Shown: positions 1 through 59,250 of the stretch, piece by piece
Position numbering within the stretch: position 1 is the first letter of the stretch
Layout: each line of letters opens with the position of its first letter
DNA from: a virus
Length of the DNA: 59,250 nt
IMG/VR virus record: IMGVR_UViG_3300010885_034940
Coordinates: 1 to 59,250 of that record
Reading direction: 5' to 3' (one strand)
Program-made: the position numbers and the translations under genes
The notes under the pieces: generated by a model
The model's database searches: none
What the model saw: only the letters and a program-made list of their open reading frames with translations
What the model was told of the DNA's origin: nothing

Positions 1-1
1 A

Positions 2-40
2 GAATATTTTGGCGAACAAAAACAATCTTGGTGCAAATAA
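2..40 (+). CDS. C-terminal end of an upstream gene (partial)
   Basis: An open frame enters from the window edge and ends in TAA directly before the next ATG, encoding the tail EYFGEQKQSWCK. Only 12 residues are visible, so no function can be given. The tight junction with the spanin gene suggests the same lysis or structural operon. Confidence 0.4.
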   Translation, partial: EYFGEQKQSWCK

Positions 41-583
41 ATGTTAAATCTAATCCCACTACCATATAGAATCCTTGCTATCCTTCTTCTTGGAGTGGGA
101 TTATTCAGCTATGGCTATTTCAAAGGTCACCACAGTGCATCTCAAAAAGCAGATGAGCGTATGGCTAAGTTTGAAGCGGACGCAAAAGCTAAATATGATG
201 AACTGTATAATAAAAAAAGTCAGATTGACGAAAAGGTCGTAACAAAGTATGTTGATAGAGTTGTCTACGTTACGAAGTGGAGAAACAAAAATGTTGAAAT
301 TGCGAGAACTGTTCCTGATAATGGTATGCTCAGTAATGGTTGGGTGCACGTCCACGACGCCAGTGCTACGGCTAGTGCTGCTGACCCCACCAAGGCAGCT
401 GATGGAAGCTCCAGCGGAGTTACAGCCACTGAAGCACTCGGAGGAGTCGTCGACAACTACGGCACCTGCAAAGCCAACGCCGAAAAATTGATTGCTCTAC
501 AGAATTGGATAAAAGAACAAGAATTAATTGTTGAAGAAACAAATAATAAAAAGAAAAAATGGAAAATTCTGAATTCAAAGTAA
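41..583 (+). CDS. i-spanin, Rz-like inner-membrane lysis protein
   Basis: This 180-aa protein has one N-terminal membrane segment (about residues 9-27) followed by a charged, coiled-coil-like periplasmic region with many Lys, Glu and Ala. That is the layout of Rz-type i-spanins, which link to an outer-membrane lipoprotein and fuse the two membranes at lysis. The decisive evidence is a second lipoprotein frame embedded inside it at 291-491, the classical Rz/Rz1 arrangement. It starts one base after the TAA of the upstream gene. The assignment is by architecture; primary sequence of Rz proteins is poorly conserved. Confidence 0.75.
   Translation: MLNLIPLPYRILAILLLGVGLFSYGYFKGHHSASQKADERMAKFEADAKAKYDELYNKKSQIDEKVVTKYVDRVVYVTKWRNKNVEIARTVPDNGMLSNGWVHVHDASATASAADPTKAADGSSSGVTATEALGGVVDNYGTCKANAEKLIALQNWIKEQELIVEETNNKKKKWKILNSK
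291..491 (+). CDS. o-spanin, Rz1-like lipoprotein embedded in the i-spanin gene
   Basis: In the +1 frame inside the i-spanin gene, an ATG at 291 preceded by GGAG encodes 66 aa. A hydrophobic leader ends in the lipobox-like VMVGC, with the lipidated Cys at residue 19, followed by a Pro-rich segment with TPPRQLMEAPAEL that resembles the Rz1 core. Signal peptidase II processing would anchor the mature protein in the outer membrane, where it pairs with the i-spanin. An in-frame ATG at 249 also exists, but the 291 start places the signal peptide correctly and has the ribosome site. Confidence 0.72.
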   Translation: MLKLRELFLIMVCSVMVGCTSTTPVLRLVLLTPPRQLMEAPAELQPLKHSEESSTTTAPAKPTPKN

Positions 584-945
584 TATATGATAGAAGGAAG
601 GGCGACGAGCGCCTAACGAAACTCGAGATTGAAGTGAGTTCTCTAAAAGAGAAGATTGCCTTCTTTACTGTAATTTATGATAAGTTGGATTTAACCTTAT
701 CAAAAGTACAAGAACTAATGGAAGACAGAAGAAACGAATTCAATCAAGACTTTCGTGATGTGTATCAAAAGATACAAGATACTGAAAACAAATTGATGAG
801 CGAATTCAATTCGCTTCGTCAAGAAATGAAAAATCAACATGAAGTTGAGAGGAATAAACTAGCAGATCTTGAGAAGTGGCGCTGGATGGTCGTTGGCGCA
901 GCTAGTATTGCAGGTTGGTTCTTATCCAAATATTTCGGTAATTAA
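559..945 (+). CDS. coiled-coil protein with C-terminal membrane anchor
   Basis: The 128-aa protein is almost entirely charged heptad-like helix (about residues 15-100) and ends in a single hydrophobic segment, WMVVGAASIAGWFLSKYFG. This resembles XhlA-like or tail-anchored lysis accessory proteins, but no specific family was recognised. It overlaps the end of the i-spanin gene by 25 nt, so a role in lysis or membrane association is inferred from context only. Confidence 0.6.
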   Translation: MENSEFKVIYDRRKGDERLTKLEIEVSSLKEKIAFFTVIYDKLDLTLSKVQELMEDRRNEFNQDFRDVYQKIQDTENKLMSEFNSLRQEMKNQHEVERNKLADLEKWRWMVVGAASIAGWFLSKYFGN

Positions 946-946
946 T

Positions 947-975
947 TTTACTTTACAATGCATCTATAGTACAAT
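947..975 (+). promoter_or_regulatory. promoter TTTACT-N17-TACAAT, predicted leaderless
   Basis: The -35 hexamer TTTACT (947-952) and -10 hexamer TACAAT (970-975) are 17 nt apart. The primase ATG begins at 982, 7 nt after the -10, so transcription should start on or next to the start codon. There is no Shine-Dalgarno sequence for the gene. Confidence 0.6.
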
Positions 976-981
976 AGATGT

Positions 982-1992
982 ATGAGCGTATACATTGACC
1001 GTAAATATCTTGGATTTATCTCTCACAAGCTAGAGAGATATTCTCAAAAAAACACAGACCTGTATAATTTCAGGTGTCCATTTTGTCTTGATTCTAAAAA
1101 GAATAGAAGCAAGGCAAGAGGTTACATTTACCGCAAAGGTAATGATTACTTTTTCAGATGCCATAACTGTGGCGCTGGGACAACCTTTTCAAATTTTCTA
1201 AAAGATATTGACGCATCAGCTCATAAAGAGTATGTGATGGAGCGTTATACTGCAGGTGATAATGGGCATTCTCCATACAAGAAACCAACATTTGATGAAC
1301 TGCGCGGAAATGCATTTAAAGAGTTCAGTAAAAAAATTAATCTAAAAAGTATATCTGAACTACCCGAAAATCACTATGCGCGCACCTATATACAAAATAG
1401 GGCGATACCTATCCAACACTGGGACGAGCTCTATTTCACCGACAAATTCAAAGATTTTTTAGACCAAGATTTTCCTGATCATGGGAAGGATGCTGTTCCG
1501 AATGATGACAGAATAATTCTTTTCTATAAGAATGAAAAAGGAGAAATCACTAATATTGCAGGTAGAGGTTTAAGTGATAGTAATAAATTACGATATATTA
1601 CAATTAGGATTTCAAATGAAAGAAAAATTTTTGGACTTCATAGACTCGTATTGGATAAGCCAGTCTATTTGGTGGAAGGGCAGTTTGATTCTTTATTTCT
1701 TGACAATGGTTTGGCTTCTGGCGACAGTAACCTTATTGGCGCGGCTGATTCTATTGGCGCTCGGGATATTACATTAATATTTGATAATGAGCCGCGTAAC
1801 AAAGAAATTGTTGATTTGTTACAAAAAGCAATTGATCTTGGTAAGAAGGTAGTTATTTTTCCAACAACAATAAAACAAAAAGATATTAATGAAATGGTGT
1901 TAGCGGGATATGATATAAACAAAGTCATATCAGAGAATACGTTCTCTGGTCCTATCGCAAAACTAAAGTTCATCGAATGGAAAAGATGCTGA
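982..1992 (+). CDS. 61: DNA primase, T4 gp61-like
   Basis: The 336-aa protein has an N-terminal zinc-binding domain with Cys32-Cys35 and Cys60-Cys63 (CPFC and CHNC). A TOPRIM domain follows, with VEGQFDS (Glu232) and the acidic IFDNE motif about 36 residues later. Size and order match T4 gp61, which makes RNA primers for the lagging strand with the gp41 helicase. It appears to be first in an operon: its own promoter lies just upstream and its TGA overlaps the next ATG. Confidence 0.88.
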   Translation: MSVYIDRKYLGFISHKLERYSQKNTDLYNFRCPFCLDSKKNRSKARGYIYRKGNDYFFRCHNCGAGTTFSNFLKDIDASAHKEYVMERYTAGDNGHSPYKKPTFDELRGNAFKEFSKKINLKSISELPENHYARTYIQNRAIPIQHWDELYFTDKFKDFLDQDFPDHGKDAVPNDDRIILFYKNEKGEITNIAGRGLSDSNKLRYITIRISNERKIFGLHRLVLDKPVYLVEGQFDSLFLDNGLASGDSNLIGAADSIGARDITLIFDNEPRNKEIVDLLQKAIDLGKKVVIFPTTIKQKDINEMVLAGYDINKVISENTFSGPIAKLKFIEWKRC

Positions 1993-2738
1993 TGAAGAAA
2001 TACAAGTCAATATTCATTTCAGATATACATCTAGGTTCAAAGGGTTGCAAAGCAGATCTTCTTTGCGAGTTCTTAAAAGAAAATTCATCAGAAAATTTAT
2101 TTCTGGTCGGTGATATTATTGATGGTTGGAGACTGAAAAAGAAATTCTATTGGCTACAGTCACACACTAATGTTGTTAGAAGAATTTTAACAGCAGCAAA
2201 ACGTGGAACAAACGTGGTGTACATTGCTGGTAATCATGATGAAATACTACGCAGCTTAATTCCGTACCAAGTACACTTTGGTAATATTGAACTTGTTAAT
2301 CACTATAGATACCATGCCATAAATGGTAAAACATATATGGTAATACATGGTGATATGTTTGATTCGCTATTAAGAACTAAACTAAAATTTCTATATCATA
2401 TTGGAGATACATTATATAATGTATTGTTAGATATTAATCATTTGGTACTCAAGGTGCGAAATTTTTTTGGTTTACCATATTGGAGTTTGAGCGCATACTT
2501 AAAATATAAAACAAAAGAATCGCTTTCGTATCTAACAGATTTTGAAGGTCTTATAACTGAATATTGCGAGAAGAAAAATGCACATGGTATTATTTGTGGA
2601 CATGTTCATCAGCCAGCAATAAAGACTATAAACAATATTGAATACATGAATGATGGAGATTGGGTAGAGAGTTGTACAGCATTAGTAGAAAACTATGACG
2701 GCACTTGGGAGATTATTGAATGGTTAAAAAGACGCTAG
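1992..2738 (+). CDS. LpxH-like calcineurin-type metallophosphoesterase
   Basis: All metal-binding motifs of the calcineurin-like fold are present: DIHLG (Asp11, His13), GDIIDGW, GNHDE, HGD and GHVHQP. Together with the length (248 aa) this matches the UDP-2,3-diacylglucosamine pyrophosphatase-like group. Such enzymes hydrolyse phosphate or pyrophosphate esters, often of lipid precursors. ATGs also occur at 1977 and 1986; 1992 is preferred because it overlaps the primase stop as TGATG and lies 6 nt after GGAAAAG. The next gene is a GT4 glycosyltransferase overlapping by 19 nt, a pairing also familiar in bacterial envelope loci. The substrate is unknown. Confidence 0.8.
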   Translation: MKKYKSIFISDIHLGSKGCKADLLCEFLKENSSENLFLVGDIIDGWRLKKKFYWLQSHTNVVRRILTAAKRGTNVVYIAGNHDEILRSLIPYQVHFGNIELVNHYRYHAINGKTYMVIHGDMFDSLLRTKLKFLYHIGDTLYNVLLDINHLVLKVRNFFGLPYWSLSAYLKYKTKESLSYLTDFEGLITEYCEKKNAHGIICGHVHQPAIKTINNIEYMNDGDWVESCTALVENYDGTWEIIEWLKRR

Positions 2739-3715
2739 TTCTAATAACAGACGCATGGTCTCCTCTTGTAAACGGAGTTGTAACGACATATAAAAATATG
2801 TTGTCGCATCTTCCAAAAGATTATACCTGTATTGTTATTTCTCCAGATAAATTTAAACGTGTTTCTGTTCCATTTTATAATGAGATCGAAGTTGCTCTTT
2901 GCACAAGAAAAATGATGAGCAAAGAAATTATGGATATCATGAGTAAATATCCAGAATGTAAATTTCATATTGCAACAGAAGGTGTATTAGGAGTTCAAGC
3001 AAAAAGAGCTCTCGATAAACTGAATATAAAGTATACAACTGCATATCATACAAAGTTTCCTGAGTTCATCAGGGAAATAGTTGGTATGCCAACATTTTTT
3101 ACTCGATGGTATTTTGACTGGTTTCATAAAAAATCAAAATATGTTTTTATGTCATCAGAATCAGTTTCAAAGAGATATCCTAAGTGGAAATGTGTTGTTT
3201 TAAATAAAGGATACTCAGATTATTATAGACCACCTTTGATTAAAAAACAAAATGAAATACCTGTGCTACTCTATGTTGGTAGAGTTAGTAAAGAAAAGAA
3301 CATTGAAGATTTTTGTAAAATAAATGTTCTATCAAAAAAGATAGTTGTTGGTGATGGTCCAATTTTGTGTAAACTATCTGAGAAGTATCCTAATGTATAT
3401 TTTATTGGATACAAATTTAAATCAGAGCTAGCTGAATATTATAAACTTGCAGATGTATTTGTTTTTCCTAGCAAATCAGATACATATGGCATAGTTGTAC
3501 TAGAAGCTATGGCTTGCGGAACGCCTGTAGCAGCATATCCAGTTGATGGTGCTATAGACCAAATTAAAAATGGTGTGAATGGTTATATGCATGAAGATCT
3601 AAACTATGCTGTTGTGAAGTGTCTAGATATTAATAGAGAGCAAACAAGACAGAGCGTAGAAGGAATTTCTTGGGAAAATTCTACTAAGAAATTTATTGAG
3701 TATCTGGAGAAATAA
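2720..3715 (+). CDS. GT4-family glycosyltransferase
   Basis: A GT-B fold retaining glycosyltransferase of 331 aa. The N-terminus DAWSPLVNGVVTTYKN is typical of GDP-mannose or UDP-sugar dependent lipid glycosyltransferases. The C-terminal half carries LLYVGRVSKEKN and the EX7E-type region FPSKSDTYGIVVLEAMACG that binds the nucleotide sugar. It overlaps the metallophosphoesterase gene and is followed without a gap by thyX. A role in altering host lipid or surface glycan is inferred; the acceptor is unknown. Confidence 0.85.
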   Translation: MVKKTLVLITDAWSPLVNGVVTTYKNMLSHLPKDYTCIVISPDKFKRVSVPFYNEIEVALCTRKMMSKEIMDIMSKYPECKFHIATEGVLGVQAKRALDKLNIKYTTAYHTKFPEFIREIVGMPTFFTRWYFDWFHKKSKYVFMSSESVSKRYPKWKCVVLNKGYSDYYRPPLIKKQNEIPVLLYVGRVSKEKNIEDFCKINVLSKKIVVGDGPILCKLSEKYPNVYFIGYKFKSELAEYYKLADVFVFPSKSDTYGIVVLEAMACGTPVAAYPVDGAIDQIKNGVNGYMHEDLNYAVVKCLDINREQTRQSVEGISWENSTKKFIEYLEK

Positions 3716-4396
3716 ATGAGAGTAAAATTAATAAGCCACAGCAAACCATCAGATGAGTTTTACAGTAAAACTGGGATGGAATCGTTAGAAGATCTAGTTG
3801 CATATTGCGCTAGAGTTTCCAATCCAAATAATCAACAAAATGTACAGACTACCAAAAAACTAATCAAGTATCTGATAAAGAATCAACATTGGTCTCCGCT
3901 TGAAATGGTACATGTTTGCCTTGAGATTGAAACGACTCGAGATATTGCTCGACAGATTTTACGTCATCGTAGTTTCTCCTTTCAAGAGTTTAGTCAACGC
4001 TATGCTGATCCAACAAAAAACTTGACATTTGAACTCAGAGAAGCTAGAATACAAGATCTAACTAATCGTCAAAACAGTATTCCAAATACTGACCTAACAC
4101 TAGACGATTTATGGAGAATTAAACAAAACAGAATTGTTTCAAAAACAATTGAAGCATACAACTGGGCTGTTGAAAATGGCATTGCAAAAGAAGTTGCAAG
4201 AGCTGTGTTGCCAGAGGGTATAGTTCTTTCTAGGATCTATATGGCTGGTACACTTCGTTCTTGGTTGCACTATATACTTCTTCGCAGTGCCAATGGAACA
4301 CAAAAAGAACATATGGAAATTGCGCAGGAATGTGCTAAAGTAATATCAGAAATATTTCCAATAACAAAAGAACTATTAGAGGAGTCAGAGAAATGA
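3716..4396 (+). CDS. thyX: flavin-dependent thymidylate synthase ThyX
   Basis: The 226-aa protein contains the ThyX signature RHRX7S (Arg83-His84-Arg85 ... Ser93, RHRSFSFQEFS). ThyX methylates dUMP to dTMP with methylenetetrahydrofolate, NADPH and FAD. It abuts the glycosyltransferase stop and overlaps nrdJ by 4 nt (ATGA), so thymidylate synthesis and ribonucleotide reduction are translationally coupled. Confidence 0.95.
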   Translation: MRVKLISHSKPSDEFYSKTGMESLEDLVAYCARVSNPNNQQNVQTTKKLIKYLIKNQHWSPLEMVHVCLEIETTRDIARQILRHRSFSFQEFSQRYADPTKNLTFELREARIQDLTNRQNSIPNTDLTLDDLWRIKQNRIVSKTIEAYNWAVENGIAKEVARAVLPEGIVLSRIYMAGTLRSWLHYILLRSANGTQKEHMEIAQECAKVISEIFPITKELLEESEK

Positions 4397-6285
4397 CAAC
4401 ACGTCTGCCATCAATTTACCAAGATTTTATTCACATTTCCCGTTATGCAAGATTCAATGATGAATTGGGTCGTAGAGAAACTTGGGATGAGACGGTAGAT
4501 CGTTATATTGAATTCTTCAAATCAAAAACAAACAATACAAAGAAAATACCTTGGAATTATTTGAGGGATGCTATTCTAAATCTAGAAGTCATGCCTAGCA
4601 TGCGCTGTTTGATGACAGCTGGTCCTGCGTTGGAAAAGGATCAGGTTGCTGGATATAACTGCAGCTATATTGCAATCGACAATCCAAAGGCATTTGACGA
4701 AGTAATGTATATTTTGATGTGTGGCACTGGTGTTGGTTTTTCTGTTGAGTCTCGCTATACCAACAAACTTCCGGAGGTGCCAGATGAACTCCACCCAACA
4801 AACACCACGATCTCTTTCTCAGATAGTAAAGTTGGTTGGGCAAGTGGTTATAGAGAATTCATTTCTTTGCTATATGCTGGTAACGTTCCTAAGTGGGATG
4901 TATCGAAAGTGCGTAAAGCTGGTGAGAGGCTCAAGACATTCGGTGGACGAGCATCAGGACCAGAACCTCTAGTTGATCTTTTGAACTTCACGTTGAATAT
5001 TTTCCAGAAAGCTCGTGGTCGCAAACTCTCAACACTTGAGTGTCATGATATTGTCTGTAAGATTGCAGATATTGTTGTCTGCGGAGGCGTTCGTCGCTCT
5101 GCACTAATTTCTCTAACAGATCTAAACGATGATCATCTGCGTCATGCTAAGAGTGGTGAATGGTGGACTGCTAATGGTCAGCGTGCATTAGCAAACATTT
5201 CAGCAGTGTATGAGCAGAAGCCAGATATGGACACATTCATGAATGAATGGGTTGCGCTATATCGTTCAAAGTCGGGCGAGCGCGGAATATTCTCCAGAGC
5301 AGCATCTCAAGCTGCAGCTGCTAAGTATGATCGTCGTGATCCTAATCGCGATTATGGTACTAATCCTTGCTCAGAAATTATTCTGCGCCCATATCAGTTC
5401 TGTAACCTAAGCGAAGTTGTTGTTCGTGCACATGATTCGATTGCTGATCTAAAGCGCAAGGCTAGACTTGCAGCTATTCTTGGCACTCTTCAATCAACCC
5501 TTTCAAATTTCCGCTACATCAACAAGAAGTGGAAGAACAATACTGAAGAAGAAAGATTGCTTGGTGTATCTCTTACTGGAATCATGGATCACCATGTTCT
5601 AAACGGTAAGACTAATCTGGATGTATTGAAAGATTGGTTAACAGATATGCGCCTAGAGTGCGTCAATACCAACAAGGAATTTGCTAAGATCCTTGGTGTT
5701 GAGGAATCAGCAGCTATTACATGCGTAAAACCATCAGGCACTGTTAGTCAGTTAGTTGACTCTGCTTCAGGTATTCATCCGCGCTACAGCCAATATTATA
5801 TTCGCCGCGTTCGTGCTGATAAGAAAGATCCACTTGCTAATTTTATGATCGAAAAGGGGTACAAGGCAGAAGAAGATTTCTATGGTAAATCAAACTGGGT
5901 ATTCAGTTTCCCAATGAAGGCGCCAGACGAGTGCGTCACTCGCAATGATATGAGTGCAATCGATCAACTTGAATTATGGAAAGCATATCAGGATCATTGG
6001 TGCGAGCATAAGCCATCTATCACTGTATACGTTGGTGATGATGAATGGATGGAAGTTGGTGCTTGGGTCTATAAGAATATCTCTGCTATTTCTGGAGTTT
6101 CTTTCCTACCAAGAGACAATGGTTCATATCGCCAAGCTCCATATGAGGAAATTGATGAAGCTACATATAATGAGATGGCAGCATCACAAAATGTAGATAT
6201 AAACTGGATTGAATTTATGGAAGAAACTGATACTACAACAAGTGCCAAAGAATTGGCTTGCTCTGCTGGAATATGTGAAATTTAA
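4393..6285 (+). CDS. nrdJ: class II (adenosylcobalamin-dependent) ribonucleotide reductase
   Basis: This 630-aa protein matches monomeric class II RNR. It has YNCSY (Cys90), the radical-site motif NPCSE with Cys326 and Glu328 followed by Cys337 (the C-x-E-x8-C spacing of L. leichmannii RTPR), VKPSGTVSQLV, and the C-terminal redox pair CSAGIC (Cys623, Cys628). It reduces ribonucleotides using a B12-derived radical, so no NrdB is needed and none is seen nearby. The ATGA overlap with thyX puts dNTP supply in one unit. Confidence 0.92.
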   Translation: MTTRLPSIYQDFIHISRYARFNDELGRRETWDETVDRYIEFFKSKTNNTKKIPWNYLRDAILNLEVMPSMRCLMTAGPALEKDQVAGYNCSYIAIDNPKAFDEVMYILMCGTGVGFSVESRYTNKLPEVPDELHPTNTTISFSDSKVGWASGYREFISLLYAGNVPKWDVSKVRKAGERLKTFGGRASGPEPLVDLLNFTLNIFQKARGRKLSTLECHDIVCKIADIVVCGGVRRSALISLTDLNDDHLRHAKSGEWWTANGQRALANISAVYEQKPDMDTFMNEWVALYRSKSGERGIFSRAASQAAAAKYDRRDPNRDYGTNPCSEIILRPYQFCNLSEVVVRAHDSIADLKRKARLAAILGTLQSTLSNFRYINKKWKNNTEEERLLGVSLTGIMDHHVLNGKTNLDVLKDWLTDMRLECVNTNKEFAKILGVEESAAITCVKPSGTVSQLVDSASGIHPRYSQYYIRRVRADKKDPLANFMIEKGYKAEEDFYGKSNWVFSFPMKAPDECVTRNDMSAIDQLELWKAYQDHWCEHKPSITVYVGDDEWMEVGAWVYKNISAISGVSFLPRDNGSYRQAPYEEIDEATYNEMAASQNVDINWIEFMEETDTTTSAKELACSAGICEI

Positions 6286-6288
6286 TTT

Positions 6289-7854
6289 ATGAAGCTACAA
6301 AACTTCCCATCAGTTAATTATCCTAGTTTATTACAATGTTCAGAAAGAAGAACATTTATGGTAAACCAATTTGAGAAATATGGGATAACAAAATATAATT
6401 GCTTTATAACAGAAAAATTTGATAATATAAAAGATTCGTTTGTATTTAATTCTCCAATTTCTATAGAGCATGGACAACCAGGAATTATTATATCATTTCT
6501 TCATTTAATGAATGATTGGTACAATAAAAATGAAGAAGAATATGCAATATTTTGCGACGATGATATAAGCTTCAAAAGTATTGAACACTGGTCGTTCACT
6601 TGGAATGAATTTGTTGCTAATCTTCCAAATGATTGGGAGTGTGTGCAGTTAATCAGAATTAATGAATGGATTCCAAATACTTATTACAAGTATAATAAGG
6701 AAGAAAAACCAACATTAAAAATAAGAGAAAGAAATTGGGATGATTGGGGATCTTCTTTTATAGCAAAAAGAAGTTATATTAAAAAAATCTTAGATAGACA
6801 TTATGTTGATGGTAAAGTATTTAATTTAGCTATACCAGATTCTGATTGGGGTTGTTTATTTCCTATTATTGAACATTTATTGTTTAGAGGATTAGGTGCT
6901 GTTTATAACTTCCCATTATTAGTTGAAGAAACAAATTTGGTAAATACAAGTTCATTATCCATACTGTGCGATTCATTAGAAAACAGTAATAGTAATTTGA
7001 ATAACCAAAAAGTATTAAACAATATGCAAAGAATTAATTCAAGAAATTACTATCTTGAATTATGGGAAAGAGATGGAACATCATCTGATATCAGATACTT
7101 AATGAACAGAAATCCTCTTGCTGATATTCCTTCTATTAATGTTATTTCATTACATGAATGTGTGAATAGAAGATTTAAAGTTGTATCTAATTTACAAAAA
7201 TATAATTATAATAAACTCCGAATACATAATAATCATAGATATAGTAACAAATTAGGAATAAAAGTACACTGCCCACTAATAGAAGTTATGCATGATGCTG
7301 CTATGGGAGTAACAATATCCCATTTAAAATCTATAAAATATTGGTATGACAATACTGATGAACCGTATGCTGTTTTTGCTGAGGATGATATAAAAATAGA
7401 TATTTGTGATTATTGGGGATTTACGTTTGAAAAATTTATTTCATTATTACCACAAGATTGGGAAGCTGTACAGTTAATAAGAATTAAAAATTTCCATCTT
7501 GGTTATGATGGATCTGAGGGTCTTAATTTTAGAAAACGTGAGTGGAATGATTGGGGATGTGGTGCAGTGCTATTAACTAGAGACTATGCGAAAAAAATTA
7601 TAGATAGACATATAAAAGATGATACATTTATAATAGAAGTTGGCAACATACATCCTATGGTTGAAAATGTTATTTTTGCAAATTTAGGAACTGTCTATAA
7701 TTTTCCATTATTTGCAGAAGAAATAGAAGAAAATCCTAGGGATTTATGGGAAATTGAACGTGGAGTAAAAGAAGATCATAAATTATCAAGTAGACTGACT
7801 GTTGATCTTTGGAAACGTAATAGATTATCAATTGAACAAATTATTGGAAAATAA
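6289..7854 (+). CDS. tandem-duplicated GT25-like glycosyltransferase
   Basis: The 521-aa protein is two homologous halves (about 1-235 and 280-521). Each has an acidic, metal-binding type motif (CDDDI and AEDDI), a W-x-FT-x-E/K-FV/I region, LPxDWExVQLIRI, and an ExxWxDWG motif. This pattern belongs to the GT25 / LPS glycosyltransferase-like proteins common in T4-like marine and soil phages. Both copies keep the acidic motif, so both may be active. It follows nrdJ after 3 nt and starts the glycan cluster. Acceptor and sugar are unknown. Confidence 0.75.
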   Translation: MKLQNFPSVNYPSLLQCSERRTFMVNQFEKYGITKYNCFITEKFDNIKDSFVFNSPISIEHGQPGIIISFLHLMNDWYNKNEEEYAIFCDDDISFKSIEHWSFTWNEFVANLPNDWECVQLIRINEWIPNTYYKYNKEEKPTLKIRERNWDDWGSSFIAKRSYIKKILDRHYVDGKVFNLAIPDSDWGCLFPIIEHLLFRGLGAVYNFPLLVEETNLVNTSSLSILCDSLENSNSNLNNQKVLNNMQRINSRNYYLELWERDGTSSDIRYLMNRNPLADIPSINVISLHECVNRRFKVVSNLQKYNYNKLRIHNNHRYSNKLGIKVHCPLIEVMHDAAMGVTISHLKSIKYWYDNTDEPYAVFAEDDIKIDICDYWGFTFEKFISLLPQDWEAVQLIRIKNFHLGYDGSEGLNFRKREWNDWGCGAVLLTRDYAKKIIDRHIKDDTFIIEVGNIHPMVENVIFANLGTVYNFPLFAEEIEENPRDLWEIERGVKEDHKLSSRLTVDLWKRNRLSIEQIIGK

Positions 7855-7855
7855 T

Positions 7856-8836
7856 ATGAAAAATTTTGTAACAAAAGTGCTTGAAGCTGGTGGTAATATT
7901 ACACCGTTGATTATTCCACCAACAGAAAAAACAAAGGGAACTGGTCTGTTTAATCCATCTATCTATAATGATAATGGTAAAATATTGTTAAACCTAAGAC
8001 ACTGCCAATATACAATATACCATGCTGAAAAGGGTAAACTAGAACACCACTATGGTCCATTAGTTTATCTTAACCCGGAAAATGACATAACATTAACAAC
8101 AACAAATTATTTTTGTGAAGTTAATGACGACATGTATATCACTAAGTATACACCAGTTGATATGTCTAAATTAAATGTGCCACCAATTTGGGAATTTGTA
8201 GGTTTAGAAGATTGCAGAGTAATTCGTTGGGATGGGAAACTATATCTATCTGGTGTTCGTAGAGACACAACTACTAATGGTCAAGGTAGAATGGAACTTT
8301 CTGAAATTATTATTGAGGGCGATACTGTTAAAGAGATTTCTAGATTTAGAATTCCCGCTCCTGGATCTGATCAATCATATTGCGAGAAAAATTGGATGCC
8401 AATAGTTGATATGCCATATCACTATGTTAAGTGGAGTAATCCAACTGAAATCGTTTATGCGGATCCTGTAAATAAAACATGCCAAACAGTTTTCATGTCT
8501 ACTTCTTATATCCAAAAACCATACGATTTTAGAGGCGGATCTCAGGTAATAAAGTTTGGAGAATATTATATATGTTTAGCTCACGTTGTAAATCTTTTCA
8601 ATAGTAGAGCTGGTAGAAAAAATGCAACATATAGACATGTTTTTATTGTTTGGGATAAGAACTGGAATGTGGTAAAATATACCGAACCATTCGATTTTAT
8701 GGGAGCAGAAATTGAATTCTGCTGCGGAATGACAGAATATAATGGTAATATTCTTATCACATTTGGATTCCAAGATAATGCTGCCTATCTATTAAAGGCT
8801 CCAATAAAATTTATTGAGGATTATATAAATGCTTGA
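7856..8836 (+). CDS. five-bladed beta-propeller glycosidase/phosphorylase-like protein
   Basis: The 326-aa protein has motifs of the GH43/GH130-type propellers found beside phage glycosyltransferases: FNPSIYN, FVGLEDCRVI, DGKLYLSGVRRD, EKNWMP and FRGGSQ. The ATG at 7856 directly follows the previous TAA; an upstream in-frame ATG at 7802 lies inside the preceding gene and is less likely. It overlaps the next gene by 8 nt. Function is inferred as handling or trimming of a surface or virion glycan. Confidence 0.7.
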   Translation: MKNFVTKVLEAGGNITPLIIPPTEKTKGTGLFNPSIYNDNGKILLNLRHCQYTIYHAEKGKLEHHYGPLVYLNPENDITLTTTNYFCEVNDDMYITKYTPVDMSKLNVPPIWEFVGLEDCRVIRWDGKLYLSGVRRDTTTNGQGRMELSEIIIEGDTVKEISRFRIPAPGSDQSYCEKNWMPIVDMPYHYVKWSNPTEIVYADPVNKTCQTVFMSTSYIQKPYDFRGGSQVIKFGEYYICLAHVVNLFNSRAGRKNATYRHVFIVWDKNWNVVKYTEPFDFMGAEIEFCCGMTEYNGNILITFGFQDNAAYLLKAPIKFIEDYINA

Positions 8837-10892
8837 ATTGACAGAAGAGATTAAAAAATATTCAGTCGAACCAGAAAACGCAGAAAAAAATTTCATTCTA
8901 GCGAATTTATACGATGGTATGGGGCAAACTGCCGCTGCTATCTCTTTTTATTTGAGAGCAGCTGAAAGAACTGAAGACCAAGACTTGATGTATGAGTGTA
9001 TGGTTAAGGTTGGCAATTGTTTTGACAAACAAGGAAATAGACATAATACTGTTCGTGGCATATATAAACATGCTATTAGATTACGTCCTGATAGACCAGA
9101 GGCGTATTATCTCTTAGCAAAGTTTGATAATTTCTATCAAAATCATGTTGATGCATATATTTTCTCAAATATTGCTTTAGAATCTTCAAACCTAGACTCA
9201 GTAAAACTCAGAACAGATGTTGGTTATGTTGGAAAATATGGTCTACTTTATGAGAAAGCAGTTTCTTCTTGGCTTTGGGGAAAAATTGAGGAGTGCTATA
9301 GTCTATTTTCAGATATAGTAAAAAATCACTGGAATTATTTGAATCCGTGGTATCAAACCTCAACAAAAAATTGTCTAAAGAATTATGGATTTCAAGATTT
9401 ATTAAATTTGATACAGCCAAGAAAAATAGTTGATTGCTTCACTTATTATGATGAAACTTGTAAGGAAATGTTATTACTGAGATATTTGATCATGAACGAT
9501 CACGTTGATCATTTTGTTGTATCAGAATCAAATAGAACACAAACTGGAAAGTTAATTCAAAGAAAACTACGACAAACACTAAAAGAACTCAATATACCAT
9601 CTGATAAATTTATATTTGCTGATGTTGATATACCCGATGATGACAATTTGCAAATTGAAGAAATAGATAAATTGAATTCTTATCAAAATCAAAACAATGA
9701 ATCATATAAAACAAGAGCAAGAGAAAGACTACAGAAAAATGGACTGCATCAAGTATTAGATCAATTTGATAACGATACGATTTTTATTGTCAGCGACTGT
9801 GATGAAATAATTGATGCTGTACGTCATTTGCCGAATGTTATTGACATTGTAAGTAAGAACAGAGATAGAGTTATAAAAATACCATTAGTGCATACTGAAG
9901 GTAGAGCTAATCTTAGAGTAATGAATACAACTAAGGTTACACCTAAACAGTGGGATGGTGCGATGTTTGTATGCACAAAAGAACATTTGTTAAAAGCAAC
10001 AGTTATTCAAATTAGATCAAACATTTATAATCCATATAATATTGCATATATTACTTATGAAGGTAAACGAATTGAAGATATGGGCTGGCATTTTTCTTGG
10101 ATGGGTGATGCTAATAGAAGAAAGAAAAAGCTTAGTGGATTTGTTCACTCAAACGAAAAACTAGATTTTCTTAAGACTAATAGTTATGACAGTAAAGAAA
10201 CATTAGAAAGAATGGAAATTGAGCCTAGGATTGGTGATATTTCTATTAGTTGCGAAGCAAATACTATTCTTGTTCCATATCCAGATGAAAAATTGCCAAA
10301 TATTATATTCCAAAACAAAATTTTAAATGATTTCTTCATTAATGGTATTAATTACGATAGCGAAGAAGATTATGTTTCTAAATTACTAGAAAATGAATAT
10401 CAAAATGCATGCAGTTCACAAACCGACATTTTCAAACATCTCCCAACACTACGCAACCTAGCTAAAGAATGCAATCATGTAACGGAAATGGGAGTGCGTA
10501 CTGGTCAATCAACAAGAGCGCTTTTAGTTGAACCAGTAATATTGCGGTCTTATGATCTATATTTGGACAATGATGTATCAAAACTATTTGAATTAGCAAG
10601 ATCAGCTGATAAAGATGTACAGTACATTCAAGCAGACACTTTAAAATTAGAAATAGAAGAAACAGATCTGTTGTTTATAGATACAGAACATACATATGAA
10701 CAACTTTCAGCAGAACTTGAATTACACCATAATAAGGCAAGAAAATATATTGCATTTCATGATACTGATAAACCATATGCTGAAGTATTACTTCCAGCAA
10801 TTATTGAATTTATGATTAAGCATCCAGAATGGGATTTCCATTATCATTCTAAGGAATGTCACGGATTTACTGTCATCAGAAGAAAACAATAA
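8829..10892 (+). CDS. TPR - GT17-like glycosyltransferase - SAM methyltransferase fusion
   Basis: Three parts are visible in 687 aa. Residues 1 to about 190 are TPR-like helical repeats. Residues about 200-470 match GT17 (N-acetylglucosaminyltransferase-like): IVDCFTYYDE, VSESNRTQTGK, IVSDCDEIID and GWHFSWMG. Residues about 535-687 are a class I methyltransferase with TEMGVRTGQSTRALL (SAM loop), LLFIDTEHTYEQ and FHDT. Such fusions make and cap glycans. It closes the glycan cluster and is followed by the structured RNA. Confidence 0.75.
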   Translation: MLELTEEIKKYSVEPENAEKNFILANLYDGMGQTAAAISFYLRAAERTEDQDLMYECMVKVGNCFDKQGNRHNTVRGIYKHAIRLRPDRPEAYYLLAKFDNFYQNHVDAYIFSNIALESSNLDSVKLRTDVGYVGKYGLLYEKAVSSWLWGKIEECYSLFSDIVKNHWNYLNPWYQTSTKNCLKNYGFQDLLNLIQPRKIVDCFTYYDETCKEMLLLRYLIMNDHVDHFVVSESNRTQTGKLIQRKLRQTLKELNIPSDKFIFADVDIPDDDNLQIEEIDKLNSYQNQNNESYKTRARERLQKNGLHQVLDQFDNDTIFIVSDCDEIIDAVRHLPNVIDIVSKNRDRVIKIPLVHTEGRANLRVMNTTKVTPKQWDGAMFVCTKEHLLKATVIQIRSNIYNPYNIAYITYEGKRIEDMGWHFSWMGDANRRKKKLSGFVHSNEKLDFLKTNSYDSKETLERMEIEPRIGDISISCEANTILVPYPDEKLPNIIFQNKILNDFFINGINYDSEEDYVSKLLENEYQNACSSQTDIFKHLPTLRNLAKECNHVTEMGVRTGQSTRALLVEPVILRSYDLYLDNDVSKLFELARSADKDVQYIQADTLKLEIEETDLLFIDTEHTYEQLSAELELHHNKARKYIAFHDTDKPYAEVLLPAIIEFMIKHPEWDFHYHSKECHGFTVIRRKQ

Positions 10893-10895
10893 ATA
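10888..10895 (+). promoter_or_regulatory. late-promoter-like AATAAATA
   Basis: AATAAATA overlaps the stop of the fusion gene and fits the relaxed NATAAATA late element described for T4-like cyanophages. It would start transcription around 10901, at the foot of the RNA stem. An 8-nt A/T-rich match is weak evidence on its own. Confidence 0.25.
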
Positions 10896-11038
10896 AAGAT
10901 GTCTGGCTTGATGCGCAAGCAGCAGTTGAGAGGAAGCTGGAGGGATTAATCCCGCACACCTAATGCAATTTCCGCCTCAGTGGTAAGGAGCCTGACTGGT
11001 TCACTGCGGCACCCTGATTGGACGATCCAATACATCTT
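10896..11038 (+). ncRNA. candidate structured RNA, branched, closed by a 7-bp stem
   Basis: This 143-nt non-coding stretch is clearly richer in G+C than its surroundings. AAGATGT (10896-10902) pairs perfectly with ACATCTT (11032-11038). Inside are GCTTG/CAAGC (10906-10920), TGAG-A-GGAA with TTCC-GC-CTCA (927-935 with 970-979 of the 10.9-kb block) enclosing GGGA-TTAA-TCCC, and ATTGGA-CGA-TCCAAT (11017-11031). The next gene's ribosome site (AAGGAG) follows at once. It may be a cis-regulatory leader or a small RNA. It does not match the cobalamin, glutamine/downstream-peptide, SAM or fluoride riboswitch motifs I could compare from memory. Confidence 0.6.
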
Positions 11039-11051
11039 ATAAGGAGTAACG

Positions 11052-11273
11052 ATGGCTGAGATAGAAAAAGAGGCAAGTTGTACAAACTGTGGTTCAGTCT
11101 ACAGATTAATGTATGACACTGATTCAGTTAGTTATGAAGCAGATAATTGCCCATTTTGTGGAGACCTTATCAACGGATATGATAATGACTTTGACTTCAA
11201 ATCAGAAGAAGAAGATATGAACATGGATGATTGGAACTACGAAGATAGTGACGATGATTTTCGTAGGAATTGA
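11052..11273 (+). CDS. small acidic zinc-ribbon protein
   Basis: The 73-aa protein has two CxxC knuckles (CTNC and CPFC) about 23 residues apart and a very acidic tail rich in Asp and Glu. It probably binds zinc; the tail could mimic DNA or bind a basic partner. A good ribosome site (AAGGAG) follows the structured RNA. It overlaps the RuvC-like gene by 20 nt. Confidence 0.75.
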   Translation: MAEIEKEASCTNCGSVYRLMYDTDSVSYEADNCPFCGDLINGYDNDFDFKSEEEDMNMDDWNYEDSDDDFRRN

Positions 11274-11865
11274 CTATAGCCTAACATCCCCATGCGTTTG
11301 CGTAAGTAAGAATAAAGTTTTTGCTGATAGCTATTTTCACTTCTTAACTGATAACAAAAGATTAGTTGGTAAAGTTGGTAATATTTTTGGTGATGAGCAT
11401 GACGAATATCTCTGCGATCAACAGAGGTATGAGAACATTGCTGCTTGGGTATTGAATATTATCAATCCAATAAGAGAGCAAGATCATTATATTCTGATTG
11501 AAGATTATTCTTTCGGTTCTAAGGGCAGAGTTTTTAATCTAGCTGAAAATTGCGGATTATTGAAATACATGCTCTATAAAGAACAATTCAAATTCTTTAC
11601 AGTTCCACCAACAGTTGTCAAAAAGTATGCAACTGGTAAAGGTAATGCTGATAAGCAAAAAATGTACGATGCATTCCATACTATGACTGATATTGATCTG
11701 ATTCCTATATTTTCAAATACAAATAAACTAGCTTCTCCCGTGACTGACATTGTAGATGCATTTTACTTGACTCATTATATGCAAGATAGTATACTCAATA
11801 AAGACATGGAGAAATTAAATGCTGCAACAAAAAGAAAAGGAAAAAGAAGTGATACAAAATTGTGA
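11254..11865 (+). CDS. RuvC-like Holliday junction endonuclease
   Basis: The 203-aa protein has a retroviral-integrase/RNase H fold signature: FVGIDYS (Asp7), ILIEDYSFGSKG (Glu), GKGNADKQKM and DIVDAFYLTHY (Asp). These are the acidic catalytic positions of RuvC-type resolvases. It would resolve branched DNA before packaging. The ATG at 11254 is preferred to an upstream in-frame ATG because it places GIDYS at the N-terminus as in the family. Confidence 0.78.
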   Translation: MIFVGIDYSLTSPCVCVSKNKVFADSYFHFLTDNKRLVGKVGNIFGDEHDEYLCDQQRYENIAAWVLNIINPIREQDHYILIEDYSFGSKGRVFNLAENCGLLKYMLYKEQFKFFTVPPTVVKKYATGKGNADKQKMYDAFHTMTDIDLIPIFSNTNKLASPVTDIVDAFYLTHYMQDSILNKDMEKLNAATKRKGKRSDTKL

Positions 11866-12202
11866 TGCAGTTGTGTGGTTCTCTTATAAGGATGAAACTG
11901 GTACGAGTACAAAAATGACTTTTATGAAGTCAGCAAAACAAGTTAAACCAACTGAACTTGGTTACAAATACAATATCTTAATGTTTAAAGAATGCGATGA
12001 TGAATCTATAGATGTTTTCTCTGCAATTATTGGCGACCCACAAGCATATGTTACAAGAGTGGGAAACCTTGGGTATCATGGACTAATGCTGAAACACAAA
12101 TCTTGCTCTAAGAAAGACATTAAAACACTATTTCAGTCCACTCTAGATAATTGGGGATTCAATAAATTACAGATATCTAAAGTATTGAAATCGTTAGCTT
12201 AA
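11819..12202 (+). CDS. conserved-looking hypothetical protein
   Basis: A 127-aa soluble protein of unknown function overlapping the 3' end of the RuvC-like gene. The body has mixed alpha/beta character and a basic C-terminus (NKLQISKVLKSLA). The start is uncertain; GTG at 11849 is an alternative. No family recognised. Confidence 0.6.
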   Translation: MLQQKEKEKEVIQNCDAVVWFSYKDETGTSTKMTFMKSAKQVKPTELGYKYNILMFKECDDESIDVFSAIIGDPQAYVTRVGNLGYHGLMLKHKSCSKKDIKTLFQSTLDNWGFNKLQISKVLKSLA

Positions 12203-12208
12203 TTTCCC

Positions 12209-12237
12209 TTTACTTTTACAGTTCAATATAGTATAAT
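12209..12237 (+). promoter_or_regulatory. promoter TTTACT-N17-TATAAT
   Basis: TTTACT (12209-12214) and TATAAT (12232-12237) are 17 nt apart. A short leader with AGGAGA precedes the ATG at 12261. The hexamers are the same as upstream of the gp32 gene and the 19.5-kb tRNAs. Confidence 0.65.
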
Positions 12238-12260
12238 GATATCTCAAATAGGAGATCGTT

Positions 12261-12503
12261 ATGTACAATTACAATTACCTTGTTGATCGATTGAAAGAAT
12301 CTGTCATTACAGTTACCTTTACAAAAGTTGACGGTTCTGAGCGCACGATGACTTGCACGCTGCTGCCAAGTTATCTGCCTGAACAATATCGCAATAATGC
12401 ACCAATCCTCAGCGAGGAAGTTGGTAATGTTATTTCAGCATGGGACGTCAATGCTGGTGGCTGGCGTTCATTTCGGATTGATTCGGTGAAGAGCGTACGA
12501 TAA
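12261..12503 (+). CDS. small hypothetical protein
   Basis: An 80-aa protein, beta-rich by eye (VITVTFTKVDGSERTMTCTL), ending GGWRSFRIDSVKSVR. Its own promoter and ribosome site lie upstream and its TAA overlaps the next ATG (TAATG). Function unknown; position and promoter suggest early expression. Confidence 0.7.
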   Translation: MYNYNYLVDRLKESVITVTFTKVDGSERTMTCTLLPSYLPEQYRNNAPILSEEVGNVISAWDVNAGGWRSFRIDSVKSVR

Positions 12504-13549
12504 TGGCAAAGTTAGATAAGTCTGAGATCAGAAAGAAAATGGTCTCTGATGTTGAACCTGTGTGGACTCAGAATTACACAGAAGCAGATATTATTAAAGC
12601 TGTCAATTGGTACAATCTTAACAAGACTGACAAGGATGCTGCAAAGTATCTTGGGGTTGGTGTTAATATTGCACGCAACTTTATGACGCTGGCTTGGGCG
12701 AAACGTATGGTTTCTCGTGGCTGTGTATTGAATGAGAAAGCCGCAGAAACGATGAATCGAATGCAGAACGAACTCAACGAAGTCGTCAAAATGCAAGCAC
12801 CTGTTGTAGATGACGATAATGTTGTCTCTATTCAAGAGCGTGTTCAGAGCAAAGTCGATTATTACATTATGGAACTTGAAGGTAAGTTTGATGACGTATT
12901 TCATCGACGATCGACCGAAGATTTTCATCCCTACACTTGGATGATGGAGAATGGCGTCAAGCCAATGCATGCAACCAAGATAGCGGAACACTTCCGTGAT
13001 CGGGCAAGGGAATTTGTCAAGATCATTCAGGAACGCAAGACTGATACTTATATCAAGGAATCCTATCCGCGATCGCATAAGGATTATTGTCATGCGGCAA
13101 ATATTCTAACTATGTTCATGAGTGATGCCGAGAAACTTGCAGCAAACAAAAATGCAGCTAAGAAACCGCGCAAGAAGAAACCAGTCTCCTTTGAGAAGCG
13201 TGTAAAAGGCATCAAGTGCCTCAGTCGCGAGGATAGCCTAAAGATACAGTCTATTGATCCAGTTAAGATCCTTGGAGTCCAACAGCTCTGGGTTTATAAC
13301 GTCAAGACTCGTAAACTGGGCGTCTATAACGCTACCGATGCATCTGGTCTGGACGTAAAAGGTTCAGCAATTATTGGTTTCAATGCGAATTCAATTTCTA
13401 AGACTCTACGAAAGCCTGAAAAGATTCTAAAGTCCGTCACCGAATCTGGAAAGGTGGCTCTGAGGAAGGTTATGGACGACATCAATTCCAAGCCTATCAA
13501 ACTGAATGGTCGTATCAATAAGGATACCATTTTGCTCCGAGTGGTATAA
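12503..13549 (+). CDS. hypothetical protein of a T4-like phage type
   Basis: A 348-aa protein. The N-terminal part (about 20-75) looks like a helix-turn-helix segment (DIIKAVNWYNLNKTDKDAAK then LGVGVNIARNFM). A Lys-rich linker lies near 205-220 (KKPRKKKPVSFEKR). The C-terminal domain has VQQLWVYNVKTRKLGVYN, which I associate with uncharacterised T4-like proteins. DNA binding is possible but unproved. It is translationally coupled to the preceding 80-aa gene. Confidence 0.75.
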   Translation: MAKLDKSEIRKKMVSDVEPVWTQNYTEADIIKAVNWYNLNKTDKDAAKYLGVGVNIARNFMTLAWAKRMVSRGCVLNEKAAETMNRMQNELNEVVKMQAPVVDDDNVVSIQERVQSKVDYYIMELEGKFDDVFHRRSTEDFHPYTWMMENGVKPMHATKIAEHFRDRAREFVKIIQERKTDTYIKESYPRSHKDYCHAANILTMFMSDAEKLAANKNAAKKPRKKKPVSFEKRVKGIKCLSREDSLKIQSIDPVKILGVQQLWVYNVKTRKLGVYNATDASGLDVKGSAIIGFNANSISKTLRKPEKILKSVTESGKVALRKVMDDINSKPIKLNGRINKDTILLRVV

Positions 13550-13552
13550 ATA
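13545..13552 (+). promoter_or_regulatory. late-promoter-like TATAAATA
   Basis: An exact TATAAATA, the T4 late promoter consensus, overlaps the stop of the 348-aa gene and lies 42 nt before the SprT-like gene. Its flanks make the palindrome GGTATAAATACC. Confidence 0.4.
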
Positions 13553-13593
13553 CCATTGCAATAATCCCATATTATCCTATAGGAGAAATTCTC

Positions 13594-14118
13594 ATGCTTA
13601 GAATAAGCGGAAAGAAAAAACTTCGTAAAGATGATATTCAAATATTGAGAGAAGCAGCTAAGTTTACATTAGACAAGCTTGTGGCACCATCGATTCAGAA
13701 GAAAATCAGCGTTCGTATTCGTCTAAACGATGACTGCGATGGCTGGGAAGGCGAGTGTTGCTATGTTGGCAATGAAAACAATATTCGCAAATTCGACATA
13801 TCTGTTTCATTAAACAGAATGAATGAAAATGCGAAGAAACCAATTGCAAGAATGAAAGAACCGATTCGAACTATTATACATGAATTGGTTCATGTTAAGC
13901 AGTATGCAAACAATCAGTTGTTTGATTATAAAGATGGAAAAACCAAATTTGAGGGTCAGATTTATAAGAGAACCACTCCATCTTTCAAATATACTGATTA
14001 TGAAAGGTATTGGGACAGTCCATGGGAAGTAGAAGCCTATGGCAGAACCGAGGGGATCTATGAATTGTTTAAAATCAATCATAGAAGAAAACAACGTAAT
14101 GAGAGTGTAAAGAAATAG
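13594..14118 (+). CDS. SprT-like zinc metallopeptidase domain protein
   Basis: The 174-aa protein contains HELVH (HExxH zinc site) followed about 45 residues later by WEVEAYGRTEG, giving a third acidic ligand as in SprT-like and related minimal zincins. The ribosome site AGGAGA precedes the ATG. It may be a processing protease or act on DNA-protein crosslinks like SprT/Spartan; the substrate is not evident. Confidence 0.65.
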   Translation: MLRISGKKKLRKDDIQILREAAKFTLDKLVAPSIQKKISVRIRLNDDCDGWEGECCYVGNENNIRKFDISVSLNRMNENAKKPIARMKEPIRTIIHELVHVKQYANNQLFDYKDGKTKFEGQIYKRTTPSFKYTDYERYWDSPWEVEAYGRTEGIYELFKINHRRKQRNESVKK

Positions 14119-14122
14119 GATC

Positions 14123-14305
14123 ATGTCTAAGAAAAAGCGTTATGAGTATTTTGAGCGTTCAAATGAAGATTACTCTGAGCGTCGAGCAAAGAAGCGCGCA
14201 ATGAGAGAAGAACATAAAGATAAGTGGCGTTACAATCAAGAAATAGGTGACGAAGATGGATTCCAAGATGAAGTTGACGATTGGGAAGGATATCATTCTA
14301 GATAA
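14123..14305 (+). CDS. small highly charged protein
   Basis: A 60-aa protein, very basic in the first half (KKKRYEYFERS, RRAKKRAMREEHKDK) and acidic in the second (DEDGFQDEVDDWEG). No domain recognised. It starts 4 nt after the SprT-like gene and its 3' end overlaps the next small gene. Confidence 0.6.
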   Translation: MSKKKRYEYFERSNEDYSERRAKKRAMREEHKDKWRYNQEIGDEDGFQDEVDDWEGYHSR

Positions 14306-14492
14306 GAATGAGCGTCTTAGCACATATCGTAATAAGATCAACGGTATAATCTATTACACCACATCAAAGTATAATCCGGTGTTTCACGACGGCGAAGAAT
14401 TTCTGGCTGTATTTCAAAAGCCAACAAACCCATATGAGCGTAGAGTCAACTATATTGCTCGCGCTGCACTTGAAAAAGTCCAGATTGCGTAA
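14268..14492 (+). CDS. small hypothetical protein
   Basis: A 74-aa protein starting MKLTIGKDIILDKNERL, with upstream in-frame ATGs at 14247 and 14256. It overlaps the preceding gene by 38 nt. Its TAA stop is the first three bases of the conserved promoter box at 14490. Function unknown. Confidence 0.5.
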   Translation: MKLTIGKDIILDKNERLSTYRNKINGIIYYTTSKYNPVFHDGEEFLAVFQKPTNPYERRVNYIARAALEKVQIA

Positions 14493-14548
14493 GTTATTGA
14501 TTTCATTAAAATTTTCAATATTGCCTTTTTCGTGTATTCGGGCATAAT
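14490..14548 (+). promoter_or_regulatory. boxed promoter 1 (A/T box + TTGCCT-N16-CATAAT)
   Basis: A divergent copy of the AAGTTATTGATTTTATTAGA box (14491-14514) is followed by TTGCCT (14521-14526), a 16-nt spacer and CATAAT (14543-14548). The ATG of the SWIM gene is at 14555, exactly 7 nt after the -10, so the mRNA is predicted to be leaderless. Confidence 0.65.
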
Positions 14549-14554
14549 GATACT

Positions 14555-14977
14555 ATGATGAGCAATTTTAATAATATGCAAATCCCAGTAGCTGGATCCG
14601 TCGTTCGCGTCACGACTAAGCATCGCAATGTGATGCTCAGCGACCCGGATCTGTATATGTACAACACGTATGAGGGCACTGTCGTTCCGAGCGAACGATG
14701 GGTTGCTCCCAACACATTCAGCATGAGTGGAGACTCTAAGATCGCGATTCGCGTCATAGATCCATCTTTCGTGCATAAGATTGAAGTCCTTAGCGGCAAA
14801 CTAGCCAAGGCAGCTGTAGCTTCTGGCGTGCGTATATTCCGCGTCAAGTCAGATAAGAACACATATACCGTCACAATTCAGGCGAATAGATATAAGTGTA
14901 CATGCGTTGGTTTTCAATTCCATCGCTACTGTCGCCACACTAAAGCTGTGGCTGCTAAACTTGGAGCAAAGAAATGA
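14555..14977 (+). CDS. SWIM zinc-finger protein
   Basis: The 140-aa protein ends with a SWIM-type zinc finger, CTC...YCRH (CxCxnCxH), preceded by the typical beta strands YTVTIQANRYKC. SWIM domains bind DNA or protein. The N-terminal 100 residues are beta-rich and unassigned. The gene is G+C-rich compared with its neighbours and is driven by a boxed promoter; the ATGATG start has no ribosome site. It overlaps the next gene by 4 nt. Confidence 0.75.
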   Translation: MMSNFNNMQIPVAGSVVRVTTKHRNVMLSDPDLYMYNTYEGTVVPSERWVAPNTFSMSGDSKIAIRVIDPSFVHKIEVLSGKLAKAAVASGVRIFRVKSDKNTYTVTIQANRYKCTCVGFQFHRYCRHTKAVAAKLGAKK

Positions 14978-15303
14978 AAATAAAAGTTGCACTCTTATCT
15001 CTCTTGATCGCTGTAACACCAACAGCACAGGCTGACGGTAAACATCGGAATCGACACTACAATCATCACGATCACTATCCAGCAAACTATTATGACAATG
15101 GAAGCGATTCAGATGATGCAGCTTGGGCTGTAGGTGGATTGTTGCTTGGAGCAATACTGTTTGGTGGCGGGAACCGTCGACATCAATCTCCAAATCCGCC
15201 ACCAGCTCGGCGAGTGATGACTTGTTATGATACGGTTGAGTATGATACGCAACACAAACCATATGTGCAGCGTGTCTGTTATGAAACGACGGAACAACAA
15301 TAA
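14974..15303 (+). CDS. exported protein with signal peptide and glycine-rich membrane segment
   Basis: The 109-aa protein begins with a Sec signal peptide (MKIKVALLSLLIAVTPTAQA, cut likely after AQA). A His- and Tyr-rich stretch and a hydrophobic segment WAVGGLLLGAILFGGG follow. Two Cys in the tail (MTCYDT and RVCYET) may form a disulphide. It resembles small envelope proteins of Gram-negative bacteria, so envelope modification or exclusion is possible. Confidence 0.65.
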   Translation: MKIKVALLSLLIAVTPTAQADGKHRNRHYNHHDHYPANYYDNGSDSDDAAWAVGGLLLGAILFGGGNRRHQSPNPPPARRVMTCYDTVEYDTQHKPYVQRVCYETTEQQ

Positions 15304-15371
15304 TAACAGCAGGAATGCTTGAAGTGAATAATATAATATATCATTTTTTTAATCTCTGGGAAGGGTTTAGA

Positions 15372-15593
15372 ATGAAGAAAGTGAGTAAGATGAGGATTGA
15401 CCTCAAAGGTCCTTACGGGAATGCTTTTGCTCTATTGGCAATTGCCGGAAGGTTGGGTCGTAAACTGAATTTAGAACCTGGTGTTCGTGAAATGATTCAC
15501 TGGGATATGACGCGATCAGATTACAATCACATGGTTGATGTTTTTGATCGTGAGTTTAGTGATCAGGTTACTCTGATCAACAAGCCAAAATAA
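15372..15593 (+). CDS. small hypothetical protein
   Basis: A 73-aa protein starting MKKVSKMRIDLKGPYGNAF, behind the ribosome site GGGAAGGG. An in-frame ATG at 15315 would add 19 poorly coding residues and is rejected. The sequence (LLAIAGRLGRKLNLEPG) looks like a small helical phage protein of unknown function. It is followed directly by the tRNA-Leu gene. Confidence 0.65.
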   Translation: MKKVSKMRIDLKGPYGNAFALLAIAGRLGRKLNLEPGVREMIHWDMTRSDYNHMVDVFDREFSDQVTLINKPK

Positions 15594-15598
15594 TACAA

Positions 15599-15682
15599 GC
15601 GAGTGTGGTGGAATTGGTATACACATCAGACTTAAAATCTGCCGCCTATGGCATGTGGGTTCGAGTCCCACCACTCGCACCA
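15599..15682 (+). tRNA. tRNA-Leu (anticodon UAA)
   Basis: The acceptor GCGAGTG pairs with CACTCGC, the anticodon loop is CTTAAAA, there is a long class II variable arm, a T-arm GTGGG-TTCGAGT-CCCAC, and CCA is encoded. It reads UUA, and UUG by wobble. Confidence 0.95.
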
Positions 15683-15711
15683 GTTTCTGGGCGCATAGCT
15701 CATTATTTTCT

Positions 15712-15978
15712 ATGAATAAAGAACAAGAACTATTAGTTGTTTTGACAGAAGAATGCGGTGAAGTCATTCAAGCTTCTTCTAAGATTCTTAGGTTTGGATT
15801 GAACTCTAAGAATCCTTATAGCAATAAGAACAACAAAGAACAGCTAGAACAAGAGCTCGGCGATCTTATGTGTCTTATTAGAGCCCTAACAGAGAACGGT
15901 ACTATAGATCTTGATAGTGTCTTAGCTGCAGCTGAGAAAAAGAGAAAAAAGCTTGAAAAATACCTTAAAAATCAATAA
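15712..15978 (+). CDS. MazG-like nucleotide pyrophosphohydrolase
   Basis: The 88-aa protein has the MazG-type motif EECGEVIQASSK (ExxxE) and the second acidic motif QELGDLMCLI (ExxD), the metal ligands of all-alpha NTP pyrophosphatases. Phage MazG-like enzymes may adjust dNTP pools or (p)ppGpp. The ATG at 15712 is chosen; the upstream in-frame ATG at 15655 lies inside the tRNA gene. Confidence 0.75.
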   Translation: MNKEQELLVVLTEECGEVIQASSKILRFGLNSKNPYSNKNNKEQLEQELGDLMCLIRALTENGTIDLDSVLAAAEKKRKKLEKYLKNQ

Positions 15979-15984
15979 GTTGCG

Positions 15985-16043
15985 TAAGTTATTGATTCTA
16001 TTAGAGTTTTTGCTATTGTCTTTTTTGAGCGTTCAGGCATAAT
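15985..16043 (+). promoter_or_regulatory. boxed promoter 2 (A/T box + TTGTCT-N16-CATAAT)
   Basis: The box AAGTTATTGATTCTATTAGA (from 15986) precedes TTGTCT (16016-16021), a 16-nt spacer and CATAAT (16038-16043). ATGATG begins at 16050, 7 nt after the -10, opening the leader ORF at 16050-16076. Confidence 0.7.
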
Positions 16044-16049
16044 GATACT

Positions 16050-16076
16050 ATGATGAATGAACGAGGTAATGTCTGA
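16050..16076 (+). CDS. leaderless 8-codon leader ORF (MMNERGNV)
   Basis: An ATG at the predicted transcription start opens 8 codons ending in TGA at 16074-16076, which overlaps the ATG of the AAA+ gene (TGATG). A GAGG inside it lies 11 nt before that ATG. Termination there could couple translation to the AAA+ gene. The same layout occurs at 22166. Confidence 0.4.
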   Translation: MMNERGNV

Positions 16077-16924
16077 TGCCGCGTGGTGTACCCAAGGCTG
16101 GTTTTCGTAAGACGCGCAAGAGCAAGGCTTCTGTGCAGAACGTGCGCGTCGTGCGCCAGGTAGTCTCTAATGAGACTGATGCGCAGATCCGCGCCAAGCT
16201 TGACGAGCGTTTCAGTGCGCTTGAACTCATGACCGAGTGTGCCGTGAACGGCGACGCTAAGGCAGTTGTGATCTCTGGTCCTGCTGGTCTTGGCAAGTCC
16301 TTCGGCGTCACTAAGGTACTGGATGAACGCCAGCCGTTTCACACGGTCGTTCGTGGATACGTCCGCGCCACTGGCTTGTACAAGACTCTGTATGAATATC
16401 GTGCTCCCGGTTCCGTTGTTGTGTTCGACGACGCCGACAGCATCTTCGCTGACGACGTTTCGCTGAATCTGCTCAAGGCAGCGTGCGATACCACTAAGCG
16501 CCGCGTCTTGTCTTGGCTCACCGAGTCTAAGATGGAAGATGAAGAAGGCGAGCGTCTGCCGCGATCCTTCGAGTTCGAGGGAACTGTGATCTTCATCACC
16601 AACTATGACTTCGACCAGCTGATCGAACGTGGTAGTCGTCTCGCGCCGCACTTCCAGGCGCTGATCTCCCGGTCGATGTATCTCGACATGGCGATGAAGA
16701 CGAACCGCGATTACATGATCCGAATCAAGCAGGTTGTCGAGCAGGGTATGCTTGAAGAACACAAGCTTGGTAAGAGCAACGAAAACGCGATCGTTGCCTT
16801 TATCGAAAAGAATCAGGATCGGATGCGCGAGCTGTCGCTGCGTATGGTCGTGAAGATCGCTGCGCTGGTTAAGTCCCACCCGACTAAGTGGGAATCGCTG
16901 GCTCGAATCGTTTGCTGTAAGTAA
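16076..16924 (+). CDS. AAA+ family ATPase
   Basis: The 282-aa protein has Walker A GPAGLGKS (residues 68-75), Walker B VVVFDDADS (about 114-122), and a sensor-1-like VIFITNYDFDQL. The first 25 residues are strongly basic (RKTRKSK), suggesting DNA contact. AAA+ proteins remodel DNA or protein complexes; the partner is unknown. The coding sequence is much richer in G+C than the surrounding DNA and uses C/G-ending codons. It lies behind a boxed promoter and a leader ORF, so early expression is likely. Confidence 0.8.
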   Translation: MPRGVPKAGFRKTRKSKASVQNVRVVRQVVSNETDAQIRAKLDERFSALELMTECAVNGDAKAVVISGPAGLGKSFGVTKVLDERQPFHTVVRGYVRATGLYKTLYEYRAPGSVVVFDDADSIFADDVSLNLLKAACDTTKRRVLSWLTESKMEDEEGERLPRSFEFEGTVIFITNYDFDQLIERGSRLAPHFQALISRSMYLDMAMKTNRDYMIRIKQVVEQGMLEEHKLGKSNENAIVAFIEKNQDRMRELSLRMVVKIAALVKSHPTKWESLARIVCCK

Positions 16925-16939
16925 TAAGAGGAAAAGGTA

Positions 16940-17278
16940 ATGCGTAAGATTATTGCAACAATGGTGTGTCTTGCTACGGCAGTCACAGCAAGAGCGGAAG
17001 ATGGTCCAGGACTTTGGAACTGCGAAGGACCAAAGGTTCCCTCAAACGAATTCAAGTTTACTCTTGTTGCTAACAAGACAAACTATATGATGTTTGACAA
17101 TCTTGGACAGTTTGTACAGGAAGGCACGTTTGAAGTAAAAGAGGCGAACGGTATTCTGTATGGTCTGACTATGATTCGTGGCAAGTTTGCTCTTGCTGTT
17201 TCACGAAAAGACGATAAGACAATGCTCGCGAGTATTGCTTTCTCTGATGATCTTGTTGTTGATTATATTTGCAAGTAA
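16940..17278 (+). CDS. small exported protein
   Basis: The 112-aa protein begins with a signal peptide (MRKIIATMVCLATAVTARA, cleavage before EDGP). The mature part is beta-rich, with two Cys (WNCEG and DYICK) at its ends that could form a disulphide. It looks like a periplasmic protein. It follows the AAA+ gene after 15 nt with ribosome site AGAGGAAAAGG. Confidence 0.65.
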   Translation: MRKIIATMVCLATAVTARAEDGPGLWNCEGPKVPSNEFKFTLVANKTNYMMFDNLGQFVQEGTFEVKEANGILYGLTMIRGKFALAVSRKDDKTMLASIAFSDDLVVDYICK

Positions 17279-17292
17279 GAAGGAATTGATGC

Positions 17293-17529
17293 ATGAAAAT
17301 TTTGCAACAGGCTGTAGAAAATTTCTTTTCTGAAGTAAAGAGTGATAAGATTCCGAAGTGCTTCAATAGCGTAAAGGAATACGATACTTGGATTGCGCAC
17401 GAACACATCGCTCATACTGAGCCGCGTCAGTTTCCCTGCCGAGACTGTACTAAGGAATACCAGAGTAGGATGGTCGCCGAGGCGCGTTGCTACATACCCA
17501 TGGTTCGCGTCGAGCGTATTACTAAGTAA
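17293..17529 (+). CDS. small Cys-rich hypothetical protein
   Basis: A 78-aa protein with a possible zinc knuckle (CRDCTKEYQSRM followed by ARC) and an amphipathic N-terminus. No family named. It is last in the unit begun by boxed promoter 2. Confidence 0.6.
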   Translation: MKILQQAVENFFSEVKSDKIPKCFNSVKEYDTWIAHEHIAHTEPRQFPCRDCTKEYQSRMVAEARCYIPMVRVERITK

Positions 17530-17665
17530 CTGGCTCTGCTGTGGCTGCGGATTAGGCACAGTGCAGGGAGCCCTCTGAGCGTCTTTTACAGCGTACAAGG
17601 GTCAGGGTAGCGGGTCAGGGTAGGGACGCCCAGAAGCGTCCCTGGGACGTCCTGGGAGGCTCTGC
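17530..17665 (+). other. G+C-rich intergenic region with repeats and hairpins
   Basis: This 136-nt stretch has no convincing gene. It holds a tandem repeat GGGTCAGGGTAG (17599-17610 and 17612-17623), a strong hairpin GGGACGC/GCGTCCC (17623-17642), the palindrome GGACGTCC just after it, and a direct repeat GGCTCTGCT near both ends. No T-run follows the hairpin, so it is not a standard terminator. A small RNA or a protein-binding region is possible. Confidence 0.5.
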
Positions 17666-17761
17666 TAAGTTATTGATTTTATTAGAGTTTTTAGTGTATA
17701 CGCAAGTTATTGATTTTATTAGAGTTTTTTCTATTGCGTTTTTCTTGGTTTCAGGCATTAT
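17666..17761 (+). promoter_or_regulatory. boxed promoter 3 with two boxes (TTGCGT-N16-CATTAT)
   Basis: Two near-perfect copies of AAGTTATTGATTTTATTAGA start at 17667 and 17704. They are followed by TTGCGT (17734-17739), a 16-nt spacer and CATTAT (17756-17761). The ATG at 17768 is 7 nt after the -10, so a leaderless mRNA is predicted. Confidence 0.68.
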
Positions 17762-17767
17762 ATACTT

Positions 17768-17974
17768 ATGAAAACGAAAACTGATATGAACAAGCAACTT
17801 CATTGGATTAAGACCAAGGTGGACAAGAACGGCAATCGGCTGATTCTTTGGCACACGGGCAACTATGAATACCAGATCGACGTCGCGAACGGTGATTCGT
17901 TCTCGACGGCTCTCAAGATCGACGGCGACTGCGAAGAAGCCATCGCTCTCTTGGAATCTCTGGCAGTTCTGTAA
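17768..17974 (+). CDS. small hypothetical protein, leaderless
   Basis: A 68-aa soluble protein (KTKVDKNGNRLILWHTGNYE), with an acidic end. Third codon positions are G/C-rich. There is no ribosome site; the start codon coincides with the predicted transcription start of boxed promoter 3. Function unknown, probably early. Confidence 0.6.
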   Translation: MKTKTDMNKQLHWIKTKVDKNGNRLILWHTGNYEYQIDVANGDSFSTALKIDGDCEEAIALLESLAVL

Positions 17975-18008
17975 GGCACGGTTGCCACTCTGTTTGAGGT
18001 GTATTGAA

Positions 18009-18176
18009 ATGAATATGGTAGAATATCCGCATGTGTTCAGGATTTGGAAACAAACCACTTCCAGCGTCGGTCGTTCGCGTTATGTGAACTGTGTCAGCAA
18101 AGCTGCATATGACAAACTTGCGCGTGAGTATAAGTCGCTGAAAACGGAACTGGATTTGCTGAAGAGGAAGCAATAA
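18009..18176 (+). CDS. small hypothetical protein
   Basis: A 55-aa basic protein (VEYPHVFRIWKQTTSSVGRS) with a short C-terminal coiled-coil-like segment (YKSLKTELDLLKRKQ). Its TAA overlaps the next ATG (TAATG). Function unknown. Confidence 0.55.
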   Translation: MNMVEYPHVFRIWKQTTSSVGRSRYVNCVSKAAYDKLAREYKSLKTELDLLKRKQ

Positions 18177-18370
18177 TGAACGATCGAGTTGAGTCTCAAT
18201 TGACGTGGGTCTCGCAGCGCCTGTCTAGCACAGGTTATTTCTTGGGTCTGGAGATTGATTCCAAGAGCGTAAAGGCAACTGATCTTTATATGGTCGCTGC
18301 CGAGCTGGAAGACTTTGTTGCAAGCTTGCTGATGGCAGCGAGCCAGCTTGAAGAAAGCAAGGTAAACTGA
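18176..18370 (+). CDS. small hypothetical protein
   Basis: A 64-aa helical protein with an acidic second half (VAAELEDFVASLLMAASQLE). It is translationally coupled to the previous gene. No family recognised. Confidence 0.55.
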   Translation: MNDRVESQLTWVSQRLSSTGYFLGLEIDSKSVKATDLYMVAAELEDFVASLLMAASQLEESKVN

Positions 18371-18371
18371 G

Positions 18372-18497
18372 ATGGAAGAAATGAAGGAGACGCTCAATCT
18401 TATGAGTTGGGAAACTGAGGTTCAGATTCTGATGTCGATCATTGGGTTCTGCTTGGGATTCTTGATAGGGATATATATAATGGCATACCTTGAGTGA
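18372..18497 (+). CDS. 41-aa single-pass membrane peptide
   Basis: The peptide begins MEEMKETLNLMSWETEVQIL and has one hydrophobic span, SIIGFCLGFLIGIYIMAYL. It starts 1 nt after the preceding stop, behind AAGG. A small inner-membrane protein with an acidic cytoplasmic N-terminus is predicted. Confidence 0.5.
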   Translation: MEEMKETLNLMSWETEVQILMSIIGFCLGFLIGIYIMAYLE

Positions 18498-18588
18498 TTC
18501 GCCACTCCCATGATTATGGTAGGGACAATATTCTAAGTCCCCGAGCTGCAAATAAACCCATCCGCAGCGAAAAGAGCGAAACTTTGAA

Positions 18589-18665
18589 CGGACATTAGCT
18601 CAGCCTGGTAGAGCATCTGCTTTGGGAGCAGAGGGTCGTAGGTTCGAATCCTACATGTCCGACCA
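18589..18665 (+). tRNA. tRNA-Pro (anticodon UGG)
   Basis: CGGACAT pairs with ATGTCCG, the anticodon loop is TTTGGGA, the T-arm is GTAGG-TTCGAAT-CCTAC, and CCA is encoded. First of the main tRNA cluster. Confidence 0.95.
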
Positions 18666-18673
18666 GTATGTGA

Positions 18674-18748
18674 GGGGGATTAGTGCTAATGGGAACACGC
18701 TGCGTTTGCATCGCAGAGTTGAGAGTTCGATTCTCTCATCCTCCACCA
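18674..18748 (+). tRNA. tRNA-Ala (anticodon UGC)
   Basis: GGGGGAT pairs with ATCCTCC with one G-U. The anticodon arm is CTGCG-TTTGCAT-CGCAG and CCA is encoded. The D-arm is weak (about 3 bp). Confidence 0.88.
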
Positions 18749-18756
18749 CGTCGCAA

Positions 18757-18840
18757 GCCTCGGTGGCGTAATGGCAGCCGCGCTGGATTTAGGTTCCAGT
18801 GGAGTAATCCGTGTCAGTTCGAATCTGACCCGAGGCACCA
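18757..18840 (+). tRNA. tRNA-Leu (anticodon UAG)
   Basis: The acceptor is GCCTCGG/CCGAGGC and the anticodon arm CTGGA-TTTAGGT-TCCAG. It has a class II variable arm and an encoded CCA. It reads CUA. Confidence 0.94.
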
Positions 18841-18883
18841 TTTTGGAGCGTTCGTCTAGGTGCGAATGCTTCCTCACCCACCA
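18841..18883 (+). pseudogene. truncated tRNA-Glu relic
   Basis: The 18-mer TTTTGGAGCGTTCGTCTA is identical to the start of the intact tRNA-Glu at 18960-18977, including its spacer. The rest is lost and it ends in CCCACCA. The remaining 39 nt cannot fold as a tRNA. It is a deletion remnant of a duplicated tRNA-Glu. Confidence 0.6.
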
Positions 18884-18885
18884 GA

Positions 18886-18959
18886 GCCTTGTTAGTTTAA
18901 TGGTAGAACTCTGCTTTTACACGGCAGCTACGGCAGTTCGATTCTGTCACAAGGCACCA
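18886..18959 (+). tRNA. tRNA-Val (anticodon UAC)
   Basis: GCCTTGT pairs with ACAAGGC. The anticodon arm is CTGCT-TTTACAC-GGCAG and CCA is encoded. Confidence 0.92.
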
Positions 18960-18963
18960 TTTT

Positions 18964-19038
18964 GGAGCGTTCGTCTATCGGCTAGGACACCACCCTTTCA
19001 CGGTGGGAAGAGGGGTTCGATTCCCCTACGCTCTGCCA
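18964..19038 (+). tRNA. tRNA-Glu (anticodon UUC)
   Basis: GGAGCGT pairs with ACGCTCT. The anticodon arm is CCACC-CTTTCAC-GGTGG, the discriminator is G, and CCA is encoded. Confidence 0.94.
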
Positions 19039-19042
19039 GTTT

Positions 19043-19116
19043 TGAGGGATCGTCTAATGGTAGGACGACGGACTTTGAATCCGTCTATCTAGGTTCGAAT
19101 CCTAGTCCCTCAGCCA
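19043..19116 (+). tRNA. tRNA-Gln (anticodon UUG)
   Basis: TGAGGGA pairs with TCCCTCA. The anticodon arm is ACGGA-CTTTGAA-TCCGT, the discriminator is G, and CCA is encoded. Confidence 0.94.
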
Positions 19117-19154
19117 CGCTATATATTTTGCTGTTAACATCTTAGGAGATTCTT

Positions 19155-19292
19155 ATGAATAAATATGAATGCGAAGTTTGTAAGCATATCCATGACGAAG
19201 AAGTACATGGTAAATTTGAAGATTTGCCAAAGTATGCAAACTGCCCAAAATGTGGCAGCGATGCGCGTGAAGTTTACAAAGAAATAGTATAA
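19155..19292 (+). CDS. rubredoxin-like small protein
   Basis: The 45-aa protein has YECEVCKHIHDEE, then FEDLPKYANCPKCGSD. The two CxxC knuckles and the FEDLP segment between them are the features of rubredoxin, whose four Cys hold one iron. It could also be a structural zinc ribbon. The ribosome site TAGGAG precedes the ATG. It sits inside the tRNA cluster. Confidence 0.7.
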   Translation: MNKYECEVCKHIHDEEVHGKFEDLPKYANCPKCGSDAREVYKEIV

Positions 19293-19300
19293 ATTGAAAT

Positions 19301-19388
19301 GGAAGTGTGGGAGAGTGGTTTAATCCGTCGGTCTTGAAAGCTGAAGAGTGTAAAAGCTCCGTGAGTTCAAATCTCACCACTTCCGCCA
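19301..19388 (+). tRNA. tRNA-Ser (anticodon UGA)
   Basis: GGAAGTG pairs with CACTTCC, the anticodon loop is CTTGAAA, there is a class II variable arm, the discriminator is G, and CCA is encoded. It reads UCA. Confidence 0.94.
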
Positions 19389-19393
19389 AATTT

Positions 19394-19470
19394 GGGACAG
19401 TAGCTCAGTTGGTTAGAGCAAACGGTTGATAACCGTTAGGTCGAAGGTTCAAGTCCTTCCTGTCCCACCA
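19394..19470 (+). tRNA. tRNA-Ile (anticodon GAU)
   Basis: GGGACAG pairs with CTGTCCC. The anticodon arm is AACGG-TTGATAA-CCGTT and CCA is encoded. It is the only tRNA in the window without U at the wobble position. Confidence 0.95.
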
Positions 19471-19477
19471 TTTTCAT

Positions 19478-19506
19478 TTTACTTTTTAATTGTAGTAATA
19501 TATAAT
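19478..19506 (+). promoter_or_regulatory. promoter TTTACT-N17-TATAAT within the tRNA cluster
   Basis: TTTACT (19478-19483) and TATAAT (19501-19506) are 17 nt apart, immediately before the UAU tRNA. It would drive the downstream tRNAs separately from the upstream ones. Confidence 0.6.
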
Positions 19507-19514
19507 TATATAAT

Positions 19515-19608
19515 GCTCCTGTAGTTTAACGGTAAAACACCTGTCTTATACACAGGCTTGGCGCCAGATTAGCGCATGATATAGGTTCGAGTCCTATCGG
19601 GAGCACCA
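19515..19608 (+). tRNA. tRNA with UAU anticodon and long variable arm (Ile by codon)
   Basis: GCTCCTG pairs with CGGGAGC, the D-arm is GTTT/AAAC, the anticodon arm is CCTGT-CTTATAC-ACAGG and the T-arm ATAGG-TTCGAGT-CCTAT, with CCA encoded. The anticodon UAU reads AUA. Between anticodon and T stems lie 24 nt containing GCGC/GCGC, a class II-like variable arm that is not expected for tRNA-Ile. The amino acid it carries cannot be settled from sequence alone. Confidence 0.8.
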
Positions 19609-19614
19609 GATTTT

Positions 19615-19688
19615 GCGGAGTTGTCATAGTGGTTGTGATCTAGCCTTCCAAGTTAGCTACATGGGTTCGATTCCCATACTCCGCTCCA
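19615..19688 (+). tRNA. tRNA-Gly (anticodon UCC)
   Basis: GCGGAGT pairs with ACTCCGC. The anticodon arm is CTAGC-CTTCCAA-GTTAG, the discriminator is U, and CCA is encoded. Confidence 0.93.
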
Positions 19689-19692
19689 ATTT

Positions 19693-19769
19693 GTCCCCAT
19701 AGCTCAGTTGGATAGAGCAACAGCCTTCTAAGCTGTGGGTCAGAGGTTCGAATCCTCTTGGGGGCGCCA
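19693..19769 (+). tRNA. tRNA-Arg (anticodon UCU)
   Basis: GTCCCCA pairs with TGGGGGC, the anticodon loop is CTTCTAA, and CCA is encoded. It reads AGA, a codon rare in G+C-rich hosts. Confidence 0.93.
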
Positions 19770-19782
19770 ATAAGGTTATTCA

Positions 19783-20232
19783 ATGAAGATTGAAGACAAA
19801 GATTTGATTCGTCATCACTCCATTGAATATCCAATGGAGCTTGGTGCTCCAAAGTTTGAACCAATTCAGATTCAAGAGAAAAAGGATCTGATGATTAATG
19901 TTGCAAGATCAGCTGCAAGAAAAGAGTATGATCGTATAATGGAATTGGTTCATGTACTACAGAAACAAGCAAACGAGTTAATGAGAAGAATGGAAATTAC
20001 AGAAATCATTCATCAAGCTGAGCATAAATTTGCTCCGATTGTTGGTAAGACCTATTGGCTTATTAACAACAAAATGACTAATAAATATGAACTTGTTAAG
20101 TCAGGACCAAATGATTGGAGTGCAGGGCATCCCGATCATTATGAATACTTCGCAGAAGTGCGCTGTCTTGGCGATCAGACTTGGGAAGAAGTTAGCCCGT
20201 ATAGCACAGCTGGTAGTGCACCTGATTTGTAA
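19783..20232 (+). CDS. DUF2452-like protein whose 3' end overlaps tRNA-Thr
   Basis: The 149-aa protein contains FAPIVGKTYWLI, then GPNDWSAGHPDHYEYFAEVR and LGDQTWEE. I recognise this pattern as the uncharacterised DUF2452 family. The first 75 residues are helical. Its stop lies inside the tRNA-Thr gene, so the last 12 residues are encoded by tRNA sequence (38-nt overlap). Function unknown. Confidence 0.7.
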   Translation: MKIEDKDLIRHHSIEYPMELGAPKFEPIQIQEKKDLMINVARSAARKEYDRIMELVHVLQKQANELMRRMEITEIIHQAEHKFAPIVGKTYWLINNKMTNKYELVKSGPNDWSAGHPDHYEYFAEVRCLGDQTWEEVSPYSTAGSAPDL

Positions 20233-20270
20233 TCAGGGGGTCGGGAGTTCGAATCTCTCTGCGGGCACCA
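20195..20270 (+). tRNA. tRNA-Thr (anticodon UGU)
   Basis: GCCCGTA pairs with TGCGGGC with one G-U. The anticodon arm is CCTGA-TTTGTAA-TCAGG and CCA is encoded. The 5' half lies inside the preceding coding gene. Confidence 0.94.
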
Positions 20271-20285
20271 TTTTGGAAAGGTGAC

Positions 20286-20423
20286 ATGGCAACAAAAAAT
20301 GACATAACTGGCGATTCAATTGCATCAAAGCACAAGAACCAGAAACTCTATGAGAAGAACTGGGACAAGATTTTTGGTAAGAAGCTAAATAGGGAAGTGA
20401 AACCCAAGAAGCAAAAGAAATGA
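20286..20423 (+). CDS. small conserved phage protein
   Basis: The 45-aa protein begins MATKNDITGDSIASKHKNQK and continues YEKNWDKIFGKK. This pattern (TGD-x-I-x-SK ... Y-x-x-N-x-DxIFGKK) is widespread in tailed phages without known function. It overlaps the next gene by ATGA. Confidence 0.75.
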   Translation: MATKNDITGDSIASKHKNQKLYEKNWDKIFGKKLNREVKPKKQKK

Positions 20424-20728
20424 AAAAGTTAATATTCTTGACTCTACTTTTGTTCACGCTACCAGCACAAGCTGCATTATACACACTAAACTGGACTGCG
20501 CCAACTGAATACGAAAACGGATATCCGTTGGATTATGGCGATATCTCTTATTACAAGATTTACTACAAGACCAGAATTTCATCAAATTATAAGCTGCTAT
20601 CAAGAACAACTAATAATCAAAACACATTTTTGTTTAATCTGCCAAAAGGACAAAGATACTATTTTGTTGTTACGGCAGTTGATTTGTTCGGGTTCGAATC
20701 GCAATACAGTAATCAAGTTATTAGATAA
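20420..20728 (+). CDS. exported fibronectin type III-like protein A
   Basis: The 102-aa protein has a signal peptide (MKKLIFLTLLLFTLPAQA) and then a single FnIII-like domain: LNWTAPTEYENG, YYKIYYKT, YYFVVTAVDLFGFES. It is predicted to be periplasmic or surface-exposed, with a carbohydrate or protein binding role inferred. A paralogue follows after 10 nt. Confidence 0.72.
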   Translation: MKKLIFLTLLLFTLPAQAALYTLNWTAPTEYENGYPLDYGDISYYKIYYKTRISSNYKLLSRTTNNQNTFLFNLPKGQRYYFVVTAVDLFGFESQYSNQVIR

Positions 20729-20738
20729 GGGGAAATAA

Positions 20739-21107
20739 ATGAAGAAGTTATTAATCGCTGCAGCTCTGCTTTTGGTTTCATTCTCAGCAATGAGCCAAAC
20801 AGCACCAAATATCACATTGTCTTGGACAGCACCAACTCTTTATGAAGATGGTACACCAATCCTAGCTGGTGATATTATTGGTTATAAGATCTATTATGGA
20901 ACAACAGCTGGCGGACCATATCCTACAGTAATCTCAGTTCCTGCTGGTATTCTAAATGCTAACATCAGTACACAGACACTTGCTCGCGGAACATATTATT
21001 TCGTAGCAACAACGCTAACTGCTAATGGACTAGAATCAGTATATAGTGGTGAAGTCTCTAAGGTAGTTGCTCCAGCATCCAAGCCAAAGCCACCAGTGTT
21101 GAAGTAA
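20739..21107 (+). CDS. exported fibronectin type III-like protein B
   Basis: The 122-aa protein has a signal peptide (MKKLLIAAALLLVSFSAMS) and an FnIII-like domain with LSWTAPTLYEDG, IGYKIYYGT and YYFVATTLTANGLES. It is clearly a diverged tandem duplicate of the preceding gene. The Pro/Lys-rich tail is extra. Confidence 0.72.
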   Translation: MKKLLIAAALLLVSFSAMSQTAPNITLSWTAPTLYEDGTPILAGDIIGYKIYYGTTAGGPYPTVISVPAGILNANISTQTLARGTYYFVATTLTANGLESVYSGEVSKVVAPASKPKPPVLK

Positions 21108-21123
21108 TTTATACATAACCCAG

Positions 21124-21147
21124 CCTCTCCAGTTTAGGCTGGAGAGG
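21124..21147 (+). promoter_or_regulatory. 9-bp perfect hairpin before the HNH gene
   Basis: CCTCTCCAG and CTGGAGAGG flank the 6-nt loop TTTAGG. No T-run follows, so it is not a standard terminator. The HNH ribosome site AGGTG lies 4 nt downstream, so the hairpin may affect mRNA stability or translation. Confidence 0.5.
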
Positions 21148-21159
21148 TTCAGGTGATAT

Positions 21160-21729
21160 ATGTCATATGTTTTGATCACAGATAGTGCTGGTACTCCGCG
21201 TGAGTGGGCGGATCTTGAATCAGCTTGTTGTTATTACGCGAAGAAAAAGGTGCTGTGGGAAATTGGTTCTCCAATGAAGGAATTCGTTGGTGGAATCAAT
21301 AACAGGGGCGAGCAATCAAGAATAGTTATTAGTTCAATTCTTGGCGTCACTGGTCCTATATTCTCCAAAACTTTTAAGGAGAAAGAAACACAAACACCCG
21401 AGCGTGTCATTCTGTACGCTCGCGACCAGCATGTTTGTGCCTACTGTGGTGATGTGTTCAACTTTCGAGAATTGACAATTGATCACATCATTGCAAAGTC
21501 TCGTGGTGGGAAACACAACTGGATGAATACTGTTACAGCATGTAAATCATGTAACCAACGTAAGGGCGATCGTACGCCTGAAGAAGCAAAGATGCATTTG
21601 CTTTATGTGCCATATGTTCCTACTAGGTTTGAAAAGATCTTTTTAGCCAATAAGAAGATTCTAGCAGACCAGATGGAATTCCTGATGGCAAAAATACCAA
21701 AAACGTCTCGAGTCTGGAATAGGTCATAA
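21160..21729 (+). CDS. HNH endonuclease
   Basis: The 189-aa protein has a complete HNH domain: CAYCGDVF, then ELTIDHIIAKSRGGKHNWMNTV, then ACKSCNQRKGDRTPEEA. Two CxxC pairs hold structural zinc and the central His is catalytic. It resembles the McrA/HNH group seen as free-standing phage nucleases. Homing or genome processing roles are both possible. Confidence 0.85.
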   Translation: MSYVLITDSAGTPREWADLESACCYYAKKKVLWEIGSPMKEFVGGINNRGEQSRIVISSILGVTGPIFSKTFKEKETQTPERVILYARDQHVCAYCGDVFNFRELTIDHIIAKSRGGKHNWMNTVTACKSCNQRKGDRTPEEAKMHLLYVPYVPTRFEKIFLANKKILADQMEFLMAKIPKTSRVWNRS

Positions 21730-21742
21730 AGGGATAATTGTT

Positions 21743-22066
21743 ATGTCATTTGGAATATTTGTTCTTGTTATATTAGCAGTTTATGTTTACGTCAGAATCA
21801 AGTACCCTGATCATTTTTCTGGTTCTGACAATGGCTATGAATATCGTTCTTCTGAAAACGATTATGAGTCCAAACAAGAAGAAAGCGAACATTATGAATT
21901 GCTGCAAATGTATAAAGGTAAGCATTACTGGTATGGGATCGGAACATACAGCAGCGAGTCTTCTGCGGAACAGGCAGGTATTTGGGTCGCTGAGCGTCAC
22001 CCAGAGCACCGATATAAAGTCGTAAGAGTCCGTGGAGATAGGAAATCCGCCGTCTGGTTGTCCTAA
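21743..22066 (+). CDS. N-terminally membrane-anchored small protein
   Basis: The 107-aa protein has one N-terminal membrane segment (FGIFVLVILAVYVYVRI), an acidic Ser/Tyr-rich linker and a C-terminal YWYGIGTYSSESSAEQAG domain of unknown type. Its TAA is the start of a boxed promoter. Confidence 0.6.
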   Translation: MSFGIFVLVILAVYVYVRIKYPDHFSGSDNGYEYRSSENDYESKQEESEHYELLQMYKGKHYWYGIGTYSSESSAEQAGIWVAERHPEHRYKVVRVRGDRKSAVWLS

Positions 22067-22159
22067 GTTATTGATTTTATTAGAGTTTTCACCTTCCTCC
22101 TAAGTTATTGATTTTATTAGAGTTTTTTCTATTGCCTTTTCATACAGTTTAAGTATAAT
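22064..22159 (+). promoter_or_regulatory. boxed promoter 4 with two boxes (TTGCCT-N16-TATAAT)
   Basis: Two exact copies of AAGTTATTGATTTTATTAGA start at 22065 and 22102. They precede TTGCCT (22132-22137), a 16-nt spacer and TATAAT (22154-22159). ATGATG begins at 22166, 7 nt after the -10. Confidence 0.72.
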
Positions 22160-22165
22160 GATACT

Positions 22166-22192
22166 ATGATGAATGAGGAGAGATATTCGTGA
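22166..22192 (+). CDS. leaderless 8-codon leader ORF (MMNEERYS)
   Basis: An ATG at the predicted transcription start opens 8 codons ending in TGA at 22190-22192, overlapping the GTG start of the next gene (GTGA). GAGGAG lies within it. The layout and first residues (MMNE) match the leader ORF at 16050. Confidence 0.4.
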   Translation: MMNEERYS

Positions 22193-22407
22193 GTAATTTG
22201 GGCGGTCATTGGAATATGGAAGGTATGCGCGTCTGGGGGATCTACCTTGACAAATTCAGTGTCATGGGCATGGTTGAGTTGTCTCGCGTTACCTATGGTG
22301 GTGAGGTTCAGCACCACGTCGCGCTGCTCGCACCGATCGAGGTGTATGGTGCCGTGCGTGATCGCGTTATCCTGAATCATGATAAAATTCTGCAGGTTTG
22401 GAGCTGA
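22189..22407 (+). CDS. small hypothetical protein, GTG start
   Basis: The 72-aa protein (MSNLGGHWNMEGMRVWGIYL) uses GTG, overlapping the stop of the leader ORF. It is G+C-rich compared with later genes. Beta-rich by eye; no family recognised. Confidence 0.6.
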   Translation: MSNLGGHWNMEGMRVWGIYLDKFSVMGMVELSRVTYGGEVQHHVALLAPIEVYGAVRDRVILNHDKILQVWS

Positions 22408-22409
22408 TC

Positions 22410-22676
22410 ATGTCGTATAATGGTTGGTCGAATTACGAGACTTGGCGCGTCTATCTCGAGTGCGTCGATGGTATGACGTTGGACGATTTGGTGCTGTTCA
22501 ACGATGGCCAAGCTAGGATTCAGGATATCCTCGAGAATATGTGCGACGAAATAATTCTCGAGGATCTTCAGGGAATCGCTCTTGATCTTGCTCGCTCATT
22601 TCTTTCTAAAGTTAACTGGCGAGAGATCGCTGATCATATGATCAATGAAGAATTCTCCGAAGAGGAAGAATGTTAA
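22410..22676 (+). CDS. small conserved phage protein (NGWSNYETW type)
   Basis: The 88-aa acidic protein starts MSYNGWSNYETWRVYLE. The NGWxNYETW motif is common in small proteins of phages and plasmids with no established function. The ATG at 22410 is preferred to 22398 because the motif then lies at the very N-terminus as usual. Confidence 0.7.
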   Translation: MSYNGWSNYETWRVYLECVDGMTLDDLVLFNDGQARIQDILENMCDEIILEDLQGIALDLARSFLSKVNWREIADHMINEEFSEEEEC

Positions 22677-22700
22677 TTGCTTACAAGCAATTGACTATAT

Positions 22701-22775
22701 GGGATCGTAGCTCAGTGGTAGAGCAGTTGGCTTTTAACCAATTGGTCCAGGGTTCGAATCCCTGCGGTCCCACCA
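22701..22775 (+). tRNA. tRNA-Lys (anticodon UUU)
   Basis: GGGATCG pairs with CGGTCCC with G-U/wobble positions. The anticodon arm holds loop CTTTTAA, the T-arm is CAGGG-TTCGAAT-CCCTG, and CCA is encoded. Confidence 0.94.
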
Positions 22776-22814
22776 GTTTGTTGTGTTGTTATTAATCAAT
22801 GTGAGGTAATGATT

Positions 22815-23258
22815 ATGTCTAGTCGACCGTTTCAAGGTTACACTCTATTCCAGATGCTCAAGTCTGCGAATGGTGGTGTTGTTTCCCGTGCTGATATCGC
22901 CAAAGAGCTTGGTGTTAATGAAGGCAGCGTTCCGATCTACTTCTTCGGACTGAAGAAATTCTTCGGCGTCGATTTTGAAGTTGTCAAGAATGGTCGAGCT
23001 GTAACTGGTTATCGACTTCTCAACGGTGACTCGGTTGACGTTCCTGCCAATGGTCGTCGTACTTCTGCTGGCACTAAGCCTGTAAAGGCAGCGAAGGCTA
23101 CAAAGGTCAAGAAGGCGAAGCCTGTAATGACCAAGATAACCAAGGTCGCTAAGTCCAAGCCCATTAAGGATGACGTTGTTGACGTCTCGGATATGGAGAT
23201 TGAAGAATTGACCGACTTAGAGCTAAGCGATATCAAGTCCCAGCTTGGTCTGGCATAA
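22815..23258 (+). CDS. winged-helix-like DNA-binding protein with basic linker
   Basis: The 147-aa protein has an N-terminal winged-HTH-like domain (ISRADIAKELG-type helix: VSRADIAKELGVNEGSVPIY, wing GRAVTGYRL). A Lys/Ala-rich linker (about 85-120) and an acidic C-terminus follow. It is a candidate phage transcription regulator. ATG 22815 is chosen because GAGG (22803-22806) is correctly spaced from it and too close to the ATG at 22809. It ends in a strong terminator. Confidence 0.7.
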   Translation: MSSRPFQGYTLFQMLKSANGGVVSRADIAKELGVNEGSVPIYFFGLKKFFGVDFEVVKNGRAVTGYRLLNGDSVDVPANGRRTSAGTKPVKAAKATKVKKAKPVMTKITKVAKSKPIKDDVVDVSDMEIEELTDLELSDIKSQLGLA

Positions 23259-23264
23259 AATAAA

Positions 23265-23290
23265 GGGGGAGTTCGCTCCCCCTCTTTTTT
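23265..23290 (+). terminator. Rho-independent terminator
   Basis: A perfect GGGGGAG/CTCCCCC stem with a TTCG tetraloop, followed by TCTTTTTT. Confidence 0.93.
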
Positions 23291-23293
23291 CGC

Positions 23294-23839
23294 ATGAATA
23301 TATTCTATCTAGATCACGATTTTGAATTAGCTGCTAAGTATCACAACGACAAACACGTTGTTAAGATGATACTTGAAAGCGCACAGCTGCTTTCTACAGC
23401 CCATCGCGTTCTTGACGGCACAGTTACAATTGAACGTAAGAACGAACGGAATCTAAAACGATGGAAGCTTGATAGTCAGTTCCAGACTGTGTATTATGGC
23501 GCAACCCATGTTAACCATCCCAGTGCAATATGGTGTCGCGAATCATGTGAGAATTACATATGGCTCTATGGTCTTTATGATTCTCTGTTAGAAGAATATA
23601 CGCACAGATATCACAAGATTCATAAGTGCGCATTGATGCGTGATGCGCTGCGTCGAATACCGAATAATATGAATCTGAATAATGACTGGGACCAACCACC
23701 GCAAGCAATGCCAGACGACTGCAAAGTTGAAGGCAATTCAGTTCAAGCATATCGCAATTATTATACTAAATATAAAGTCCGAATGGCTAAATGGACAAAT
23801 CGCGAGAAGCCTGAATGGTGGAAGGATGATGACTTTTAA
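23294..23839 (+). CDS. conserved phage protein, MNIFYLD-type
   Basis: The 181-aa protein begins MNIFYLDHDFELAAKYHNDK and continues HVVKMILESAQLLSTAHRVLDG. This block, and the later WCRESCENYIWLY, are shared by many T4-like phages as a protein of unknown function. The conserved His, Asp and Lys suggest an enzyme. It should not be confused with T4 DenV. The start lies 4 nt after the terminator T-run. Confidence 0.75.
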   Translation: MNIFYLDHDFELAAKYHNDKHVVKMILESAQLLSTAHRVLDGTVTIERKNERNLKRWKLDSQFQTVYYGATHVNHPSAIWCRESCENYIWLYGLYDSLLEEYTHRYHKIHKCALMRDALRRIPNNMNLNNDWDQPPQAMPDDCKVEGNSVQAYRNYYTKYKVRMAKWTNREKPEWWKDDDF

Positions 23840-23888
23840 AGCATATCATATACAGCCTGATGGAAGTGTAAAAAGACACAAAGAGTGA
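23826..23888 (+). CDS. possible 20-aa peptide
   Basis: A short frame MMTFKAYHIQPDGSVKRHKE follows a GAAGG-type ribosome site, overlaps the end of the previous gene and ends 3 nt before the next. Coding status is uncertain. Confidence 0.3.
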   Translation: MMTFKAYHIQPDGSVKRHKE

Positions 23889-23891
23889 TTT

Positions 23892-24218
23892 ATGCCAACA
23901 TATATTTTTTATGATACTAAAAAGAAAAAACAATACGAAGAATTCCTATCAATTGCTGCTAAAGAGCAGTATCTGAAAGACAATCCACATATAGAGCAGA
24001 TTCTTTCTCCGCTGCCTATTGCTACTGGAATGGGATTAAAGAGCCACGATAGTAAAACAGACAATACATGGAAAGAAGTATTGTCTAAGATTGCAGAAAA
24101 TCATCCAGTCAGTAATCTTGCTGATAGATATGGCAAACGATCAATCAAAGAAATTAAGACCAAACAAGTTATTGAGAAGCACGCCAAAAAACAAAGAGAA
24201 CTAAAACAAGGCAGGTAA
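23892..24218 (+). CDS. hypothetical protein with FmdB-like start
   Basis: The 108-aa protein begins MPTYIFYDTKKKKQYEEFLS, the position of an FmdB-type zinc ribbon, but lacks Cys. The C-terminal half is Lys-rich and helical. Similar Cys-less proteins occur beside phoH in T4-like phages. It precedes the PhoH gene by 3 nt. Confidence 0.65.
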   Translation: MPTYIFYDTKKKKQYEEFLSIAAKEQYLKDNPHIEQILSPLPIATGMGLKSHDSKTDNTWKEVLSKIAENHPVSNLADRYGKRSIKEIKTKQVIEKHAKKQRELKQGR

Positions 24219-24221
24219 ATT

Positions 24222-24971
24222 TTGTCAAGAAAAAAACCATCTGGTAATGTTGACGTTGAAATAGAAGATGATAAGAAAGTAATACCAAGAATAAAGCCTA
24301 GTGAACTGAAGGCGTTCACACCACTGACGGATAATCAGGCTAAATTCTTTGACGCATATAAGCGAGGCGATTACTTTATAATGTTAACTGGATCAGCTGG
24401 TACAGGTAAATCTTTCATTGCATGCTATAAAGCAATTGAAGAAGTTTTTGACAAAAACACATCATTTCAAAGAGTTGTAATAGTTCGTTCTGCAGTACAG
24501 TCTCGAGATATGGGATTTACTCCAGGATCAGTGGAAGAAAAGATGTCTTTGTATGAACAGCCATATATGCAAATTTGCCACACTCTATTCGGTCGTCGAG
24601 ATGCATATGAATGCCTTAAAGATCAGAGAAAGATTGAATTCATTTCAACTAGCTTTATTCGTGGAATGAGTTTTGACGACGCAATCATTATTGTTGACGA
24701 ATGCCAGAATCTAAACTGGGAAGAGCTTTCAACAATTATGACACGTGTTGGCTATCGTTCTAAGATCATGTTTTGCGGAGATTATCGCCAGACTGATCTG
24801 TATAGAAAGAATAACGATAAGTCTGGTCTTATTAAATTCCATGCTATTGCAAAAACAATGCAATCATTTACCAATGTTGAGTTTACACCAGATGATATTG
24901 TAAGATCTAGTCTAGTGAAAGACTTTCTAATTGCCGTTGACAACTATGAAAATAGTTCTGAAAATACTTGA
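24222..24971 (+). CDS. phoH: PhoH-like ATPase
   Basis: The 249-aa protein has Walker A GSAGTGKSF, RSAVQSRDMGFTPG, and Walker B IIIVDECQNLNWEELSTIMTR, the PhoH set. PhoH-like proteins are predicted RNA helicase/ATPases common in T4-like phages. The start is TTG at 24222, behind CAAGGCAGG; no ATG precedes the conserved region in this frame. Confidence 0.88.
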   Translation: MSRKKPSGNVDVEIEDDKKVIPRIKPSELKAFTPLTDNQAKFFDAYKRGDYFIMLTGSAGTGKSFIACYKAIEEVFDKNTSFQRVVIVRSAVQSRDMGFTPGSVEEKMSLYEQPYMQICHTLFGRRDAYECLKDQRKIEFISTSFIRGMSFDDAIIIVDECQNLNWEELSTIMTRVGYRSKIMFCGDYRQTDLYRKNNDKSGLIKFHAIAKTMQSFTNVEFTPDDIVRSSLVKDFLIAVDNYENSSENT

Positions 24972-24996
24972 CAATTGAATGTAATAATAGTATAAT
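24968..24996 (+). promoter_or_regulatory. consensus promoter TTGACA-N17-TATAAT
   Basis: Both hexamers are perfect sigma-70 consensus with the ideal 17-nt spacing. The promoter overlaps the phoH stop and drives the exonuclease gene at 25027. Confidence 0.8.
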
Positions 24997-25026
24997 AACT
25001 GTGTAGCAGTATTAAGTGATATATTA

Positions 25027-25680
25027 ATGTTTAATCATATACAACATGAATTTCCTAAACTCATTAGAGAAAACGTAGAAGGTCAAAGACTATACGTTAC
25101 TCCAACTGGTGAGAAGTATCCGTCAGTAACAACTGTTCTTTCTAATTATGGAAAGAAGGAATTATTGGAATGGAAAGCTAGAGTTGGGGAAGAACATGCT
25201 GCTAAAGTATCAAGGCAAGCAACTACTAGAGGAACTTCGGTTCATAGTCTTATTGAGAAATATATACTTAATGAAGACATTTCAAACGAAGAAATGATGC
25301 CTAATGTGAAGTCTTTGTTCTATCGAATGAAGCCTGAGTTAGACAAGCTAAATAATATACATTGTCTTGAAACACCACTGCATTCTCATGAACTTGGGTT
25401 GGCAGGTACTGTTGACTGTATTGCTGAGTTTAATGGTGTTCTTTCTGTAATTGACTTTAAGACTTCGGTCAGGTTAAAGAAGAAAGAACAGATTGGAAAC
25501 TATTTTATGCAGGGAGCAGCGTATTCTACGATGTTCACTGAGATGACTAAGTTGCCAATTTCTCAGGTTGTTATTATGATTGGTGTTGATACGGCTAATT
25601 TCTGTCAAGTCTTAAAGGTTAAACCTGAAGACTATATAGATGAATTAAAGGTTTATATTTCTAAGTATAGAGGATACTAA
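25027..25680 (+). CDS. PD-(D/E)XK exonuclease, RecB/Cas4-like
   Basis: The 217-aa protein has YPSVTTVLS, RGTSVHSLIEKY, GLAGTVDCIAEFNG and VIDFKTS, then QGAAYSTMF. This is the RecB-nuclease core: His, Asp, the D-x-K pair and the Q-x-x-x-Y motif. It resembles the MGME1-like phage exonucleases and probably processes single-stranded or branched DNA ends. Confidence 0.8.
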   Translation: MFNHIQHEFPKLIRENVEGQRLYVTPTGEKYPSVTTVLSNYGKKELLEWKARVGEEHAAKVSRQATTRGTSVHSLIEKYILNEDISNEEMMPNVKSLFYRMKPELDKLNNIHCLETPLHSHELGLAGTVDCIAEFNGVLSVIDFKTSVRLKKKEQIGNYFMQGAAYSTMFTEMTKLPISQVVIMIGVDTANFCQVLKVKPEDYIDELKVYISKYRGY

Positions 25681-25681
25681 A

Positions 25682-26014
25682 ATGATTGCATTGCTTACAA
25701 TTCTACTCGGTCTCGTTGCTCTTTATGGTCTTTTTATTGGAATGAATGCTCTCAAGAAAAAGAAATTAAATGATGATTCGAATCAATGGAATGATGAATT
25801 TATTGGTGAAGTAAAAGATTCAAATGAACAAGCAGAACTCCCATGGTTGTATGAAGATGCATGGGATCCAATGAATGATGCATGGGAAAGTGAGGACGAA
25901 GTAAATTCGAATGATGTTGTTGTTGAAAAATCGGTAAAAAAGGTAGCAAAGAAAAAGACTGCTGCTAAGAAGAAGCCTGCAAAGAAGTCGACTAAGATGT
26001 CATCTAAAAAGTAA
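25682..26014 (+). CDS. membrane-anchored protein with histone-H1-like tail
   Basis: The 110-aa protein has an N-terminal membrane span (IALLTILLGLVALYGLFIG), an acidic middle rich in Asp, Glu and Trp, and a C-terminal Lys/Ala tail (KKTAAKKKPAKKSTKMSSKK). The tail could tether DNA to the inner membrane; this is inference. Confidence 0.65.
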   Translation: MIALLTILLGLVALYGLFIGMNALKKKKLNDDSNQWNDEFIGEVKDSNEQAELPWLYEDAWDPMNDAWESEDEVNSNDVVVEKSVKKVAKKKTAAKKKPAKKSTKMSSKK

Positions 26015-26023
26015 GGGGGAACT

Positions 26024-26194
26024 ATGGATACTTTATTGCTTTTAATTGCTGTTGGATTGTTTGTTGCTTTTCTTGTTACAAAGGTATTGAGCAAGAAGAA
26101 GCCAGGAGCTAATCCACCATCAACTGGTCCTGGAAAGGGAAACTTTGGTGGCGGAAGCAACTTTGGCGATGGAAAAGACCAAGACCGTAAGTAA
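26024..26194 (+). CDS. 56-aa membrane protein
   Basis: It has one hydrophobic span (TLLLLIAVGLFVAFLVTKVL), then a basic, Gly-rich tail. The ribosome site GGGGGA lies upstream. It overlaps the next gene by 26 nt in another frame. Confidence 0.6.
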   Translation: MDTLLLLIAVGLFVAFLVTKVLSKKKPGANPPSTGPGKGNFGGGSNFGDGKDQDRK

Positions 26195-26315
26195 AGAAAC
26201 CATATGGCACTTTTCGTGTGAATGGTGCTATCTTTGGTGGTCTATTGCTAGTAGTGATAACTGGATTCCACCAATTAAAATGTATTGTCCACATTGTGGA
26301 AAATTGCAACCGTAA
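26169..26315 (+). CDS. 48-aa zinc-ribbon protein
   Basis: The protein contains WHFSCEWCYLWWSIAS and MYCPHCGKLQ, two CxxC knuckles around a Trp-rich core. I associate this with small conserved T4-like proteins. The start lies inside the preceding gene, behind TGGCG; coupling is likely. Confidence 0.7.
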   Translation: MEKTKTVSKETIWHFSCEWCYLWWSIASSDNWIPPIKMYCPHCGKLQP

Positions 26316-26318
26316 TAA

Positions 26319-26367
26319 TGGTAGTAAACTCATAGCTAAAGGCATCTTGGACGCGGGTGCGATTCCC
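26319..26367 (+). pseudogene. tRNA- or tmRNA-like relic before the homing endonuclease
   Basis: TGGTAGTA, then CTTGGACGCGGGTGCGATTCCC, looks like a D-loop and a T-arm of a tRNA or tmRNA 3' end, but no acceptor or CCA follows. Its end is part of a terminator hairpin. TGGTAGTA and a T-arm recur with the same spacing after the endonuclease (26901-26950), though the sequence between is dissimilar. Confidence 0.3.
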
Positions 26368-26382
26368 TAAATCGCACTTTTT
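26357..26382 (+). terminator. Rho-independent terminator
   Basis: GTGCGATT and AATCGCAC form an 8-bp stem with a CCCTA loop, followed by TTTTT. Confidence 0.75.
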
Positions 26383-26389
26383 ATAAATA
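26382..26389 (+). promoter_or_regulatory. late-promoter-like TATAAATA
   Basis: An exact T4 late consensus right after a terminator and 22 nt before the homing endonuclease ATG. Late expression of homing endonucleases is known in T4. Confidence 0.5.
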
Positions 26390-26411
26390 TGCATAGATAA
26401 GGAGTTTTTCT

Positions 26412-26906
26412 ATGCATAAACATCATATAATACCGAAGTATATGGGCGGAAGCGATGATCCTTCTAACTTAATAGACCTGAGTGTAGAAGAACACGCCGA
26501 AGCCCATAAAAGATTATTTGAAGAGCACGGTCATTGGCAAGACTATCTCGCTTGGCAAGGACTATCCAAGATGATTCCGAGAGATGAATTGATACGTCAA
26601 GTTCAGTCTGAAGCAGCCAAAGAAAGATTGAAGAGGTTAGGAAATCCATTTACTGGAACACAAACCCAAGGAAATTTTGCCATTAATGAAGAGTTTAGGA
26701 AACAAGTTGCTTCATTGGCTCAAACTGATGAAGCAAAAGCGAAACGAAAACAAACATTTAAAAATATCAAGCACCAAAGTGGAGAGAAAAATTCAAACTT
26801 TGGTAAAAAGTGGATATATAATCAAGAGTTAAAAATTTCTAAATGTATTCCGAAGTCAGAAGAAATTTCAGATGGTTGGAGTGTAGGTAGAAAGTTGATA
26901 TGGTAG
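26412..26906 (+). CDS. HNH homing endonuclease
   Basis: The 164-aa protein begins MHKHHIIPKYMGGSDDPSNL and continues IDLSVEEHAEAHKRLFE, a compact HNH/treble-clef nuclease core. The C-terminus (NFGKKWIYNQELKISKCIPK ... GWSVGRKL) is the small DNA-binding repeat typical of phage homing endonucleases. It has its own late-type promoter and AAGGAG, and its stop lies at the 5' edge of the tmRNA acceptor piece. Confidence 0.82.
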   Translation: MHKHHIIPKYMGGSDDPSNLIDLSVEEHAEAHKRLFEEHGHWQDYLAWQGLSKMIPRDELIRQVQSEAAKERLKRLGNPFTGTQTQGNFAINEEFRKQVASLAQTDEAKAKRKQTFKNIKHQSGEKNSNFGKKWIYNQELKISKCIPKSEEISDGWSVGRKLIW

Positions 26907-26908
26907 TA

Positions 26909-27229
26909 TGAGGAAATCGTAAAAACGGCAAGACGGGGTTTCGATACCCCCAGCTCCACCAAAAGCATATTGCGTTGCCCTGAAATAGCAACGGTAAACA
27001 ACTGAAAAAGGATTAGGTTGTTCCTTGCAGTATGCTTTTGATGGGGCTGACAGGTTTCGATTGGCGTATAATAGGAAGACTGACTACCCGAGAGGCGACT
27101 GACGCAATCAGCGCAAAAAAAGTAAACGCAAACGATGATGTTTACGACATGGCACTAGCCGCCTAATAGCGGTGTAGAATTCCAGAGTTTTCGCGTGAGT
27201 GGGTTTCCTTGGTAACAGAATAAACCCAC
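26909..27229 (+). ncRNA. ssrA: circularly permuted tmRNA (two-piece ssrA)
   Basis: The acceptor piece comes first: a T-arm with GTTTCGATA and CAGCTCC-A-CCA ending at 26961. After an 81-nt spacer comes the 5' acceptor strand GGGGCTG (27043-27049), which pairs with CAGCTCC with one G-U. The resume codon GCA at 27128 opens the tag ANDDVYDMALAA, stopping at TAA (27164-27166). The spacer is a three-way junction: AAAAGCATATTGC pairs with GCAGTATGCTTTT, enclosing two 6-bp hairpins. The outer ends are approximate. Permuted tmRNAs are known in alphaproteobacteria; this one would tag stalled proteins for proteolysis. Confidence 0.9.
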
Positions 27230-27249
27230 CTCAGTTAAAGGAGAAAAGA

Positions 27250-27498
27250 ATGGCTGACGAACAAGGCACTCAACCAACTACAGTTTATAGTTTTAGAAAA
27301 ATCTTTGCTTATACGCAAGTTGCGCTGAGTGTGTTATTCATAGCTGGTTATTTCTTTATTCTGAGTTTGTTTTTATTGGGATATATTAATACACCACCAA
27401 CTTGGCGCGATGCGTTAACTGCCTTGTTGGGTGTTGTAACTGCAGGTGTGATGCAGATTATTGGGTATTGGTTCTCAAGGCAACGCGAGAACAGTTGA
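27250..27498 (+). CDS. putative holin
   Basis: The 82-aa protein has two membrane segments (about 27-46 and 54-73), a short hydrophilic N-terminus and a charged end SRQREN. Together with its position before a SleB-type endolysin, this suggests a class II holin-like protein. ATG 27250 follows AAAGGAG; an in-frame ATG at 27199 lies inside the tmRNA hairpin. Confidence 0.6.
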   Translation: MADEQGTQPTTVYSFRKIFAYTQVALSVLFIAGYFFILSLFLLGYINTPPTWRDALTALLGVVTAGVMQIIGYWFSRQRENS

Positions 27499-27528
27499 TT
27501 TAATTATTATCTGCGAGGTTGATTTATC

Positions 27529-28182
27529 ATGACAAATATGTCAGAGACGCATTATACACTTTTTATTCGATGGATGTCAATTCTTGTGTTCAGTGCTGTA
27601 ATTGCTGCAGCCATTGGTCAAAAGCGACATTATGAAAATCTAGAGAGGGAATATGCTCAATACAGAGAAGCTTCTGAGCAAACTGTTGGGTATCTATCTA
27701 ATGCTCTTGATTCGTATATTGAAAAAGAAAGAGTTGCTGCCTACAAAAGAAAAGTTGCAGAAGAAAAAGCAGCCAAAGTGAAAGAGATGTTTCTGTCGCG
27801 TGAAATTGACTGTATGGCTCAGAACATCTATTTTGAGTCTGGCTTTGAATCATATCAGGGTAAGCTGGCAGTTGCAACTGTAACGATGAATCGAGTTAGC
27901 AGCAAATTATATCCAAAGACTGTATGTGGTGTCGTTCACCAGAAGTATAGATCAGTCTGTCAATTCTCTTGGACATGCGATGGCAAACCAGATGTAATTG
28001 GTAATCGTCAAGCCTATATGACATCACTAAAAATCGCTAAAGATGTTTTGCTAAAAAACGCAAGATCTAGTATAATTGGTAACAAGGCATACCACTACCA
28101 TGCCAATTACGTTCGCCCACGCTGGGCTTATCAAAAGCAGCATATTGCTACAATTGGTAACCACATTTTTTATGGAAGGTAA
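27529..28182 (+). CDS. endolysin with SleB-like cell wall hydrolase domain
   Basis: The 217-aa protein has an N-terminal membrane anchor (WMSILVFSAVIAAAIG), a coiled-coil region, and a C-terminal hydrolase domain starting at IDCMAQNIYFES. VATVTMNRV, VCGVVHQKYR and CQFSWTCDG are the SleB/Hydrolase_2 motifs; the Glu in IYFES is the likely catalytic residue. It degrades peptidoglycan. The weakly hydrophobic anchor could be a signal-anchor-release element. Confidence 0.82.
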   Translation: MTNMSETHYTLFIRWMSILVFSAVIAAAIGQKRHYENLEREYAQYREASEQTVGYLSNALDSYIEKERVAAYKRKVAEEKAAKVKEMFLSREIDCMAQNIYFESGFESYQGKLAVATVTMNRVSSKLYPKTVCGVVHQKYRSVCQFSWTCDGKPDVIGNRQAYMTSLKIAKDVLLKNARSSIIGNKAYHYHANYVRPRWAYQKQHIATIGNHIFYGR

Positions 28183-28184
28183 CA

Positions 28185-28406
28185 ATGCCAACACGCGAAG
28201 AAAAAAATAATTTCAGCACTATTGTAATGACAAGAGCTGAAAAATTAAACACTGACTGTATGGATGCAATGATAACATATTGTGATGAGATTGGTTTAGA
28301 AGTTGAAGTAGCAGCTGGACTGGTAAACGATGTATTGCTATCAAAGCTTGAACAACAAGCACAATCTCTTGGTTACATTGAAAGGTCAGCTAAACTTCCA
28401 ATATGA
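28185..28406 (+). CDS. 33: gp33-like late transcription coactivator
   Basis: The 73-aa protein has MDAMITYCDEIGLEVEVAAG, LSKLEQQAQSLGYIERSAK and ends LPI. This fits the T4 gp33/late-coactivator pattern (a YCE-type helix, then LK-x-K-x-x-x-EA). The order with gp59 and gp32 downstream is that of T4. It would bridge RNA polymerase and the sliding clamp at TATAAATA promoters. Confidence 0.68.
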   Translation: MPTREEKNNFSTIVMTRAEKLNTDCMDAMITYCDEIGLEVEVAAGLVNDVLLSKLEQQAQSLGYIERSAKLPI

Positions 28407-29011
28407 ATGCATACGAATTTTATTGCGAGTACCAAGCAATAAAACTTCACTTCAATTCTTCATATAACTATCTGACATATAACGGCAAGACAAAGACTAC
28501 AAGAGAATCTTTTGACAAAAGGAAGGACAAATACTTCTTTCATAAGCTTGCGCGTAAATATAAAGATGAAGAAGTTGTGAGTTTTTTGGTTGCTAATTTC
28601 GTACATAGTAACGATACATGGACTAAGAATCTTCTAGAAGAAGAATCAGGCGATGTCTATCGTAACTGGAAAAAAGTTACTGAGTCGATGTCTGAATCAT
28701 TCAAGAATGACGTTATAAACTTGTTACCAGATAAATCACCAAATACATTCAATAATTTATTTCTTGTTCAAGAAGGTTCTCATCCAGCATTACTAACTGC
28801 CTTCCTTCAGAAAGATGTAACTATTGAAACAATGGTTATTCTGAATAAGATGTTGGGGTTCCTTGATAAATGGGATAAGTGTATTGATGATGATATTCTC
28901 TATCCTAAAATTTCAATGAAGATTCGCAAGTACAGCGACTTCTTGAGTGTGAATGTTCCGAAGTATAAGTTGATCATAAAATCTTTACTTTCAGAACAAA
29001 ATACTATATAA
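28403..29011 (+). CDS. 59: gp59-like replicative helicase loader
   Basis: The 202-aa protein matches T4 gp59 in size, all-helical character and position between gp33 and gp32. It starts NAYEFYCEYQAIKLHFNS and contains FHKLARKYKDEEVVSFLVAN. gp59 loads gp41 helicase onto gp32-coated forks. ATGA overlap couples it to gp33. No gp41 gene is in the window. Confidence 0.75.
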   Translation: MNAYEFYCEYQAIKLHFNSSYNYLTYNGKTKTTRESFDKRKDKYFFHKLARKYKDEEVVSFLVANFVHSNDTWTKNLLEEESGDVYRNWKKVTESMSESFKNDVINLLPDKSPNTFNNLFLVQEGSHPALLTAFLQKDVTIETMVILNKMLGFLDKWDKCIDDDILYPKISMKIRKYSDFLSVNVPKYKLIIKSLLSEQNTI

Positions 29012-29012
29012 T
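28984..29012 (+). promoter_or_regulatory. promoter TTTACT-N17-TATAAT for gp32
   Basis: TTTACT (28984-28989) and TATAAT (29007-29012) overlap the end of the gp59 gene. A 65-nt leader precedes the gp32 ATG. Confidence 0.65.
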
Positions 29013-29076
29013 ATATCGTGATGTTAATGTGAATAAGACGTTATACATTTAATACAAATCATACGAGGTAATACAA

Positions 29077-29967
29077 ATGAATCTATCAGATCGTAAAAAG
29101 AACAACTCTCTTGACAAACTCAAGTCAGCAATGGAGAGCGCAGGAAGGACTACTAATACATCATCAGTAGATGATCGTTTCTGGCAACCAGAAGTGGACA
29201 AGGCTGGTAATGGCTATGCTGTTATTCGTTTCCTGGATGCTCCAGCTGTTGATGGCGAAGATGGACTTCCTTGGGTCCAGATCTGGAACCATGGCTTTCA
29301 AGGTCCTGGTGGCTGGTACATCGAGAATAGCCTGACTACTATCAATCAGAAAGATCCTGTCTCTGAGTATAATACGAAACTCTGGAACTCTGGCGTTGAA
29401 GCCAATAAGGAGATCGCCCGTAAGCAGAAGCGCAAGCTGAATTATATCAGCAACATTCTGGTTGTCTCTGATCCTAAGCATCCTGAGAACGAAGGCAAGG
29501 TTTTCCTTTATAAGTTTGGCAAGAAGATCTTCGATAAGATCAACGAAAAGCTAAGCCCGCAGTTCGAAGATGAGAAGCCATTGAATCCCTTTGACTTCTG
29601 GAAGGGTGCAAACTTCAAGGTCAAGATTCGTCAGGTCGAAGGATATCGAAACTACGACAAGAGCGAGTTTGACGTTCAATCTGCAATGTTCGATGATGAT
29701 GCTAAGATTGAAAAGGTTTGGAAGGGTTCTTATTCTCTAAAGGAATTCCTTGATCCAAAGAACTTTAAGTCGTATGACGAATTGAAGGCAAAGTTGGATA
29801 AGGTTCTTGGTGCTGGTGGTGTTGCAGCTGCTACTGCTAAGAAGGTTGAAGATGATGAGGCTGCATGGAGCGAGCCAAAGTCAGCAAAGCCAAAGGTCAC
29901 TGCTGAATCACTATCAGTAGATGACGATGAGGATATGAGTTATTTTGAAAAACTCGCTAACGAGTAA
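29077..29967 (+). CDS. 32: single-stranded DNA-binding protein gp32
   Basis: The 296-aa protein has a basic N-terminus for cooperative binding, then the core (FWQPEVDKAGNGYAVIRFLD, ILVVSDPKHPENEGKVFLYK, NPFDFWKGANFKVKIRQVEG) and an acidic C-terminal tail (DDDEDMSYFEKLANE). There are no Cys, so the zinc module of T4 gp32 is absent, as in some T4-like relatives. C/G-ending codons are frequent, consistent with high early expression. It has its own promoter and a strong terminator. Confidence 0.92.
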   Translation: MNLSDRKKNNSLDKLKSAMESAGRTTNTSSVDDRFWQPEVDKAGNGYAVIRFLDAPAVDGEDGLPWVQIWNHGFQGPGGWYIENSLTTINQKDPVSEYNTKLWNSGVEANKEIARKQKRKLNYISNILVVSDPKHPENEGKVFLYKFGKKIFDKINEKLSPQFEDEKPLNPFDFWKGANFKVKIRQVEGYRNYDKSEFDVQSAMFDDDAKIEKVWKGSYSLKEFLDPKNFKSYDELKAKLDKVLGAGGVAAATAKKVEDDEAAWSEPKSAKPKVTAESLSVDDDEDMSYFEKLANE

Positions 29968-29973
29968 TAAGAA

Positions 29974-29998
29974 GGGGAGCTTCGGCTCCCCTTTTTTT
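29974..29998. terminator. terminator between convergent genes
   Basis: The stem is GGGGAGC/GCTCCCC with a TTCG loop, then T7 on the plus strand. The minus-strand tract (TTCTTATT) is weaker, so it works mainly for gp32. Confidence 0.9.
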
Positions 29999-31829
29999 AT
30001 GCCCAACGATCTCTATTGAATGATGTCTTAAGAGATTTATCAATGTCATCAACAGAAGCTATTGGTAACATTGTATTTTGTTGCTGTACTGGTTGTTGTG
30101 CTGGAGGAGTTTGAGCTATATTGTTAATAACAACAGGCTGTGAAACTGATGCCAACATTGTTTTCGTATCAGCTATTGTAGCTGACTGAGTGGATATATC
30201 TTTTCCTGAAATATTTTTTGCTGGTGTTGATAACATAGCAGTTTCTGGTCCAGCCAATGGACCACCATAACTTGGTGCTGATTTAATATGTTTAGCAGGA
30301 GGAGTTGGAGTTGGAAGCGCAGAAGTTTCTTTACCAAATAACTTGTTGGCATAATCCATACGCTTTTTTGTGTGATATCCTTTAGAACGCTCATATTGTT
30401 TATCAACTATGTATGCAGCATCAGCAGGATTTTTTGCTTTGCGTAAACTATCTCCTGCATTTTTATATTCGCCATTATTCAGTTCCCAATTTACAAATTC
30501 TAGTTGCTCTTTAAAAGTTGATTGTCTAATATCTTTTTTATACTCGCTGTTAAAATTTGCTTGTCTAGCAGGATGCCATTGTGCAATCCCATAAGCCATT
30601 TTATTATCACCAAGCGCATCTGTTTTTAATCTAGATTCCATGTACAGATTACCAACAATACCAGCAGCCTGTGCTTTTGACCAACCTTTATCTTGAAAAA
30701 ATTTCATTGCTTCTTCAGAAGTGCCAGTTTCACTTATAGCTTTAAGTTCTTGATCAGTTGCTGATTTTCCTAAATTTTTTGAATCTGCTGCTGCTGGTGG
30801 TGTTGGCTCTTTAATTTCTTGAAAATATCTTTTTGCCATTGATTTCTCAAGATTACTTAATTCAGAACTATAAAGCCATGTTTGTTTACTGAATTCTCTT
30901 TTATCCATTGGTGTTGCATTCCAAGATGTTTCTAAAGCTTGTTTATAAGCAGGATACGAAGATTCAGGATTAAATCCTCTTCTTTCTTGCTCTTTTGTCA
31001 CATCCTTAACAACATTAATAACAGCTTTATTGCCACCTTCTTTCATACCTTCATTAATGCTCTGAGCAAGAGCTATTGTTGCTGCTAATGCAGGTACACG
31101 CTCTAGAGTTGCGATTGCTGATCTAGGAAGATATTTTAATAATTTTGCTACAAAAGCTAGAGTACCAGAACCAACGCCGCCACCATCGCCACCACTAGTT
31201 GCTTTAATTTCTTCAAGCGATTCAAAAATTTTCTTAAAGTTTTTTTCCATAGATTTCTTTAAAATCATAACAGGATCATCTTCACTAGGTTCATATGCTA
31301 ACCTTTTATAAAGAGCAGATCTTTCTTTCTTTGTTTCCACAGTTTTTACTGGTTCAGTTACGGTTCCTCTAGCTATTTTTGTTGTTGCGATTTCATAATC
31401 GCTAGTGATTCCGCCTTTTTTAGAAGCAAATGCTCCTGCCTTGCCGCCTGAAGTTAAGTAAGTTACTTGCTTTCCTTGTGGAGCTAATGGATCGAATCGA
31501 ACAGATTGAGCATTTTTGCCTTTGCCAATCATTAATACTCTAGGAGATAATCTTGTGTTTAAATACTCAACTCTTTGTTCAATTTTTTCAAGTTTTGAAA
31601 CAACTGTAGAAGTTACATGGCTTTGTGTTATTGCAAACGATTGTAAGTACGCAGTTATATTTGATAATTGGCTGTTTAAGCCATCCAATTTTTGTGAATT
31701 AAATTCATTTTGATCTTTTTTATTATCTAACTTTTGTTCTTTGCTTGGTTTTTTTAAAACATTTTTCAGATTCTTTACACTATTCGCTAAAGAATCTGAC
31801 AATCCTGATAGTACATTTACATATGCCAT
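29997..31829 (-). CDS. tail tape-measure candidate with tail lysozyme domain
   Basis: The 610-aa protein has an N-terminal coiled coil (about 1-115), a hydrophobic helical stretch near 225-265 (LAFVAKLLKYLPRSAIATLE ... ALAATIALAQ), and a lysozyme-like domain at about 355-495 (AAGIVGNLYMESRL, AYGIAQWHPARQ). The Glu in YMES is the likely catalytic residue. The gp5 homologue at 37747 has no lysozyme domain, so this protein supplies tail muralytic activity. It directly follows the tail chaperones and is near the length of T4 gp29, so it may be the tape measure; that part is inference. Confidence 0.7.
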   Translation of the reverse strand: MAYVNVLSGLSDSLANSVKNLKNVLKKPSKEQKLDNKKDQNEFNSQKLDGLNSQLSNITAYLQSFAITQSHVTSTVVSKLEKIEQRVEYLNTRLSPRVLMIGKGKNAQSVRFDPLAPQGKQVTYLTSGGKAGAFASKKGGITSDYEIATTKIARGTVTEPVKTVETKKERSALYKRLAYEPSEDDPVMILKKSMEKNFKKIFESLEEIKATSGGDGGGVGSGTLAFVAKLLKYLPRSAIATLERVPALAATIALAQSINEGMKEGGNKAVINVVKDVTKEQERRGFNPESSYPAYKQALETSWNATPMDKREFSKQTWLYSSELSNLEKSMAKRYFQEIKEPTPPAAADSKNLGKSATDQELKAISETGTSEEAMKFFQDKGWSKAQAAGIVGNLYMESRLKTDALGDNKMAYGIAQWHPARQANFNSEYKKDIRQSTFKEQLEFVNWELNNGEYKNAGDSLRKAKNPADAAYIVDKQYERSKGYHTKKRMDYANKLFGKETSALPTPTPPAKHIKSAPSYGGPLAGPETAMLSTPAKNISGKDISTQSATIADTKTMLASVSQPVVINNIAQTPPAQQPVQQQNTMLPIASVDDIDKSLKTSFNRDRWA

Positions 31830-31830
31830 T

Positions 31831-32025
31831 TTATCTTCTTACCGTTTGTTGCCTTAATTTAATCTTTTCGTTTTCTTCTTTAATATGATTCGTCAACAAA
31901 GTAACATAAACTTGCCTTTCCCATGCAATCATACTCTCTAAGTCATTATATGCATATTTGTGGTGCTGCATTAATGCAAAGTTAGTTTCAATAAAATTTT
32001 TCAAAGAATCATAACCAAAGCTCAA
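31831..32025 (-). CDS. 64-aa tail-chaperone extension ORF (gp51 position)
   Basis: The ORF (SFGYDSLKNFIETNFALMQH and onward) overlaps the gp26 stop in the -1 frame. It has only a TTG start and no ribosome site. It lies where T4 has gp51. A -1 frameshift at the T7 run just upstream would fuse it to gp26 (about 305 aa), as in G/GT-type tail chaperones. Independent initiation at TTG is the alternative. Confidence 0.65.
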   Translation of the reverse strand: MSFGYDSLKNFIETNFALMQHHKYAYNDLESMIAWERQVYVTLLTNHIKEENEKIKLRQQTVRR

Positions 32026-32747
32026 ATAAAAAAACTGTATAGGTTCTCCGCATAAATTAAATGATCGTTTTCACATTTTTTGCATTTTGTAGTTTCTTGT
32101 AAAGTAACTTTTGGAGAAGTTACAAAAAATTGCAATATACTTTCTAACTGATCAGTTGTTAAATCACCCAAAAATTTTTCAAAATCTTCGTTATTAAACT
32201 GAGAGCGATCATAAATTTGATCGGAATCGAATATGTAATCAACATAATTTGAAACGAATTTAATTGAATCACTTAATACGTTATCAGAAATATTTTTAGC
32301 AATACTATCCAGTACTGGATATTTCATCTTTATTCCAATAGAATCAGATAACATAATAATGTTTTTATGATTTTGTGCTACTTCATATTTAATATTATTC
32401 AGGTCTAATTCATACTCGTTAATTAATCCGCATATTTCTTCTGAATCTTTTAATTTTTTCTCACATTTAAAATTTAATGGAATTTTTTCTCCAATAGATT
32501 TTATTCTTAAGTGAACAAAAAACATTTCAATATCAAACATCGGGAGAGACGCTACATCTATTTCGTCAATACAGCAGTTAGTTATAATTTGTTTTATTGC
32601 ATTAAATATTGCTGCGTCATCTTCTGATTCTTTTGCAATCAAAAGTATCTTTTCTTCTTTTACTAAAAATGGTCTGAATCTAATTGCTTTGTCAAGAGAT
32701 TTCAGATACACTTCAAATATTGGCTGTTGAATTATCGGTAATGCCAT
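32022..32747 (-). CDS. 26: gp26-like baseplate hub / tail assembly chaperone
   Basis: The 241-aa protein has IFEVYLKSLDKAIRFRPFLV, KEEKILLIAKESEDDAAI and a C-terminal CKKCENDHLIYAENLYSFF, features of the T4 baseplate (gp26) family. In T4, gp26 and gp51 help build the hub on the tape measure. Its end overlaps the 64-aa ORF at a slippery run. Confidence 0.75.
   Translation of the reverse strand: MALPIIQQPIFEVYLKSLDKAIRFRPFLVKEEKILLIAKESEDDAAIFNAIKQIITNCCIDEIDVASLPMFDIEMFFVHLRIKSIGEKIPLNFKCEKKLKDSEEICGLINEYELDLNNIKYEVAQNHKNIIMLSDSIGIKMKYPVLDSIAKNISDNVLSDSIKFVSNYVDYIFDSDQIYDRSQFNNEDFEKFLGDLTTDQLESILQFFVTSPKVTLQETTKCKKCENDHLIYAENLYSFFI
32028..32034 (-). other. candidate -1 frameshift site T TTT TTT
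   Basis: On the minus strand the gp26 frame reads AGT TTT TTT ATT TGA. A one-base slip gives TAT TTG AGC and enters the 64-aa ORF without meeting a stop. A Shine-Dalgarno-like GGAG ends 11 nt before the run, like the stimulator upstream of the dnaX slip site. Confidence 0.55.
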
Positions 32748-32761
32748 AATCTAACCTCTTT

Positions 32762-33502
32762 TCATTTAAAAATATTTTTAATTCCGTCTAATATGTCCTT
32801 AACATCATCTTTTATCGGTTTATTTTTTTCTTGTTTTACAGAATTGATGACATCTTTATCAGCTCTTGTCCATTTATAATATTTAAAAACAACCGCAAGT
32901 CTATGTATTCCTTCACTATCTCCCCAATTCAATGGAAGAGCTTGTATAGCTATAGGAAAAGCCTGAAGTAATGCACAACGATAAGGTATGTTATTTTCTC
33001 CACTTTCTTTAAACTGATCAATGACTATCGTTGAAAGATAACTATCTCTATATGCAACATGGGATGCACCATCATTTATTATTGAATCTGTGGAATAATA
33101 ACCTGTCGGTATTATACTCTGCATCCAATCCTCAAAATATTTCTTTTCCCACATATCTGAAGTGCAAAGGAATGTTAAAGTAATATCGCTATATGATGGT
33201 GTTGTTGCAACATGCCAAGAAGGACCATAAACTTTAGATTCAAGGGTATTAACCGTAAATCCTGGCAATTCTGTAGCCTCACACTGTAGAGATAGATATC
33301 TAGAATCGTCTAAACGAGGAGCAGTAACAACAACTTCTTCTAAAGTTCCGTCACTACTAACTTCTTTATTTGGATCTCCCTTTACCTCAAATTTTTGCCT
33401 TGCGCTGCTGCTTCTGAATATCTGAACTTGAAACTTTGAGGGTTTAGCCAAATCGCCGTGTTTTGCTATATGTGATCTAAATTTATCTGGTGAAAATGTC
33501 AT
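32762..33502 (-). CDS. 54: gp54-like baseplate tail-tube initiator (gp19 fold)
   Basis: The 246-aa protein has the tail-tube family pattern LSLQCEATELPGFTVNTLES, KVYGPSWHVATTPSYSDI, LTFLCTSDMWEKKYFEDWM and SYLSTIVIDQF. It is longer than a plain gp19 tube subunit and lies with baseplate genes, which fits gp54. It overlaps the next upstream gene by 4 nt. Confidence 0.65.
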   Translation of the reverse strand: MTFSPDKFRSHIAKHGDLAKPSKFQVQIFRSSSARQKFEVKGDPNKEVSSDGTLEEVVVTAPRLDDSRYLSLQCEATELPGFTVNTLESKVYGPSWHVATTPSYSDITLTFLCTSDMWEKKYFEDWMQSIIPTGYYSTDSIINDGASHVAYRDSYLSTIVIDQFKESGENNIPYRCALLQAFPIAIQALPLNWGDSEGIHRLAVVFKYYKWTRADKDVINSVKQEKNKPIKDDVKDILDGIKNIFK

Positions 33503-34047
33503 TGGTTATATACCATTTTTTCTGTTGGTAAGAAGATTGCGGTTTCCCAACTATCTGGCTCTATGTAAATCATCGAGGACATAACATGTTCGAACAAATA
33601 TCTTTTGATGCATGGCTTAATCAGATTATACCTTTTGGAAGCATTAAGAGTACGATAGGCTAACTTAAAACGAGTTGCATCATCGTATTTATCGTTGTTT
33701 ATGAAATCGTGCAAGAGGTCTAGAAGGTATAACCTAGTGTATGGGTCTAGGTAATGCAAATTGATCCCAAGAAAGCCATCAGAATATAAATCCATTGGAA
33801 GTACGAGCGGGAATCTATCGTACATAGGCAGAGTTTCTTTATGTTTTGGGTCGTAATGAAAGAAGTACATCTTACCAATTAAAGCAAATCCAGTACCTCT
33901 TTTTGGATCATTTAGAAGATTGCCTCTGTTGGAAGGAATTTTCAACTTTTGCATCTTACTGAATAGCCATGCTCTGGCAGTGTCTGTTCTTGGCTTTATA
34001 CCAGCTGCAGACATCTCTTTACTAAGTTTTTCATACAATGATGGCAT
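33499..34047 (-). CDS. T4-like morphogenesis protein, possibly gp2-type DNA end protector
   Basis: The 182-aa protein contains GKMYFFHYDPKHKETLPMYD, RFPLVLPMDLYSDGFLGINL and HYLDPYTRLYLLDLL. I associate this block with a conserved T4-like structural protein often labelled DNA end protector, but from memory only. Its place next to gp4 is consistent with T4 gene 2. Confidence 0.5.
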   Translation of the reverse strand: MPSLYEKLSKEMSAAGIKPRTDTARAWLFSKMQKLKIPSNRGNLLNDPKRGTGFALIGKMYFFHYDPKHKETLPMYDRFPLVLPMDLYSDGFLGINLHYLDPYTRLYLLDLLHDFINNDKYDDATRFKLAYRTLNASKRYNLIKPCIKRYLFEHVMSSMIYIEPDSWETAIFLPTEKMVYNQ

Positions 34048-34466
34048 TAAATTCCAAGATCCTTTTCAGTAATAACCTTAAACTTCCAGCCTCTATCTAA
34101 ACAGTATTCCTCAGCAGCCTTCCACTTAGCCTGATTTACGCCATAGGTCACAACCTCATTAATGTATCTTTTTGTAACTTTCTTACTAACTGTTGGCGCA
34201 ACAGACTGGTTTAGTGGTTTTACCTCTAAAATCATTGCTCCAGTATTAGTTCTAACAAAAAAATCAGGAAAATATCTGTGCCAGCGACTATCAACTGGCG
34301 AGACATATGGTATTACAATCTCCTCGCTAGACCATTCTAGAACGTTCTTATTGTCATCTAAGTGCACCATAACACGACGTTCCCACAAACTTCTATACCA
34401 AATGTTTGTGGAATCGCCTAAATATTTATTAGGATTTTTGGGTGTAAATTTACCTGAATATGCCAT
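34047..34466 (-). CDS. 4: gp4-like head completion nuclease
   Basis: The 139-aa protein has NIWYRSLWERRVMVHLDDN, then RYFPDFFVRTNTGAMILEVK. The D...E-x-K of a PD-(D/E)XK, TnsA-like nuclease fold is visible. This matches T4 gp4 (gp50/65), needed to finish heads before tail joining. The start ATG at 34466 (MAYSGKFTPKNPNKY) is preferred to an upstream in-frame start at 34538. Confidence 0.8.
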   Translation of the reverse strand: MAYSGKFTPKNPNKYLGDSTNIWYRSLWERRVMVHLDDNKNVLEWSSEEIVIPYVSPVDSRWHRYFPDFFVRTNTGAMILEVKPLNQSVAPTVSKKVTKRYINEVVTYGVNQAKWKAAEEYCLDRGWKFKVITEKDLGI

Positions 34467-34471
34467 ATCAC

Positions 34472-34479
34472 TATTTATA
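34472..34479 (-). promoter_or_regulatory. late-promoter-like TATAAATA, minus strand
   Basis: On the minus strand TATAAATA is followed by GTGAT and the gp4 ATG. The distance of only 5 nt implies a leaderless or near-leaderless start. Confidence 0.5.
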
Positions 34480-34489
34480 GGAAAAATAG

Positions 34490-35770
34490 ATGTCAGATCC
34501 AAATAAAGACGGTTTGGAAGAAATAGAAATACTCCCAACTACAAAAATAAAGGGCACTGGCGGTCCTTTATCGTCTCTTGAACAAAACAAATATTTTGTA
34601 AATGATGCTGGAGAATTAAAATATCCAATTGATTTAAAGACAAATCGATACCCACATTATATACGATTTAATATTAATCAAAAAACAGAGTCAAGATATA
34701 CAAAAGAAAATATTTTCGAAACATCATCAATTCAATCGCAATCGGATACAAATAAAATAAGGTATGGTCAGACTATAAACACAGGTGGACAAGTTGGCGT
34801 TGCAGCAGGTGTTCTTTGGGCTGGACAAGAAGTAATCGGTGATATAGCTTCTCAGTCTAAAAATTTTAGCGGAGTAAGTGGTACAATAAATTCTGGTATT
34901 GGCACAGCAGTAGGAGCAACAGCTGTTGGATATATTGCTGATTCCATCTATTCAAACATTAAATTGACTAGACAAACAAAAAGATTATTACAAACCATTG
35001 AACTGTATATCCCTGATCAAGTAGTGATGCAAACTCAGAATCAATATGGAAAAATATCATTAACTAAAGCACTAGGATTAGCTGGTTTAGCTTCTCAAGC
35101 TGGTGGAAGTATAACTTCAGCATTTGAAACATATAAGAATAATTTACCAAATTTCAGTAGTGCAGTTGCAGAAGCTGTTTTGGATCCAAAAAAACCTGCA
35201 ACAGATTTTCTCAATGCTTCTCAAGGTTTTGTTGATGAAATTTTAAAATCACCAGCGGGAAATGAATTTAAGGCGGGTGTACTCGGTGGCGCTGGTCAAA
35301 AATTGGGTGTATTTGGCGAAGGAATAGAGAATGTCATATTGCAATCATTTGGGTATGCACAAAATCCACAAATAGAAATATTATTTGAAACAACAGATGT
35401 TAGAGGGTTTGAATTCACATTTAATTTCTTACCGAGAAATGAAGATGAATCGGATCAAGTTGCAAAAATTATTAGAATGTTTAGATTTCATTCAGCTCCA
35501 GAAATAGAAAAGACTTCTGGTGGAAGATTCTTTATCCCGCCTTCTGAATTTGATATAGAATATAGATTTAAAGGACCAGACGGCGATACATTAAATGAAG
35601 CATTACATAGATTTTCCACTTGTGTATTGGAAGCGATGAGCGTTAATTATGTTGGTCAGTCTGGTCAGTTTGTAACATTTAAAGACGGAAGACCAGTAAA
35701 CATTGAAGTTGTTTTAAGGTTCAAAGAAGTTGAAGTTATCCATAAAGATCTCGTTAAGGCTGGATACTAA
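34490..35770 (+). CDS. 48: gp48-like baseplate tail-tube cap
   Basis: The 426-aa protein has an N-terminal Gly/Ala-rich region with a hydrophobic stretch (about 100-165) and a C-terminal tube-like domain: RGFEFTFNFLPRNEDESDQV, AKIIRMFRFHSAPEI, YRFKGPDG. This fits the cap protein on which the tail tube polymerises. It is divergent from gp4 across a 23-bp gap and overlaps gp53 by 1 nt. Confidence 0.78.
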   Translation: MSDPNKDGLEEIEILPTTKIKGTGGPLSSLEQNKYFVNDAGELKYPIDLKTNRYPHYIRFNINQKTESRYTKENIFETSSIQSQSDTNKIRYGQTINTGGQVGVAAGVLWAGQEVIGDIASQSKNFSGVSGTINSGIGTAVGATAVGYIADSIYSNIKLTRQTKRLLQTIELYIPDQVVMQTQNQYGKISLTKALGLAGLASQAGGSITSAFETYKNNLPNFSSAVAEAVLDPKKPATDFLNASQGFVDEILKSPAGNEFKAGVLGGAGQKLGVFGEGIENVILQSFGYAQNPQIEILFETTDVRGFEFTFNFLPRNEDESDQVAKIIRMFRFHSAPEIEKTSGGRFFIPPSEFDIEYRFKGPDGDTLNEALHRFSTCVLEAMSVNYVGQSGQFVTFKDGRPVNIEVVLRFKEVEVIHKDLVKAGY

Positions 35771-36456
35771 TGTCAAAGTATTTTGAGAATTTTGCAAAAA
35801 CATTTTATAATCTAGAAGATAATCAGTTTAATTCACAACTGGTTACTAATATATTACAAAGATCAACTTTTCTGAAAGAAATAACAGAAAATTCTGCTAT
35901 AGCATATGAATATCAAGTTAAAGATTCAGATACACCAGAAATTATTGCACATAAACTTTATGGCGATGTAGATAGACAATGGATTGTTTTGTTGTTTAAT
36001 AATATTTTAAACCCATATTACGATTTTCCATTAAAACAGTCAGAATTTGCAAAATTTATCTACAACAAATATGGTATGGACATAGATACTTCCAAAACAA
36101 CGCTCCATCATTACGAAAAAAAAGTAACTAAAGTATATTCTGAATATGGTGCAATAAAATATAATAATACTGAAAGCTTCATAGTAAACGAAAACGATAT
36201 TAATTATGATACTGGATCTGTAACTACTAGATCGCTTCCAACATACTCAAATCCAATATTACCTGTTGTTTCGGAGTCTTTTGATACAGCATTAAGTAAT
36301 ACCAGCTCAGTTAGTGTCACAGTAACAATCAATTATATTTCAGTATATGATTATGAAGAATCTTCGAATGAATCAAAAAGAATTATAAAACTTCTAGACC
36401 CATCATATGTTGGTAGAGTAGAAGAAGAATTTAAGGTATTAATGCGAAATGGCTGA
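35770..36456 (+). CDS. 53: gp53-like baseplate wedge protein
   Basis: The 228-aa protein has the gp53 core EIIAHKLYGDVDRQWIVLLF followed by NNILNPYYDFPL, with the LysM-like fold of the family. It joins wedges to the hub. It overlaps the next gene by 8 nt. Confidence 0.85.
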   Translation: MSKYFENFAKTFYNLEDNQFNSQLVTNILQRSTFLKEITENSAIAYEYQVKDSDTPEIIAHKLYGDVDRQWIVLLFNNILNPYYDFPLKQSEFAKFIYNKYGMDIDTSKTTLHHYEKKVTKVYSEYGAIKYNNTESFIVNENDINYDTGSVTTRSLPTYSNPILPVVSESFDTALSNTSSVSVTVTINYISVYDYEESSNESKRIIKLLDPSYVGRVEEEFKVLMRNG

Positions 36457-37747
36457 AACTATTGCTCCTGGTATGTATACATCTAAAGACTTTGATGTTA
36501 AATCGCTAGATTTAATCAATTCTGCGGGTCAAACAATATCATTAAAAAATATAATGGTGGAATTAAAGATACAGCAAAGTATTGATGCTATGGTTATGTT
36601 TGGTACTATACTTGTTGTTGATGGTAACGATTTATTTAATTCTTTTTATTTAAATGGGAATGAATATCTTAGAATCAGGATTGATCAGCCAACATTAGGA
36701 ATACCATTAGAGAAACTTTTTAGAGTTTATAAAGTAAGTGATAGAAGAAATAACAATAATGCTGGTTCGAAGTATATTATATATTTCACTAGCGATGAAT
36801 TAATGATATCAAACACAACTCTAGTCAGTAAGGCATATAAAAATAGGAAAACATCGGAAATAGTTTTTGATATATTAAAAAGTTTTCTATTAGTAAGCGA
36901 TAAAAAGATTTCAAAATTAGAAAATACAACTGGAGTTCATAATTTTATAGTTCCAAATTATAGACCATTTGAAGCAATTAACTGGGCTGTTTCTAGATCA
37001 TACAGTGTAACACCAAGTTTTTGTTATTATTTCTATGAAAACACAAAGGGATTTGAATTTATTTCTTTACAAAGCCTTTATAAAAAATCAGTAACAAAAG
37101 AATTAATTTGTGATATGAAAGGAATTAACAAAGAACCAAATTTACCAGTAGATATTGCTAGAAATAAAAATTCTTTCGAAAATTTAACAATCATTAACGA
37201 CTTTGATATGATTGCATCTTCTGGAAGTGGAGCATTTGCATCTAAATTATTATCTGTAAATCTATATTCACAACAGTTTAAATATAATGATTACAGTATC
37301 TTGACTGCACAAAATCAAAAGAGATTGCTGAATAATTATTCACCTATTAATGATCCTAGATTAATGACGAGTTATCTTGCAAATTATAAAACATATATTT
37401 CTACAAATGATACTGCAACAGAAAAAGAAAATGCCGTCGACAAATGGCTTATGAATAGACAACTACATAAAAACCTTATTAATAATTTTAGAGTTCGCGG
37501 TATAATTTCTGGTGATATAACGATGAATGTTGGTGATATTGTTAATTTAACATTCCCAAAATATGTAGCAGCAGATGCAAAGGGAAAACAATATGATGAA
37601 TTTAGATCAGGAAAATATCTAGTTGCTGATATTACCCATGTCTTCAAAAGTTCAGGAATTTTTGAATCTGTAGTTGAATTAACATCTGATTCATATGCAT
37701 CTCAACTTCCTTCTGGTAGAAACGTATTTAATAAAGTAGCTTCATAA
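36449..37747 (+). CDS. 27: gp27-like baseplate hub protein
   Basis: The 432-aa protein starts MAETIAPGMYTSKDFDVKSL. Ring-forming hub domain features include LKNIMVELKIQQSIDAMVMF and GTILVVDGNDLFNSF, then HNFIVPNYRPFEAINWAVSR and GDIVNLTFPKY. Length and place directly before gp5 fit the T4 gp27 hub. It overlaps gp5 by 1 nt. Confidence 0.75.
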   Translation: MAETIAPGMYTSKDFDVKSLDLINSAGQTISLKNIMVELKIQQSIDAMVMFGTILVVDGNDLFNSFYLNGNEYLRIRIDQPTLGIPLEKLFRVYKVSDRRNNNNAGSKYIIYFTSDELMISNTTLVSKAYKNRKTSEIVFDILKSFLLVSDKKISKLENTTGVHNFIVPNYRPFEAINWAVSRSYSVTPSFCYYFYENTKGFEFISLQSLYKKSVTKELICDMKGINKEPNLPVDIARNKNSFENLTIINDFDMIASSGSGAFASKLLSVNLYSQQFKYNDYSILTAQNQKRLLNNYSPINDPRLMTSYLANYKTYISTNDTATEKENAVDKWLMNRQLHKNLINNFRVRGIISGDITMNVGDIVNLTFPKYVAADAKGKQYDEFRSGKYLVADITHVFKSSGIFESVVELTSDSYASQLPSGRNVFNKVAS

Positions 37748-39423
37748 TGCCACAAGAAAGATATTCAATAGGTAGGGAAGGATTTATCTGGTTTATTGGT
37801 GTGGTTGAAAGCCGCAACGATCCAGATAAACTTGGGCGCGTTCGTGTGAGATGTTTTGGTTGGCATACTGATAACAAAGAAATGATCCCAACAGATTCTT
37901 TGCCTTGGGCATTCATAACACAGTCTCCAAACATTCCAGCTTCATATACTGCAAAAGAAGGAGATGTAGTTTTTGGATTTTTCCTTGATGCAGAATCTGC
38001 ACAAAATCCAGTTGTTGTTGGAGTTATCCCAGGAATTCCTGTTACAAAACCAGATTATACTAAAGGATTTAGTGATCCAAGAACATCATTCTCAGATCAA
38101 CCAACAACTGAACCATATCCGCTAAAATCTAAATTAGGCGAGCCAACATTATCTAGACTATCAAGAAATAAACCAACCAGCACAATAATAGAAAAACGTA
38201 GAAAAAATTTAAAGAAGGATATAAAAACTGCTAGAGGTATAACTTGGAATGAGCCAACGCCAACTTTTTCTCCTGTATACCCATTTAATTACGCTCATGA
38301 AACTGAATCTGGACATGCATTTGAAATGGATGATACTCCAGGAAATGAACGAGTCCAGTTAGCACATAAAACTGGGGCTTTTATTGAATTTGATGCTGAT
38401 GGGAATAGAATTGAAAAAGTAATAAAAGATAACTATACTGTTATAATGGGAAAAAACAATGTGTATGTTGGTGGTAGATGCGCCATAACTATTGAGGGCG
38501 ATTGTAACATGAAAGTTACAGGTAAATTTACATTGGAAGCCGCAGAAATAAATTTAAATGCTTCTGCTGGAACCTCCTCTGGTAAAGTAAATGTGAAAGG
38601 TGGTAAAATCAGTGTAGAGTCAGAAAATACAACAAACATCAAAGCAGGTAGTTCTGTTAAAGTTGGAACAGAAGGAGTACTCAGCCTATCTGGTGGAAGT
38701 ACAACTCTTGCAGGAGGAGATGTTTCTATACCCGCTGCAGCTGTAATGATACAAGAAGGATCTGCCACTGAACCAGAATCTGTAGAACTTGGGTTGGAAG
38801 AAGTATCCGTAACATCTAAAAAGATAGGAACTGAAAGTGAACTTTCATCCACACTAAAGGCTACTGTTTCTAAAGTTGGAGATGCTATTGAAACGATTAA
38901 AGACAAAATAGATTCAGCTACGGATACAGTAACTGGTGCTATTGGTAAAATCCAAGAAACAGTATCAAAGGAATTAGCACCAGTAACTGAATTTATAAGT
39001 AAGGTCACAGATATAATGAAAGATGCAGATAAACTATACAATCAGATATCTAATAAATTACAGCCTGTTGAGAAATTAATAGGTAAAGAAATATTCCCGA
39101 AAACAAATTTTATTACTAATGCACTCGGAGAACTTGATAAATTCTCAACAAAACTTGAGAAGATATATGACCCATTGATTGACTTAAATGACAGAGTTGT
39201 AGAATTAAACAACGAAATACACGATAAAATTGATAATATTGCAGAACCACTTAATGAATTAAATTATAGAATGCATCAACTCAATAGTACCTTTAACTTA
39301 TCTTCAACTGATAAACAGATACCAGATCTTAGCTCAAGACTATCAGAATCTCTACCAGCAGATACTGATATCTACGTTGACTATGAGACACTATATTCAC
39401 TAGAACAAATAGAGTTAGAATAA
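37747..39423 (+). CDS. 5: gp5-like spike without lysozyme domain
   Basis: The 558-aa protein has an OB-fold (FIWFIGVVESRNDPDKLGRV, RVRCFGWHT), then the spike start (HETESGHAFEMDDTPGNERV, KTGAFIEFDADGNR) and beta-helix repeats to about residue 340. A long helical C-terminal extension (about 370-530) is rich in amphipathic repeats. The T4 lysozyme insert is missing. The helical tail is unusual for gp5 and may bind the next two proteins. Confidence 0.85.
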   Translation: MPQERYSIGREGFIWFIGVVESRNDPDKLGRVRVRCFGWHTDNKEMIPTDSLPWAFITQSPNIPASYTAKEGDVVFGFFLDAESAQNPVVVGVIPGIPVTKPDYTKGFSDPRTSFSDQPTTEPYPLKSKLGEPTLSRLSRNKPTSTIIEKRRKNLKKDIKTARGITWNEPTPTFSPVYPFNYAHETESGHAFEMDDTPGNERVQLAHKTGAFIEFDADGNRIEKVIKDNYTVIMGKNNVYVGGRCAITIEGDCNMKVTGKFTLEAAEINLNASAGTSSGKVNVKGGKISVESENTTNIKAGSSVKVGTEGVLSLSGGSTTLAGGDVSIPAAAVMIQEGSATEPESVELGLEEVSVTSKKIGTESELSSTLKATVSKVGDAIETIKDKIDSATDTVTGAIGKIQETVSKELAPVTEFISKVTDIMKDADKLYNQISNKLQPVEKLIGKEIFPKTNFITNALGELDKFSTKLEKIYDPLIDLNDRVVELNNEIHDKIDNIAEPLNELNYRMHQLNSTFNLSSTDKQIPDLSSRLSESLPADTDIYVDYETLYSLEQIELE

Positions 39424-39908
39424 TGTCAGTAACAAAATCAGTAGTAAAGAAAATTTGTTTGAGCCTAATAGGTGGATCACCTCTAGCTCCAATTCCAACC
39501 ACAACGGTTATGGGAACAACAATTGTAACACAAGTTGGTGGGAAGGTTTTATCTTCATTAACTTCTGCTGCAAACGAAATTTCTTCAGCTGTCGGAACCT
39601 TATCAGCAATTACCGAAAATCCAATAGGTGGTCTTGTAGACGATATTAAAGGAACTATTGAGAATTATACAAAAAATAATTTTCAAGAACTTGATTCAGT
39701 ATTAAATGCAATAGCTACAGATCCTACTTTATCAACAGTCTATGGTGAGTTAAAAAAAGCAATGGGCGGTGGAGACGGAATTGGCGGATGCTTTTCTGAA
39801 CTGCAGAAATTTAAAGAGCATACAGATAGAATTTCAGGGGTAACAGTAGCCTCTGATAGCGATTTAAGTAAACCATTAACAAACCCACAAACTCCTGGTG
39901 GTAGATAA
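39423..39908 (+). CDS. baseplate-region protein of unknown function
   Basis: The 161-aa protein has a Gly/Thr/Val-rich N-terminus (SPLAPIPTTTVMGTTIVTQV) and a helical rest. It overlaps gp5 by 1 nt, where some phages carry the PAAR tip protein, but no PAAR motif is clear. Confidence 0.6.
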   Translation: MSVTKSVVKKICLSLIGGSPLAPIPTTTVMGTTIVTQVGGKVLSSLTSAANEISSAVGTLSAITENPIGGLVDDIKGTIENYTKNNFQELDSVLNAIATDPTLSTVYGELKKAMGGGDGIGGCFSELQKFKEHTDRISGVTVASDSDLSKPLTNPQTPGGR

Positions 39909-39911
39909 ATT

Positions 39912-40658
39912 ATGCCTGTTCAAGCTGATCTTTTCTATTTTGGATTAAATAACGGACCAAACGTGATCGCACAGTTCAGCAAATCAGAGTACAGATCAGC
40001 AAAAATAACAATACAAGCATCATCGAACGTCGAACATCAGTTATCAGACGTATATCTTATACATGATAATAAATTAGTTTATACAAGAGTAACTGATTTA
40101 ATTTATACAATAGATCCATTTGTTGATTTTACTGCAAATATAGACTCTAATAATGTATATCTTTCAGCCAATACTACCCTTGCAAATACAGATTTGGTGA
40201 TATATGCTACTTTATTTGACAACCCTGTTACATCCGCAGATAAAACAATTGATTTGGAGAAAATTCTAGAATCTACAACCTCAATGGCTTCTTTAATGCC
40301 AGATGATAAAACAGATTATGCTGCAAAACTAACGTCAAGTTTGGGTAAACAGGATGAAATTTATCTACTCAAGAGGAAAATAAACGAATCGTTTGCATAT
40401 ATGCAAACATCAGACTTTACCTCCCAAACCAGCGCATTTAAACAGGCTTATATAACCGATCTTACAAATAGTATAAATAATACCAGTAATACCTTAAACA
40501 ATAGCGTTCAGTCAGACGTACAAACTTTTTATGACGTAAGTAAAAAGATTGAATCTATGTCGACGCTGACTAATATTAATCTTGGATATAGCAACGTAAA
40601 TACTAAGGGATTATTAGATAAAATTCTAAGTTCGAATGGAAAGTCTTTATTCGGTTAA
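39912..40658 (+). CDS. baseplate-region structural protein
   Basis: The 248-aa protein has a beta-rich N-terminal half (ADLFYFGLNNGPNVIAQFSK) and a helical, Asn/Ser/Thr-rich C-terminal half. Its position between the spike and gp25 suggests a virion component. No family named. Confidence 0.6.
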   Translation: MPVQADLFYFGLNNGPNVIAQFSKSEYRSAKITIQASSNVEHQLSDVYLIHDNKLVYTRVTDLIYTIDPFVDFTANIDSNNVYLSANTTLANTDLVIYATLFDNPVTSADKTIDLEKILESTTSMASLMPDDKTDYAAKLTSSLGKQDEIYLLKRKINESFAYMQTSDFTSQTSAFKQAYITDLTNSINNTSNTLNNSVQSDVQTFYDVSKKIESMSTLTNINLGYSNVNTKGLLDKILSSNGKSLFG

Positions 40659-40662
40659 ATAA

Positions 40663-41055
40663 ATGGCATTAATAACAAGAACATATTCCGATTTAGACCT
40701 TGATTTTGGTAAACATCCCGTTACAGGTGATATTCTAAAGAAAAAAGATATATCAGCAGTGGCTGCATCTCTAATGAATCTATTCAATACCTCTAACTAT
40801 GAGAGGTTATTCCAGCCTGATATTGGATGCGATTTAAAAAGAATGTTATTCGAGCCAATAGACTCGACTTCTACTATTCTTATGCAAGATGTAATTAAAC
40901 AAACAGTTATTAATTTTGAACCAAGAGTTAAGTTGGAAGATGTTTCCGTCGAAGCTTTCTCAGAAAAAAATGGCTATAAAGTTTTTATTACATTCTATTA
41001 TGCAAATAACCCAGAACCAATAACAATAAGATTGTTTTTAGAGAGAATCAGGTAA
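40663..41055 (+). CDS. 25: gp25 baseplate wedge protein
   Basis: The 130-aa protein has the gp25 hallmark NYERLFQPDIGCDLKRMLFE, with the EPR-like FEPRVKLEDVSVEA. gp25 links sheath and wedges and is shared with type VI secretion systems (TssE). Confidence 0.92.
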   Translation: MALITRTYSDLDLDFGKHPVTGDILKKKDISAVAASLMNLFNTSNYERLFQPDIGCDLKRMLFEPIDSTSTILMQDVIKQTVINFEPRVKLEDVSVEAFSEKNGYKVFITFYYANNPEPITIRLFLERIR

Positions 41056-41056
41056 A

Positions 41057-43114
41057 ATGGCAGATACAGACTCAAAGCTGAAGGTAACAGAGTTAGATTT
41101 TAGTACAATTAAGTCTAACTTAAAAGCTTTTTTGAAAAGCCAGAGCGAGTTCTCTGACTATAACTTTGAAGGTTCTGGTATGTCTGTTCTTCTTGATGTT
41201 TTGGCATATAATACCCATTATATGGGATACTATATGAATATGGTTGCTAATGAAATGTTTATTGACACTGCCCTCACCAGAGCATCTGTTGTTTCACATG
41301 CTAAATTATTAGGTTACACTCCAAGGTCTAGAGTGGCATCTAAGGCAACCGTAAATGTCGCCTTTTCTGGTACAACTGCTGGGATAAGCACTCTAACTTT
41401 ATCTAGATTTAGCAGATTTATTGCTTCTGAAAAAGATGGTAAAAATTATATTTTTGTGAACCCTGAACAGAAGGTAGTTTCCCAAAATTCTACTGGTGTA
41501 TTTGAAATTAATGATTTAGAAATAAAAGAAGGTCAGCCACAAGGATACACCTTTGCATATGATCCACAAACAAACACAAAACAGTTATTTGAACTACCAG
41601 ATATAGGAATTGATACTTCCACACTATTAGTCCAAGTTCAGACTTCAGCACAAAATTCTAATAAAACAACATTTATTAGAGCTGAAGATGCGACAGAAGT
41701 TGAATCAGACAGTACTGTATTTTACATAGAAGAAAATAGAAATGGCAAGTATCAGATATACTTTGGTAATGATATTATCGGTAAGGGATTAGTCGGCGGT
41801 AACATAGTTATCGTTTCATACCTTGTCAGTTCTGGTTCTCCGCCAAACGGAATAACCTCATTCAAATTAGTAGATGAAATCGCTGGATATACGTCAACAA
41901 CAACAACCGTATCTGAATCAGCTTCTGGTGCCGAAGAAGAATCAATTGATAAAATCAAACTTGTCGCACCTAAATCTTTTATCTCTCAAAATAGAGCTGT
42001 AACAAAAAATGATTACATAAGTTTAATCAACAGAAAATACCCATATTTTAGTGCTGTTACAGTTTGGGGTGGAGAAGATAACGACCCACCAGTTTATGGT
42101 AAGGTATTCTTCTCAGTAAGACCAATAAGCAATTATCAAGTTACCGCAGCAGAAATTGATTATGTTGCAAATAAAGTAATTAAACCATACAGCATAGTAA
42201 TAGTAAAACCAGAATATGTTGCACCAGATTACAATTATTTAAATCTAGAAGTTAATGTAATTTATGATCCAACTAAAACAACAAAGACAGAAGGTCAAAT
42301 TAAATCTGCGGTTAGAGAAGCTGTAGTTAATTACGCAAGTACAAATTTAAACTCGTTTGATATAACATTTAAAAACTCTAAACTAATGCGCGAGATAGAT
42401 AATTCTGATCCTGCAATTGATAATAATGAGATAATTTTGACTCTAGAAAAGAGATTTAGACCAACTCTTAATAAGTCAAAAGACTATAGAATTGATTTTG
42501 GAATTCCATTAAGCCAAGGAACTGCAACAAGAAAAGTTGTTGGCGCGACTGGATTTAAATATTATGACTCTACTGGAGTCCTGAGAGATGCATTTATAGA
42601 AGAAGTACCACAGTCATATACAGGAATCACTGACGTAATAATTACCAATTCTGGTTCTGATTATACAGAAACACCAACACTAACTGTAGATGGAGATGGA
42701 AACGGTGCAGAACTTGAACCAGTAATTGTTAATGGGAAAATAACGAGAGTAAATGTTATCAAACCAGGTGTCGATTATACTTCTGCTTCTATAACTGTAA
42801 CAGGTGGAAATGGAACTGGGGCAATACTTTCTCCAACATTACAAGCAAAAACTGGTAATCTTAGAATTTACTATTTTGATAGCAATAAAATTAAAAGAAT
42901 TATTAATGAAGAAGCTGGGACGATTTATTATAATGATGGGTATATCGTACTATATTCATTTAATCCTAATCTGATATCAGATGCATATGGAACAATGGTA
43001 ATAAAAGCTAATCCAAAAAATGCAGTTTTTTCTACTACAAAAAATAAAATTATTGCAGTTGATACGTCAGATCCTAATTCAATTATTGTCAACGTAAGCG
43101 CGATTAGTAATTAA
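41057..43114 (+). CDS. 6: gp6 baseplate wedge protein
   Basis: The 685-aa protein has the gp6/J-like core: FEGSGMSVLLDVLAYNTHYM, YYMNMVANEMFIDTALTRAS, SHAKLLGYTPRSR. Later come LVAPKSFISQNRAVTKNDYI and NYQVTAAEIDYVANKVIKPY. A GxDYT-type beta module is inserted near residues 527-595. gp6 dimers form the inner baseplate ring. Confidence 0.9.
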   Translation: MADTDSKLKVTELDFSTIKSNLKAFLKSQSEFSDYNFEGSGMSVLLDVLAYNTHYMGYYMNMVANEMFIDTALTRASVVSHAKLLGYTPRSRVASKATVNVAFSGTTAGISTLTLSRFSRFIASEKDGKNYIFVNPEQKVVSQNSTGVFEINDLEIKEGQPQGYTFAYDPQTNTKQLFELPDIGIDTSTLLVQVQTSAQNSNKTTFIRAEDATEVESDSTVFYIEENRNGKYQIYFGNDIIGKGLVGGNIVIVSYLVSSGSPPNGITSFKLVDEIAGYTSTTTTVSESASGAEEESIDKIKLVAPKSFISQNRAVTKNDYISLINRKYPYFSAVTVWGGEDNDPPVYGKVFFSVRPISNYQVTAAEIDYVANKVIKPYSIVIVKPEYVAPDYNYLNLEVNVIYDPTKTTKTEGQIKSAVREAVVNYASTNLNSFDITFKNSKLMREIDNSDPAIDNNEIILTLEKRFRPTLNKSKDYRIDFGIPLSQGTATRKVVGATGFKYYDSTGVLRDAFIEEVPQSYTGITDVIITNSGSDYTETPTLTVDGDGNGAELEPVIVNGKITRVNVIKPGVDYTSASITVTGGNGTGAILSPTLQAKTGNLRIYYFDSNKIKRIINEEAGTIYYNDGYIVLYSFNPNLISDAYGTMVIKANPKNAVFSTTKNKIIAVDTSDPNSIIVNVSAISN

Positions 43115-43116
43115 CT

Positions 43117-46100
43117 ATGGCTTATACAGAAAAAACAATATCTGGATTAATTGAATCTCAGCTTCCAGATTTTATAAACGCAAAATATCAGGAAAGTGCC
43201 CCTTCCTTCAGAAGATTCATAGAATTATATTATACTTGGTTAGAAGATAGTACTGAGGGAAATACAGTCTATCATATTATGAACTCTGAGAAGTATCGTG
43301 ATATTGATGAGATAGAAGAATCATTTCTAACCTATTTTAAAAATGAACTACTTCCTTATTTCCCAGAAAGAACAGAACTAGAATTAGTAAAAATTCTAAA
43401 AGGTGCAAAAGAATTCTATCAGAAAAAAGGAACAGAAAATTCAATTGAATGGCTATTCAGAGTACTCTTCAATAAAGAAGCGATCATATCATATCCAAGA
43501 GATAATATATTACGCGCATCTGACGGTAAGTGGCAACTTCCAGTTGCTTTAAAGGTTAGTGATACACCATTTTTAATTCAATCTGCATCATCTACAAAAA
43601 ATTATTTTGCGCCAAGATCTTCTCCAACTGAATATTACTCTGGAAATACATATTCAACAGCAGTTGAATTCAGTAATAATATAAGAAAAAATTCAACAAT
43701 AATAGCGTTTACTTCATATAAAATATGGGTTAACAGTGCTATTAGTCCAGCGACACTAAAAACAAGATTAACAGATTATATAGCAAATAATGAATCAAGT
43801 ATTGTTTCTGATGCTGCTGGATCTCAATTTATATCAATTACGAATAGTAAGTTAGTCAGTGATAATTTTTCTGGTTATGGTGCATCAAATGTTTGTTTTC
43901 AAATCGTTGAGGCATTTTATAATCAATCAATTGATATTGAAAATAGCAAGATAATAACATTTAAAAATAAATTAACACCATTCACAATTGAATCTATTCT
44001 TCAATTAGGAACAGATCAGAGTTATGTAAAGGTTCAATTTGATGGTATAGAAGCATTTGAAATTGGTGATTTACAAAAAAATGGATTTATTTCTTCAAAT
44101 GCAATTTACGCATATTCCTCAACATCTACACAAACTATTCTGAATATTGATGGCGAAAATACTCCTTGTTATATTTTGTCTTTCGGTAAGGAAGAACTCG
44201 GTAATCCACTATTTACAGATAGTGCGAATAATACCACATTAGCAAATACATATTTTGGCGATAACAGATATTCTCTACAATATACTAAAAAATATTATTC
44301 TGGGAATGTCGCTAGTAAATTTACATCTGCTGCATCAGCTAATATTGCAACAATATCTTTTGCGTTTAAAGAAGAAAAATCAGTGCCACTTAAACTGCTT
44401 GAAAGAAGGCAAGTAGTTGGTGAAGTATCAAGAGCAAAAGCTGTTGTTGAGAAAGTTTTTACAAGAGTCGACGAGTATACAAAATCAAAATATTCAGAGA
44501 TCTTTCTATCAAATATAGAAGGAGAATTTGTTAATAATGAATTGATTGAAATTGAATACCAAGATGAAAATGGAAATGATAGCATCTTCACAGAAAGAAT
44601 ATTGGGATTTGTTGATGCTGTTATAGTTAATCCTAATAACAGGGGTCAAAAATATAAAGTCGGCGATCCTGCTGTAATTTATGGCGGATTTACTGCAGAA
44701 AACGGCGAGAAATCTGGAGCTGGATTTAAATTTGCTAAAGCTGAAGTTTCTGATACGACAAAGGGTGTTGTTAAATCTTTAACTCTAATTAAAGGTGGTT
44801 ATGGATATAGAAATCATCCAAATACATTAGTAACAGTAGTAAATGACCCATCAGACACAACTGGTTCTGGTGCTTTAGTTGAAGTTGGAACAGTTGATAC
44901 AGCAGCAAATATAACATTATTTTTGCCAACAGATACTATACAGCCATACGCTTCTGTCCTACTTAATCAAAATCCGTTCTCTCCAGCATTTCCAAATAAT
45001 GCATTGTCAAATATAAATTCTACATTGTTCTCTTGCTTTAGTTATACTGGAATTGATTTTTATCCAATTCAATCTCTAGTATTGAAAGCAGAAGGTCAAG
45101 GATATACAGCGCCACCAACATTAAGATTTGATACAGTATATCAAATCAATGGAACAACTAACGTCGAAATTAGTTCTCTTGGTTATATTGCAAATATAGA
45201 AATAATAACAGCTGGTAGTGGTTATGCTAATGGCGAAGTTTTATTGTTCAATGGTTTAAATGGTCCTGCAACTGGATATATCAATGTCTCTCCATCTGGT
45301 GCAATTACTTCTATAAATTTAACATCTAGAGGTTATGGATATACCACAATGCCAACTGTAACAGTCCAGACAACTTCTGGATTTGGTGCACAATTAAAAG
45401 CATATGGATTTAATGATGGTGCAATTGCAGCATTAACAGTTGATGAGATTGGAGAAATCAGATCGATTGCTATGAGCAATTATGGATTTGGATACGTTTC
45501 AAAACCAAATGTATCTCTAAAAGTTATGGATGTGTATGTCAATAATCTTTCGTTCACATTCTTAGCTGATAGTGAGTTAACAGTTTATCAAGGTACAGAT
45601 ATTGCAAATGCTACATTCTTTGCTAATGTTGATATTGGATATGTTTCTGAAATAAATCAAGTCGGTTTCAGCAATGCAACAATAAGATTGTTTAATTATA
45701 CTGGAGTTCTTAACACTTCTTCAGCATTGGTAATAACAGAAACAAATCAACACTTAAATCCAAGTCTTGGAAGGAAAATATATGGTAACGGATATGCCAA
45801 GGCTAATTTGATATTTGTAGACGGAACAGTTTCATATCCAGGATATTATTTAAATACAGATGGCTTCTTGAGTGCTGATAAGAAACTTCAAGATAAAAAT
45901 AAGTACCATAATTTCTCATATGTTCTTGAATCTTCTAAGCAGCTTAAAGAATATAAACAGACACTATTCAATATAGTACATCCTATAGGATCTGAACTAA
46001 TTGCACATAATAGATTGTCAGATGTATTTGATCAAAGAAATATAATATCCTATACAAATGCAATTTCAGTGTTGAGTAATACTGCAGCAATTAATTCTGG

Positions 46101-46632
46101 ACCTGAGTTTTTCCCGAATTATTATGTTGCTGGAGCTAATGCTAACTTGAATTTGAGTTCTGCAAATACATCTAAGTTGATTGCAAACGGAACAACTAAC
46201 TTCATAACACTTAGAGTAAATACATCAACTGCAGGAATAACATCAAACGATACAATTATAATTAATTATGACAACCCAGATAGAAGGATTGTAAGAACTG
46301 TGCTCAATACCCCATCTTCTACGATACTAAATATATCTCAGCCAATTATAATTTTCGGATACGGATATCTAAGCACCAATAATTCTACATATGTAACAAT
46401 ATCAGAAAATGTTGAGAGTAAGATTATTGCAAACGACAGAATAAGAATATTTGATAAGGCAGATTATGACGTTACAGGAAATGATAATCATGTTTATGTC
46501 AGAAAGGTAATAACAGTTACAAATAATTTGATTCAACTTGATAGTACGGTTCCTATTAGTAATACAAATTTGGGTTATTGTATCGATCCGCATCTATTAA
46601 ACGCTAAAATTAAGGTTGTGAGAGAAAAATAA
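43117..46632 (+). CDS. 7: gp7-like baseplate wedge protein with repeated beta modules
   Basis: The 1171-aa protein follows gp6 as in T4. Its conserved start includes FRRFIELYYTWLEDSTEGN and LKGAKEFYQKKGTENSIEWL. The middle holds several G-x-GY-x-x-x-P modules (GGYGYRNHPN, GQGYTAPPT, GSGYANGE, GYGYTTMPTVTV, GFGYVSKPNV). It probably forms the wedge backbone and an exposed surface. Confidence 0.75.
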   Translation: MAYTEKTISGLIESQLPDFINAKYQESAPSFRRFIELYYTWLEDSTEGNTVYHIMNSEKYRDIDEIEESFLTYFKNELLPYFPERTELELVKILKGAKEFYQKKGTENSIEWLFRVLFNKEAIISYPRDNILRASDGKWQLPVALKVSDTPFLIQSASSTKNYFAPRSSPTEYYSGNTYSTAVEFSNNIRKNSTIIAFTSYKIWVNSAISPATLKTRLTDYIANNESSIVSDAAGSQFISITNSKLVSDNFSGYGASNVCFQIVEAFYNQSIDIENSKIITFKNKLTPFTIESILQLGTDQSYVKVQFDGIEAFEIGDLQKNGFISSNAIYAYSSTSTQTILNIDGENTPCYILSFGKEELGNPLFTDSANNTTLANTYFGDNRYSLQYTKKYYSGNVASKFTSAASANIATISFAFKEEKSVPLKLLERRQVVGEVSRAKAVVEKVFTRVDEYTKSKYSEIFLSNIEGEFVNNELIEIEYQDENGNDSIFTERILGFVDAVIVNPNNRGQKYKVGDPAVIYGGFTAENGEKSGAGFKFAKAEVSDTTKGVVKSLTLIKGGYGYRNHPNTLVTVVNDPSDTTGSGALVEVGTVDTAANITLFLPTDTIQPYASVLLNQNPFSPAFPNNALSNINSTLFSCFSYTGIDFYPIQSLVLKAEGQGYTAPPTLRFDTVYQINGTTNVEISSLGYIANIEIITAGSGYANGEVLLFNGLNGPATGYINVSPSGAITSINLTSRGYGYTTMPTVTVQTTSGFGAQLKAYGFNDGAIAALTVDEIGEIRSIAMSNYGFGYVSKPNVSLKVMDVYVNNLSFTFLADSELTVYQGTDIANATFFANVDIGYVSEINQVGFSNATIRLFNYTGVLNTSSALVITETNQHLNPSLGRKIYGNGYAKANLIFVDGTVSYPGYYLNTDGFLSADKKLQDKNKYHNFSYVLESSKQLKEYKQTLFNIVHPIGSELIAHNRLSDVFDQRNIISYTNAISVLSNTAAINSGPEFFPNYYVAGANANLNLSSANTSKLIANGTTNFITLRVNTSTAGITSNDTIIINYDNPDRRIVRTVLNTPSSTILNISQPIIIFGYGYLSTNNSTYVTISENVESKIIANDRIRIFDKADYDVTGNDNHVYVRKVITVTNNLIQLDSTVPISNTNLGYCIDPHLLNAKIKVVREK

Positions 46633-48254
46633 TGCATGTTTATTCAAAAGCTACTACTTTAAACAGTGTGCTTCTTGCTAGAGCATACGAAGATGCTATC
46701 ACGAACTCTTCAGGAAACACCTATATTGGTTTAGGAAAGGTTTCTGAATGGACGAAACCAGAAGTAACAGATTCAGTTGAAAATTTAAATACTGTATTTC
46801 GTAATTTAATTTCTATAAAAAAAATAACATCATCTGATGTAAATTTAGTTATTCCAGACAATTTTTGGGTTGCTAATACTGTCTATAGTCAATTCGACAG
46901 TGATCAGGAAATGTATTCTCATGATAGCACTTCGTTGCTAACTGGAAGCATTGATTATGTTTCTGGAAGCAATAATATTACAGGAAATTTATCTTCAACC
47001 TTTTTTACAAATGAGTTAGTAGTTGGTGATATAATTGAATTTTCTGGGTTATCTTCCAATGAAACAAAAATTAGAAGAGAAATTGTTTATATTGGAAATA
47101 ATACCAATGCATTAATTAACACTTCAATTTCAGCATCATATTCAAATAGCGAATTTTCAAAAGTAACCTCAGTATATCCTAGATATGTTAAAAACTTTTA
47201 TGTGAGAAATTCATATGACCAAGTTTTTATTTGTTTATTCAATAACGGAAATTCGGAATCTTCTATTGAACCTATTTTAAGACCAGAAAATTTTAGTATT
47301 GGTAAACTTATTCAGGATAACTCAGATGGATATGTTTGGAGATATCTATTTACAATACCTTCTGGTCTCAAAGAAAAATTCTATTATACAGATAATGATG
47401 GCGTCAGATGGATTCCAGTAATAACAGATACGCTTGTATCTGCAAGTGCAATAGATGGTGCAATTGAAAACATTAGAATTCTAGATGGCGGTAGCGGTTA
47501 TAACTCAAATACACCAAGTTCTTCGGCAGATATCTTGTCAGTTTCTGGCGATGGAACAAATGCCTCTTTCTTTGCCAATGTGCAATCTTCTGCAGCTATT
47601 GACTCTACAACTATTGTACAGACACTGACAGCTAACTCGGGTTCTGGATATACATATGCAACAATAACTGCAACAGGTGGAACTGGCGCTAATTTGACCG
47701 CATTAATAAGTCCAACAGGTGGATTTGGATTAGATCCAGCTAAGGATCTAGGAGCAAAATTTCTTGGTTTAGCCGTTGAATTCTCTTCAACAGAATCAAA
47801 TACCCTTCCACTATCATCGACAGCAGGAAACGTCACATTTAGACAAATATCTGTAATAAGAAATCCACAGTATTCAAATGGAAATTATATAACTGCCACT
47901 GCAGTTGGACTGACGACTAATGTGGCAACTTCATATGGTTCTGCATCAGCAGCTGTTGGTCACTTGTTTATTCAAGATTCTGGGTTTACAGGAGATATTG
48001 TTGGTTACAATGGAGTTTATCCTGTATATTTCATACTAAATAATGTTAAGGGGACGTTTTCAAATACCATTAACAGTAGCTTTCAGACTAAACAAAACTC
48101 TGCATCTTCAGTCAATGGGGTCGGAACTGGACTAAGTATCCAGTCATCGCCTGGAATAAAACGATCTGGTGATATACTATACGTTGAAAATGTTGATACT
48201 GTAACAAGAGATTCAAATCAATATGAACAGATTAAATTGGTTCTAAAGTTTTAG
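46632..48254 (+). CDS. 8: gp8-like baseplate wedge protein
   Basis: The 540-aa protein has FRNLISIKKITSSDVNLVIP, VYPRYVKNFYVRNSYDQVFI and DGYVWRYLFTIPSGLKEKFY, the gp8 core. Two GSGY-type modules (GGSGYNSNTP and GSGYTYATITATGG) are inserted at about 280-360. It overlaps gp7 by 1 nt. Confidence 0.82.
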   Translation: MHVYSKATTLNSVLLARAYEDAITNSSGNTYIGLGKVSEWTKPEVTDSVENLNTVFRNLISIKKITSSDVNLVIPDNFWVANTVYSQFDSDQEMYSHDSTSLLTGSIDYVSGSNNITGNLSSTFFTNELVVGDIIEFSGLSSNETKIRREIVYIGNNTNALINTSISASYSNSEFSKVTSVYPRYVKNFYVRNSYDQVFICLFNNGNSESSIEPILRPENFSIGKLIQDNSDGYVWRYLFTIPSGLKEKFYYTDNDGVRWIPVITDTLVSASAIDGAIENIRILDGGSGYNSNTPSSSADILSVSGDGTNASFFANVQSSAAIDSTTIVQTLTANSGSGYTYATITATGGTGANLTALISPTGGFGLDPAKDLGAKFLGLAVEFSSTESNTLPLSSTAGNVTFRQISVIRNPQYSNGNYITATAVGLTTNVATSYGSASAAVGHLFIQDSGFTGDIVGYNGVYPVYFILNNVKGTFSNTINSSFQTKQNSASSVNGVGTGLSIQSSPGIKRSGDILYVENVDTVTRDSNQYEQIKLVLKF

Positions 48255-48264
48255 GTAAAAATAC

Positions 48265-51200
48265 ATGGCAAATACTAGTTTTAATTTTGATGTAGACCCA
48301 TATTATGACGATTTTGAATCAACTGGGGGTCCAAGAGAACAAAATTATATGCGTATCCTATTTCGCCCAGGATATGCAGTTCAAGCCAGGGAACTCACAC
48401 AGTTACAAAGTATTTTACAAAATCAGATTAAACAGTTCAGTAGTCATATTTTCCAAGACGGATCTCCAGTACAAGGAGGTCACTTAACTCTTGATACTGG
48501 CGTCAAATCAATTAAATTGCAATCACAATATAATAGCAATGACATTGATTTGAATACTTTTTCTGGAAAATTAGTAAAAAATGACCCAACAATAGACACA
48601 ACAAAGCCAGAAACAAGAGCTACTGTTGTTGCAATAGATCAAACTCAAATAAATCCTACTATTCTTGTTAAGTACTTAACAGGCAATGCATTTGACGATA
48701 CACAAGTTGTATTAGTTTCAAATACATCAACCAGAGCTTTAACAACTGCAACATCTTCTTCTGCTAATGGTTCTATCGTTAGTATTAATGAGGGAGTTTT
48801 CTTTGTTGATGGTTATTTTGTATATGTTGCACCACAGACAATAGTTTTAGATGCTTATAGCAGCTCTCCAACTTATAGAGTTGGGTTGCAAATTGTTGAT
48901 GGAATAGTTGATGATACAGACGATGCTTCTTTACTAGATCCCGCTCAAGATTCGTTCAATTATCAGGCTCCTGGTGCAACAAGATACCAGTTTACTTTAG
49001 AATTAGCAAAAAGAACTCTATCGTCAACAGACGATAGCAAATTTTTTGAGCTACTAAGAGTTGAGAATGGAATTGTTACAAAACAAGTTCAATATCCAAT
49101 TTATTCTGAATTGGAAAAAACATTAGCAAGAAGAACTTATGACGAATCTGGTGATTATACTGTTAAACCGTTCAGAGTAACGGTTTCTGAAAATCAATCT
49201 GTGGCAAACACTTTTAAAGTCAATATTGAACCAGGAAAGGCATATGTTAAAGGATTTGAATTTGAGACTATTGGAACTGTTTCTATAACTAATCCAAAAG
49301 CCGTCACAAAAAATACTTCAAATAATTATGCATTTTCTTTAGATTATGGTAATTATATTGTAGCTAGCAATGTTTATTCTGGTGGTGCTAATGGTTTCAT
49401 TGACGTAGAAAAAACAACAGAGTTAGATCTTCACGTTGTTCCGAGCGCAAGTATTAATACTTTAAGTGGTTCTGCATACTCAAATACAAAAATAGGTACT
49501 GCAAGAGTAAGAAATATTGATTATGCTGGAGGAAGCGACTATTATGTTTACTTGATGGATATTAATACTTCTCCGTTAACAATTAATGCAAATGGAACAA
49601 GTACAAATACAACATCAATCAACCTAGCATCAACATTCTCAACCATAAATGATGCATATAAAAATGTTAAAATCAAAATAACATCAGGAAAAGCTTCAGA
49701 CTCTTATACCAGAACCATTACAAATTATTCTGGTACAACAAAGGTTGCAGTTGTTGATAATCCATTTTCAAGTACACCAGACATAACTTCAAGAGTTACA
49801 TTATTATATGCTATGGAAGATGTTGATTCATTAGTAATGAATCCTAATACTCCTTCAGTTGCAATGGGAAATACAAGTGTGTATTATACGCAATCTTCCT
49901 CAACACCATGGAGAACTTGCATGGATGTTTCTGTGAATGGAAGAACAATTGATGGCAGAACAAATCTTTACGATAAAGAAAAAAATAAACTTTACTATGA
50001 ATTGCCACAAAATTATATAACGCAAGATGCATTTACTTCTGTTGAATATTATAGAAAAACAAATACATCATTAGCATTCACTACAGTTGATGGTAACACG
50101 AAGAAAGCGACACTAAATCCAAAAACTGGTGGTTCATGGTTTTTTGGAAACGGAACCCTTTCTTCATTAACTGCAAGGAACAATTTTATTGTAGTTCTTA
50201 AAAATGCAACTGGTGACACTGCAAATATTGCCAATGGTGTTGTAGTTGACTTTTCGATTGCTCCAAATACTATTGTACAGAATAGCGATACTTCTGTTGA
50301 TATTAAAGTAAAATGTTTTCCAGCTGTTGGTAATACTTTTGACGCAGATATTATTGCAACTGAGAGAGTACTACAGCCTGTTTCTGTTGGATCAAAAACA
50401 CTAATAACCGCAGCAGAAACATTAACTGCAACTGATTCGCCAAATAATGCACAAAATGTACTCGGAGTTGCAACTGGCGCAATTAAGATTGACACATCTA
50501 ATGGTCATGTTTGGTTTACAAATTCAAGTTATATCGCAAATACTCCAGCAATAACACAGTCAATTTACATGACTGATGTTATTAAATTAGTGAAGGTTTT
50601 TGATTCTGGTAATATCTCGTTTGCACCAAATACAACAAATGCAACTGATATAACTGATAGATATATCCTGGATGGTGGGCAGAGAGATAATTATTATGAT
50701 TTCGCATCAATCAGATTGCGTGATGGCTATGCTCCGCCAAGTGGACAAACAGTTGTAATGCTCCAATATTTTTCTCAATCTGGAACAACATATTTTGAAG
50801 CTTCTTCCTATGGATCTTCAGCATATGCCAATAATAGTATACCAAATTATTCAACACAATCTTCAATAATCTCCTTAAGAGACAGTGTTGATTTTAGACC
50901 AAGAAGAAAAAATGCAAATACAGATAATACTGCAATATTCGCATTAGAAGGATCATATATACCAAGTCCAGAATATAGTTTTGAAACGACATACAATTAT
51001 TATGTTCCAAGAATCGATGTATTGGCACTTTCTCGAGATAAAGAATTTAAAATCGTTCAGGGTACTCCATCTATATTCCCAGTAAGACCAAAAATTTCTG
51101 ATGATGTTATGGCTCTATATAACATATATGTGCCAGCATATACTGCTAATGTATCTGAAATTGGTCTTGAGTATATTGAAAATAAACGCTATACTATGAG

Positions 51201-51981
51201 AGATATCGGTAATATTGAAAAGAGAGTAGAGAACCTCGAATATTACACATCACTAAATGTTCTTGAGCTTCAAGCTAAGAATGAAACTGTACTTTATCAA
51301 GGAAATGTAATCGAAAAAGAAAAATATGGGATCATCGTTGATGATTTCTCAGACTTTTCAGTAGTAGATACAGGAAGTTCAGATCTAGCTTCTAATTTAA
51401 GTGAAGCTAATTTAGGACCATATAGAGTAATTACTCCTCTAAAATTAAATTTAACTTCATCATCAAATATTAAAACCAATGATAGAACTATTTCATTAAA
51501 TTATACAGAAGAAGCTTGTATTGTGCAAGATACTGCAACTAAATCAATTTCTGTCCAGCCATATGAATTCGCCCAATTCTATGGTAGTATGACGCTTTAT
51601 CCTGAAACTGATTATTGGTATAGTAGAACATTGTTACCAGAAGTAATTAGTCCAAGTTCAAATTTTGTTAGAGTTGAACAGCTTCCTGGTGCGCCACAGC
51701 CAACTTCAGCTCCAGAAATAAATCCAACTGCTAAAACTGTCTCTTCTCCAGTAACAACAGGTGTGCCTTCAGTAGTTACTCAAACTAGGTTGCCGACAGA
51801 TGGATTTGGTGCGATTAATACAATAAAAAATTGGTTTGGTGCAGGACTAAACCTATCTGGTGCGTTTACTCTTAATATTCCTAAAAATAATATAGGATCA
51901 ACGGCACCAAAAGTTGGTGGTGTACCGCAGACTAAAATATCACCGTTACTTGATAGATCATATAGAACCTCTAGAAAATAA
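48265..51981 (+). CDS. large virion structural protein, DUF4815-like
   Basis: The 1238-aa protein begins NFDVDPYYDDFESTGGPREQ, then NYMRILFRPGYAVQARELTQ and LQSILQNQIKQFSSHIFQDG. I associate this start with DUF4815 structural proteins of cyanomyoviruses. The body is beta-rich with Asn, Ser and Thr. A peripheral baseplate or fibre-attachment role (gp9/gp10 position) is likely. Confidence 0.72.
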   Translation: MANTSFNFDVDPYYDDFESTGGPREQNYMRILFRPGYAVQARELTQLQSILQNQIKQFSSHIFQDGSPVQGGHLTLDTGVKSIKLQSQYNSNDIDLNTFSGKLVKNDPTIDTTKPETRATVVAIDQTQINPTILVKYLTGNAFDDTQVVLVSNTSTRALTTATSSSANGSIVSINEGVFFVDGYFVYVAPQTIVLDAYSSSPTYRVGLQIVDGIVDDTDDASLLDPAQDSFNYQAPGATRYQFTLELAKRTLSSTDDSKFFELLRVENGIVTKQVQYPIYSELEKTLARRTYDESGDYTVKPFRVTVSENQSVANTFKVNIEPGKAYVKGFEFETIGTVSITNPKAVTKNTSNNYAFSLDYGNYIVASNVYSGGANGFIDVEKTTELDLHVVPSASINTLSGSAYSNTKIGTARVRNIDYAGGSDYYVYLMDINTSPLTINANGTSTNTTSINLASTFSTINDAYKNVKIKITSGKASDSYTRTITNYSGTTKVAVVDNPFSSTPDITSRVTLLYAMEDVDSLVMNPNTPSVAMGNTSVYYTQSSSTPWRTCMDVSVNGRTIDGRTNLYDKEKNKLYYELPQNYITQDAFTSVEYYRKTNTSLAFTTVDGNTKKATLNPKTGGSWFFGNGTLSSLTARNNFIVVLKNATGDTANIANGVVVDFSIAPNTIVQNSDTSVDIKVKCFPAVGNTFDADIIATERVLQPVSVGSKTLITAAETLTATDSPNNAQNVLGVATGAIKIDTSNGHVWFTNSSYIANTPAITQSIYMTDVIKLVKVFDSGNISFAPNTTNATDITDRYILDGGQRDNYYDFASIRLRDGYAPPSGQTVVMLQYFSQSGTTYFEASSYGSSAYANNSIPNYSTQSSIISLRDSVDFRPRRKNANTDNTAIFALEGSYIPSPEYSFETTYNYYVPRIDVLALSRDKEFKIVQGTPSIFPVRPKISDDVMALYNIYVPAYTANVSEIGLEYIENKRYTMRDIGNIEKRVENLEYYTSLNVLELQAKNETVLYQGNVIEKEKYGIIVDDFSDFSVVDTGSSDLASNLSEANLGPYRVITPLKLNLTSSSNIKTNDRTISLNYTEEACIVQDTATKSISVQPYEFAQFYGSMTLYPETDYWYSRTLLPEVISPSSNFVRVEQLPGAPQPTSAPEINPTAKTVSSPVTTGVPSVVTQTRLPTDGFGAINTIKNWFGAGLNLSGAFTLNIPKNNIGSTAPKVGGVPQTKISPLLDRSYRTSRK

Positions 51982-51998
51982 AATAATAGCGAGTTAAA

Positions 51999-54788
51999 AT
52001 GGCAGATCAAACAATCCCAATATCTTCTGGTCAAGTTGTAGTAGACTCAAGCATCATTCCTTTTATTAGAAAAAATGATGTTGAATTTGCTGCATCTGAT
52101 TTGAAACCATATAAAACAGCTAATTTCTATTTTGATGAAACAAACGTAAATCGTTTTGTGCAAAGACCTTCTGAATTAATCATGAAGGCGAATGGTACAA
52201 CTGCATCACTTTTTAGCAAAAAAGAAGCATTTATAAACGAAACAACAGGTGCATATTTTACTATTGTTGACTACAACGCAAACAACGTAATCTACATTAA
52301 TGAAAATTATGTCACGATTAATCTTTCATCAGCAGCTGCATTTAGTTCTTCAGATTACTCTATTGGAGATGTTATATACCAAAATGGAACAGCTGTTGCT
52401 GACTCACCAACATCATCAAATACATTTTCTGGAAAAGTTGTTTATTGGAATAGCACAAATAAATTTTTAGTTGTGACTGTTAATAATGGAAAAATTAATA
52501 CTGCTTCAGGAGCAGGAAATACAATATTTAAAGTTTCTGGTAGATCTGCTAACGTCGCAACTGTGTTAGGAAATACTGCTGTACAAAGATTTTCTGCCAA
52601 CCAAAAATTTAGCGCAGTTTTAAATTCATCAAAATATGATTTCGTAACTTCATATACAAACTATTCTGGTCAGATTACATTTGCAAATAATAACACAAAT
52701 ATTATTGCAACATCGTCAAATGTTTCTAGTTCTGTTGTAAACAAACAGATTAAAATAGTTTCAGGAACAGGAATTGGTCAAGTAAGAACTGTTACAGGAG
52801 TCACTGGAAATAATATACTAACACTAAATACAGCATTAAGTGTTGCAACAGTTGGCGATTCTAGATATACAATTGGTGATTCAACAGTTGACGAATACGG
52901 AAAACTCTCTGGCGTTTTTAATATTCCTGAAGATCCTTTATTAAAGTTCAGAACTGGTGAAAGACTGTTCACTGTAACTGATGCAAATGATTTTATGGAT
53001 CCAGATGCTGAGATGAAAGTTACTGCAAAATATGTTGCATCTGGACTTTTAAATCAAACTCAAGAAGTTAGATTCACTCCAACTGTTGTTCAGATTCCTG
53101 CGCCGAGACCAGGGCAACCGCCAATTGCACCACCTTCGCCTATTCGTCCAAATCCTCCTGTTAATATTGTTCCTGCTCAACCAATACCAACAAGAAGGCG
53201 TCGACGCAGAGATCCAGTTGCACAAACATTCTTTACACCAGAAACAAAAAGCATTAAACAAAATTATGGTATATTTGTTACTTCTGTTGATCTTTTCTTC
53301 AAAGAAAAGCCAAGTTCAACTGCACCACAATTACCTGTAACAGTAAGAATTGTTACAACAGATAATGGTTTCCCAACAGAAAATATCATAGCAGCTGCAA
53401 CTGTATATCCAGACAAAGTTAATACAACAAATGGATCAACAACAGTACCATCAGCAAGTAACTCTAGTACATATACTAAATTCACTTTCACAAATCCGAT
53501 TTATCTTGCACCAGATACTGAGTATGCTATTGTTGTATTTTCCGAATCTCCAGATTATGAAGTTTGGATTTCTGAACTTGGTGAGAATATTCTTGGAACA
53601 AATCGTAGAGTTTCTGAACAACCATATGCTGGAAGTTTCTTCAGAAGCCAGAACGCATCAACTTGGACACCATTCCAGAATCAAGATTTGATGTTTGTTA
53701 TTAATAAAGCAGTATTTACAACAGATGAAGCTGTTCTAACATTTAATGTAGAAACGCCATCAGCAAATATCAATTTAGATGAAATTTTAATACATAGTTC
53801 TGACTTAGATTTCCCAAGCACAACAATTAATTATGCAATAAGAGGAACATTTGCTAAGGACGCATCGCAAGATTCTAATTATACTTTTATTGTTCCAAAC
53901 GAATTTTATAAGTTTGGTTCTGATTTAAAGAATTCTTCACAGTCTAATAATCGTAGAAGAGTTATTCTTGCTGGTAATAACAGTTCAATGACAGTACAAG
54001 TTAAAATGTCTACAACTGATAATACTGTATCTCCAATGTTTAATACAGAGAGATTTAGTATGGTTGGAGTTGAAAATCTTATTAACAACGGCGAACTTTC
54101 AAATAGTAATATAACAATAACAAATGGTGGCGGCAAACATTACGCTGCTAACATAGCAAACATCACTGTGACAATATCTGCACCAACATTAGAAAATGGG
54201 GTACAGGCTACAGCTAATATACTCGCAGGTGGAATAACTGCAAGCGGAAATGTTGTAGCAATCAACTTAATTAATGCTGGATCTGGTTATGTTGAAAGTC
54301 CAACAATAACAATTTCCGATACAACTCCTGGCGTAACAACGAATGCTACAGCAGTAATTACCTCAGAAAATTCTAGTTTTGGTGGTAATAGTAAAGTTAG
54401 ATACTTAACTAGAAAAATTACGTTAGCAGATGAATTTGATGCTGGCGATCTACGCATATTCCTTCGTGCTATCAGACCGCAGGGAACAAATATTATTGTA
54501 TATTATAAAGTATTATCATCAACTGATCCAGATAATTTCTATAATAAGAAGTGGAAGAAAATGGAAACTGTAAAAGATCTATTTTCCCCAGATCAAGAAA
54601 CAGTTATTGAATTACAATATAGACCAAATCTTTCAAGTGGAAAATTAGCCTACAGTGAAAATGGAATTGAATACCCACTTGGCGGAAAATTCAAGAATTT
54701 TGCAATAAAAATTGTTCTATTAGCTGAGGATACAACTGTTGTTCCTTATGTGAAAAATTATAGAGCAATCGCAACTCCTGAGGGATAA
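51999..54788 (+). CDS. large virion structural protein
   Basis: The 929-aa protein has a Pro-rich hinge and a run of six Arg in PIPTRRRRRRDPVAQTFFTP (about 395-415). A carbohydrate-binding-like beta domain follows (APDTEYAIVVFSESPDYEVW). Near residues 700-790 lies a GSGYVESPTITI module like those in gp6-gp8. It probably belongs to the outer baseplate or short fibres. Confidence 0.65.
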   Translation: MADQTIPISSGQVVVDSSIIPFIRKNDVEFAASDLKPYKTANFYFDETNVNRFVQRPSELIMKANGTTASLFSKKEAFINETTGAYFTIVDYNANNVIYINENYVTINLSSAAAFSSSDYSIGDVIYQNGTAVADSPTSSNTFSGKVVYWNSTNKFLVVTVNNGKINTASGAGNTIFKVSGRSANVATVLGNTAVQRFSANQKFSAVLNSSKYDFVTSYTNYSGQITFANNNTNIIATSSNVSSSVVNKQIKIVSGTGIGQVRTVTGVTGNNILTLNTALSVATVGDSRYTIGDSTVDEYGKLSGVFNIPEDPLLKFRTGERLFTVTDANDFMDPDAEMKVTAKYVASGLLNQTQEVRFTPTVVQIPAPRPGQPPIAPPSPIRPNPPVNIVPAQPIPTRRRRRRDPVAQTFFTPETKSIKQNYGIFVTSVDLFFKEKPSSTAPQLPVTVRIVTTDNGFPTENIIAAATVYPDKVNTTNGSTTVPSASNSSTYTKFTFTNPIYLAPDTEYAIVVFSESPDYEVWISELGENILGTNRRVSEQPYAGSFFRSQNASTWTPFQNQDLMFVINKAVFTTDEAVLTFNVETPSANINLDEILIHSSDLDFPSTTINYAIRGTFAKDASQDSNYTFIVPNEFYKFGSDLKNSSQSNNRRRVILAGNNSSMTVQVKMSTTDNTVSPMFNTERFSMVGVENLINNGELSNSNITITNGGGKHYAANIANITVTISAPTLENGVQATANILAGGITASGNVVAINLINAGSGYVESPTITISDTTPGVTTNATAVITSENSSFGGNSKVRYLTRKITLADEFDAGDLRIFLRAIRPQGTNIIVYYKVLSSTDPDNFYNKKWKKMETVKDLFSPDQETVIELQYRPNLSSGKLAYSENGIEYPLGGKFKNFAIKIVLLAEDTTVVPYVKNYRAIATPEG

Positions 54789-54792
54789 TGCT

Positions 54793-55008
54793 ATGAGTAT
54801 TAAATATCTAGTTGTAGAAGAAGAAAATAATTTAATACGCGATACTTATAGTAAAGCAATCTTAAACACAGATGTAACTGCAGTGAAACGCCATGAAAAC
54901 AGAATAAGGCAAATAGAGAAAGAAAAGCAGCAAGAAAGTGAAATAAATAATCTCAAACAAGAAATTGCAGAAATAAAATCTTTATTACTAAAGATGCAAT
55001 CAAATTAG
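54793..55008 (+). CDS. short coiled-coil protein
   Basis: The 71-aa protein ends in a heptad pattern (EINNLKQEIAEIKSLLLKMQ). A small structural adaptor or fibre trimerisation partner is inferred from its place between structural genes. Confidence 0.6.
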   Translation: MSIKYLVVEEENNLIRDTYSKAILNTDVTAVKRHENRIRQIEKEKQQESEINNLKQEIAEIKSLLLKMQSN

Positions 55009-55016
55009 GATAAAAG

Positions 55017-56672
55017 ATGGCTAATTCGAATATTCCAAATATTGTCTTAACAGATACCTTTAATACATGGGTAGCTAGAAGTAATACTGTTATTGATTCT
55101 GTAAATGATCTAAGAAATGGTTCCTTTTTTAAAGACGGCGGAAACTTTATTGCGAACGGAGACGTTATATTAACGTCAAATGGCACTTTAATCTTACAAA
55201 AAACTGGTGCGACTTCTTTGCTTGTACAAGGAAGTGCTCAGGTACAACAAAATCTTTCTGTTGGTTCAATTGGTGATATTGCTACAGCTATATCTTCTGC
55301 TGCAAATACTGTTTTAATTTCTTCTAATAGCGGTTCAACAAGAATTGCAAATAGTATTAATTTTGTTAATACCAGCACAGTTACTGTGTCTGTTGGGGCA
55401 GGAGTTGGTTCAAACGCTAATATTTCCTTTAACGTAATTGGTGGTGTTGGTGGCGGAAATGGTACTGCTAATTTAACTGTATCTGATATCCCACCAGTTT
55501 CGCCGAGAGCTAATCAGGATTTTTGGTGGCAGAGTAATACTGGTTCATTAAAAATTTATTATAACGATGGAACATCACAACAATGGGTTGATGCTGGTAT
55601 TGGTGGTGGAAGTGGGACAGGAAATGGTACTGCGAATTTAGTTGTTTCAGATTCACCGCCAGCAACTGCTAGAGCTAATCAGGATTTTTGGTGGCAGAGT
55701 AATACTGGTTCATTAAAAATTTATTATAACGATGGAACATCACAACAATGGGTTGACACTGTTGCTTCCTCTGGCGCTCAGGGTACGCAAGGAACTCAAG
55801 GTGTTCAAGGTGTTCAAGGATTCGGTTTACAGGGCGCACAAGGTGTACAAGGAACCTCAGGAATTCAAGGTTCAACGGGTTCTTTAGGCAATCAATTAAC
55901 TGTTTCAGATACAAGGGCAGTAACAACTACTCCTGAAACACTAACATCACCTAAAGTTTCGTTTGATTTTAAACAATTAACATCTGAAGGAATCTCAGAC
56001 TCTGGTACTTATTTTGCTGAAATGACAATTCGTCCATATGGTACTGGAACTGACTGGTCTGGTGGTGCTTCTTATCAATTAGGATTTGCACAAAGTGGTA
56101 ATGTTTGGCTTCGTAATGGAACGTCAACATCTTGGGGAGCATGGTCAAGATTAGGAGCACAAGGAATTCAAGGTGTACAAGGTACAAGTGTACAGGGTGT
56201 ACAAGGTCCTGTTGGTGGAGTAACTGGTACTATAAACAGTGGTAGTACAACAAGATTAGCATTTTATTCAGGAAGTACAGCATTATCTGATACTCCAGGA
56301 GTTCAGTACAATACAACTAATACTGCAATTGAAGTTACAGGAAATGTAAGGTTTACAGGAAATGTAATTGATACGCCTATTCTATCAATTTCAACTAATT
56401 CAACTTATGCTGATAATGCTGCAGGTAAAATTATTGTTGTTGACACTAGTGGTGGCGATAAAATAATAACATTTGCTCCAGCAACTGTTTCTGGATTTGC
56501 AATTACTATTGTTAGAAAGGGAACTTCAAACGTAACTATCGCAAATACCTCACTGGTGTCTAGATTAAACGTATCTACATACACTACAAGTAATTTACAA
56601 TATAATTATTCTACAGCTTCTGTAATTTATACTGCTACAAATGAAATTATATTAATTGGTGACATCAAGTAA
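55017..56672 (+). CDS. tail fibre protein with duplicated module and collagen-like repeats
   Basis: The 551-aa protein has an N-terminal beta region, then two copies of a 55-residue module (RANQDFWWQSNTGSLKIYYN). Gly-x-Gln triplets follow (GTQGTQGVQGVQGFGLQG and again near 385-400), separated by a beta domain with YFAEMTIRPYGTGTDW. The last 150 residues end in a compact beta domain (DKIITFAPATVSGFAITIVR). Collagen-like stalks and repeated domains are typical of trimeric fibres. Confidence 0.75.
   Translation: MANSNIPNIVLTDTFNTWVARSNTVIDSVNDLRNGSFFKDGGNFIANGDVILTSNGTLILQKTGATSLLVQGSAQVQQNLSVGSIGDIATAISSAANTVLISSNSGSTRIANSINFVNTSTVTVSVGAGVGSNANISFNVIGGVGGGNGTANLTVSDIPPVSPRANQDFWWQSNTGSLKIYYNDGTSQQWVDAGIGGGSGTGNGTANLVVSDSPPATARANQDFWWQSNTGSLKIYYNDGTSQQWVDTVASSGAQGTQGTQGVQGVQGFGLQGAQGVQGTSGIQGSTGSLGNQLTVSDTRAVTTTPETLTSPKVSFDFKQLTSEGISDSGTYFAEMTIRPYGTGTDWSGGASYQLGFAQSGNVWLRNGTSTSWGAWSRLGAQGIQGVQGTSVQGVQGPVGGVTGTINSGSTTRLAFYSGSTALSDTPGVQYNTTNTAIEVTGNVRFTGNVIDTPILSISTNSTYADNAAGKIIVVDTSGGDKIITFAPATVSGFAITIVRKGTSNVTIANTSLVSRLNVSTYTTSNLQYNYSTASVIYTATNEIILIGDIK
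55506..55591 (+). repeat. 86-bp perfect direct repeat, copy 1
   Basis: Identical to 55671-55756, with a 165-bp period (55 codons, in frame). The flanks are similar but diverged. Confidence 0.92.
55671..55756 (+). repeat. 86-bp perfect direct repeat, copy 2
   Basis: Second copy of 55506-55591. Perfect identity suggests recent duplication or ongoing gene conversion. Confidence 0.92.
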
Positions 56673-56677
56673 CTATT

Positions 56678-57289
56678 ATGAGTATTAGACAAACTTTATT
56701 ATATGGTAGAAAGGGTTTTGCTGGTCAATCTAACAACTTCACCTCGGGTTCTGGAACAGTAACTATTCCTTCTGGTGCAACATCACTTGTTGTCGAGGTT
56801 TGGGCTGGTGGTGGTGGAGGTGGCGCAGCTTCTGGTGTCCGTGGCGGTGGCGGTGGCGGTAGCGGAAGCTATGGTAAAAAAACAATAACTGTTTCTGGAA
56901 GCGCAGGTCAAACAATTTCATACAGTGTTGGTTCTGCTGGAACTGGTGCAGCTGCTGGAACTGGTGGAACAGGTGGAGCTTCAAGTGTAAGTTCAGGAAC
57001 TTTTACATTAACAACAATTAACACTAATGCTGGTGTTGGTGGAACTAGTGGCGTCGGCGCTGGTGCTGGCGGAGCTGGTGGTTCAGCTGGGACTGGAGGA
57101 GATACAAATACTGCAGGTATTACTGGAAGCAGTACAACAGCACCTGATGATGATGTTGGTGCAGACGGAGCTGCAGGAATCTCAGGTGATGGTGGAGCAA
57201 CTGGTGGCGCTGGTGGTAGAGGTGGTGATGCATCTGGTGGATCAGGAACGGCTGGCAGCTCAGGTAGAGTTAGATTTGTATTTACATAA
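56678..57289 (+). CDS. glycine-rich adhesin-like tail fibre tip protein
   Basis: The 203-aa protein has a beta N-terminus (NNFTSGSGTVTIPSGATSLV) and a Gly/Ala/Ser-rich remainder (GAGAGGAGGSAGTGGD). Such sequences form polyglycine-II-like bundles in phage adhesins of the gp38 kind and vary at the loops. Placement after a fibre gene supports a receptor-binding tip. Confidence 0.65.
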   Translation: MSIRQTLLYGRKGFAGQSNNFTSGSGTVTIPSGATSLVVEVWAGGGGGGAASGVRGGGGGGSGSYGKKTITVSGSAGQTISYSVGSAGTGAAAGTGGTGGASSVSSGTFTLTTINTNAGVGGTSGVGAGAGGAGGSAGTGGDTNTAGITGSSTTAPDDDVGADGAAGISGDGGATGGAGGRGGDASGGSGTAGSSGRVRFVFT

Positions 57290-57346
57290 TTTATATTATT
57301 TTCAAAAAACTAAATACGTTAGATATATTCTTATCAGAGATCTACA

Positions 57347-57679
57347 ATGGCTTATGCAGAACTCACACTAGACCAAGGAACTACATTTGAAACTACAATT
57401 GATCTAACAAGTGATGATGGGACAGCATTAAATGTTACTAACTGTGTCTTCACCTCTCAGATTAGAAAATCATATTATTCATCTAATGCTACTGCAAATC
57501 TTGTTGTAACAATAACTAATGCAGCAAATGGTAATGTCAAAATGTCACTTGCTGCTGCAAATACTGCAAACATAAAAGCTGGTCGTTATCTTTATGATCT
57601 TAAGATGACAACTCCTGGAGGAGTTACATCTCGTGTTGTTGAAGGTATTATAACAGTAACTCCGCAGGTTAGTAGATGA
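57347..57679 (+). CDS. small structural beta-domain protein
   Basis: The 110-aa protein (AYAELTLDQGTTFETTIDLT) resembles an N-terminal BppU-like or fibre-attachment domain found alone in several T4-like phages. Its TGA overlaps the ATG of the next gene (ATGA). Confidence 0.65.
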   Translation: MAYAELTLDQGTTFETTIDLTSDDGTALNVTNCVFTSQIRKSYYSSNATANLVVTITNAANGNVKMSLAAANTANIKAGRYLYDLKMTTPGGVTSRVVEGIITVTPQVSR

Positions 57680-59250
57680 AAGTTACTATTGGTAACAGCT
57701 CAAACACACAAACATCTTTAAGCAATAAATCAGTATCAGTAACTACAGCAACTGATGTTGGTAAAATTGCTATAAGATCAGGTGCAGCTGGACCAGCTGG
57801 AATTCAGGGACCAATAGGAGCACAAGGTATAACTGGTGCAACTGGTCTTTCAGCTGCTGGTCGTATCTATTATTTTAAATCTAGTAATATTAATGGTATC
57901 TCTGGATATGAAGATATGTCCATTGAAGTTTCACCATTTGTACAAGACGATACGGCTGCAACTGCAAATGTTAATACTGGTCCTGTACAAATAGTCGCAT
58001 TTTCTACAGTAGCTGGTGACCCATCAATAACAAATCTTCCTGCTGGTGAATGGGAATTTCATGTTTATCGTTATGTTAGTCAAAATGGTTATGACTCAAC
58101 TCTTGCAGAAATGCTTGTTAGAGTATATAAAAGAGCAAGTAATGGTGCAGAAACATTAATCTTCAGCACAACTAGTAATGATATACCAAACACAGATATA
58201 TCACCAACTTTGCAAGTATTTAATTATGTCAAACAAACAGCTACAGCTTTTGATGTGACGGATAGATTAGTAATTAAGTTTTTAGCATCAGCTCCATATA
58301 CTGGTCCTGGTGGAATTGATGTACATCATGTGCATGATGGTGCTTTATATGCATCATTTGTTCGTACACCGATAACTGTAGGCTATGTTGGTGATACTGG
58401 TGCACAAGGTGCACTTGGTTCTCAAGGATCCCAAGGTACTCAAGGAACTAGTATACAGGGGACTCAGGGAACTCAAGGTTTACAAGGATTACAGGGAACT
58501 CAAGGAACTCAAGGCACTCAAGGTTTACAAGGAACTAGTATACAGGGATCTCAAGGAACTAGTATACAGGGATCTCAAGGAACTAGTATACAGGGATCTC
58601 AAGGAACTCAAGGTTTACAAGGTTTACAGGGAACAAGTGTACAAGGAACTCAAGGAACTCAAGGTTTACAAGGAACTCAAGGTTTACAAGGAACTCAAGG
58701 TTTACAAGGTTTACAGGGAACAAGTGTACAAGGAACTCAAGGAACTCAAGGAACTCAAGGAACAAGTGTTCAAGGTACTCAAGGTCCTGCTGGTTCAGCA
58801 CAAGGAACTCAGGGAACTCAGGGAACTCAGGGAACCAGTGTTCAAGGAACACAAGGTTTACAAGGAACTCAGGGATCTCAGGGATCTCAAGGAACTCAAG
58901 GAACACAAGGTTTACAAGGAACTCAGGGATCTCAGGGAACTCAAGGAACTCAAGGAACCCAAGGAACCCAAGGTAGACAAGGAGTACAAGGAACTCAGGG
59001 AACTCAAGGATTGCAAGGAACTAGTGTACAAGGAACACAAGGTTTACAAGGTTTACAAGGAACCAGTGTACAGGGAACACAAGGTATAGCTGGATCAACA
59101 CAAGGCACTCAGGGAACTCAAGGTTTACAAGGTTTACAAGGAACCAGTGTACAGGGAACACAAGGTATATCTGGATCAACACAAGGCACTCAGGGAACTC
59201 AAGGTTTACAAGGTTTACAGGGAACAAGTGTACAAGGAACTCAAGGAACT
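57676..59250 (+). CDS. collagen-like tail fibre protein (partial, runs off the window)
   Basis: The frame is open for all 525 codons to the window edge. After a 35-residue head comes a short Gly-x-x stretch (GAAGPAGIQGPIGAQGITGA). A beta domain follows to about residue 238 (WEFHVYRYVSQNGYDSTLAE). From 58399 to the edge there are about 284 residues of Gly-x-Gln/Ser/Val triplets such as GTQGLQGTSVQG. This is a long collagen-like triple-helix shaft; the tip lies beyond the window. Confidence 0.85.
   Translation, partial: MKVTIGNSSNTQTSLSNKSVSVTTATDVGKIAIRSGAAGPAGIQGPIGAQGITGATGLSAAGRIYYFKSSNINGISGYEDMSIEVSPFVQDDTAATANVNTGPVQIVAFSTVAGDPSITNLPAGEWEFHVYRYVSQNGYDSTLAEMLVRVYKRASNGAETLIFSTTSNDIPNTDISPTLQVFNYVKQTATAFDVTDRLVIKFLASAPYTGPGGIDVHHVHDGALYASFVRTPITVGYVGDTGAQGALGSQGSQGTQGTSIQGTQGTQGLQGLQGTQGTQGTQGLQGTSIQGSQGTSIQGSQGTSIQGSQGTQGLQGLQGTSVQGTQGTQGLQGTQGLQGTQGLQGLQGTSVQGTQGTQGTQGTSVQGTQGPAGSAQGTQGTQGTQGTSVQGTQGLQGTQGSQGSQGTQGTQGLQGTQGSQGTQGTQGTQGTQGRQGVQGTQGTQGLQGTSVQGTQGLQGLQGTSVQGTQGIAGSTQGTQGTQGLQGLQGTSVQGTQGISGSTQGTQGTQGLQGLQGTSVQGTQGT
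58399..59250 (+). repeat. collagen-coding low-complexity repeat array
   Basis: Units of 9-24 bp (GGAACTCAA, GGTTTACAA, GGAACTAGTATACAG) are reiterated. The largest visible period is 81 bp (starts at 59041, 59122 and 59203), equal to nine Gly-x-y triplets. All units are multiples of 9 nt, so changes in copy number keep the frame. Confidence 0.92.

Follow-up and report, generated by a model that had tools for sequence, protein, structure and literature searches.

On comparative sequence evidence, which we regard as decisive, positions 10896-11038 of the analysed window (the whole stretch of viral DNA, 59,250 nucleotides in length) specify a structured noncoding RNA. The fold of this RNA, which some tailed phages carry and which has at least five helical arms, is conserved, it contains long invariant unpaired segments, and its position is independent of any one gene. 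In our reading it is probably a separate noncoding RNA gene of phages, present in single copy and acting in trans. The initial annotation had placed an unidentified conserved branched RNA in this interval, and this description stands: all Rfam families score below their gathering thresholds there and the covariation is strong.

The features on which that annotation was built, namely the interval itself, a perfect 7-bp closing stem, internal hairpins, a local rise in G+C and the lack of a coding frame, have all been confirmed. Indeed, the G+C content of the interval amounts to 51%, against about 34% around it, and the two strands of the closing stem P1 pair exactly. The folding energy is, on the other hand, ordinary: −42.5 kcal/mol compared with a shuffled mean of −40.7 kcal/mol (z −0.49), equally stable folds being obtained by single-sequence folding in 65 of 200 shuffles. 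A lone sequence would thus prove nothing, and the case depends on comparison. This non-significant energy is what speaks for a chance fold of a functionless G+C-rich remnant, an explanation whose probability we take to be negligible, as it is refuted by the covariation and by the conservation across unrelated gene contexts described below.

Within the fold, P1 closes the RNA and the four arms of the junction are P2, P3 with a nested P4, P5 and P6 (Table 1). The long-range helix P3a/P3b had been missed in the initial annotation; this arm, in which the hairpin P4 and two conserved segments, GAAnCUGGA and CUAAnGCA, are located, is followed by P5, then by CUGCGGCACCC and then by P6. The P5 arm is dispensable, since it is missing from one member (L313). 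Two further pairings have been considered and rejected: a GCA/UGC mini-hairpin predicted by single-sequence folding (10954-10966), which contains mismatches in several homologues and shows no compensatory change, and a GCAGCAG/CUGCGGC pairing, dropped because L146, L161, L223 and L312 alter its first strand without compensation.

Table 1. Features of the RNA element and other features of the window.
Feature	Positions	Strand	Remarks
TPR/glycosyltransferase-17-like gene (Pfam), 687 aa, upstream of the RNA	stop at 10892		
AATAAATA, T4-late-promoter-like octamer, 5' edge	10888..10895	+	overlaps the upstream stop codon; putative promoter role
Structured noncoding RNA, whole element	10896..11038	+	158.5 bits, E 2e-45 to covariance model R2 (R2 includes this element)
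P1, 5' strand (closing stem), AAGAUGU	10896..10902	+	changes on both sides in 5 of 7 pairs, sequence-only alignment
P2 hairpin, GCUUG-AUGCG-CAAGC	10906..10920	+	conserved loop RUGCG; 100% paired (11 sequences); 3 of 5 pairs covary
P3a, 5' strand (long-range helix)	10925..10930	+	3 of 6 pairs covary
P3b, 5' strand, GGAA	10932..10935	+	GGAA/UUCC versus AGAA/UUCU
Conserved segment GAAgCUGGA	10933..10941	+	within one search pattern, hence partly selected
P4 hairpin, GGGA-UUAA-UCCC	10942..10953	+	100% paired; 3 of 4 pairs covary; loop length differs among homologues
Conserved segment CUAAUGCA (CURAKGCA)	10960..10967	+	sequence comparison of members
P3b, 3' strand, UUCC	10970..10973	+	hand-made structural alignment
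P3a, 3' strand	10976..10981	+	sequence-only alignment
P5 hairpin, GAGCC-UGACU-GGUUC	10988..11002	+	5 of 5 pairs covary
Unpaired core CUGCGGCACCC	11004..11014	+	invariant, identical in 11 of 11 members
P6 hairpin, AUUGG-ACGAU-CCAAU	11017..11031	+	abuts P1; 4 of 5 pairs covary
P1, 3' strand, ACAUCUU	11032..11038	+	sequence-only alignment
AAGGAG	11041..11046		
Zinc-ribbon-like gene, 73 aa, downstream neighbour	11052..11273 (ATG 11052)	+	judged to lie outside the RNA unit
tRNA genes, fourteen	15599..22775	+	one at 15.6 kb, others at 18.6-22.8 kb
Permuted (two-piece) tmRNA	26902..27166	+	RF04321, 128.8 bits; not reported by ARAGORN

The evidence for this fold comes from an alignment of 11 sequences built with MAFFT from sequence alone (A7). 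For the six helices P1, P2, P3a, P4, P5 and P6, 94.8% of the cells pair, and compensatory changes on both sides are found in 23 of the 32 pairs, a count reached by none of 500 shuffles. Cells with a change on both sides amount to 81 (28.6 when shuffled) and the covariation score is 0.632 (0.235 when shuffled), while in a control in which the partners were slid by 1-3 columns pairing drops to 37-48%. Compensatory changes, which the initial annotation had put forward as a check, occur in each of these six helices, and also in the seventh, P3b, when analysed in a hand-made structural alignment. There, 375 of 381 cells pair, a figure which is descriptive and not independent, as this alignment was fitted to the fold. 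In respect to conservation, 37 of the 73 unpaired gap-free columns are invariant, compared with 15 of the 61 paired ones. The search patterns contained parts of GAAnCUGGA, of CUAAnGCA and of the 3' core, so that the invariance of these segments is partly selected; CUGCGGCACCC is identical also in L007, L008, L010, L012, L312 and L313, all of which were found without using it.

The first copies were sought in contigs that code for a protein related to the RuvC-like neighbour; the five found (L007, L008, L010, L011 and L012; nhmmer E 4e-19 to 4e-12) have conserved loops and changed stems when aligned. A covariance model of five copies (R1) was then run on contigs collected with three DNA patterns, and sequences outside its training set score 68-135 bits: 135 for L141 and L187, 116 for L146, 115 for L161 and L198, 109 for L223, 90 for L312 and 68 for L313. 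Besides the window's own, ten copies are known from contigs of uncultivated phages. They belong to about eight phages that are distinct, so that with the phage of the window the carriers are about nine; near-duplicates are counted once, as are L008, L010, L011 and L012, which are 92-97% alike. Every full-length positive record that was searched whole has one match to the RNA.

No homologue was detected by blastn with the copies of the window, L010, L312 and L313 against 50,697 phage GenBank records (INPHARED), and R2 found none in 17 cultured phages, including T4, Mosig, HTVC008M, Melnitz, S-PM2 and P-SSM2. A pattern scan of bacterial genome contigs gave 67 matches, none of which scores with R1, and R2 gave chance-level matches only in 240 class relatives of a Rhodospirillaceae MAG and in 250 order relatives of a Bordetella genome. 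The majority of the matches to the P2 pattern and to the 3'-core pattern are due to chance and fall in coding sequence. Three contigs of one Sumerlaeia MAG (SKW40; L230, L247 and L282) match the three-part genome pattern and have no R1 or R2 score, being possibly an unrelated repeat. An intergenic element in two other contigs (L062, 9621-9690, and L057, minus strand) has the 5' module of the RNA only, its common part being CUGGC-hairpin-GCAGCAGGUUGA..GAAACUG (32 bits, E 4e-7). This is possibly a shortened or recombined family member, and it was excluded from the counts because the 5' module alone matches and because a pattern for this module was what first retrieved it.

The surroundings of the copies bear directly on what the RNA may do. 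The next gene encodes a zinc ribbon in the window, L008, L010 and L012, a protein of 105-119 aa with no assigned function in L007, L141 and L198, a 2OG oxygenase in L146, and a small lipoprotein-like protein in L223, where a nonspecific endonuclease gene lies on the other side; in L312 a tRNA-Glu gene directly follows the RNA and a 96-aa ORF is found on its other side, and in L313 the RNA sits in a noncoding gap. This variety does not support the proposal of the initial annotation that the RNA could be a riboswitch-like leader of the zinc-ribbon gene. It also weighs against any cis-regulatory leader, that is, a riboswitch or protein-binding structure which folds at the 5' end of an mRNA and controls downstream translation or transcription. 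Most copies in the RuvC neighbourhood would suit such a role, as they lie on the same strand upstream of zinc-ribbon/RuvC genes and right before a ribosome-binding site, and a multi-arm junction with conserved joining segments is aptamer-like. In the window, AAGGAG indeed adjoins the RNA, as annotated, although the gap is of 2 nt and not 3. However, the start codon lies at varying distances from P1 among copies, and by inspection no alternative pairing with the ribosome-binding site is conserved, and we therefore regard a leader as unlikely in general. All copies but those of L312 and L313 are followed by a same-strand gene with its start codon near, so that a cis role may exist in some phages. 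As to the neighbour itself, the zinc-ribbon-like protein of the window is small and acidic, has no match in Pfam or PHROG and has homologues in L007, L010, L141 and L146; its gene adjoins that of a RuvC-like resolvase.

The carriers are also diverse. The phages of the window (baseplate genes) and of L223 (T4-type DNA polymerase, UvsX) are T4-like, as is that of L312 on the basis of one gene only (phrog_114 DNA ligase), whereas the L313 phage is non-T4-like, its phrog_38 large terminase and DNA-ejection protein pointing to a different phage lineage. In turn, the RNA is absent from five close relatives that share the gene order (L002-L006), L002 having 11 nt at the site where L007 carries it, and also from the cultured relatives Mosig, HTVC008M and Melnitz. 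The differing neighbours, together with this absence from close and cultured relatives, indicate a self-contained RNA gene that is gained and lost, and not a dedicated leader; and since the copies lie between unrelated genes and one of them within a tRNA array, the RNA probably acts by itself and is not a switch of the next gene. In agreement with this, the free small RNA that the initial annotation had offered as another option fits the varied downstream context better than a leader does. In the L223 contig we have also observed (5193-6705) a CsgG (curli pore) gene followed by that of a repetitive curlin-like protein, an arrangement described for Melnitz-like phages.

That option had been linked to the late-type octamer AATAAATA at the 5' edge. 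Its core, ATAAATA, is rare, with 10 occurrences in the window against 28.5 expected and at least as many in all of 100 dinucleotide shuffles, and by inspection other genes begin shortly after three of the ten sites (13546, 26383 and 34478, the last on the minus strand). These results suggest that the core is avoided in the window except where used, and AATAAATA would fit a restricted T4-type late promoter without proving one. A+T-rich sequence precedes P1 in all homologues, the octamer itself not being conserved; a U-run follows P1 in L008, L010 and L012 only, and no terminator or processing site is common to all members.

The L312 copy brings the RNA close to tRNA genes, the piece of contig on which it lies carrying 17 of them, and two further explanations have been weighed in this respect. 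In the first, the RNA would be a self-cleaving or RNA-processing ribozyme, with a role like that of the HDV-like theta ribozymes (PMC10879173), which we find quite improbable. The conserved unpaired core, the compact closed fold and the tRNA gene adjoining the L312 copy are in its favour, but no Rfam ribozyme model (HDV-like, hammerhead, twister and others) matches the element, both strands of P1 flank it and no cleavage site is apparent. By inspection the HDV strand order is also unfit, the interval between P3b and P4 being too small for P3/L3 and a returning P1 strand. In the second, the RNA would be a tRNA-like mimic that engages tRNA-handling enzymes or tRNA-targeting defence nucleases, P1 corresponding to the acceptor, P2 to the D arm, P3 to the anticodon arm, P5 to the variable arm and P6 to a T arm stacked on P1. 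The order of the arms and the abutment of P6 on P1 are indeed reminiscent of tRNAs whose variable arm is long, and the L312 copy, placed in a tRNA array, has CCA after its P1. Yet this CCA is not conserved, T-loop and D-loop motifs are absent, the P6 loop has 5 nt in nearly all members, and neither ARAGORN nor the Rfam models (RF00005 and those for tmRNA) report a tRNA or tmRNA at the element, so that we consider a mimic very unlikely. The permuted tmRNA of the window has counterparts in L331 (the record of L312), in G022 (a record of 197 kb that carries the RNA), in G011 and in Mosig; two-piece tmRNAs have already been published for Melnitz-like phages (PMC9004378).

If the RNA is a trans-acting gene product, as we favour, it would be transcribed from a late region or together with tRNAs, and shortened to about 140 nt around P1. 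It would then act by presenting to a partner its invariant joining segments, namely CUGCGGCACCC, GAAnCUGGA and CUAAnGCA. The conserved segments have no complementarity to E. coli 16S or 23S rRNA, to the tRNAs of the window or to its tmRNA, and in the contigs searched the only occurrences of the complement of CUGCGGCACCC are on the opposite strand of the RNA itself. Base pairing to rRNA, tRNA or tmRNA being unsupported, a protein or a ribonucleoprotein is the likelier guess, and the RNA may serve as its scaffold or decoy. It is probably accessory cargo in the manner of phage tRNAs, gained and lost among close relatives and common to unrelated lineages. A bolder reading, which we hold only tentatively and with the balance against it, is that of a new, horizontally spread functional RNA class whose core binds, mimics or catalyses in a way unlike any known RNA class; an example would be the capture, in the infected cell, of a host factor for translation or defence. 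It is rare for a compact noncoding RNA to be conserved across unrelated phage lineages, and we know of no function yet for the phage RNAs of this kind (GOLLD, ROOL, T4 RNA C and RNA D). With about 140 nt, a well-determined fold, three short invariant segments and a history of gain and loss, the present RNA is convenient for pull-down, structural and deletion work, and the covariance model and list of members make the family searchable.

Comparison with known classes started from Rfam, proposed as a check in the initial annotation: no family of Rfam 15 reaches its gathering score in 10896-11038, a permissive search of four members gave no weak match in common, and no family matches the RNA at eight loci, including L146 and the record of L312. 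No description of this RNA was found by title and abstract in the open-access literature. GOLLD and ROOL are structured phage and prophage noncoding RNAs of unknown function, often located near tRNA islands (PMC12286853), a setting shared by the L312 copy; however, they are several hundred nucleotides long and self-assemble into cages, while the RNA described here has about 140 nt, no sequence or Rfam match to them, and no match at the element to their covariance models. Melnitz-like T4-like marine phages have a glutamine (glnA-type) riboswitch along with the two-piece tmRNA (PMC9004378), but its sequence is another one and Rfam finds no glnA motif in the RNA of the window. The theta ribozymes are likewise small phage RNAs that adjoin tRNA genes (PMC10879173), differing by inspection in strand order and giving no match. 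RNA C and RNA D of T4 (species 1 and 2) are, according to annotation, small stable RNAs of 139 and 119 nt beside phage tRNA genes; their sequences look unrelated to the present one, and there is no match of R1 or R2 in the T4 tRNA region nor of R2 in the whole T4 genome. The RNA family is therefore new, whereas its kind is known, that of the orphan structured phage RNAs to which GOLLD, ROOL and T4 RNA C and RNA D belong.

Follow-up and report, generated by a model that had tools for sequence, protein, structure and literature searches.

In E. coli, 5'-uAUGs (AUG within 2 nt of the 5' end, opening a short uORF, with a Shine-Dalgarno sequence (SD) in the leader and a separate main start) bind 70S ribosomes, and their effect on the downstream gene ranges from strong (ptrB, which has a 26-nt 5' UTR) to none (rhaB) (Beck, Fleming and Janssen 2016, PMC4965119). 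The leaders described here have the same layout. The closest in shape is rhaB, whose 8-aa uORF and ATGA overlap match them in length and overlap (PMC4965119). The E. coli mRNAs, however, come from scattered unrelated genes and have measured 5' ends, whereas ours belong to a repeated phage cassette with predicted 5' ends only.

In mycobacteria, coupled leaderless small ORFs with their TGA on the next RTG (RTGA) are over-represented (Shell et al. 2015, PMC4633059). They share with our loci a leaderless small ORF whose stop overlaps the next start, but they are actinobacterial host genes documented by RNA-seq and ribosome profiling, while the present ones are read from sequence in phages and use TGATG and TAATG besides GTGA. 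The -10-adjacent leaderless genes of Deinococcus-Thermus (PMC12340547) likewise have a -10 fixed a few bases before the start codon of a leaderless mRNA. Those are main genes of one bacterial phylum, unlike a phage cassette with a -35, an upstream block and mini-ORF versions. Restart at stop-start overlaps in E. coli is mostly SD-dependent, and such gene pairs resemble our sites in an ATGA/TGATG overlap with an SD supporting restart; their upstream partners, however, are full genes, not an 8-codon ORF at the 5' end (PMC6728339). The leaderless lambda cI mRNA (a control in PMC4965119) is also a phage mRNA starting with AUG, but it represents a single gene, whereas several promoters per genome are concerned here, across a phage group. 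The parts of the cassette are already known, and a remark in one phage paper that phage transcripts are "often leaderless" (PMC5312081) limits any claim of novelty. The literature searched contained no phage promoter cassette with a 5'-terminal AUG as its commonest form together with leaderless, in-frame and coupled versions.

Results

Two leader ORFs at predicted transcription starts

The window, that is, the whole stretch of DNA analysed, is a 59.25-kb virus record from a T4-like myovirus with baseplate genes, a primase and a phrog_1250 AAA+ gene. It has no close named phage, the best baseplate matches being below 40% identity. Fourteen tRNA genes lie at 15599-22775, a stretch overlapping a local rise in G+C (0.42-0.53 at 16-20 kb versus about 0.33 in the structural-gene half of the window). 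Within 19478-19515, the end of a promoter TTTACT-17-TATAAT lies 8 nt ahead of tRNA-Ile(tat) at 19515, and a transcript from it would have roughly the same 5' end as the tRNA.

The features of the first leader site, before the AAA+ gene, are as follows.

15986..16010, + strand, conserved upstream promoter block AAGTTATTGATTCTATTAGAGTTTT, 5 nt upstream of the -35; same block in viral contigs
16016..16043, + strand, sigma-70-type promoter TTGTCT-16-CATAAT of the AAA+ gene (sequence; -35 at 16016-16021, -10 at 16038-16043)
16050..16076, + strand, 8-codon ORF MMNERGNV from the predicted +1, stop on the AAA+ start (TGATG) (sequence; same design in relatives)
16063..16067, + strand, GAGGT, SD-like, within the leader, 8 nt before the AAA+ ATG (sequence)
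16076..16924, + strand, AAA+ ATPase gene of T4-like phages (phrog_1250), main gene of the first cassette

Six bases (GATACT) separate the -10 CATAAT from ATGATG, the A of ATG being the seventh base after the -10. The frame reads ATG ATG AAT GAA CGA GGT AAT GTC TGA (16050-16076), and base 16076 is common to the leader stop and the AAA+ ATG (16076-16078), which gives TGATG at 16074-16078. The -10, spacing, frame and overlap given for this gene in the initial annotation are exact to the base, and the second site that it placed at 22166 (MMNEERYS, GTGA) is also correct in sequence:

22065..22089, + strand, extra upstream block copy, in tandem, 37 nt before the next (block search)
22102..22126, + strand, conserved upstream promoter block of the second leader cassette (block search)
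22132..22159, + strand, promoter TTGCCT-16-TATAAT, -35 at 22132-22137
22166..22192, + strand, 8-codon ORF MMNEERYS from the predicted +1, stop on the GTG start (GTGA) (sequence)
22176..22180, + strand, AGGAG, SD-like, within the leader, 8 nt before the GTG (sequence)
22189..22407, + strand, 72-aa gene, function unknown (GTG start; homologue comparison)

This ORF too opens 6 nt after the -10 hexamer, and its TGA (22190-22192) overlaps the GTG (22189-22191) in GTGA at 22189-22192. The GTG start is supported, since homologues keep an (H)WN- motif near the N-terminus. One homologue (L093) starts directly at the +1 ATG (MMNWNL), another (L129) lies behind a longer leader, and that of L282 has an apparently operon-internal position. 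A weak stem surrounds the 22189 GTG.

Both sites thus have a uAUG at the predicted 5' end with a separate SD (GAGGT, AGGAG) and main start, like the 5'-uAUG uORFs, and a leader stop overlapping the next start, like the coupled leaderless ORFs. Neither window leader is followed by a terminator-like hairpin. Both fold less well than shuffles (z +1.8 and +1.5), and a hidden SD that needs unfolding was rejected on this ground.

One cassette in four copies

A 25-base block, AAGTTATTGATTYTATTAGAGTTTT, stands 5 nt before the -35 at 14491, 15986, 17704 and 22102, and two further copies lie upstream of such blocks, at 17667 and 22065; six copies in the window compare with 0 in shuffles. Every main copy is followed by a -35 and, 16 bases on, by a -10, with six more bases before an ATG. 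The 21-mer ATAATGATACTATGATGAATG has two exact copies and one with 3 mismatches at 14544, versus 0 in 100 shuffles. Sites 16050 and 22166 share the block, the promoter and the first ten bases predicted to be transcribed; they differ only in the second half of the leader and in stop-start geometry (26 nt to the ATG of TGATG versus 23 nt to the GTG of GTGA). The two are therefore copies of one cassette, and the independent origin first ascribed to them was wrong and is rejected. Their matching starts, noted at the same time, are real and more general than was thought, recurring in four window copies and in many viral contigs. The remaining window copies are these:

14491..14548, + strand, third copy, block and promoter TTGCCT-16-CATAAT
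14555..14977, + strand, 140-aa gene (SWIM zinc finger) starting at the +1 ATG with no SD, a leaderless main gene
17667..17761, + strand, fourth copy, tandem blocks (17667, 17704) and promoter TTGCGT-16-CATTAT
17768..17974, + strand, 68-aa gene starting at the +1 ATG; +1 start also in the L093 and L174 homologues

At both 14555 and 17768 the +1 ATG opens the gene itself without an SD. Two promoters (17667-17728 and 22065-22126) have a pair of tandem block copies 37 nt apart, and the constant position of the block, 5-6 nt before the -35, points to a putative UP element or phage-regulator binding site.

ATG at the predicted +1 in related viral contigs

The exact block was found in 71 stretches of viral contigs, and a looser form also occurs in viral contigs among the matches listed. 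Named phages gave weak, marginal matches only, and the block pattern in five stretches of Gilliamella contigs is provisionally taken as chance. An unbiased sample of promoters, retrieved with either the block or the AAA+ protein and not chosen for an ATG, comprised 121 non-redundant promoters among the matches listed. ATG stood exactly at the predicted +1 (6 nt after the -10) in 61 of the 121 (p < 1e-30), against a mean of 3 and a maximum of 11 for other ATG offsets; ATA was the next commonest +1 triplet (23). Block, -35, -10 and +1 keep a fixed spacing across about 120 promoters, and the ATG and ATA versions share an A preceded by T at the predicted +1. Over the whole contigs of 11 records, ATAATNNTNNTATG gave 29 matches versus 6 for its one-base-shorter version.

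Long ORFs begin at most of the 79 distinct +1-ATG promoters, and among 76 non-redundant ones 44 lack any separate SD start. The "SKSILAKLL" gene (about 750 aa) uses the +1 ATG as its start in ten contigs; in eight others it follows a leader and begins at almost the same residue. Several orthologues likewise have a +1 ATG start in some phages and an SD leader in others. Start codons at the predicted +1, and real genes (two in the window) that start there without an SD, are what leaderless promoters have, and the leaderless initiation proposed at the outset is well supported by this comparison. Initiation at the 5'-terminal AUG would then be a property of a group of uncultured T4-like phages with several such promoters per genome and AUG at the predicted first base of the mRNA.

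Leadered promoters without the ATG (e.g. L226, L094, L096) often have a ATAGGTTGAGGA- or ATAAGGTGAGGA-like sequence, which makes TGA codon 3 of the +1 frame. In L057, L063, L088, L121, L136 and L219 one gene family has another leader (GGGAAATTGGTCCCCCC...AGGAAGGA and similar) in front of it. Since some variants of this leader are in phase, some are stopped and some lack ATG, its conservation seems to lie in the RNA and not in the peptide.

AAA+ orthologues with and without the leader

The coupled leader MMNNKVNI (TGATG) precedes the AAA+ orthologues of L056, L084, L236, L242, L250 and L252. In L104 it reads MMNSKVNF (TAATG), and the more divergent L292 has MMNKETN (TGATG) behind a different promoter. 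Coupling, kept in the L056 group, L104 and L292, is absent in L009-L016 and L267; these nine contigs keep the AAA+ gene, with a leader that lacks the +1 ATG and nearly always has a clear SD. The orthologous promoters without a leader ATG carry ATA, ATC or ATT at +1, and L053/L247 have ATAGTG in place of ATGATG in an otherwise similar cassette. Relatives with the leader broken and the main gene intact had been named beforehand as a refuting case, and L009-L016 and L267 are of this kind. Since the AAA+ gene occurs with and without it across relatives, the leader ORF is a recurring option, not a requirement.

Frame of the leader ORF

Automatic start calls contain some spurious internal GTG/TTG starts, and the comparison was made on hand-checked cases with a separate SD start at most 31 nt from +1, including L236, a manual addition in which the contig ends within the main gene. 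Of 17 non-redundant cases, 15 have a +1 ATG frame that either shares the phase of the SD start or ends on that start, versus 8 of 35 for the virtual +1 frame of promoters without a +1 ATG (p 1.2e-5; the sequences are partly related and the p-values are guides only). Stop-start overlap occurs in 6 of 8 out-of-phase +1-ATG leaders versus 0 of 27 promoters without ATG (p 1.7e-5), counts that overstate the independent events because the cassettes have common ancestry. The distances (21, 23 or 26 nt) are limited by SD-to-start spacing, which could alone favour some frames. The two exceptions nearly couple, the stop lying one base before the GTG in L097 and a few bases after the ATG in L096.

A block-independent scan for MMN[K/E]E cassettes gave more in-phase cases and one near-coupled case (L302, leader stop a few bases past the main start); it gave no MMN cassette with an internal SD that runs out of phase deep into the next gene. 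At L028:10077-10110 a +1 ATG opens the leader MNMKKTVTE, which ends in TAATG on a 95-aa ORF without a recognisable SD and, from its layout, appears a good candidate for strict reinitiation.

Discussion

The anatomy of the cassette, its exact +1 spacing, the genes that start at +1 and the frame rule can be read directly from the DNA. The explanation that we favour, and think rather probable, is that a cassette with a 5'-terminal AUG, a mini-ORF and an internal SD gives ribosomes two entry routes to the main gene. Such a cassette (25-bp block, -35, -10, six bases, A+1) would have spread through the T4-like phage group and evolved AUG as the mRNA start. In one version the +1 AUG would open the gene itself (14555, 17768), in a second a short in-frame extension before an SD-led AUG, and in a third an 8-codon mini-ORF that holds the main-gene SD and stops on the main start codon. 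In this third version we infer the transcription start, 70S loading at the 5' AUG and reinitiation: a ribosome would load at the terminal AUG, read eight codons, terminate at TGATG or GTGA and restart on the adjacent start codon with the help of the internal SD, which would also permit direct entry. Ribosomes loading at the RNA end are thus probably handed straight to the next gene. The reinitiation originally put forward is one of two workable versions of this hand-over; in the other, the 5' AUG recruits the ribosome, which then passes to the internal SD start, as for ptrB in E. coli (PMC4965119). Feeding of the main gene from the 5' AUG appears likely from the frame rule, but the comparison does not bear out a dedicated device, as once envisaged, or a required one, the window copies not being independent, both leaders holding a usable SD and nine AAA+ relatives lacking the leader ATG.

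The internal SDs could suffice for initiation of the main genes. The leader would then be an ordinary short SD leader, with ATGATGAAT kept as the initially transcribed part of a copied promoter, an incidental mini-ORF and SD-only main starts. Usable SDs do lie 8 nt upstream of both main starts, the AAA+ promoters with ATA, ATC or ATT at +1 have an SD as well, and many 5' UTRs in this family are about as long and lack ATG. We nevertheless regard it as unlikely, since it leaves unexplained both the frame rule (15/17 versus 8/35) and the many genes that start at a +1 ATG without an SD.

Harm avoidance is a real alternative that, like the reading with two entry routes, needs translation from the +1 AUG. 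The 5' AUG would be left over from the leaderless cassette and translated, and run-ins to the main gene out of phase would have been purged. The same cassettes act as leaderless starts elsewhere, and the frame rule fits, being what selection against out-of-frame interference instead of feeding would produce. In E. coli rhaB (8 codons, ATGA overlap), moreover, the 5'-uAUG can be removed without a change in expression (PMC4965119). Yet under harm avoidance an exact stop-start overlap is not favoured over an early stop, while 6 of 8 out-of-phase leaders overlap exactly, and we judge it quite improbable.

A short translated ORF right before a gene is the usual layout of attenuator and stalling systems, and a regulatory leader peptide sensing an amino acid or a drug would have this form. 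The residues, however, differ among leaders (MMNERGNV, MMNEERYS, MMNNKVNI, MMNSKVNF, MMNKETN), and no codon is repeated beyond the two initial ATGs. With no conserved peptide or regulatory codon run in these leaders, no terminator hairpin after either window leader and RNA folds weaker than those of shuffles, peptide sensing was rejected as highly improbable. That the transcript starts elsewhere, from another promoter or upstream of 16050, with the leader an internal mini-ORF, is hardly credible given the fixed spacing and the A after T at +1, although the 5' ends are predicted and promoter-like sequences are frequent in this AT-rich DNA (18 found in the window scan versus 15.7 expected).

Gene callers should be warned that starts are easily misplaced in these phage genomes. 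Leaderless phage mRNAs have usually been treated as single cases; here AUG stands at the predicted +1 in about half of the copies of one cassette, with three linkages to the gene. The same gene found leaderless, leader-coupled or SD-led forms a natural series in which the contribution of a 5'-terminal AUG to translation can be tested. More tentatively, the cassette of this phage group may serve as a standard 5'-AUG module for loading ribosomes. It could stand ahead of any gene, by leaderless, in-frame or stop-start joining, and would supply a second entry route, possibly working when normal initiation is limited.

Follow-up and report, generated by a model that had tools for sequence, protein, structure and literature searches.

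The locus considered here raises the question of whether a gp26-like gene and the 64-aa reading frame that follows it on the same strand are two separate genes, or a single one whose second part is reached by ribosomes that slip back one base. The window, i.e. the whole 59,250-nt stretch of the IMG/VR virus record IMGVR_UViG_3300010885_034940 that was analysed, had been read in an initial annotation, made from the letters alone, as carrying a probable programmed frameshift of the lambda G/GT type in a T4-type gp26/gp51 locus. Judging from the window and its relatives, we consider it highly probable that gp26 and the 64-aa frame, hereafter ORF2, form one tail assembly chaperone (TAC) locus, expressed through a programmed -1 frameshift as a short and a long form.

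The gp26-ORF2 junction

On the minus strand the gp26 frame ends AGT TTT TTT ATT TGA, and a -1 slip on T TTT TTT would carry translation into TAT TTG AGC and on through 65 codons as far as the TAA (31833-31831), so that the passage into the 64-aa frame proposed in the initial annotation is confirmed by the sequence. The predicted fusion, TAC-NC, comprises 240 + 65 = 305 aa, and its junction peptide contains ...NLYSFFYLSFGYDSLK.... The further claim that the 64-aa frame has neither an ATG nor a ribosome site holds in part: no Shine-Dalgarno (SD) element precedes the TTG at the gp26 stop at normal spacing in the window sequence, but this TTG (32025-32023) overlaps the stop as TTGA (32025-32022), and ORF2 has an internal in-frame ATG at codon 20 (31971-31969).

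Table 1. Features of the gp26-ORF2 locus, in positions of the window
Feature	Coordinates	Strand	Remarks
gp26-like gene, putative TAC-N (tail assembly chaperone short form)	32022..32747	-	241 aa
Slippery heptamer T TTT TTT	32028..32034	-	tRNA-Phe would occupy P and A sites
GGAG, SD-like candidate stimulator	32046..32049	-	11 nt 5' of heptamer
gp26 stop TGA	32022..32024	-	one codon past slip site
-1 frame ORF2, putative TAC-C	31831..32028	-	C-terminal domain of predicted frameshift product
Probable tape-measure gene	29997..31829	-	downstream; 610 aa, tail lysozyme domain
Tail tube / tube initiator gene	32762..33502	-	upstream context; phrog_45 tail tube, E 1e-31

The pair directly precedes a probable tape-measure gene, as had been suggested, since the product of 29997-31829 matches phrog_9570 ('tail length tape measure protein', E 5.5e-34); its tail lysozyme domain is PF18013 (E 1.7e-31). 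The order of neighbours with the tail tube / tube initiator gene is the same in pelagiphages. Elsewhere in the window, a gp5-like spike protein (37747-39423, +) has a Gp5_OB domain and no lysozyme domain match in Pfam; in T4, the lysozyme sits in gp5. A 164-aa ORF at 26412-26906 (+), starting MHKHHIIPKYMGGSDDPSNLIDL, resembles by eye an HNH-type homing endonuclease.

In profile comparisons, the gp26 product matches Pfam PF12322 (T4_baseplate, E 2e-51) and PHROG 150 (phrog_150, E 4e-57), and aligns with T4 gp26 over 198 columns, nearly its whole length (hhalign E 8e-15). ORF2 matches PHROG 634 (phrog_634, 'baseplate hub assembly catalyst', E 1.7e-21) and also columns 238-281 of phrog_150, and in cyanophages such frames are labelled 'gp51 baseplate hub assembly catalyst'. 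T4 gp51 itself has PF12322 over residues 1-201 and matches phrog_150 up to column 280, while its residues 208-244 align with ORF2 (hhalign E 2e-4); T4 gp51 is thus a gp26 domain followed by an ORF2-like tail and is built like the predicted long form, which supports the G/GT-type reading of this gp26/gp51 locus. A search of solved structures with gp26 and ORF2 gave no meaningful match, including no solved chaperone for gp26, and weak coiled-coil matches to ORF2 were taken as helix noise. The predicted model of gp26 (pLDDT 89) matched only gp26/gp51-family and other viral models. Between the window and its nearest full-length relative (L001, ~51% identity in gp26), ORF2 is under purifying selection, with a pN of 0.19 vs a pS of 0.70.

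How much weight the T-run itself can bear depends on how often such runs occur. The window has 36% GC, and its ORFs of at least 150 aa hold 6 in-frame TTTTTT heptamers in 15,882 codons; therefore ~0.006 would be expected in the ~15-codon stretch that is open in both frames; for XXXYYY heptamers of any kind the expectation over the same doubly open stretch is ~0.12. On the window sequence alone the frameshift signal is suggestive but not decisive, and the locus was therefore compared with its relatives.

The slip site among relatives

Relatives were drawn from annotated phages and viral contigs, and 164 loci were left once identical junctions had been removed. Six divergent control loci (T4-proper, Ackermannviridae and Vibrio K361) were set aside and 158 were scored. 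The contig loci had been gathered by homology to gp26 or ORF2, independently of the T-run, and their choice was thus not biased towards the signal.

An alignment of relatives for a kept T-run and frame offset had been named in the initial annotation as a check on the frameshift, and both are kept: T TTT TT[T/C/A] stands in frame towards the end of gp26 in all 158 distinct relatives, and ORF2 lies in the -1 frame in each of the 157 where it could be matched. The last base of the heptamer is C in 103 relatives, T in 46 and A in 9, and its conservation is the same among 105 representatives with less than 75% nucleotide identity. The heptamer falls within a stretch open in both frames in each of the 151 loci scored for this feature. 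The 0-frame stop follows within 0-3 codons in 151/158 and 8 codons downstream in the other 7. The codon 5' of the heptamer always ends in T (AGT, AAT, GAT or TCT, with single cases of CGT, GGT and GCT), and the first Phe at the site is always TTT, vs a TTC share of 27% among Phe codons in gene bodies. Codon use at the site is thus far from that in gene bodies; its naive log10 P is about -53, which is not a real probability because the loci are related and hence not independent. The isolates that keep the site include members of Kyanoviridae, pelagiphages, Straboviridae (Aeh1, ValKK3, LPCS28) and Pootjesviridae, as well as Caulobacter Cr30, Stenotrophomonas DLP_6 and Bhz51, Xanthomonas X1 and Pseudomonas pf16. 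The comparative evidence settles, at the level of sequence, that the frameshift signal is real.

Conservation on this scale bears on two readings in which the ribosome would play no part. One is that the T homopolymer was misread or misassembled, which has split what is truly one continuous frame of 305 aa; such runs are error-prone, and the only identical copy of the locus (L002) is a metagenomic contig. This reading is refuted by conservation, and we regard it as vanishingly improbable: the same offset and T-run recur in isolates that were sequenced independently as well as in well over 100 contigs, the 0-frame stop remains close to the site, and no single-piece in-frame fusion spanning the 305-aa query was found among the 60 phage records listed. 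The other is that the fusion is made by slippage of RNA polymerase on the T-run, which is seven T long in the window and would lead to the same protein. However, in 112/158 relatives a C or A interrupts the run after six T, a length that is short for polymerase slippage, and the T TTT TTY register always fits the ribosomal X XXY YYZ rule, for which RNA polymerase would have no need; it is thus extremely unlikely that transcription, rather than the ribosome, makes the fusion.

A few relatives keep the second frame in another setting. In the Ackermannviridae loci compared (L014, L017, L018, L182, L186) a -1 ORF2 is kept after gp26 and the canonical T6 heptamer is absent, the site reading ATT TTC ATT TAA in CBA120, Limestone, UPM 2146 and phiEa2809, and CTT TTT CAA TAA in Kuja. 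In Vibrio K361 and K444 (L011, L189), too, a -1 ORF2 is kept and the T6 heptamer is lacking. A long form or a free C-terminal domain in these phages would need a weaker single-codon slip, or an ATG/ATT start near the stop. In Aeromonas phage Aeh1 (L010), the gp51-like C-terminal ORF at 1954-2126 is unannotated in the public record, with the slip site and the -1 frame intact.

Start codons, candidate stimulators and the proposed mechanism

The conserved signal has to be weighed against the possibility that ORF2 is a separate gene, translated by termination-reinitiation at the TTG of the TTGA overlap or from the internal ATG at codon 20. This is what database annotators assume when they record 'gp51'; free gp51 genes are annotated in cyanophage and pelagiphage records, both start codons are present in the window, and an ATG, GTG or TTG is found close to the stop in about a quarter of relatives, in some as TAATG. 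Translation of a free 64-aa protein could in principle begin at the TTG overlapping the stop. However, the start codon is not conserved: 118/158 relatives have no ATG, GTG or TTG from -10 to +17 nt around the gp26 stop, and L001, the closest full-length relative, has CTG in place of the window's TTG. Relatives with a start of their own and no slippery run, which the initial annotation had set against its own proposal, are not what the comparison of the 158 loci brought out. The gp51 starts chosen by annotators vary from phage to phage. Moreover, selection acts at the protein level on the -1 frame 5' of the internal ATG, itself a conserved codon: from the slip site to that ATG this frame is conserved with codon periodicity and free of stops in 94/94 loci, whereas a stop interrupts the 0 frame in 94/94. 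A separate gene would also leave the invariant T6 run and the invariant -1 offset without a reason. Since an ATG, GTG or TTG lies close to the gp26 stop in only 40 relatives, the pattern cannot be put down to reinitiation or to a separate gene, and we hold independent translation of ORF2 to be very unlikely. It is also unlikely, if somewhat less so, that TTG reinitiation adds a low level of free 64-aa protein to the short and long chaperones; if it did, the locus would yield three products with distinct roles.

Returning to the frameshift, the GGAG that had been reported 11 nt upstream of the slip site is indeed present at 32049-32046, and an SD-like motif (GGAGG, GGAG, GAGG, AGGA or AAGG) precedes the heptamer in 127 of the 151 relatives scored, mostly by 8-10 nt. 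Glu codons at the SD-like position in relatives are GAG in 57% of cases vs 22% in gene bodies. Downstream RNA structure was not significant in the window (z -0.13), and no consensus downstream structure common to relatives was found in 42 sequences. Just after the slip site, relatives (L001-L179) fold on average slightly more stably than shuffled sequence, with a mean z of about -1.2 vs ~0 at most control offsets.

It can be hypothesized that most ribosomes would stop at the gp26 TGA and give the short form TAC-N, of 241 aa. We infer that a minority would slip back one base, with two tRNA-Phe on T TTT TTT, and that this slippage is probably aided by pairing of the GGAG with 16S rRNA and by the close stop codon. 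Slipped ribosomes would then read on in the -1 frame to produce the 305-aa TAC-NC. By analogy with lambda gpG/gpGT, the short and long forms may coat or recruit the adjacent tape-measure protein in tail assembly.

Relation to known chaperone loci

In lambda, gpG and gpGT are a short and a long chaperone, produced through a -1 slip shortly before the first gene ends and encoded beside the tape-measure gene, and the locus described here would share all three traits. It differs in its slip sequence, which in lambda is GGGAAAG, and no sequence homology to the lambda proteins was detected. In Escherichia coli dnaX the slip site, A AAA AAG, is preceded at ~10 nt by an SD-like element and followed by a strong hairpin. 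The GGAG in the window, 11 nt before the heptamer and with its motif common in relatives, resembles the former element, but the slip site is a different one, a stable downstream stem-loop is not supported, and the dnaX frameshift product, unlike the one predicted here, is shorter than the unshifted protein.

Closer parallels come from T4-like phages. In T4, short gp26 and long gp51 are encoded as separate genes with no frameshift, gp51 having its own gene on the strand opposite to gp26. Vladimirov, Gautam and Davidson (Virology 2022;566:9-15) reportedly found the frameshift kept in several T4-like groups, the T4 group using genes 26 and 51 instead. A passage of PMC12846349 describes poly-T -1 frameshift signals in the TAC-N genes of T4-like phages, crediting Vladimirov et al. 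2022, and one in PMC10885494 credits the same work with the finding that the pair in some T4-like phages consists instead of one short gene and one longer, fused gene. In the TAC locus of the Vandenendeviridae (Pseudomonas phage Adele), TAC-N ends in a T-rich site with a conserved -1 frameshift, and the ORF downstream of it is annotated separately in databases (PMC12846349); these phages belong to another family and use a GTTTTT motif.

The initial annotation did not recall a frameshift of this kind being described, a statement that has to be given up, as TAC genes of T4-like phages were described by Vladimirov et al. 2022, as cited in the passages of PMC10885494 and PMC12846349. Because that work, according to these passages, covered T4-like TACs, the present locus falls within a described kind, and it shares with the published members the gene family, the position before the tape-measure gene, the poly-T -1 slip and the predicted short and long forms. 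It differs in its divergence, the nearest full-length relative being ~51% identical in gp26. The locus is thus a new, divergent member of the T4-like TAC kind, with a frameshift that is real as a signal and, to judge from its sequence conservation, very probably functional.

In the records that we inspected, the two frames stand as separate genes, 'baseplate hub' and 'baseplate hub assembly catalyst', whose starts differ, and the T-run offers a simple signature by which such annotations may be corrected. Its near-perfect conservation in more than 150 relatives lends support to the view, already published, that gp26 and gp51 are a tail assembly chaperone pair.
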